In this document: positions 1-22,438 of the stretch, piece after piece
How the letters are laid out: each line of letters begins with the position of its first letter
Position numbering within the stretch: position 1 is the first letter of the stretch
IMG/VR virus record: IMGVR_UViG_3300048837_000944
Location: 1 to 22,438 of that record
DNA from: a virus
DNA length: 22,438 nucleotides
Direction: 5' to 3' (one strand)
The notes under the pieces: model-generated
Database searches by the model: none
Told to the model about the DNA's origin: nothing
Seen by the model: the letters and a program-made list of their open reading frames with translations, nothing else
Translations under genes and position numbers: made by a program

Positions 1-202
1 GATCCCACAGCAACGTGCGGTCCAGGTCCAGGTCGGCGATGCGTTTGCGCGGGATCACATGATCCAACGTCAGCTGCGAGGCGGGGAAACCCCGATGGCA
101 GTACTCGCACCACGCCCCCCGCTCGGCGATCAGCGCCGCCTTCACCGCCTGCCGGCGGCGCGGCGCGCGGGTGTATCCGTCCTCGGTCACGGCGCGCACC
201 AT
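1..202 (-). CDS. HNH endonuclease, N-terminal part (left copy, cut by contig edge)
   Basis: This is the first 67 codons of the same HNH gene that is complete at 21947-22249, running off the left end. The start at 202 is ATG. The first zinc-binding pair (C32, C35) and the catalytic Asp-His pair (D47, H48) are present; the C-terminal Asn and second Cys pair lie beyond the edge. The only amino-acid difference from the right copy is residue 36, His here and Asp there, next to C35. It should not be counted as a second gene if the contig is circular. Confidence 0.85.
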   Translation of the reverse strand, partial: MVRAVTEDGYTRAPRRRQAVKAALIAERGAWCEYCHRGFPASQLTLDHVIPRKRIADLDLDRTLLWD

Positions 203-340
203 ACCGGGTGCAACACCGGCGCACCCGCGGCGAAACCTGCCCGGTTACCGCGGCTTCCCGGTGCTGTTTCCGGGCGGATTTTCGGGGTCAGACGAGAAAA
301 AGGCGAAGGGCGGCGGATTGACCGGGGGGTGGCTAAAAAG
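203..340. other. Intergenic gap between early region and HNH/terminase genes
   Basis: No gene is seen in these 138 bases. On the leftward strand it lies between the last early gene (stop at 341) and the HNH start at 202, the usual place for cos or pac in phages with the HNH-terminase order. The left copy has an inverted repeat, CGGGTGC at 205-211 and GCACCCG at 221-227, which the right copy does not keep. By contrast 266-340 is identical in both copies and holds a G-run (CCGGGGGGTGG near 322-332) followed by an A-run. A packaging or cohesive-end site is a guess from position and conservation. No clear late promoter was found. Confidence 0.4.
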
Positions 341-490
341 TCAGCGAGACAGGCCGAGGATCGCCAGGAACAGGCGTGCTTCGTCGGTGTCGGCGGCATA
401 AGCGCAGGCGATGAGGGTTGCGGCGTGTTCGGTGTCGGGGTCGCAGTGGTAGTGCTTTGCGTACGGTTCGTAGCGGATGTAGTCGCCCAT
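341..490 (-). CDS. Small acidic hypothetical protein, last gene of the early region
   Basis: A 49-residue protein beginning MGDYIRYEPYAKHYHC. It is rich in Tyr and His near the start and ends in a hydrophobic helix-like stretch (about residues 36-47). The ATG at 490 lies one base after the stop of the upstream gene (492) and has a GGAGG about 11 bases before it, so translational coupling is likely. The open frame extends further upstream but that part is a Thr/Pro/Ala-rich shadow of the neighbouring gene. The family is not recognised. The partial copy at 22388-22438 is the same gene across the junction. Confidence 0.65.
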   Translation of the reverse strand: MGDYIRYEPYAKHYHCDPDTEHAATLIACAYAADTDEARLFLAILGLSR

Positions 491-491
491 G

Positions 492-926
492 TCATTGGGG
501 GCCTCCGCACATGTTGCAGGGGCAGGTGGTGTTGATGCCTTGTTGGGCCGCGGTTTTGCCGTGGCCGGTGTGGTCTGCGAGTTTGATGATGTTGCGCATG
601 ATGGCTGGGTCTGCGTTGGGTTGGCAGACGTAGCAGTCGTGGGTGTGGACGCAGTCGTGGCAGTAGTTGCCGAGTGGTTGGCCGTGGGGGCAGCGGCGGG
701 TGGGGTGTTGTGTGGTGGGTTGTCTGCGGAGGACATCGAAGATCATGGAGGCTTCGAGGTAGCGGCCGGAGGCGTTGCGGATGGCCGTTTGGGTGGCGTC
801 GAAGACGGGTTGGTAGTCGTGCCTGGCGAACAGGTGTTGCCAGGCTGTGGTGGTGTCTTTGGTGATTCGGCGGCCGTCGATCGCTGCGATGTAGCGCAGG
901 AGATTCGTGGTTTCTTCGAGGGTCAT
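492..926 (-). CDS. Putative helicase-loader-like replication protein with zinc-binding C-terminal half
   Basis: A 144-residue protein. Residues 1-68 (MTLEETTNLLRYIAAIDGRR onward) resemble the short helical domain of the G39P helicase loader/inhibitor family seen in phage replication modules: an N-terminal LLRYIAAIDGR helix, then AWQHLF and a Tyr/Leu-rich helix. The C-terminal half has Cys at 79, 89, 92, 98, 101, 135, 137 and 140 with nearby His, which suggests one or two zinc sites. ATG at 926 overlaps the stop of the upstream gene (ATGA). The likely role is bringing the host replicative helicase to phage DNA. The family match is by eye and moderate; the zinc domain could equally bind DNA. 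Confidence 0.6.
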   Translation of the reverse strand: MTLEETTNLLRYIAAIDGRRITKDTTTAWQHLFARHDYQPVFDATQTAIRNASGRYLEASMIFDVLRRQPTTQHPTRRCPHGQPLGNYCHDCVHTHDCYVCQPNADPAIMRNIIKLADHTGHGKTAAQQGINTTCPCNMCGGPQ

Positions 927-1168
927 CGGGGGGTCCTGCTTGTGGTGGTGTTCGGGCTGTTGGTGAGTGGCAACGGTGGCCCCCACTTGTTCGGATGGTG
1001 ACTTGGTTTGGTGTTGGACCACAGGGGGTTTAATACTCTGTACTCTGTCCTCTGTCCTCTGTCCTCTGCATGCACCGTGCATCGCTTCTGCATCCCGCCC
1101 TGCGTTGCGTCTGCATCCCGTGGTGTCCTGCGCGCGCAGTGCAGTTGCACCTGTTTCTGTGCGCTCAT
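923..1168 (-). CDS. Small basic protein between the two replication genes (repeat-rich DNA)
   Basis: An 81-residue basic, low-complexity protein beginning MSAQKQVQLHCARR. It was accepted as a gene because both ends fit the local pattern exactly: its ATG at 1168 overlaps the stop of the upstream gene as ATGA, its TGA at 923 overlaps the next ATG (926), and GAGGAGG lies just before the start. No domain is recognised. The codons are unlike the neighbours because the DNA carries five tandem 7-base repeats and three short palindromes, so the DNA may be kept for a cis role, such as a replication origin, as much as for the protein. Confidence 0.5.
   Translation of the reverse strand: MSAQKQVQLHCARRTPRDADATQGGMQKRCTVHAEDRGQRTEYRVLNPLWSNTKPSHHPNKWGPPLPLTNSPNTTTSRTPR
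1034..1150. repeat. Cluster of tandem heptamers, direct repeats and palindromes; candidate replication origin
   Basis: Five tandem heptamers of form T(A/C)CTCTG occupy 1034-1068. Next come a 13-base inverted repeat ATGCACCGTGCAT (1070-1082), two direct copies of TCTGCATCCCG (1087-1097 and 1110-1120), a perfect palindrome CTGCGCGCGCAG (1128-1139) and GTGCAGTTGCAC (1139-1150). The cluster adjoins a TTTAATACTCTG patch, poor in GC for this genome. It lies between a winged-helix replication-type gene and a helicase-loader-like gene. Phage lambda has its origin iterons inside its initiator gene, so location inside a small gene does not argue against an origin. No binding protein is proven. Confidence 0.45.
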
Positions 1169-1578
1169 GTGGCCTCCTCGTTCCAGCACTGGCACCCCGC
1201 AGGGTGATTCGGGTGTCCTTCCTTCTGGTATCTGGCGCAGGCGTTCCGGCGCTTCTGCCGGCGTGCCTCCTCCAGCGCGAGGGTTGTCTCCTGGCGCTGC
1301 CCCCAGTTGTGGATGTGCCAGCCGTTGCCGTTGCGGTTCCACAGCCCGACCTGTTCGAGTAGTTCGGTGTGCTTCCTTGTGGCGTGCAGGGCGGACAGGG
1401 CGTAGTCGGGGATGTGGCCGTCCGTGCGCTGGTCACCGGACCAGGCCAGCGCGAAGCAGTAGACGCCCCACGCTTCCCTGCCCTTCGGCATGGCCATCAG
1501 CTCGAGAACCTTGTGATGCCGGGGTGCGTCGGTGTACAGCCTCACCCACGACATACCTGTGTACTTCTTGGCGGCCAT
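1165..1578 (-). CDS. Putative replication initiator-like winged-helix protein
   Basis: A 137-residue protein. Residues 9-90 (MSWVRLYTDAPRHHKVLEL onward) resemble N-terminal winged-helix domains of phage and plasmid replication proteins: a W-V-R-L-Y-T-D strand, a helix, a hydrophobic core helix (AWGVYCFALAWSG) and a DGHIP wing. Residues 98-118 form a charged helix, and the tail has C115, C129 and C131. ATG at 1578 forms TGATG with the previous stop, with AAGGA upstream. Its neighbours (helicase-loader-like gene, repeat cluster) fit a role in origin recognition. It is much shorter than full initiators and has no ATPase domain, so it may be only the DNA-binding part. Confidence 0.55.
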   Translation of the reverse strand: MAAKKYTGMSWVRLYTDAPRHHKVLELMAMPKGREAWGVYCFALAWSGDQRTDGHIPDYALSALHATRKHTELLEQVGLWNRNGNGWHIHNWGQRQETTLALEEARRQKRRNACARYQKEGHPNHPAGCQCWNEEAT

Positions 1579-1766
1579 CACGGTTCCTTGTCCTGGTGGT
1601 GTTCTTGGTAGTGGCGCAGCCAGTCGGTGTAGGTGCCGGTGTGCCAGCGTGGCCAGGGGCACAGGAGGCAGCGCCACCTGCCGGGTTGTTCGGGCTTGGG
1701 TGGGGGTTGCACGTCGAGTCCGTGTTTGACGCCGTAGCGGATCTGGTCTGCGGTGAGCCCGGGCAT
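1578..1766 (-). CDS. Small C2H2-type zinc finger protein
   Basis: A 62-residue protein with a single C2H2-like finger: C33-x2-C36, fifteen residues, then H52-x3-H56. A Pro-rich linker (QPPPKPEQPG) precedes the finger. The first 20 residues (MPGLTADQIRYGVKHGL) look helical. ATG at 1766 overlaps the previous stop (TGATG) and its TGA overlaps the next ATG. Nucleic-acid binding is likely from the finger; the target is unknown. Confidence 0.7.
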   Translation of the reverse strand: MPGLTADQIRYGVKHGLDVQPPPKPEQPGRWRCLLCPWPRWHTGTYTDWLRHYQEHHQDKEP

Positions 1767-1861
1767 CAGCGGTCCCCCGCTTTGATGAACTTTCCGATGG
1801 CCACACCGAGTAGCGCCGCGGTCAGTAGCCACACGGCCAGCCATCCGATCAGCGCGCTCAT
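1766..1861 (-). CDS. Single-pass membrane microprotein
   Basis: A 31-residue protein that is almost entirely one hydrophobic helix (about residues 4-24, IGWLAVWLLTAALLGVAIG) followed by a short basic tail (KFIKAGDR). ATG at 1861 lies in an ATGA overlap with the previous gene's stop at 1858, and its stop forms TGATG with the next start, which is the main evidence that it is real. A small inner-membrane protein in an early phage operon could affect the membrane, superinfection or host physiology, but no function is shown. Confidence 0.6.
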   Translation of the reverse strand: MSALIGWLAVWLLTAALLGVAIGKFIKAGDR

Positions 1862-2181
1862 GGGGTCTGCTTGGCGTGGTCTGGGAGCAGCCGGTTGCTG
1901 GGGTGGATGAGTAGGTCTGCGATCGCTTCGCGGTCCGGGCACGGCCAGCCGATGGGGATCCCGGCGAGCTGGCTGCACGCCTGGCAGGTCAGTCCTTGGT
2001 GTGCGGCGGAGAACGTGTCGGGGGTGTGCCGTTCGCAGATGAACGCCAACGCGGCGACGATCTGGGCGACCCTGACCGGGTTGGCCGGTGCGCGGTGGCA
2101 TCCGCATTCGCACGGCCCACCGAAACAGGTGGCGTGTTTGCCGTCTCGGCAGTCCGGGTCGATCACCACAACGGTGCCCAT
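1858..2181 (-). CDS. Zinc-knuckle protein with C-x4-H-x2-C-x4-C-x-C-x-CH motif
   Basis: A 107-residue protein. Near the N-terminus lies a compact metal-binding motif, C11-x4-H16-x2-C19-x4-C24-x-C26-x-C28-H29. The same pattern occurs in the 52-residue protein at 4964-5122 and in a reading frame at 7615. The middle (residues 36-70) is helical and contains a further C-x2-C (ACSQ region) and C80. ATG at 2181 forms TAATG with the RecT stop. This knuckle is seen in many actinophage small proteins of unknown role, as far as I recall; nucleic-acid or protein binding is the likely mode. Confidence 0.65.
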   Translation of the reverse strand: MGTVVVIDPDCRDGKHATCFGGPCECGCHRAPANPVRVAQIVAALAFICERHTPDTFSAAHQGLTCQACSQLAGIPIGWPCPDREAIADLLIHPSNRLLPDHAKQTP

Positions 2182-2957
2182 TAGTCCACCGTTTCCGCGT
2201 CGATGATCTCCCCGGTGCCCGGGTTGACCACTGTGCCGCGCGCCGGTTCGGTTTCGGCGGCGACGGTGGCCACCGCGCGCAACTGCTCACGGCGATACTC
2301 CGCACTGGTCGGCACCCATTTGGCGAGCTGATGAATCGCAGTTTTCAACACCATCGCCGCGTAGTCGGTTTTCCACGGCGAGTGGTCCTTGTCGGCGGTG
2401 GCCGAGGCGGCTTTGGCCCGGGTGATTTCCTTGGGTCCGACCACCACCACCTTCGAGGTGGCCCCGTCGCGCATCACCGCGTAGGCGTAGGCACCCAACA
2501 CATGGCCGCGGTCGGAGAACCAGTCGATGCGGTGATCGGGGATCTGGTCGCCGGGCCGGTAGGTGAACGTGTCGGCGGCGCACACCACTTCGGCTTTCAC
2601 ACTGGATACCGCCCCGGCCCGGTAGATCAGTTCAATCTCGCCCTGGTAGCCGGTGATGCCGAGCACGCCGGGTTGCCGGCCCCCGCGCGGGGTCAGGTAG
2701 TACTCGTTCGTGCCCGGTTCGAGCCCTAGCCGGGCGGCCTCGAGCAGGGCCTGCATCAGCGACGCCGGGTTCTGCTGGGCGACCTGCAACAGTTTCGGGT
2801 CGCGTTTCAACGCGCCCACGGCCAGGCGGGTGAACGTGATCGGGTTGATGTGGGAGGGCAGGACCTGGGCGAACTCGTCGCGGTAGTCGCGGACCTGCTG
2901 CACGATCGCGCCGGTGTCGCGGTGGGTTTCCACCGCACCGGTGATGGTGTCGTTCAT
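2181..2957 (-). CDS. recT: RecT single-strand annealing protein
   Basis: A 258-residue protein with family features in order: an N-terminal helical region, LEAARLGLEPG and NEYYLTPR near residues 72-91, GYQGEIELIYRAG (about 102-114), and the C-terminal signature PW..DY..M..KTAIHQLAKWVP..S (about 193-218). RecT coats and anneals complementary single strands produced by a partner exonuclease, in phage replication and recombination. The YqaJ-type exonuclease lies two genes upstream, with a small zinc-ribbon gene between. ATG at 2957 overlaps the previous stop (ATGA). Length is typical of the family. Confidence 0.92.
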   Translation of the reverse strand: MNDTITGAVETHRDTGAIVQQVRDYRDEFAQVLPSHINPITFTRLAVGALKRDPKLLQVAQQNPASLMQALLEAARLGLEPGTNEYYLTPRGGRQPGVLGITGYQGEIELIYRAGAVSSVKAEVVCAADTFTYRPGDQIPDHRIDWFSDRGHVLGAYAYAVMRDGATSKVVVVGPKEITRAKAASATADKDHSPWKTDYAAMVLKTAIHQLAKWVPTSAEYRREQLRAVATVAAETEPARGTVVNPGTGEIIDAETVD

Positions 2958-3172
2958 GCGGTGGCCTTCAACTCTCCGGTGTCGGTGTCCAGGGCCAGTG
3001 CCTCTTGGTCGCAGCGGTGCGGGATCGCCTTGGACGACATGGAGATGGCCAAGGTGGACCCGGACCATTCCTTGCGTTTCAGGACCGCTTCAACGGTCGC
3101 TTCGATGTCGACGGTGCGTCTGCACACGGGGCAGACCACCTCGAACACGTAGTCCCCGGTGGGTTTACTCAT
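2954..3172 (-). CDS. Small zinc-ribbon protein between exonuclease and RecT
   Basis: A 72-residue protein with C14-x2-C17 in an EVVCPVCRR context and H52-x-C54, arranged like a zinc ribbon, with a mixed charged segment between. It overlaps both neighbours by ATGA (start at 3172, stop at 2954), so it is co-translated with the exonuclease and RecT. That position suggests an accessory role in recombination, for example contact with DNA or with either enzyme, but this is inferred from context only. Confidence 0.65.
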   Translation of the reverse strand: MSKPTGDYVFEVVCPVCRRTVDIEATVEAVLKRKEWSGSTLAISMSSKAIPHRCDQEALALDTDTGELKATA

Positions 3173-4209
3173 GGCTTGCTCTCTTTCGGTTGGGTGATGG
3201 GTGTTCCCGGCGTTGCCTGCCGGGCGGGTGTCAGACGGATCGTGGGTGTGGTCGACGGCTGGTAGTAGTCGGCGAACAGGTCGGGGTGGTCGGCCTGCAA
3301 CCGGGCCCGGTCGATGCCGCGGCGGTACGACACCGACCGGGTCGCGACGACCGCGCCGTGCCCGTCGATGGCGCGTTTCCCGTCGCCCATCGCGGCCAGC
3401 AGCTGATTCTTCGCCAGGTCCTCGGCGGCCTTGGCGTGTTTCGCGGCGGCGACGGCCTGCCGGTACGCGGCGGCCAGGTCGTCGGTCACCGCGATGTCGC
3501 CGTGGGCGTCGCCGTGGTGGCGGCCTTTCAACGCGGCGGTGGTGGCTTCGTGGCCGTCCACATCCGGGGTTCGGCCTTCGGACAACGACCGGTGGAAGTC
3601 ATGCGCGGAGTCGATGACCAGATCAACCTCGCCGGGTTGCGCAACCACCTCGTAATGCCTGACCTCCATCTGGTGGGTCAGGACCGTCAACCAGCCGCGG
3701 CCCACCCCCACGGTGGCCATCTGGTGGATCATCTGCGCCCGGTAGTGCGCCGGGATGTCGGGGACACCATCGCCGGGGTCGTCGCCGAACTCATCGAACC
3801 CGGCGGATGTTTTGAACTCGACCAGCGCCACCGGGCGGCGACCCCGCCGGTCGGGGTACACACACCGGTCGGGGGTGGCGCGCAGCCACGACAACACGCC
3901 GCGGCCCTGCCAGCAGCCCCCCGACCCCAGCCGCCACCCTTCGGGCAGAACCTCGCCGGTGAAGAAGCGGTGCAGCGCCGGTTCCAGGGCGTGACCGATC
4001 GCGAACCGCTGCGAACGTTCCCACTCCTGCAACAACCCGCCGTCAGCGACCACGGCCCGGTCGTGGTGTTTGCGCCACCACAGTTCAAACCGTGAAGACC
4101 ACGGCGACAGGCCGAGGATGGCGGTGGTGTCCGACGCGGTCACCCCGAGGGCACGCCACGCCAGCCACGCTGTGGTGTTCGGTTTCACCCCGACCCTGCG
4201 CCCGGTCAC
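3169..4209 (-). CDS. YqaJ-type (lambda Exo-like) recombination exonuclease
   Basis: A 346-residue protein of the PD-(D/E)XK exonuclease superfamily. Visible motifs: G-V-T-A-S-D at about 22-27, GHALEP with E76, ATPD with D114, the VEFK core (E131, K133), and a Tyr/Gln helix (YRAQMIHQM, 157-164). The C-terminal 100 residues contain a long charged helix. It should chew one DNA strand from double-strand ends and feed RecT. The GTG at 4209 was chosen because it overlaps the upstream stop as GTGA; an ATG at 4266 in frame is possible but would overlap the upstream gene by 61 bases. The extreme C-terminus (LTPARQATPGTPITQP) is Pro/Thr rich and probably disordered. Confidence 0.85.
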   Translation of the reverse strand: MTGRRVGVKPNTTAWLAWRALGVTASDTTAILGLSPWSSRFELWWRKHHDRAVVADGGLLQEWERSQRFAIGHALEPALHRFFTGEVLPEGWRLGSGGCWQGRGVLSWLRATPDRCVYPDRRGRRPVALVEFKTSAGFDEFGDDPGDGVPDIPAHYRAQMIHQMATVGVGRGWLTVLTHQMEVRHYEVVAQPGEVDLVIDSAHDFHRSLSEGRTPDVDGHEATTAALKGRHHGDAHGDIAVTDDLAAAYRQAVAAAKHAKAAEDLAKNQLLAAMGDGKRAIDGHGAVVATRSVSYRRGIDRARLQADHPDLFADYYQPSTTPTIRLTPARQATPGTPITQPKESKP

Positions 4210-4967
4210 GTCGCACCTGCCACCGGCGCGTCGTCGGGATGGAGCGGCCCGATCGTCCGACGCCACGGCCCGGTCAGTAGGTCGTAGGCGCCCTGGTCCC
4301 AGCCGGGATACTCGCCGATCAGGTCACGCGCAAGCAACGCACAAGCGGCGTCACAAGCGGCGTCCCAAGCGGGGCCCCGAGTGGCGCGAGTGGCTCCCCG
4401 AGCGGGGCCCCGAGTGGCGTCCCGAGTGGCGCCCCAAGCGGCGTCACAAGCGGCGTCCCAAGCGGCGTCCCGAGTGGCGCGAGTGGCTCCCCGAGCGGGG
4501 CCCCGAGTGGCGTCCCGAGTGGCGCCCGGAGTGGCGCCCCAAATGGTGTCCCAAGCGGCGCCCAGTCGGCGCACGTCGTCCGCTGTCAGCGTGGCGCACC
4601 TCTCGATGCACGCCGCGACCTGCACGCCCTGCGGCCCCAGCGCCACATGGGCATCCACCTCGGCCAGCACCCGGACAGCCGTGGCCCCCACCTTGCGCGC
4701 GTGGCGGGGCCGGTCCTCGCCCAGGTCGTCGTCCGGTGCCACCTCGAACAGCCGACACGGCCACGACATGCCCACACACTTGGTGGGGATGGTTGCCATG
4801 TGCAGCCAGCCTGGGCCAGGAAAGTCTGTTGGCGGGGCGATCCCCTCGTCCCACCCACTGTCGGGTGCCACGGTCACTGGCACGCCGGATGTTAGGGCGG
4901 CGGCATAGTCCACGGTGCCGGTGTGAAAATCGGTGCCGTCAGGCCGGGTTGCCTTCCAGTAGGTCAT
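4206..4967 (-). CDS. Repeat protein rich in Ala, Arg, Thr, Asp and Trp; function unknown
   Basis: A 253-residue protein. Residues 1-135 form a normal mixed-composition domain ([20 protein letters not shown] start, cysteines at 64, 71, 120 and 124). Residues 139-210 are a repeat tract of units like W-D-A-A-x and T-R-D/G-A, which includes two copies of a 31-residue block coded by a 93-base direct repeat. The C-terminus ([20 protein letters not shown]) is again non-repetitive. A long amphipathic helix or coil is likely. I recall Ala/Trp/Arg repeat proteins with a similar ending in actinobacteria and their phages, but none with a known role. ATG at 4967 overlaps the previous stop (ATGA). Confidence 0.7.
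4343..4528. repeat. Two tandem 93-base direct repeats inside the repeat protein gene
   Basis: Copies lie at 4343-4435 and 4436-4528 and differ at only a few positions. Each is built of shorter GAGTGGCG/AAGCGGCG units, which continue raggedly to about 4575. The period is a multiple of three, so gain or loss of a unit keeps the reading frame. Such tracts can change length by slippage or recombination, and could also be collapsed by assembly. Confidence 0.85.
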
Positions 4968-5122
4968 GTCCACCGCCCCCACACCCGGCGGGCCATCTGT
5001 TTGAGCCGGGAACGCTGATACGGGTGGTGGCACACACACATGCAATGCCCAGGTTCCGGGCAGGCCGGGTGCCTGCCCCACTCGCACTGGTAGGTGCAGA
5101 TCGGGTCCAGGTTCGCGGTCAT
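4964..5122 (-). CDS. Zinc-knuckle microprotein (second copy of the C-H-C-C-C-CH motif)
   Basis: A 52-residue protein with C13-x4-H18-x2-C21-x5-C27-x-C29-x-C31-H32 and an extra C9, followed by a basic helix (YQRSRLKQMARRVW). The motif matches residues 11-29 of the protein at 1858-2181. AGGAAGGA precedes the ATG at 5122, the best ribosome-binding site of the early block, and the start overlaps the previous stop (ATGA). The knuckle plus basic tail suggests nucleic-acid binding. Confidence 0.65.
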   Translation of the reverse strand: MTANLDPICTYQCEWGRHPACPEPGHCMCVCHHPYQRSRLKQMARRVWGRWT

Positions 5123-5241
5123 ACAGCGTCCTTCCTGACGGGCTGCCGGTACCCCGACGCGGGACGGATCGGGTGTTTGTGGATCCGGGCGTGACGTTTC
5201 GTCAACGCCCGGCGGCGTTGCCGTTCGGTGCGCCGCGGCAT
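5119..5241 (-). CDS. Very basic microprotein
   Basis: A 40-residue protein beginning MPRRTERQRRRALTKRHARI; about two in five residues are Arg, Lys or His. ATG at 5241 forms TGATG with the previous stop, and its TGA overlaps the next ATG (ATGA), so it fits the tight chain of the operon. A strongly cationic peptide of this size would bind nucleic acid or an acidic partner. No family is recognised. Confidence 0.6.
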   Translation of the reverse strand: MPRRTERQRRRALTKRHARIHKHPIRPASGYRQPVRKDAV

Positions 5242-5354
5242 CACCACACCCCCCGATCGGCAGGGGTCGCTTCACACACCGCGCAGGTGGTGTCGGTGAA
5301 CACCCACGCCCCGCATGTGCAGCGGCGCACATCCGCGTCGATCTGCCGTGTCAT
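5241..5354 (-). CDS. Zinc-ribbon microprotein
   Basis: A 37-residue protein in which four cysteines form C12-x-C14-x9-C24-x2-C27, typical spacing for a minimal zinc ribbon (RCTCGAWVFTDTTCAVC). ATG at 5354 overlaps the RusA stop (ATGA), and its TGA at 5241 forms TGATG with the next start. Its size leaves room for little beyond one metal-binding fold. The role is unknown. Confidence 0.6.
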   Translation of the reverse strand: MTRQIDADVRRCTCGAWVFTDTTCAVCEATPADRGVW

Positions 5355-5776
5355 TCGGTCAGCTCCTCAACCTGGACGTGAACACCCGGCTCGGTCGACG
5401 CCCATACCTTCGACGCGGTCAGCAACGTGACCTGCGCGTCGTCGCCGAGCACCCCCGCCTCGGTCAGGGCGTCGAGCACGGCGCGGGACAGTTTGTCGAT
5501 GTCGGCGGGCCGGGTGTGCCAGCGCGGCGCGGAGGGTCGCAGCTGCTTACCGAGGTAGTGCCCTGCGGGGCGGGGCATGAAGAACGCCAACACCACCCCC
5601 ACCGGGCCGGTGTCGATGGGGGTTTTGTGCCAGCCCTGCGCGACGAACGACCAGGCCAGCTGGTCACGCCAGGCACGGTGCCGGCGCCCGGCGGCCTCGA
5701 TCAGCTGGCCGTGCGCGCCGCGGCGTTTCGACCCTTGCGGAACGGGCACCCCGGACACGAACACAGTGCGGCTCAC
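5351..5776 (-). CDS. rusA: RusA-type Holliday junction resolvase
   Basis: A 141-residue protein. It has the family's N-terminal strand and P-x-P-Q-G-S-K-R motif (residues 11-18) and the acidic core R-P-A-D-I-D-K-L (D92, D94, K95), then LDALTEAGVLGDDAQV with D102, D112 and D113. RusA homodimers cut four-way junctions, here probably clearing recombination intermediates made by the exonuclease-RecT pair before packaging. The start is GTG at 5776, overlapping the previous stop (GTGA). Length is normal for the family. Confidence 0.9.
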   Translation of the reverse strand: MSRTVFVSGVPVPQGSKRRGAHGQLIEAAGRRHRAWRDQLAWSFVAQGWHKTPIDTGPVGVVLAFFMPRPAGHYLGKQLRPSAPRWHTRPADIDKLSRAVLDALTEAGVLGDDAQVTLLTASKVWASTEPGVHVQVEELTE

Positions 5777-5934
5777 CGGCCACCTGCCACGGTCGAGCGC
5801 ACCGCTGCCAGATGCCGATCATGCAGGGCCCACAGCGCCGGCAACGAGGCGTGGAACAGATCCCAGCCGCACTGGCAGCGCGCCCGGTACACACCGTGCC
5901 AGCGGGCGGCATGGGACAGCAGGTGCCCGGTCAT
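5773..5934 (-). CDS. Small CxC/HxxH zinc-finger-like protein
   Basis: A 53-residue protein with C20-x-C22-G-W followed by H38-x2-H41 (LHDRHLAAV), a spacing that could bind one zinc ion. It is otherwise helical. ATG at 5934 overlaps the previous stop (ATGA) and its TGA overlaps the GTG start of rusA. Similar CxCGW...WxxH peptides are familiar to me from actinophage early regions, without a known function. Confidence 0.6.
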   Translation of the reverse strand: MTGHLLSHAARWHGVYRARCQCGWDLFHASLPALWALHDRHLAAVRSTVAGGR

Positions 5935-6161
5935 CGGCGGGCCTCCAACCAGTCGGCCTGCTCGGTGTGTTCATGGGCGGAACGAAGCTCCCCGCCGGCG
6001 CACCACGCGGTCACCAGCGCAATCCCGGTGAACGCCAGGCCGCCGGCCCACCAGCGCAGCGGGATCGCAACCCCGACCATCACCAGGGCTTGCAGGGACA
6101 CTGTCAGCAGGGCCAGTCCGGAGCGGCGGAACGCAGCGGCCAGCCGCCGATCGGTTATCAC
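5931..6161 (-). CDS. Two-helix membrane protein, unknown function
   Basis: A 76-residue protein with two likely membrane helices (about residues 16-34 and 38-56) joined by a short turn with RWW, and a charged C-terminal tail (ELRSAHEHTEQADWLEARR). GTG at 6161 was chosen because it overlaps the previous stop as GTGA; another GTG at 6188 is in frame. It is the second gene of the early region, next to the excisionase-like gene. It could be a membrane-acting early protein, but nothing specific is shown. Confidence 0.6.
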   Translation of the reverse strand: MITDRRLAAAFRRSGLALLTVSLQALVMVGVAIPLRWWAGGLAFTGIALVTAWCAGGELRSAHEHTEQADWLEARR

Positions 6162-6343
6162 GCTGCTGCCCGGCGGGAGTCCAACCACCGTTGCACATCG
6201 TGGGGGTGGAACAGCAGCGCGCCCGCCGGACCGGGGAACTTGTAGGCGGGGGTGATGTTGCCCCGTGCGACTTCCCGGGTGACTGTTGTAGCGCTGATGC
6301 CAGCCAACCTGGCCACGACTGCCGTTGTCAGAAGGTCTGTCAT
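6158..6343 (-). CDS. Excisionase-like / MerR-type HTH protein, first gene of the early region
   Basis: A 61-residue protein: LLTTAVVARLAGISATTVTR is a helix-turn-helix as in excisionases and small MerR-like regulators, followed by a wing with LLFHPHDVQRWLDSR, the usual ending of this fold. In temperate phages such proteins bend DNA at the attachment site or repress early promoters. It lies first in the leftward operon, opposite the Cro/C1-like gene. The ATG at 6343 has no clear ribosome-binding site and follows an operator-like ATTGCACAAT; a TTG at 6361 is in frame. With no integrase present, a regulatory role is at least as likely as excision. Confidence 0.7.
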   Translation of the reverse strand: MTDLLTTAVVARLAGISATTVTREVARGNITPAYKFPGPAGALLFHPHDVQRWLDSRRAAA

Positions 6344-6351
6344 GACCACAT

Positions 6352-6363
6352 CATTGCACAATG
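6352..6363. promoter_or_regulatory. Operator-like site, left copy (CATTGCACAATG)
   Basis: CATTG-CA-CAATG is an inverted repeat with 5-base arms. The inner 10-mer ATTGCACAAT recurs at 6421-6430, and the two copies flank the divergent control region. This copy lies 9-20 bases upstream of the excisionase-like ATG at 6343. Confidence 0.55.
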
Positions 6364-6374
6364 CACGACGAGGT

Positions 6375-6403
6375 TGATTACTGGTCTTTCATTGGCGTGT
6401 CAC
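6375..6403 (-). promoter_or_regulatory. Candidate leftward early promoter
   Basis: On the minus strand GTGACA (6403-6398) is followed after 17 bases by TAATCA (6380-6375). The upstream box matches the -35 consensus at five of six positions; the -10 is weak. Initiation about 7 bases on would place the left ATTGCACAAT site just inside the transcript start. A leaderless start at ATG 6343 with AATGAT as its -10 is an alternative. Confidence 0.3.
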
Positions 6404-6420
6404 CCGACTGGGCGGTGTTG

Positions 6421-6430
6421 ATTGCACAAT
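6421..6430. promoter_or_regulatory. Operator-like site, right copy (ATTGCACAAT)
   Basis: An exact copy of the 10-base core at 6353-6362. It overlaps the proposed -35 box of the rightward promoter, so a protein bound here would block transcription of the HTH gene at 6458. The most likely ligand is that HTH protein or the excisionase-like protein. Confidence 0.55.
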
Positions 6431-6451
6431 GATCGGGCCTCGTGCAACACT
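6423..6451 (+). promoter_or_regulatory. Candidate rightward leaderless promoter
   Basis: TTGCAC (6423-6428), 17 bases, AACACT (6446-6451), six bases, then ATG at 6458. No ribosome-binding site precedes the ATG, so a leaderless transcript, common in actinobacteria, would explain the start. The boxes are weak, but the layout equals that of the stronger promoter before 6753. Confidence 0.35.
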
Positions 6452-6457
6452 CAATGC

Positions 6458-6667
6458 ATGACAGTGCAGATGGACAACCCAGCGCCAGTCCCCCGATGGA
6501 CACTCGGAGACCGGATGGCGAAATCCCTTCGCCAAGCCAACATCGGAGTCCAGGACATGGCCGATTACCTCGACGTGGCACGGAACACCGTGAGCACCTG
6601 GACCCACGACAAGATCAGCCCGAGCAAACAGACCCTGCGTCTGTGGGCGATGCGCACAGCCGAGTGA
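6458..6667 (+). CDS. Cro/C1-type HTH repressor-like protein
   Basis: A 69-residue protein. Residues 18-66 (DRMAKSLRQANIGVQDMADY, then a V-A-R-N-T-V-S-T-W recognition helix) form a lambda-repressor-like HTH fold, ending soon after it with no multimerisation domain. It reads away from the early operon, with an operator-like site over its promoter, as expected for the Cro or repressor arm of a genetic switch. ATG at 6458 was chosen over the in-frame TTG at 6422 because the residues before it are not family-like. Codons here are less GC-biased than in the structural genes. Confidence 0.75.
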   Translation: MTVQMDNPAPVPRWTLGDRMAKSLRQANIGVQDMADYLDVARNTVSTWTHDKISPSKQTLRLWAMRTAE

Positions 6668-6704
6668 AGGCATGGAGAGCCACCCAAACGGCCTAACCCC
6701 AGTC

Positions 6705-6722
6705 TGTCAAGACACCTTGACA
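6705..6722. promoter_or_regulatory. Operator-like inverted repeat 1 (TGTCAAG-N4-CTTGACA)
   Basis: Perfect 7-base arms TGTCAAG (6705-6711) and CTTGACA (6716-6722) separated by ACAC. The right arm contains the -35 box TTGACA of the next promoter. A second copy starts 29 bases downstream, close to three helical turns, so both would lie on similar faces of the DNA. Confidence 0.7.
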
Positions 6723-6746
6723 CGGTGGCTATCTGTCAAGTATCCT
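6717..6746 (+). promoter_or_regulatory. Promoter for the HTH/zinc gene at 6753, probably leaderless
   Basis: A perfect -35 TTGACA (6717-6722), an 18-base spacer and a -10 TATCCT (6741-6746), then six bases and ATG at 6753. The transcript would begin at or next to the start codon. Operator 1 covers the -35 and operator 2 the -10, so the promoter looks tightly repressible. Confidence 0.65.
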
Positions 6747-6751
6747 TGACG
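6734..6751. promoter_or_regulatory. Operator-like inverted repeat 2 (TGTCAAG-N4-CTTGACG)
   Basis: TGTCAAG (6734-6740) and CTTGACG (6745-6751) separated by TATC; one base differs from perfect symmetry. It overlaps the -10 box and ends just before the ATG at 6753. The same site as 6705-6722. Confidence 0.7.
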
Positions 6752-6752
6752 T

Positions 6753-7202
6753 ATGAACGCACACCAGGTAACCAACATGCAGACCGCCAGTGTTCTGACC
6801 TCAGCCGAGCGGCTCGCCCAGCAGGTCAGCGAAGGCACAGCGATAGCAGCGCTACGCGAAGCCGACTACCTACGCAAGCAACTAGAAGGCCTGATAGCAG
6901 ACATTGTCAGAGACGCCAAAGACAACGGCGAGACGTGGGAGACGATAGCCGACGCCCTAGACGTGAGCAGGCAAGCAGCCCACCAGCGCTACCAGACACA
7001 GAGCATTCACGAGGTGAGCAAACACCAGGCCAAGACCGTACGCACAACCATTGCCACGCTCAACGAGGATCTAAACGACGAACTGACGCCATGCCGGGCG
7101 TGTGGACGGCAAACGCTCGGACTTGTGCAGGTGTCCCTCGGGGACGTGTGGATCGGAACGAGCCCATTGTGCGACGAATGCCAACTAACGGCGGAAGGGT
7201 AG
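6753..7202 (+). CDS. HTH protein with C-terminal zinc ribbon, probably autoregulated
   Basis: A 149-residue protein in three parts: an N-terminal helical segment (about 14-58, coiled-coil-like), an HTH (residues 61-80, TWETIADALDVSRQAAHQRY), and a C-terminal four-Cys ribbon (C114-x2-C117, then C140-x2-C143). Its promoter carries two TGTCAAG-N4-CTTGACA sites, so self-repression is the simplest model. Residues 88-97 (VSKHQAKTVR) recur at the start of the next protein. ATA, CTA and AGG codons are used more than in the structural genes, which suggests a separate origin. It could be the immunity repressor or a lysogeny regulator; no family with known function is recognised. Confidence 0.75.
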   Translation: MNAHQVTNMQTASVLTSAERLAQQVSEGTAIAALREADYLRKQLEGLIADIVRDAKDNGETWETIADALDVSRQAAHQRYQTQSIHEVSKHQAKTVRTTIATLNEDLNDELTPCRACGRQTLGLVQVSLGDVWIGTSPLCDECQLTAEG

Positions 7203-7206
7203 CGGC

Positions 7207-7467
7207 ATGAGCAGGTCGATGAGCAAGCAACAGGCCAAGACCGTACAGACCAACGTGGACCGCATCGCGTTCCTCTTGGACAACGGGGTAGCCGCCGTGG
7301 ACATTCTGCGGGAGGTCTACCGTCTGCACTTCCTCGCCGTCGAGGGATTCATCGGCCGCTACCTCGTCGTCCGAGCGCTCCACACCGAGCGCCAAACGGT
7401 CGCGGATCAACCACTAAGCCGCACTCACCGACCCGGCGAACCACTTATAACCGTCCTCGGGCGGTAG
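7207..7467 (+). CDS. Small hypothetical protein, possible degenerate HTH
   Basis: An 86-residue protein starting MSRSMSKQQAKTVQT; GGAAGGG lies 7 bases before ATG 7207, and an in-frame ATG at 7219 is possible. Residues 23-55 (FLLDNGVAAVDILREVYRLH then VEGFIGRY) have the hydrophobic spacing of a helix-turn-helix but lack a clear turn. The N-terminus repeats a segment of the preceding protein. The last 15-20 residues look non-conserved, and the 3' end overlaps a plausible reading frame on the other strand, so the natural end could have been altered. Confidence 0.5.
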   Translation: MSRSMSKQQAKTVQTNVDRIAFLLDNGVAAVDILREVYRLHFLAVEGFIGRYLVVRALHTERQTVADQPLSRTHRPGEPLITVLGR

Positions 7468-7515
7468 CCAGTCCAGCCCGTGAGCATCCAGCACAGGGGT
7501 GCCGTTGCACTGGAT
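7414..7515 (-). pseudogene. Possible coding remnant downstream of the attachment-like site
   Basis: One minus-strand frame ending at a TAG (7416-7414) reads plausibly, with the piece GTPVLDAHGLDWLPPEDGYK, rich in Trp, Tyr, Pro and Asp. It is closed upstream by a TGA near 7519 and has no good start. A frame one base over supplies FVTGFDPV just upstream, so a frameshifted or truncated gene is possible. It overlaps the 3' end of the rightward gene at 7207-7467. The evidence is composition only. Confidence 0.25.
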
Positions 7516-7529
7516 CGAAACCGGTCACG

Positions 7530-7545
7530 AACCCGGATCCGGGTT
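7530..7545. terminator. Perfect 16-base palindrome AACCCGGATCCGGGTT
   Basis: A fully symmetric AACCCGGA/TCCGGGTT 63 bases after the stop at 7467 and 11 bases before the tRNA-like core. As RNA it folds into a 6-bp stem with a GATC loop, without a following U-run. It may be a bidirectional terminator between converging operons or a protein-binding arm of the attachment site. Confidence 0.4.
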
Positions 7546-7555
7546 GTGTGGTGAG

Positions 7556-7595
7556 TGCGCCGCCAGGGACTCGAACCCCGAACCCGCTGGTTACG
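7556..7595 (-). other. attP-like core: 3' half of a tRNA gene
   Basis: On the minus strand these 40 bases fold as the 3' half of a tRNA: CGTAA (end of anticodon loop), CCAGC (3' anticodon stem), GGGTT (variable), T-arm CGGGG-TTCGAGT-CCCTG, and acceptor strand GCGGCGC plus discriminator A. No 5' half is present within tRNA distance, so it is not a tRNA gene. Temperate phages carry exactly such a segment as the attP core, because integration must rebuild the host tRNA. The sequence resembles actinobacterial tRNA-Lys, but CGT in the anticodon position would fit tRNA-Thr; the identity is open. Confidence 0.75.
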
Positions 7596-7614
7596 TGACA
7601 CTGCGCAGGGCGGC

Positions 7615-7894
7615 ATGAACACCAGCCGGGCCTGCACCGGCGACCACCACGAGATGTGCGCCAGCCCCCGCAACTGCAGCCGGTCAGCGCCTCAACGCTG
7701 CCCGCTGGCCTGAGGACCTGCACCGGCCCATCTCGAGGATCGTCCGGTCCTACTTCGGCAGTGTGTCGTTCTACGAGTCGCGGACCACACCCACGGCGCG
7801 GCGCAGCTGGCAGAAACGGTATTACAGCGCCGGCGGTGCTGCGACCACGGTGCGGATCCGGTTGGGCCTGCCGCCGCGGGGCCGCGGCTGCTGA
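7615..7894 (+). pseudogene. Frameshifted or vestigial small zinc-knuckle gene beside the attP-like site
   Basis: ATG 7615 opens a 32-codon frame (stop at 7713) whose start contains C7-x4-H12-x2-C15-x5-C21, the same knuckle as in the genes at 1858 and 4964. From about 7682 the next frame (stop at 7894) looks coding instead, with high third-base GC and pieces such as RWPEDLHRPISRIVRSYFGS, but it has no start and is closed upstream at 7616. A single frameshift would join them into a protein of about 90 residues. It could be a decayed gene, a sequencing indel or chance. It converges on the tail operon, which stops at 7895. Confidence 0.35.
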
Positions 7895-9676
7895 TCACAG
7901 TTTGAACAGGCGTTTGTCGATCACGGTCAGCCGGATCTCGTCGGTGCCGGACAGCTGCCAGCCCCACAGGAACCCGGTCCAGCTGGTGCCGGTGAAGTCG
8001 CGGAACAGCCCGACCGGGATGTTGTTGATGGTGATGGGCGCGCCGAGGCGGGCGGTGACGAGCTGATCCCACGTTTGAGGGTCGACCAGGTTACGGCGCA
8101 CCACCCATTGGTCGACGTGTTCGATGCTGACCAGCGCGTTCCACACCCCATTGATGAAATCCCACTTCGCCTGCGCGTGTTGGTACGCCGGGTACAGCAA
8201 CGGCTGGGGGGAGTATTCCCGGTCGGCGTGGTTAGCAGGCGGGGCGACATAGAACAGTACCGGGTCGAACTCGCGGGCCTCGTCGGGGATCGGCGGGCCG
8301 AGGATCCGGGTGCCGCGCTGCGCGGTGTACCGGTTGAAGTACACCGGTTCGCGGCGCACCCGTACCGGGGTGACGATACCGGCGGCGTCCACGCTGATGG
8401 TGTCCGCGGTGTACACCGCTGCGGGGGCCTCGAACCGGTAGTAGGGATGACCCCACACCCCGATCTGCCCGTCGCGCAGCTCCCACACCTGCGCGAAGCA
8501 GGCGTTGGCTGCCCCGTCGAGCAGGTCGGTGACCAGTTCCAGGTCCGCACCTTTCCAGAACTGCACAATCCCGACCCGGATTGAACTGGCCTCGGATGTG
8601 TAGGCCTGCTGCACACCGTGGGTGAAGTACCCGGCGAGGTCGTTGACGAAGTCCGACATCGGCCGGTCGGAGTACCCGCCGGGGCCAGGGTCCAGCGGCA
8701 TGTACGCCAACGCCACACCGTAGGTGGATCCTGAGGTTCCCCAGCGGGGAATGTAGTAGCGCTGGTTGTACTGCTGGCGGGGCCCGCCCGCGTTCACCCT
8801 CGAGGTCGACCCGGCCGATGGGGACCAGTCGCGGTCCTCGTCGGTCACCCACCCGGTCCACACGGTGGCCCCGTTGCGGGTGATCACCACTTTCTCGCCG
8901 GGTGAGAACGCATCCCCAACGCCGGTATCCAGCCGGTAGGTCAGCCCGGGGGCGGCCTGGATCTGCACCCGGTACACCGTGGCGTCGGTGCCGTCGAGGG
9001 TTGCCTCGCAGCGCAGCTGCACCCAACGGGCGGCCAGCGGCACCTGCGCGGCGGGCAGTGTCAACGTTTTGCTGCCGGCCAGCCCGAACCCGACCCACGG
9101 CCCGGCGTGTTCGGCGAGCAGTTGCCCTCCGGCAGTTGGGCTGGCGGTGTAGTAGCGGGCGACCAGGCGGGCACGGCGGCGCACACCGGTCTGCACCCCG
9201 GGTTGTTGCAACACGTCGAAGGTGAAGTCGGCGAGGATCTGCTGGCGGCGTTGACCGCGGACCGTGGCGGGGAACAGATTGGCCGGCTGCGCCAGGTCCA
9301 TCACCGCGGTGAACGTGCGCCCGGCCAGTTCCGCCGGGGTCCAGGACGCACCGGACGGTTCGACCCGGGCGGTGTTGGCGTCGGGGCGGCTGGTGACCGC
9401 CCGCGGCGCGTCGGTGACCACCCCGCCGGTGGTGTTCACCGTCCACGGGGCGGTCAGCGCCTGCGTCCACAGCAGCGGGTCACCCAACACTTCGAAACTG
9501 GCGGTGGATGTGTCGGCCTGCCCGACCGGGTCGGGGTCGTCTTTGCCCATCCGGATCGCCAGCGACGATTTCACGATGTGCGCCTCGAGGTTGTTCCCCC
9601 CGATGATCGCGACCCACTCGTCGGCGGTGTCGAAGTCCGGGGAGAACGCGGCATCGAACCCCTGATGCGCTGTCAT
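7895..9676 (-). CDS. Large minor tail protein (tail-tip/hub)
   Basis: A 593-residue protein directly after the tape measure, as expected for the siphophage tail-tip assembly. It is rich in beta-type sequence, Trp, Tyr and Gly, with no helices of note and no hydrolase motif that I can identify. ATG at 9676 overlaps the tape-measure stop (ATGA). The N-terminus (FDAAFSPDFDTADEWVAIIG onward) is followed by a carbohydrate-binding-like middle region (about 130-250). It is the only gene of the tail-tip module here; most siphophages have separate distal tail and tail-associated lysin proteins, so this one may combine those roles. Confidence 0.75.
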   Translation of the reverse strand: MTAHQGFDAAFSPDFDTADEWVAIIGGNNLEAHIVKSSLAIRMGKDDPDPVGQADTSTASFEVLGDPLLWTQALTAPWTVNTTGGVVTDAPRAVTSRPDANTARVEPSGASWTPAELAGRTFTAVMDLAQPANLFPATVRGQRRQQILADFTFDVLQQPGVQTGVRRRARLVARYYTASPTAGGQLLAEHAGPWVGFGLAGSKTLTLPAAQVPLAARWVQLRCEATLDGTDATVYRVQIQAAPGLTYRLDTGVGDAFSPGEKVVITRNGATVWTGWVTDEDRDWSPSAGSTSRVNAGGPRQQYNQRYYIPRWGTSGSTYGVALAYMPLDPGPGGYSDRPMSDFVNDLAGYFTHGVQQAYTSEASSIRVGIVQFWKGADLELVTDLLDGAANACFAQVWELRDGQIGVWGHPYYRFEAPAAVYTADTISVDAAGIVTPVRVRREPVYFNRYTAQRGTRILGPPIPDEAREFDPVLFYVAPPANHADREYSPQPLLYPAYQHAQAKWDFINGVWNALVSIEHVDQWVVRRNLVDPQTWDQLVTARLGAPITINNIPVGLFRDFTGTSWTGFLWGWQLSGTDEIRLTVIDKRLFKL

Positions 9677-12600
9677 CGTCCGGCCCTCGCCGCGTGTTCT
9701 TTCAGGATCCGGCGGATCGCCCGGGCGGTGCCTTCCGGGTCGATCGCCCCGTTGACCTCCAACTTTTCGATCACCACCGTGGGTGCCTCGGCTGCGGTCG
9801 CTTTCGACTTCTTCGTTTTCAGGTCGACATCCACCTCGGCTTTGAACTTCGCCTTGCGCAGCTTCTTGTTGATCGCGTCTTCCATGTCGTCGGCGCTGTG
9901 TTTCCACATGGCACGCAACGTGGCGCGGGCCTGCCGCACGTCAACCTTGTAGGTGGCGTTGGCGATGTCCTGCCCGATCCCGGCGGAGTACTGCTTCATC
10001 AGCCGGAACGACATCGCCCACTGGTCGCGCAGCCCGGCGTTCGCGGCCAGCTGGCGGGCCAGTTCCAGCCCGGCTTGCGGGCCGGCCTGGGCGATCTCGG
10101 CCAGCCCGGCCGGGGACAGCCCCTGCTGTTTGAGGGTGCGCAGCAGCCCGGCGAACTCGGCGGTGGCGTTGACCTGCGCGGCGATCTGTTCGGACAGGTC
10201 GTCCTGGGCGCGCAGCTGGGCGATCTGCGCTTCGAGTTCGGCGCGCCGCGCGGTGTCGGCCACGGTGCGAGGCCCGGCGGCGATCAGCGTGGCGTACGTG
10301 TTGCGCAGTTCGGCCAGGCGTACCGGGTCGGTGGTGGTTTGCAGTTCGGCGATGATCGGGTCCAGGTGCGACCAGGACTGCATCGTTGCCTCAGCGGCCT
10401 CGGTTTGCAGCGCGGTGATCTTCTCGGCGGCGTCGCGGGCAGCGGACAGCTGATCGGCGATGCTGAACGCGGTCACCGCCTCGGCGAGGCGTTTGGCCAG
10501 CGCCGCCCGGTCCTGCTCCAACTGCCGCAACCGGGCGTACAACCGTTCGTAGCGGTCCTGGGTGTGGCGCACAACATCGTCGGTGATCTGTTTGAGCTTG
10601 TCGCGGTTCTTCTCCGCGGTGTCCGCTTCGATCTTGAACAGCTTCTTGACGTTCGCGTCGCCGGCCATCCACTTGCGCAGCGCGGTGGACATCCCGGACA
10701 GGTACGCCTGCGCCGACGACTGCCCGTCCACCGACAGGCTCGAGGAGGTGCGGTTCTCGAACGCGGGGCCCAACTGCCCCTGGACGGCGTCGCCGCGGCG
10801 CACCACAATCTGGATTTCCCGGTAGGTGGGGATCGACAAGATCGCGGTGCGCACCGCATCGGCGTCGTTCTTGGCCTGCGCCGCACCCGAATTCTTGTAG
10901 ACCGTTTTCACGTCCTTGGGGACCAGGCCCAGCGCGTTGGCCAGGTTCACAGCCTCCTGCTTCTGGATCCCGGCGGCGCGGGCGGCGGTGATGAACTGGG
11001 CCCGGGCTGTGCGGGTCGCCCCTGCCACCGCTTTGGAACTGCCGGTGACCATCCCGAGGGACACCGCCGCGTCGCGGGCGGTCTTCGCCTGGTCGATCAG
11101 GGCGTTCGCCGCCCCGGAAATGTTCTTATCCGCGTTACGCGACGCCCTCCCGGCGGCGATCTGGGCGGCGGTCCACCCTTGCAACGACCGCCCACCGGCG
11201 TCGATCTGGTCGGCGGTCGCGGCGACGGCTTCCCGGTAGGCGGTCTGGTTCGCGGCGTTCTCCTCGATCGCCGACTGGGAGGCGAAGAACGAATCCATGT
11301 AGCTTTTCGCGTCGGCGACGCGTTTCAGCGCCTCGGTCAGGCTGTCGAACGATGGGGCGGCGCCGGCCGCGGCCGACGCGGCGGTCTGGATGGACAGCCC
11401 CAAGTCGGCCAGGTAGTCCCCGGCGGCGGCCGCGCCGATGTTGCGGGCCAGCACGTCGAACAGTTCCCGGGTGCGGGCCGCGGCCAGCTGCGGGTCGGAC
11501 ACCTGGATCTCTTTGATGCCGGCGGCCATGTTCTCGAAGTACTGCCGGGCGGCCTGCTCCTCGCCGCGCAGCCCGGCCAGCCCACCTTCGGTGCCGAACT
11601 CGCGGATGGTGTCGAACAGGGACCGGTCCAGCGACGCCGCCAGGTCGTCGGCGCTGCGCCCCAAGTCCTGGAACGGGTTGGCGGCATACCACGGTTTGGA
11701 CAGTTCCACGCCGATGTCGGACAGGGCGTTGGAGGCTTCCTTGAGTTGCCGGGTGAACTCGGCGGCGTCGGGCACCGCGGAGCGCATCGACTCGGCCACC
11801 GCGGAGATACCCGCCTGCATCCCGATCAGCCCGACCGTCGCCACCCCGAGGGCTGCACCGAGCCGGTCCACCCCCATCGACGCCAGCCCCGCGCCCAACG
11901 CCCGGGTGGGTTTCCCGGCGGCGCCGAGCGCGACTTCCATCGCGGCCAGCCGCGCCGCGGCGGCCCCGGAGGCGATCTGGATGGTTTTGAACGCGGCCAC
12001 GGCCACCCCGACCGACCCGGCGGCGGACACGAACTGTGGGGGCAGCGCGGCCAGGGCGCCACCCATCCCGCCGAGCGCCGCGGCGACCTGGGTGGCCACC
12101 GGCAGCAGCCCCTGCCCGATGTTCTCCTTGGCGTTTTGGATCGCGGCGGTGGCGGCCTGCTGGCGGGAGGCGAACGTGTCCAGTTCGCGGGTGGCCTGCC
12201 CGGCGAACTCCCCGGACTGAGCCAGGATCAGCCCCAGCGCGGCCTGCTGGGTGGTCAGGCCTTCACTGGCGGCCTTCGCCGACACCATCGTCTCGGAGAT
12301 GTTGATACCGAACTCGTCCAGGCGGGCGTACGACCCGCGCAGCCCCGCCTGCAACGCCTCCAACGCTTTCGGGGTGGTCCCCCCGAACGTGGCGGCCATG
12401 TCCGCGGCGGTCATCAGCAGCTGGTCGGTGGTGCGGGTCAATGTGTCGCCGGTGTAGCCCAACTGTTTGAGCTGGTTGCCGAGCAGCGCGGAGGACTGCA
12501 ACGCCTGCGACTGGGACAGCCCGTACTGCTGCCAGGCCGACGCCCCGGCGATCACCTCGGCGGCCTGCACGTCGAAGATCGCCTCGACCGAGCCTTGGGC

Positions 12601-12840
12601 CTGTTGCAGCGCCGATGCGGCGTTGACCACCTGCATGATCGACGCGCCGACCGCGGCGATCCCGGCGGCGGCGACCGCGCCCTGGGAGAACTTCGAGAAC
12701 AGCCCGTCGATCTTGGCCAGGGACTGCTGGGATTTGTCCGCCGAGGTTTGCAGGGTGCGCAGCTGCGCGTTGGCCTGCGCCACCCCGCGGCCCATCCCGC
12801 GGGCGTCCGCGGAGATGACCACCTGCACGCTGCGGGCCAT
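9673..12840 (-). CDS. Tape measure protein
   Basis: A 1055-residue protein, the longest in the genome. The N-terminal 130 residues are helical (VQVVISADARGMGRGVAQAN), followed by long Ala-rich helices and hydrophobic stretches (about 235-345), and coiled-coil segments around 790-900 (QDRYERLYARLRQLEQDRAA). The C-terminus, ending PTVVIEKLEVNGAIDPEGTA plus a basic helix, is common in this family. At about 0.15 nm per residue it predicts a tail near 150-160 nm, long for a 22-kb genome. The start lies one base after the preceding stop. No cell-wall hydrolase domain is visible. Confidence 0.9.
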   Translation of the reverse strand: MARSVQVVISADARGMGRGVAQANAQLRTLQTSADKSQQSLAKIDGLFSKFSQGAVAAAGIAAVGASIMQVVNAASALQQAQGSVEAIFDVQAAEVIAGASAWQQYGLSQSQALQSSALLGNQLKQLGYTGDTLTRTTDQLLMTAADMAATFGGTTPKALEALQAGLRGSYARLDEFGINISETMVSAKAASEGLTTQQAALGLILAQSGEFAGQATRELDTFASRQQAATAAIQNAKENIGQGLLPVATQVAAALGGMGGALAALPPQFVSAAGSVGVAVAAFKTIQIASGAAAARLAAMEVALGAAGKPTRALGAGLASMGVDRLGAALGVATVGLIGMQAGISAVAESMRSAVPDAAEFTRQLKEASNALSDIGVELSKPWYAANPFQDLGRSADDLAASLDRSLFDTIREFGTEGGLAGLRGEEQAARQYFENMAAGIKEIQVSDPQLAAARTRELFDVLARNIGAAAAGDYLADLGLSIQTAASAAAGAAPSFDSLTEALKRVADAKSYMDSFFASQSAIEENAANQTAYREAVAATADQIDAGGRSLQGWTAAQIAAGRASRNADKNISGAANALIDQAKTARDAAVSLGMVTGSSKAVAGATRTARAQFITAARAAGIQKQEAVNLANALGLVPKDVKTVYKNSGAAQAKNDADAVRTAILSIPTYREIQIVVRRGDAVQGQLGPAFENRTSSSLSVDGQSSAQAYLSGMSTALRKWMAGDANVKKLFKIEADTAEKNRDKLKQITDDVVRHTQDRYERLYARLRQLEQDRAALAKRLAEAVTAFSIADQLSAARDAAEKITALQTEAAEATMQSWSHLDPIIAELQTTTDPVRLAELRNTYATLIAAGPRTVADTARRAELEAQIAQLRAQDDLSEQIAAQVNATAEFAGLLRTLKQQGLSPAGLAEIAQAGPQAGLELARQLAANAGLRDQWAMSFRLMKQYSAGIGQDIANATYKVDVRQARATLRAMWKHSADDMEDAINKKLRKAKFKAEVDVDLKTKKSKATAAEAPTVVIEKLEVNGAIDPEGTARAIRRILKEHAARAGR

Positions 12841-12841
12841 G

Positions 12842-13207
12842 TCAGAACCCCGCCCGGGCGATGATCAGATCCAGGTTGCGTTCGATCAGCGGGGCGACCC
12901 GGTCGGAAACCTCATCGCGTGCCAGGTACAGGAACGGCACCGGCCGGGGCCAGGTGACCGCCCCGAACATGGCGTACGGCCAGTAGGTGGGGGTGGACTG
13001 GCGCAGGATCGCCGCGTTGCGCCGGCGGGACTTCCGCGGCCCGGACGACAGTTTCCCGGTGGCGCCTTTCGGGGCGATGCGCTGCGCCGCGGCCAACGCC
13101 AACTGCCCGACCTCGTCGAACGCGTCGCGCAGATCCTGGGACTCCACCCCGATCCGGGTCATCGCCGCGATCGTGTCGTTGAGCCCGCGGATGGCGACCG
13201 CTGCCAT
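12842..13207 (-). CDS. HK97 gp10-like head-tail/tail completion protein
   Basis: A 121-residue protein: an N-terminal helix (IRGLNDTIAAMTRIGVESQD), AAQRIAPKGATGKLSSGPR and an arginine stretch, then PYAMFGAV and a C-terminal VAPLIERNLDLIIA helix. This order matches the HK97 gp10 family. AAAGGAG lies 8 bases before ATG 13207. The usual position of this gene is between the head-tail connector and the tail-tube gene; here it sits between the tail chaperone and the tape measure, so its role may be tail rather than neck assembly. Confidence 0.7.
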   Translation of the reverse strand: MAAVAIRGLNDTIAAMTRIGVESQDLRDAFDEVGQLALAAAQRIAPKGATGKLSSGPRKSRRRNAAILRQSTPTYWPYAMFGAVTWPRPVPFLYLARDEVSDRVAPLIERNLDLIIARAGF

Positions 13208-13221
13208 TTGCCCGACTCCTT

Positions 13222-13365
13222 TCAGGTGGTGGTGCGTTCGGTGAGGATGTCCAGGGCGGTGACGATCGTGGCCGACGGTTCGTCCCACCAGTCCCGCGGG
13301 GCGGTGCCGGTGGCCAGCGCTAACTCGATGACGAGTCGGGCGTGGGATCCGGCTGGGTAGGGTCC
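13222..13365 (-). CDS. Tail assembly chaperone, T part reached by -1 frameshift
   Basis: This frame has no start of its own but encodes a typical downstream chaperone tail, LALATGTAPRDWWDEPSATI, ending at 13222. It is one base back (-1) relative to the G frame, and both stay open over the overlap, so a ribosomal -1 shift would yield a fused G-T protein of about 133 residues. No perfect XXXYYYZ heptamer is present; the best near-matches are GGACCCT (13365-13359) and GGATCCC (13350-13344). The left bound given for this part is the earliest of these. The pattern is standard in siphophages. Confidence 0.75.
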   Translation of the reverse strand, partial: GPYPAGSHARLVIELALATGTAPRDWWDEPSATIVTALDILTERTTT

Positions 13366-13622
13366 GCCTCGGCCACCGCCTTGATGTCGATGCGCACCGC
13401 CAGGTCGGTGAACGCGTCGAAGGTCATGTCGGCGGGGATGCGGCCCAGCCGCCGGGATGCGTTGAACGCCACGAACGTGGTCCACAGGTTCCACGCCTCG
13501 GTTTTGTCCGGCCAGCCACGGGCGGACTGTTCGATCTCCCAGCGGGTGGCCTCCGACTGCTGAATCGACACGTCGAACGGTTCGCTGTCGACCAAGGTGA
13601 CCTCGAAGACGGGTAGTTGCAT
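13320..13622 (-). CDS. Tail assembly chaperone, G part
   Basis: A 100-residue protein (MQLPVFEVTLVDSEPFDVSI start), with the helical core RWEIEQSARGW and AWNLWTTFVAFNASRRLG typical of the upstream chaperone. The C-terminus (ADPTQPDPTPDSSSS) is low complexity, as usual just before the slip region. AAGGAAGGG precedes ATG 13622. It lies between tail tube and tape measure, where its role is to coat and fold the tape measure during tail assembly; most ribosomes should end here and a minority shift into the T frame. Confidence 0.85.
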   Translation of the reverse strand: MQLPVFEVTLVDSEPFDVSIQQSEATRWEIEQSARGWPDKTEAWNLWTTFVAFNASRRLGRIPADMTFDAFTDLAVRIDIKAVAEADPTQPDPTPDSSSS

Positions 13623-13645
13623 GATGGGTTTCCCTTCCTTTGGGT

Positions 13646-13691
13646 GGGAGGTGACCGCGGCGCGAAGGGAATCTCACTGCGGTCACCTCCC
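13646..13691 (-). terminator. Strong stem-loop after the major tail protein gene
   Basis: Perfect 13-base arms GGGAGGTGACCGC and GCGGTCACCTCCC with a 20-base loop, 31 bases after the tail-tube stop and 24 bases before the chaperone ATG. No U-run follows. It probably lowers read-through so that the tail-tube protein is made in excess over the chaperone and tape measure. Confidence 0.7.
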
Positions 13692-13721
13692 GGACTGTGT
13701 GTGCGGCTGGGCGTGGTTGGT

Positions 13722-14162
13722 TTACGGCAGTCCGCCGTCACCGAACCCGGTCGGGGGCACGATGGTGCGGATCGGGTAGGACCCGGTGATGGTGATCTGC
13801 TTGTTCACCGCCCCACCGACCTGGAGGGCTTTCACCTCACAGGTGCCGGTCCAGGCGGTGCCGGCGTCGTCGGTGAACTGCACATCGAACTCGACAACCT
13901 CGCCGCGGTGCGCCCACGAGAACGCTTGCAGGCTGGCCGCCGACGGTGCGTCGAAGTCGGCGATCAGGGTGAAGTCGAGGGTGTCGGACACCGTCGACGC
14001 CCCACCGACCTTGTCCCCGGACAGCACCTCCGTGGCTTCGGCGGTGTCCACGGATGGGTTGATCGACACTTCGGTGATCTGCCCGGAGAACGCCACGGAC
14101 GTGCCGCCGGGTGGGGCGGTGAACGACAGGATGCCGGACTTCACGCGGCTATCGGTACTCAT
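13722..14162 (-). CDS. Major tail (tube) protein
   Basis: A 146-residue beta-rich protein (LSFTAPPGGTSVAFSGQITE; VSDTLDFTLIADFDAPSAAS; a C-terminal Ig-like strand set GGAVNKQITITGSYPI). Position before the chaperone pair and size fit a siphophage tube subunit. AGAAGGAGG seven bases before ATG 14162 is the best ribosome-binding site in the window, and hairpins flank the gene, both in line with high expression. Confidence 0.85.
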   Translation of the reverse strand: MSTDSRVKSGILSFTAPPGGTSVAFSGQITEVSINPSVDTAEATEVLSGDKVGGASTVSDTLDFTLIADFDAPSAASLQAFSWAHRGEVVEFDVQFTDDAGTAWTGTCEVKALQVGGAVNKQITITGSYPIRTIVPPTGFGDGGLP

Positions 14163-14200
14163 CGGTTCCTCCTTCTGCCGTCAGCCGGCAATGGGATTGA

Positions 14201-14221
14201 CCGGCAGGACGGCCCTGCCGG
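14201..14221 (-). terminator. Stem-loop before the major tail protein gene
   Basis: CCGGCAGG (14201-14208) and CCTGCCGG (14214-14221) form an 8-bp stem with a 5-base loop, five bases after the tail-terminator stop. No U-run follows. It may be a weak terminator or a processing/stability element at the 5' side of the tail-tube message. Confidence 0.5.
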
Positions 14222-14225
14222 GGGT

Positions 14226-14582
14226 TCATAGGGCCACCGCCATCCGGTAGGTCAGCTGGTAGCCGGGGATTTTCGTGTCGGTGGCGGTGGTGTACTGCAC
14301 CGGGTCGGCGGCGTCGGGTGGGGCCATCCCGGACACGTCGAGGATCTCCTCGAGCATCGCGGACAGCTGCGCCAACGCGTCCAGGTTGTACGGGCCGGGG
14401 ACCAGCAGCATGACGGTGACCTCGGCCTGGGCGGCCTCACCGGCCAACGTCCCGAAGTCCAGTTTCGGGGGGTTGACCAGCACACACGGCAACACGATTT
14501 GGCGGGGGTCGGCCACCGCGCGCAGACCGGTTTGCGTGGCGATGGTGTCGGCGATGTGTTCCACCGCGGTGGCGATGCTCAT
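14226..14582 (-). CDS. Tail terminator-like protein
   Basis: A 118-residue protein with helix-strand pattern (IATAVEHIADTIATQTGLRA; VLPCVLVNPPKLDFGT; AEVTVMLLVPG; LDALAQLSAMLEEILD), matching the alpha/beta fold of siphophage tail terminator or neck proteins placed just before the tail tube. ATG 14582 overlaps the connector stop (ATGA). The family match is by position and fold pattern, not by a fixed motif. Confidence 0.65.
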   Translation of the reverse strand: MSIATAVEHIADTIATQTGLRAVADPRQIVLPCVLVNPPKLDFGTLAGEAAQAEVTVMLLVPGPYNLDALAQLSAMLEEILDVSGMAPPDAADPVQYTTATDTKIPGYQLTYRMAVAL

Positions 14583-14980
14583 GTGGCCACCGGCCGGAAC
14601 GCCCGGTTGATTTCCAGCAGCGTTTCGATCTCACGGCTCATCACCGGCGGCAGGCCCACATCCGGGTCGTACTGTTCGGCCCCGCCGGTGCCCAACCCGG
14701 AGTACATGCGTTGGGCCAGGGACACCAGCCCCAAGGTGATGCGCGGATCCCACCCGGTGACGGTCAACCCGTCGTGGGAGTCGAACGCCGGGGCGAACGT
14801 GGCGGGGTCGAAGTCGCCGTCGAGGGTGGGCACGGGCAGGTCGGGGCGCCACTGCCCCACCGCCCGGTTCAGACCCTGGCAGATCAACGTCAACCGGCCG
14901 GCGTCGGCGGTGCTGTGCGGCGCAAGCCCGGTCGCCCGTGTCACATCGGCCGGCTGGATCCAGCCTGTCAGAGTGGCCAC
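14579..14980 (-). CDS. Head-tail connector (adaptor) protein
   Basis: A 133-residue protein after the capsid gene. The N-terminal WIQPADVTRATGL and LTLICQGLNRAVGQWRPDL resemble gp6/gp15-like adaptors, which are helical and bind the portal ring. The C-terminus is helical (SREIETLLEINRAFRP). Start is GTG at 14980, with GGGAAAGGAG about 8-10 bases upstream. A separate stopper gene is not seen between this and the terminator. Confidence 0.7.
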   Translation of the reverse strand: MATLTGWIQPADVTRATGLAPHSTADAGRLTLICQGLNRAVGQWRPDLPVPTLDGDFDPATFAPAFDSHDGLTVTGWDPRITLGLVSLAQRMYSGLGTGGAEQYDPDVGLPPVMSREIETLLEINRAFRPVAT

Positions 14981-15022
14981 CTGGGGTTTCTCCTTTCCCG
15001 CGTTCCGGTTCCGGTGGTGGAG

Positions 15023-15067
15023 CTGGTGGGCACGGACCGGGGTTGGCTACCCAGCCGCGCCCACCAG
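15023..15067 (-). terminator. Stem-loop after the major capsid gene
   Basis: On the minus strand CTGGTGGGCGCGG pairs with CCGTGCCCACCAG, 13 bp with one G-U pair and a 19-base loop, three bases after the capsid stop. It mirrors the hairpin after the tail-tube gene and should reduce expression of the connector relative to capsid. Confidence 0.65.
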
Positions 15068-15070
15068 GTT

Positions 15071-16258
15071 TCACGCCGCCGGGGTGACTTCCAGTTCCAC
15101 GATCGCGTCGGGCTGGGTCACGACCGTCTTCGCGCGGGCCTCCGCCAGGATCACGAACTGGTTCTTCAGGAAGTAGTCGGCGTGGCTGTCGGTGATGAAC
15201 ACCTCCGTGCCAACCCGCTCGAGCATGGTGGCGCCGAGCTGGAAGTTCCCGACCAGCGGGGCGGTCAGCCCGGGCACAGGCACCACCTGCAAACCGAACA
15301 CCGGAGCCCCCAGCACCGCCCCGGCCGAGCCGAGCTGCATCAGGTAGATGTCGAACCAGGCAGCGTCGGCCGGTGGGACCAGGATCGCGTTGGCGGTGAA
15401 CCCGGCCTCCTGCACCTTGGCCACACCCACCCTGGCCACCTCGATCAGCGGCTGGCCTGCCTCACCGGTGACGGTCTGGTAGGTGCCGGCGGCCAGCGCC
15501 GCGGCGGCGTTGGCCTCGAGCTTGTGCAGCAGCCCCAGACGAAGCTGGGTGTCGATCCAGGACCTGGCCGCTGGGGCGTCTTGGAGCAGCTGCCGGGTGG
15601 CGACGACATGACCGGCGATCGTTTCGAGGGTGACCGGGGTCGAGTCGGCGACCAGGGTCACTTCCGGCTTGTCGCCCTTCTCGGGCACGGCCGCGAACCC
15701 GGATGCGCCGGTCGGGCTGCCGTAGGTGACCAGGTCGACACTGTTCGTGGACACCGGCAGCCGGCCGATCACATCAAGGATCGGGGTTTGCGCTGCACCT
15801 TGGGGCAGCACATACTTCGCCGATTCGGGGATCAGCACACTGCCAGGGGTGGCGCCGGTTTCCAGCACAGCCCGGGTGAGCATCATCGGGGACACGTCGA
15901 TGGTGGCTTTGCGGCTGCGCCCGGACCCGTCCCAGTCGGCGTAGGCGTCGGAGTCCACGAACGACCCGAGGGTGCGGGTGTGCAGGCCTGCCGGGTCGTC
16001 GCCGTGGCCGGGCTGGTTGCGGCGGCCGCCGAGGACACTGGACAGGTCATGGGCGGCGTTGCGCCGCTCCAAAGCACCCTTGATCAGGTCCAGTTGGGAG
16101 TCGATCGCGACCATCCGGGTTTTCGCGCCTTCGAGGGCTTCCCGTTCGGTGTCGGACAGGTCCCGGGATTCGGTTTCGGCGGCGGTCAGGGTGGTGTCGA
16201 TCAGGGAGGACAGCCCGTGGCGTTCCTCGAGGTACTTGTCGATGAGCTGCTGCGACAT
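15071..16258 (-). CDS. Major capsid protein (HK97 fold)
   Basis: A 395-residue protein. Residues 1-70 form a charged coiled coil (MSQQLIDKYLEERHGLSSLI), the scaffolding delta-domain type removed by the prohead protease; the linker with GGRRNQPGHGDD follows. The shell part contains the family's N-arm and E-loop region (about 105-190) and P and A domains (VTLETIAGHVVATRQLLQDA; DNA-free beta-rich end NQFVILAEARAKTVVTQP). ATG 16258 has AAAGGGGCGG upstream; the frame extends to 16432 but that part is not family-like. The gene is unusual in being separated from the protease by a fibre/lysis cassette. Confidence 0.9.
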   Translation of the reverse strand: MSQQLIDKYLEERHGLSSLIDTTLTAAETESRDLSDTEREALEGAKTRMVAIDSQLDLIKGALERRNAAHDLSSVLGGRRNQPGHGDDPAGLHTRTLGSFVDSDAYADWDGSGRSRKATIDVSPMMLTRAVLETGATPGSVLIPESAKYVLPQGAAQTPILDVIGRLPVSTNSVDLVTYGSPTGASGFAAVPEKGDKPEVTLVADSTPVTLETIAGHVVATRQLLQDAPAARSWIDTQLRLGLLHKLEANAAAALAAGTYQTVTGEAGQPLIEVARVGVAKVQEAGFTANAILVPPADAAWFDIYLMQLGSAGAVLGAPVFGLQVVPVPGLTAPLVGNFQLGATMLERVGTEVFITDSHADYFLKNQFVILAEARAKTVVTQPDAIVELEVTPAA

Positions 16259-16497
16259 GATGTCGGCCCGCCCCTTTCTGCGCCAGGTGTGGGGTTTCGG
16301 CGCGTCGGCTTTGTCTGTGGGGTGTGACGCGGCGACCCGTCCGGCGTAGATGCAGCCTGCCCCTGACCGGCGGCTGAACCCCGAGGGGTTCTGTGGGGGC
16401 GGACGCTTCAGGTTTCGATGCGCCCCCACCATCTAGGTGAGCGGTTGTTGCCTCGCCGCGGACTATAACGCGCACCTGCGTCAGCGGCGCGGATTGG
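16259..16497. promoter_or_regulatory. Gap upstream of the capsid gene with hairpins and candidate promoter
   Basis: In these 239 bases no gene is seen. On the minus strand, in reading order, come TATAGT (16467-16462, a good actinobacterial -10 in CGTTATAGT, with no clear -35), a 9-bp stem GTGGGGGCG/CGCCCCCAC (16393-16401 and 16421-16429), and AACCCC-GA-GGGGTT (16377-16390). They may end the lysis transcript and start a separate, structured capsid message. Confidence 0.45.
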
Positions 16498-17028
16498 TCA
16501 GCGGCGGTGTTTCGGTTTCAGCCACGCCTTCGACGGGGGCCAGGGCCGGCGCGGGTCGGTCATCTGCGAGTAGCGGGTGGCCGCACCTATCCAGCCGTTG
16601 TGCAGGCTGAAGTGCAGGTGCAGCCCGGTGGTGTTCCCGGACGTGCCGACGTTGCCGATCCACTGGCCGGCTTTGACCTTCTGGCCCTTCTTGACCTTCA
16701 CCGAGCCGCGGCGCAGGTGCTGGTAGAACGCCGAACGTTTCTTACCGGTTTTGGTTGTCCAACCCAGAATGATCCAGTTCGAGGCCATGCCGGGATACCG
16801 GCGGGGCGGATTGTCCTGTTCGCCGTCGTGGCAGTCGAGCACGGTGGCGTTACGCACCGCGTACAGCCGGGCGCGGCGCCACGGCACCGGCACCATGTCC
16901 ATCGCCCAATGCGGTTTGCCGGTGCTGTAGTACTCGGCGCAGGACACGATGAACGGGCCTTTGACCGGGGCGTGGGCGCTGGGACGCCACTTGCGTTTCC
17001 GGTTGGGCCACAGCCCTTTGCGCAGCAT
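16498..17028 (-). CDS. Endolysin, M23-family peptidase
   Basis: A 176-residue protein with the complete zinc site of lysostaphin-like endopeptidases: H40-x3-D44 (HWAMD), H104 (YQHL), and H137-L-H139 (GLHLHF), with GNVGTSGNT before it. It should cut peptide bonds in peptidoglycan cross-bridges or stems at lysis. There is no signal peptide, so export through a holin is likely; three membrane-protein genes lie directly upstream. The N-terminus is basic (KGLWPNRKRKWR) and no cell-wall-binding domain is visible. ATG at 17028 forms TGATG with the holin stop, with AAGGAG upstream. Mycolic-acid hosts usually need a second lysin (LysB), which is absent. Confidence 0.88.
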   Translation of the reverse strand: MLRKGLWPNRKRKWRPSAHAPVKGPFIVSCAEYYSTGKPHWAMDMVPVPWRRARLYAVRNATVLDCHDGEQDNPPRRYPGMASNWIILGWTTKTGKKRSAFYQHLRRGSVKVKKGQKVKAGQWIGNVGTSGNTTGLHLHFSLHNGWIGAATRYSQMTDPRRPWPPSKAWLKPKHRR

Positions 17029-17273
17029 CACAACTCCTTGCCGGTGTAGGCGACCAGGGTGGTGCCGTCCGCGCTGAGCGGGTCATCGACCGGGGTGACC
17101 TTCCCGCGGGTCCACACCACCAGCACGGCGGTGCCCCCGCCGGCGATCACCGCGGACCAGGCTGCGGTCTGCTCGGCGGTCAAGGCCAGCAGGCCTTGCA
17201 ACACCACCGCGGTGAGCAGCAGCTGCAAGAACCCGACAATCACGGCGCGGATCAGTAACGGTTCACGGTTCAT
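17028..17273 (-). CDS. Holin candidate
   Basis: An 81-residue protein with two membrane helices (about 8-30 and 36-53) and a soluble C-terminus beginning TRGKVTPVDDP, a sequence pattern common to actinophage holins as I know them. It lies immediately before the endolysin. It would open the membrane to release the signal-less endolysin. ATG 17273 overlaps the previous gene by 11 bases. Confidence 0.75.
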   Translation of the reverse strand: MNREPLLIRAVIVGFLQLLLTAVVLQGLLALTAEQTAAWSAVIAGGGTAVLVVWTRGKVTPVDDPLSADGTTLVAYTGKEL

Positions 17274-17469
17274 CGGTGGTGTCCTCCTCCTGGTCGTCGG
17301 GTTGACGTTGGCGTTTGCGGCGGCGTTTGCGCCCGCCGGTGTCGAAACGGGTGAAACCTTTGGGGAAGTAGTAGGACGTGAACCGGGTGATGAGCATGGC
17401 CAGGGCCGCGGCCAGCACCACCAGTGCTTGCGCCGCGGCCGGGTCCAGGTCGGCCAGCAGCACCGTCAC
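17263..17469 (-). CDS. Single-pass membrane protein with charged tail (lysis cassette)
   Basis: A 68-residue protein: one hydrophobic helix (about 11-30, AAAQALVVLAAALAMLITRF), then a basic patch (GGRKRRRKRQRQ) and an acidic end (DDQEEDTTDEP). Start is GTG 17469 overlapping the previous stop (GTGA). It may be a holin partner, antiholin or spanin-like factor; the location among lysis genes is the only functional hint. Confidence 0.65.
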   Translation of the reverse strand: MTVLLADLDPAAAQALVVLAAALAMLITRFTSYYFPKGFTRFDTGGRKRRRKRQRQPDDQEEDTTDEP

Positions 17470-17855
17470 GGGGTGTCCTCATTGGCGGCTTCCAGCACGT
17501 ACGAGCCGGCGATCAGCACCGCCAGTGACAGCGGCAACGCGCCTTGCCAGGCACTGTCGTAGGCCAGGGCGACCTCGACGGCTCGCCCTGCCCACACCCC
17601 CACCGCCAAGATCAGCGCGACTTGGTAGGTGCGTTGGGATACCGCCACCCACGACCACAGCATCAGCAGTGTGCTGGTCGTCGCCAGGGCGAAGATCGCG
17701 CCGATGCTGCCGTCTGGGGTGTACAGCAGCGGTTCGCGCCCGGTCAGCGACAGGAACTGGTTGAGCGCCAGCAGGCTGGTCGCCATGATCGTGCCGATCG
17801 CGACCGGTTTCACCGGCCGGTACAGCCATTTGCGGGGAAGGTCACCTCTGGTCAT
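17466..17855 (-). CDS. Four-helix membrane protein (lysis cassette)
   Basis: A 129-residue protein with four likely membrane helices (about 17-37, 50-71, 77-97 and 105-121) and a short basic N-terminus (MTRGDLPRKWLYRPVK). ATG 17855 forms TGATG with the fibre gene stop. Related membrane proteins often sit before holin genes in actinophages, and their role is not settled. It could be a second holin or a regulator of lysis timing. Confidence 0.65.
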   Translation of the reverse strand: MTRGDLPRKWLYRPVKPVAIGTIMATSLLALNQFLSLTGREPLLYTPDGSIGAIFALATTSTLLMLWSWVAVSQRTYQVALILAVGVWAGRAVEVALAYDSAWQGALPLSLAVLIAGSYVLEAANEDTP

Positions 17856-18406
17856 CACGCCACCCGGCACACCCAGTGGATCGTCAGGGTGCGACTGCCG
17901 GATGCACTTGTCGGGGCGGTGACATCGTAGGCGCGCATCTCCAGGGAGCTCGTTGTAGCGTTCCGGATCGTGATCATGTAGGCCTTGCCGGTGTGTGCCT
18001 CCTGCGCTGAGGCCACGGCTACCACAAGCCCGGAGACCAGACGCCCGGCAGGGATCGTGACAGTGGGCACATCGGAGTAGCCCGCGTTGAAGCTGAGGGT
18101 GACCGTGGTCCTGCCTGCTACTGCCCTCGCCGCTAGCGCGTCGACGTACTGTTTCGTGGCCGGGTGCATCGCGGCGTTGGGGTCGGCTGCCAGCACGAGC
18201 GGCCCGGTGAGGGTGCCGCCGGCTTTCGGCAGGTACAGCGCCGGGTTTTGCGGGTCGCCGAGCAGGGAGATGATGTCGGCGTCGGCGACGGCCATGTCGT
18301 CGTAGATGGTGTCGATCGCGGATTTGGCGTCGGTGGGGGTGATGTAGGCGGTGCTGTTCTCCCCGGCGGCCGGGTTGTAGAACGCTTTCGCGTCGTTGCG
18401 GCTCAC
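17855..18406 (-). CDS. Tail-fibre-like protein
   Basis: A 183-residue protein. Residues 59-90 carry the fibre repeat seen in many phage tail fibres, LPKAGGTLTGPLVLAADPNA followed by HPATKQYVDAL, which forms a collar or trimer stem. The C-terminal 85 residues are beta-rich and could be the receptor-binding head. GTG 18406 overlaps the protease stop (GTGA), with AGGAG 8 bases before. It stands far from the other tail genes, together with lysis genes, inside the head module. Confidence 0.75.
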   Translation of the reverse strand: MSRNDAKAFYNPAAGENSTAYITPTDAKSAIDTIYDDMAVADADIISLLGDPQNPALYLPKAGGTLTGPLVLAADPNAAMHPATKQYVDALAARAVAGRTTVTLSFNAGYSDVPTVTIPAGRLVSGLVVAVASAQEAHTGKAYMITIRNATTSSLEMRAYDVTAPTSASGSRTLTIHWVCRVA

Positions 18407-18966
18407 GACGACCGCTCCTGGTGGGCGGTGAACCAGCGCCGCCACTGGTCGACGTGCGGGGTGGACGGTTGGACCCCGGCGGTGCGCACATGCAGGATCT
18501 GCGCGGCGGCGAACGTCGGGATGGGGGTAATCGACGTTTCGAACAGTCGCCCTTCGCGGCGTTTCACCCGCGGCGGGGCGGTTTCGGATCCGGGGTCCCA
18601 ATCCGAACGGATCGGGACGAACCCCACCGACAGCCCCGTGGCGAGCCCGTCGCGGACCATGCCGCGGGCCTCGTCGGCTTCGGTGCTGCTGGCGAACTCC
18701 CACTGACCGATCAGCGCCTCGGGGGTGTCTTCCCAGCTGATGCTGCGCCCAATCGGCCACCGGTCGTGGGCGTGGATCGCGTACAGCGGCAGACCGCGGG
18801 CGGCTTCCTTGATGGATTTCGCGAAGCATCCGGGGGTGAACTGTTCCAGGTACTGCCCGGCGATCGGGGCGTCGACACCGTAGGGCACGGCCACCCCGCG
18901 CATCGTCCGGTCACCGGTCAGATCCGCCTCACGCAGCTCGAACACCCGCGTCTCGGTTGTGTGCAT
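18403..18966 (-). CDS. Prohead maturation protease (HK97 S78 family)
   Basis: A 187-residue protein. It starts with the family's RVFELREADLTGDRTMRGVA strand pair, then YLEQFTPGCFAKSI, the catalytic His region IHAHDRWPIGRS (H65/H67), and the Ser motif TGLSVGF (S113). It cleaves the capsid delta domain during maturation. Two start codons lie in tandem; ATG 18966 was chosen because it forms TGATG with the portal stop and leaves six bases after AAAGGAGG. Confidence 0.88.
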   Translation of the reverse strand: MHTTETRVFELREADLTGDRTMRGVAVPYGVDAPIAGQYLEQFTPGCFAKSIKEAARGLPLYAIHAHDRWPIGRSISWEDTPEALIGQWEFASSTEADEARGMVRDGLATGLSVGFVPIRSDWDPGSETAPPRVKRREGRLFETSITPIPTFAAAQILHVRTAGVQPSTPHVDQWRRWFTAHQERSS

Positions 18967-20345
18967 CATCGACCTCCTTTGGGCATCAGGCCCATGTAGC
19001 CGCGGGCCTCCTCCACGTCGAGCAACCCGGCGGCGACGGCCTGCACCAGCACCGGGATCTGTTCGGCCAGCGACGGGGCGGTGAACTTGTCCCACTGGAT
19101 GCGCAGCTGCTGGCGGTCCGGCAGGCACACGTTCAGGGCTTCCATGAACTGCTGACCCCACCCGGTCAGGGAGAAGTCGAGGATTTCGCGGCGTTTGTCG
19201 ACCGCGTTGGCGTACGTCAGGGAGTAGCCGGCGCTGGTGTCCAGCCACGTCGAGGACAGCCCGAACATGTGCGCCACATCCACCAGGTTCGCCGTTTTCA
19301 GGGCGGTGGTTTCGGCGTCGACGGCTTTCACGGTGACCGGGGTGAAGTCGACCTGGGCGTTGAGCACCGCGATGGATTTCCGGGCGCCGCCGTGGGCGTC
19401 CAGCCAGGTGCGTTTCAGCGCGGCGGCTTTCTCCTCGGAGAAGTTCGGCTGCACCACCTTCAGGTAGCCGGCGGGGACCCCGTTGCCGAACTGGCCCATC
19501 TGGAAGGTGTGAATGTTCACCCCGAGCCGCAACGTGTCGAAGTGGCGGGTGAGGACCCCGGCCGGGTTGGCCGGGTCGTTGGGGGTCAGCCCGAGCATGG
19601 TGTACAGCCGCCAGGTGACCCCGCCGATCTGGATGCGGCCGTCGAAGTCGGTGACGGCCGGGTGTTCACCGTGGGGGTCCAGCACCCACCGGCCGTCCTC
19701 GAGGCCGACCAGGTACGGGTTGACGATCCGCAACGACCCCTGCAACGGGCTGCCATCGGAGCGTTCCACGGCCAGGAACGCCCCAAGGCCGAACCAGATC
19801 GCGTGGGTGAGGAACGTCGACCAGAACTCCGCGCCACTGAGCCGCTGCCCCCACGGGAACGACGGCAGGTTCGGCCCGGGCACCGCCCTGCGCATCATCG
19901 GGTCGGTCACCCACCGCGGCAGGGGGGTTTCCTGCATGTCGTCGGTGTGGGTTTGCCACGGGGTGCGCACGATCGGGTTGACGATCACGGTGGTGGCGCG
20001 GGTGACCGCCGGGAGCAGCCCGGCGGCGTCGTCGGGCCGGTTCCACCAGCCGCCGTGCGGCAACCCGGCCCGCGGATCGGCACCGAACCCGCCCAGAGTC
20101 GGCCCGACCGGGGACCCGTCGAACCTGTCGTGCCCCACCCACCACGACGGGCGGCCGGAATACGGCGAGTAGTCACCCAACGTTCCCGCGGCGAAGTTCG
20201 ACAGCCACCCGTAATCCTCACCCGACCCCTCGAGGAGCAGGCTGGCGCCGCTGGTACGGACCTTGGCGCTGCGCGTCATGCGCGCCGGTGGGCGGGGCAC
20301 GGCGGGCACTATAACGTCCAGGTGTGGCGTAGCCCGCCCATTCAC
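18966..20345 (-). CDS. Portal protein
   Basis: A 459-residue protein of the HK97-type portal family: LLPAVTRATTVIVNPIVRTP, the stem/clip region (EFWSTFLTHAIWFGLGAFLA), and the wing and C-terminal helices (DVAHMFGLSSTWLDTSAGYS, then a region rich in Asn, Tyr and Arg). It forms the DNA entry ring. GTG 20345 was chosen because it overlaps the terminase stop (GTGA) with GGAGG about 10 bases upstream. The downstream ATG 20279, which lacks a ribosome-binding site, is the alternative. The first residues (VNGRATPHLDVIVPAVPRPP) would be a flexible arm. Confidence 0.87.
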   Translation of the reverse strand: MNGRATPHLDVIVPAVPRPPARMTRSAKVRTSGASLLLEGSGEDYGWLSNFAAGTLGDYSPYSGRPSWWVGHDRFDGSPVGPTLGGFGADPRAGLPHGGWWNRPDDAAGLLPAVTRATTVIVNPIVRTPWQTHTDDMQETPLPRWVTDPMMRRAVPGPNLPSFPWGQRLSGAEFWSTFLTHAIWFGLGAFLAVERSDGSPLQGSLRIVNPYLVGLEDGRWVLDPHGEHPAVTDFDGRIQIGGVTWRLYTMLGLTPNDPANPAGVLTRHFDTLRLGVNIHTFQMGQFGNGVPAGYLKVVQPNFSEEKAAALKRTWLDAHGGARKSIAVLNAQVDFTPVTVKAVDAETTALKTANLVDVAHMFGLSSTWLDTSAGYSLTYANAVDKRREILDFSLTGWGQQFMEALNVCLPDRQQLRIQWDKFTAPSLAEQIPVLVQAVAAGLLDVEEARGYMGLMPKGGR

Positions 20346-21736
20346 CAGATGTGCGCCTCCGGTGTGGGGTCGGTGTCGACGGCGGTCACCGCCAACGCCA
20401 CCGCGTTCAACCCGGCCGAAGGCGCGCCGGCCTTCGCCGAGAACCCCCACGACCCGTCCGCCGCTTTCGTTTTCGGCACGGTGCGGGCGGCCAGCATCAA
20501 CGTCGGGGAATGCTGCACCTGCACCTGGTCCTCGCCGAGCAGCTCGGCAAGCCGCGCCGCGGCCGCCCGCAGACCGGCGTAGGTGCGCCGCTGCACCGTC
20601 AACCCCGCCGACACCAGCCCGGTCGCGACATCCTCCGCCCCGCCCGGGGCGAACCACACCTCGGCCAGCCCGTAGCGGGCGGCGACCTCGGCCACCCGCC
20701 CGGCAACCCACGCGGTGTCCGGGGCCTGCTGCACCAGCACTACATGCACCCGCCCTTCGGTACGCCAGGCAACCGCCACCGCCGAGGTGCGTTCCCCCTC
20801 CCGCGAAATCGACACATCCACCGCCAGTTTCGCCGCGCCCGTGGCCGGGAAACCGGCGTGGGGCACCACCGCCCGGGCGAACGTGTCAAAGTTCAACGCC
20901 GGTTCCGGCGCGCCGGTGGACCACACCCCGAGCCGTTCCCGGGCGAACGCCGTCGACGTCAACGTGGCCCGTTCCGCGGCGACCGCCTCCGGGGTGGGAC
21001 GGATCGGATAGTCAGGGTTGGTTTTCGCCACCGTCGCCTCGGCGGCCAGGTCGTCCCCGTCCCCGGCGGCCCACTCGTGCAGGCACAACCCCGGGGTGCG
21101 GTCATAGCCGGCCGCGCGCACCGCCGACAGCTGCGTCGAGTCGTGATCCCCACCCGATGAGGCATACAACATCTGCGGGTTCGGCCGCGCCGACTGTGTC
21201 GGCAACACCCCCGACATGTACGGCCCAGCCTGGTCCAGGATCAGCGCCTCATCCAAACCGATCAGGTCGTACGACCGGCCCCGCGACCCACCCGACATGG
21301 TGTTCGTCCTCGAGGCCAGCTGCATCACCGACCCCGACATCGTCTCGATCAGCTGATTACCGGTGCCGGTCAACACCCGGCGGGTGCGCCGGCGCAACGC
21401 ATCGCTGCCATCCACCAGCGCGACCATGTCGGTGAACTGACCCTGCACCGTCGCGAACCGGTGCGCGGTCGCCAGAATCGACTCCTCAGCGCCGAAGTAC
21501 AACGCGTGCAGGTACCGCACCGTCAACAGCACCGACTTGCCAGACTGCCGCGGCACGATCAGACACCCGGTGCGGTGACACCACCGGCCGTCATCGGTGG
21601 TCGCCAGCCAATCCCGCAACACCAGCTGCTGCCAGCCGGTCAGCTCCACCCCGATCACCGACGCGAACTCCAACGCCTCATCGGCGATGTCCTGCCCACC
21701 GTCCGTCGCGTGCCGGAACGTCGGCAGGCGGCTCAA
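20342..21736 (-). CDS. terL: Terminase large subunit
   Basis: A 464-residue protein with ATPase and nuclease halves. Walker A is VPRQSGKS (61-68), Walker B is LIGLDEA (D162, E163), and a coupling motif YASSGG follows at 191-196. The nuclease part has KLAVDVSIS (D307) and the C-terminal helix APSAGLNAVALAV. It powers DNA packaging and cuts DNA at the packaging site. The start is TTG at 21736, overlapping the previous stop (TTGA); no ATG or GTG fits better. The next gene in line is the portal, as usual. Confidence 0.92.
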   Translation of the reverse strand: MSRLPTFRHATDGGQDIADEALEFASVIGVELTGWQQLVLRDWLATTDDGRWCHRTGCLIVPRQSGKSVLLTVRYLHALYFGAEESILATAHRFATVQGQFTDMVALVDGSDALRRRTRRVLTGTGNQLIETMSGSVMQLASRTNTMSGGSRGRSYDLIGLDEALILDQAGPYMSGVLPTQSARPNPQMLYASSGGDHDSTQLSAVRAAGYDRTPGLCLHEWAAGDGDDLAAEATVAKTNPDYPIRPTPEAVAAERATLTSTAFARERLGVWSTGAPEPALNFDTFARAVVPHAGFPATGAAKLAVDVSISREGERTSAVAVAWRTEGRVHVVLVQQAPDTAWVAGRVAEVAARYGLAEVWFAPGGAEDVATGLVSAGLTVQRRTYAGLRAAAARLAELLGEDQVQVQHSPTLMLAARTVPKTKAADGSWGFSAKAGAPSAGLNAVALAVTAVDTDPTPEAHIW

Positions 21737-21957
21737 CCCTCCGCCCCCCGCTCAGAAGACCCGCGGGCCTGCCTGGTCGCGCGTTTGCGTTCCAACTCGT
21801 CCAGGGCGTCACGGGCCTGCCCCGCCGACACCGCACCGGCCTTCAAGTCCATCAACACCCGGGCCAGCGGGGCCGCGTCGCGCGGCCCCGCCTCACCCAG
21901 CAACTCCCACAGCCGCCGTTCCAAGTCCACCTGCCACTTCGGGCGTCTACCAGCCAC
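21733..21957 (-). CDS. Putative terminase small subunit
   Basis: A 74-residue mostly helical protein: RRPKWQVDLERRLWELLGEA, then VLMDLKAGAVSAGQARDALD and a basic end. Location between HNH and large terminase genes, and two helices that could bind DNA, suggest the small terminase subunit. GTG 21957 follows GGAGG by six bases and overlaps the HNH gene by 11. It is shorter than most small subunits and shows no clear HTH, so an unrelated packaging helper remains possible. Confidence 0.5.
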   Translation of the reverse strand: MAGRRPKWQVDLERRLWELLGEAGPRDAAPLARVLMDLKAGAVSAGQARDALDELERKRATRQARGSSERGAEG

Positions 21958-22249
21958 GGGCCACCTCCACCCGGCCCGGCCGCGGCCGGGCCGTGCGCGC
22001 ACCCTTGCGTTTGTTGCACCGGTCGCAGGCCAGCTTCAGATTCGCCGGATCCCACAGCAACGTGCGATCCAAGTCCAGGTCGGCGATGCGCTTGCGTGGA
22101 ATCACATGATCCAACGTCAGCTGCGAAGCGGGGAAACCCCGATCGCAGTACTCACACCACGCCCCCCGCTCGGCGATCAGCGCCGCCTTCACCGCCTGCC
22201 GGCGGCGCGGCGCGCGGGTGTATCCGTCCTCGGTCACGGCGCGCACCAT
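21947..22249 (-). CDS. HNH endonuclease
   Basis: A 100-residue protein with the HNH fold: C32-x2-C35 and C75-x2-C78 (zinc), D47-H48 and N70 in the active site, with C-D-R-C-N-K-R-K-G closing the motif. In phages with this order the HNH protein works with the terminase in genome packaging, probably at cos cleavage. The N-terminal 30 residues are basic (TRAPRRRQAVKAALI). The first 202 bases are repeated at 1-202 with one amino-acid change. Confidence 0.9.
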   Translation of the reverse strand: MVRAVTEDGYTRAPRRRQAVKAALIAERGAWCEYCDRGFPASQLTLDHVIPRKRIADLDLDRTLLWDPANLKLACDRCNKRKGARTARPRPGRVEVARGW

Positions 22250-22387
22250 ACCGGGTGCAACACCGGCGAACCTGGGGCGAAACCTGCCCGGTTACCGCGG
22301 CCTTCCAGGGCCGTTTCCGGGCGGATTTTCGGGGTCAGACGAGAAAAAGGCGAAGGGCGGCGGATTGACCGGGGGGTGGCTAAAAAG
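22250..22387. other. Intergenic gap, right copy
   Basis: The counterpart of 203-340. Eight of the sixteen differences between copies fall in 22269-22312; the remaining 75 bases up to 22387 match the left copy exactly. No gene or promoter is recognised. Confidence 0.5.
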
Positions 22388-22438
22388 TCAGCGAGACAGG
22401 CCGAGGATCGCCAGGAACAGGCGTGCTTCGTCGGTGTC
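22388..22438 (-). CDS. C-terminal end of the 49-residue hypothetical protein (right copy, partial)
   Basis: The last 16 codons and the stop of the gene that is complete at 341-490 (frame ending EARLFLAILGLSR), cut by the right contig end. It shows the gene order continues across the junction, supporting circularity. Confidence 0.75.
   Translation of the reverse strand, partial: DTDEARLFLAILGLSR

Follow-up and report, generated by a model that had tools for sequence, protein, structure and literature searches.

Positions 7556-7593 of the window (the whole 22,438-nucleotide stretch analysed here) probably represent the attP core left from an ancestor's integration-dependent immunity cassette that targeted a host tRNA-Lys(CTT) gene, and the insertion site is most likely now a stranded relic. 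The phage itself is best regarded, with good confidence, as a recent, natural and obligately lytic derivative of a temperate phage whose cassette has been broken twice. Integration-dependent immunity was reportedly described by Broussard et al. in 2013.

The attachment core and the phage that carries it

The core (TGCGCCGCCAGGGACTCGAACCCCGAACCCGCTGGTTA on the plus strand) is the antisense of the 3' half of tRNA-Lys(CTT); read on the minus strand (TAACCAGCGGGTTCGGGGTTCGAGTCCCTGGCGGCGCA), it is the exact 3' half of the actinobacterial tRNA, which bears out the description of a tRNA-type attachment core in the initial annotation.

7556-7593, minus strand: attP common core, 38 bp, identical to host tRNA-Lys genes (sequence matches)

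A match of 39 bp far exceeds chance. The annotation had proposed searching actinobacterial genomes for the tRNA, and this search was productive: a 36-bp version of the core is present in 63 stretches of such genomes, and the core lies inside a tRNA-Lys gene at 31 of the 32 loci scanned. Hosts of the exact core include Pseudonocardiaceae, Frankiaceae and Micromonosporaceae, a distribution that suggests actinobacteria without settling the host. Among IMG/VR contigs, the 33-bp centre of the core has exact matches in 8, in 3 of which ARAGORN predicts a plain tRNA-Lys(CTT) at that place. The identical tRNA-Lys core is also shared by two unrelated viral contigs (L002, 585-1453, and L008, 1608-1646), and in L002 integrase-like reading frames follow immediately after it. 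Within the window, ARAGORN finds no complete tRNA, Rfam reports no RNA family at the gathering threshold, and the tRNA family gives no hit over 7300-7900 even at E<=10; the surroundings of attP hold no convincing arm-type repeats. Homologous recombination between the core and the host tRNA gene, which the annotation had also raised, was set aside, 38 bp being judged too short to matter.

The window comes from one metagenomic contig, the ends of which show strain variation and overlap by 391 bp (1-391 and 22048-22438) at 96% identity. This overlap corresponds to a circular map of ~22,047 bp, probably left unflagged as circular owing to the imperfect repeat. The phage has its own terminase, portal, capsid and a 1055-aa tail-block protein, and the possibility that it is a satellite needing a helper for its particles was rejected on the presence of its own packaging and capsid genes. 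Queries with the terminase and capsid found no relatives in IMG/VR, and hundreds of actinobacterial genomes contained no close ones (terminase 27-38% identity, capsid 33%); because these matches are only distant, no host is assigned. RecT, a RecE-type (YqaJ) protein and RusA are encoded at 2181-2957, 3169-4266 and 5351-5776, respectively, which gives this very small genome a set of recombination genes.

The intact cassette of a sibling phage

The orphan attP can be explained by direct comparison with a near-identical, integrase-bearing relative, IMGVR_UViG_3300048834_000296 (hereafter L003; 12,087 bp), which has the same core and is the only IMG/VR contig recovered by queries with the window's 670-aa protein and with the integrase described below. 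Identity to the window is 99.1% over window positions 7679-15043, 98.5% over 2567-4209, 96.3% over 7491-7678 and 90.9% over 5128-6159; L003, itself incomplete at 12 kb, also departs from the window elsewhere. In one such place, a 0.9-kb stretch of the window (4210-5127) has no counterpart in L003; it encodes a protein of 293 aa (phrog_8332) that contains degenerate tandem repeats. Conversely, L003 contains 1,237 bp that the window lacks; they encode a tyrosine integrase of 272 aa (PF00589, 4.5e-18; phrog_1, 1.1e-36) at L003:7682-8500, directly downstream of the repressor gene and co-oriented with it. This integrase shares the conserved R, HxLRH and Y blocks with the McGonagall and Angel integrases; it most resembles the enzymes of two small Gordonia phages, McGonagall and GRU3 (42-45% identity), and of BPs-type phages (38%).

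In L003, the attP core lies within the ORF of a CI-type repressor, beginning at nucleotide 280 of 342. The repressor matches the Phayonce and Purky immunity repressors (43%) and phrog_2328 over its full length, and its C terminus (CAARDSNPEPAGYVTLRRAA) parallels that of McGonagall (CAIRDSNPEPADRLLSLVAA), which uses the same tRNA-Lys site. What the initial annotation had placed between genes thus formerly belonged to a repressor gene, as the 3' end of its coding sequence; the integration-dependent immunity cassette with attP in that gene, and the fact that the repressor is broken in the window, were both missed. Joining the L003 repressor in silico to host tRNA-Lys sites yields a TAA immediately after ...NPEPAG in every case.

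7592-7594, plus strand: codon TAC (Tyr), which turns into the stop TAA when the intact L003 cassette is joined to host tRNA-Lys (in silico, 68 of 68 host sites)

The predicted integration removes the eight C-terminal residues YVTLRRAA from the L003 repressor. As read from its gene order, L003 has the BPs-type layout of integration-dependent immunity, with attP in the repressor ORF, the integrase gene downstream and an attB overlapping a host tRNA gene, where integration is predicted to truncate the repressor. In an ancestor of this kind, integration into the host tRNA-Lys(CTT) gene would cut the repressor at the junction TAA, and the tail that is thereby removed would, by analogy with BPs, mark the viral form of the protein for degradation. 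The L003 repressor and integrase end in ...LRRAA and ...GTCAA, respectively, neither of which is a canonical LAA. An AlphaFold model of the repressor, computed with no alignment (pLDDT 45), serves as a hint for helix positions only.

A natural prophage provides an analogue. In G460 (L107 and L109), two copies of the core separated by 32.9 kb delimit a prophage of about 33 kb with a complete tRNA-Lys(CTT) at one end; its integrase is 38% identical to that of L003, its repressor stops at a TGA in the core, and the phage-side remainder reads through to EPRTRWFSASDRLAA and a stop codon, an LAA end. At the level of its sequence, this prophage confirms repressor truncation by tRNA-Lys integration for a related integrase. 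The unintegrated order, with repressor (46%), core and integrase (44%) in succession, is seen in G407.

Deletion and insertion in the window cassette

As the initial annotation had stated, the window encodes no tyrosine or serine integrase: searches of its six frames with PF00589 (tyrosine) and PF00239 (serine), both of which fired in control genomes, gave nothing at E<=10, and tblastn with the L003 integrase gave no match better than E ~1. The record is nearly closed, its ends overlapping, so an integrase gene outside it is unlikely. Neither an integrase elsewhere nor a complete tRNA covariance hit, the two findings on which the annotation had staked its reading of the site, turned up in the window. 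The annotation's idea of a lost integrase is upheld by L003, which carries the gene exactly at the window's deletion point.

7678-7679, no strand: blunt deletion junction, where L003 has 1,237 bp with the tyrosine integrase gene (alignment to L003)
7615-7713, plus strand: small Cys-rich ORF, its 3' part cut by the deletion, fused out of frame (comparison with L003)
7679-7894, plus strand: the 71 codons remaining at the 3' end of a gene for 167 aa (signal-peptide-like start; intact in L003), start lost to the deletion (comparison with L003)
7895-9907, minus strand: 670-aa protein of the tail-gene block, the next gene past the cassette (neighbour order as in Gordonia phage McGonagall)

A blunt deletion of ~1.24 kb took out the integrase gene and truncated both flanking genes. 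Because the window holds only remnants of the two cut genes, the deletion is the derived state; the 71 retained codons of the 167-aa gene are 100% identical to L003. The exact junction pattern was found in no other IMG/VR contig, and a literature search for integrase-less phages with an attP found none.

The other lesion lies upstream of attP, where an 831-bp insertion carrying an HTH gene splits the repressor.

6158-6361, minus strand: gene divergent from the repressor, Cro-like or 'excisionase and transcriptional regulator' (HTH_17 and phrog_66 in the domain search)
6458-6667, plus strand: truncated repressor, 69 aa from ATG 6458 (81 aa from TTG 6422), ending after WAMRT, before the last HTH_3 helix
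6654-6659, plus strand: left copy of GCACAG, the 6-bp direct repeat on either side of the insertion (sequence)
6660-7490, plus strand: 831-bp insertion splitting the repressor gene upstream of attP (GC 0.60 versus 0.685 for the rest)
6705-6750, plus strand: ahead of the inserted HTH gene, a promoter-like TTGACA-18-TATCCT overlain by two palindromes resembling operators (TCAAG-n4-CTTGA; pattern search)
6753-7202, plus strand: inserted gene for an HTH protein of 149 aa that has CxxC pairs at its C terminus (domain search)
7207-7467, plus strand: inserted 86-aa protein, function not assigned (ORF)
7491-7496, plus strand: right copy of the 6-bp direct repeat GCACAG (sequence)
7493-7618, plus strand: orphaned repressor tail TGVPLHWIETGHEPGSGLCGECAARDSNPEPAGYVTLRRAA, ending at a stop codon (protein identical to L003)

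The window repressor stops at 6667, whereas attP lies 890 bp further on, in the orphaned tail and outside the expressed repressor ORF. The HTH_3 part that is lost is the last helix segment (GVPLHWI); four predicted helices remain, and the truncated protein might keep some activity. At the nucleotide level, the orphaned tail differs from L003 by five changes only, all synonymous, and the split is therefore recent. Upstream, the immunity region has diverged from L003 in its 5' part (6160-6667), so that the N-terminal part of the repressor is of a different type. Both phages nevertheless have copies of ATTGCACAAT (candidate operators) in the region of the divergent repressor and Cro-like genes, at 6353-6362 and 6421-6430 in the window and at 8998-9007 in L003. 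The gene that the initial annotation called excisionase-like occupies, divergent from the repressor, the position of the Cro-like gene of related phages, which speaks against the excisionase role.

The inserted HTH gene is autoregulated-looking, with its palindromes over a promoter-like site, and no other copies of these palindromes with 0-1 mismatch occur in the window. In their longer form (TGTCAAG-n4-CTTGAC), the paired palindromes and the promoter-like site stand a few bases before the HTH start codon, and the transcript is possibly leaderless. A 27-bp repeat is common to the inserted HTH and 86-aa genes (7015-7041 and 7220-7246), and the HTH protein has no relatives in IMG/VR. As to the nature of the insertion, a mobile element was rejected (there is only the 6-bp flanking repeat, with no terminal inverted repeats and no recombinase), as was an intron (a stop codon follows immediately and there is no Rfam match).

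From the two lesions together, we infer that no lysogeny is to be expected of this phage alone: repressor activity would be lost, growth would be obligately lytic whenever the phage infects alone, and the core would be left stranded. The split repressor also lends weight to the annotation's suggestion of a virulent derivative. A tRNA-half attP without an integrase can, in such a case, be read as a fossil that marks a recent change to lytic growth.

Alternative readings and known systems

The contig would, in our reading, represent one real genome. Were it instead an assembly chimera joining strain variants, the integrase-less genome would not exist; the 96% identity of the overlapping ends indicates that strains are mixed, and the junction is known from one contig only. 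De Bruijn chimeras require a shared k-mer, usually of 21 bases or more, whereas no bases are shared at the deletion junction and just 6 bp at the insertion, and both flanking genes are cut as expected from a real deletion. A chimera is accordingly given very little probability. Just as improbable, in our estimate, is that the core has been kept intact since a co-infecting L003-like relative's integrase can insert the phage into tRNA-Lys. The window core is indeed intact and identical to that of L003, an integrase-bearing and near-identical phage exists, the same core is found on other contigs, and the core may be a complete substrate, given that such systems are reported to work without arm-type sites (PMC9262239). 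Recent loss of the integrase, however, also predicts core identity, and integration would yield no active repressor because attP is outside the expressed repressor ORF. The search of genomes with the 36-bp core, moreover, returned tRNA-Lys sites and no integrated copy, and the actinobacterial genomes searched hold no close terminase or capsid relative. The annotation's proposal of a borrowed helper integrase has thus gained no positive evidence, even though sibling phages carry a matching one, and its suggestion to look for the phage integrated at that tRNA led to no copy among the genomes searched.

The phage might also have stayed temperate by other means, as an episome, with a tail-free split repressor that would be stable and would act with no need of integration, perhaps together with the inserted HTH gene. 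The split does take the tail off the repressor, the insertion supplies an HTH gene and operator-like palindromes next to it, and the candidate operators flank the divergent promoter region of the window, where L003 has one exact copy. Against this, the truncation removes the last HTH_3 helix segment, the inserted palindromes are confined to the vicinity of the inserted gene, and no partition family was found among the genes scanned; we hold a persisting temperate state to be quite unlikely. Slightly less so, though still improbable, is a natural step out of integration-dependent immunity, in which freeing the repressor from attP and tail let it repress independently of integration, and the integrase, then dispensable, was lost. 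If true, such a decoupling would mean that the window shows a phage genetic switch at a living intermediate stage of its evolution.

As a doubly broken cassette in an obligately lytic phage, the reading we prefer, the window can be compared with the known natural lytic derivatives of temperate phages, of which mycobacteriophage D29, where a deletion removes the repressor, is the classic one (PMC9262239). Both have a near-identical temperate-type relative and a loss in the immunity region, and the window pairs a relative with intact lysogeny genes with lesions in repressor and integrase. The window differs in that its repressor is split by an insertion, its integrase gene is deleted and its cassette is of the integration-dependent kind; the case is also known here from sequence alone.

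Integration-dependent immunity itself is already known (PMC4557955, PMC9262239), and such systems are reported to have no evident RDF (PMC9262239). BPs and Angel (cluster G) and Phayonce and Purky (cluster P) share with L003 an attP in the repressor ORF, an integration-made stop, a co-oriented integrase gene and a divergent Cro-like gene (PMC4557955, PMC9262239). They differ in using other attB genes (tRNA-Arg for BPs), in their larger genomes and in their intact cassettes. The integration-made stop arises from a Cys codon in BPs (TGC to TGA; PMC9262239) and from a Tyr codon in L003 (TAC to TAA). The 17-kb Gordonia phages McGonagall, Jeanie, GRU3 and GMA5 (cluster CW) have a tRNA-Lys attP in the 3' end of the repressor gene with the peptide CAxRDSNPEPA; an attP matching host tRNA-Lys has been reported for McGonagall, and the group has the same repressor-integrase-tail gene order and the related integrase noted above (PMC5559632). 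Their core differs by 2 bases, and they are temperate, whereas the window has a split repressor and no integrase; the GMA5 cassette, too, holds an additional ORF, which there separates integrase and repressor. What this case adds is an uncultivated lineage of ~22 kb, for which megablast of the window gave no DNA match to any phage record, together with a well-dissected natural break of such a cassette, and the pair formed by L003 and the window amounts to a natural test of how an integration-dependent switch is lost or decoupled.
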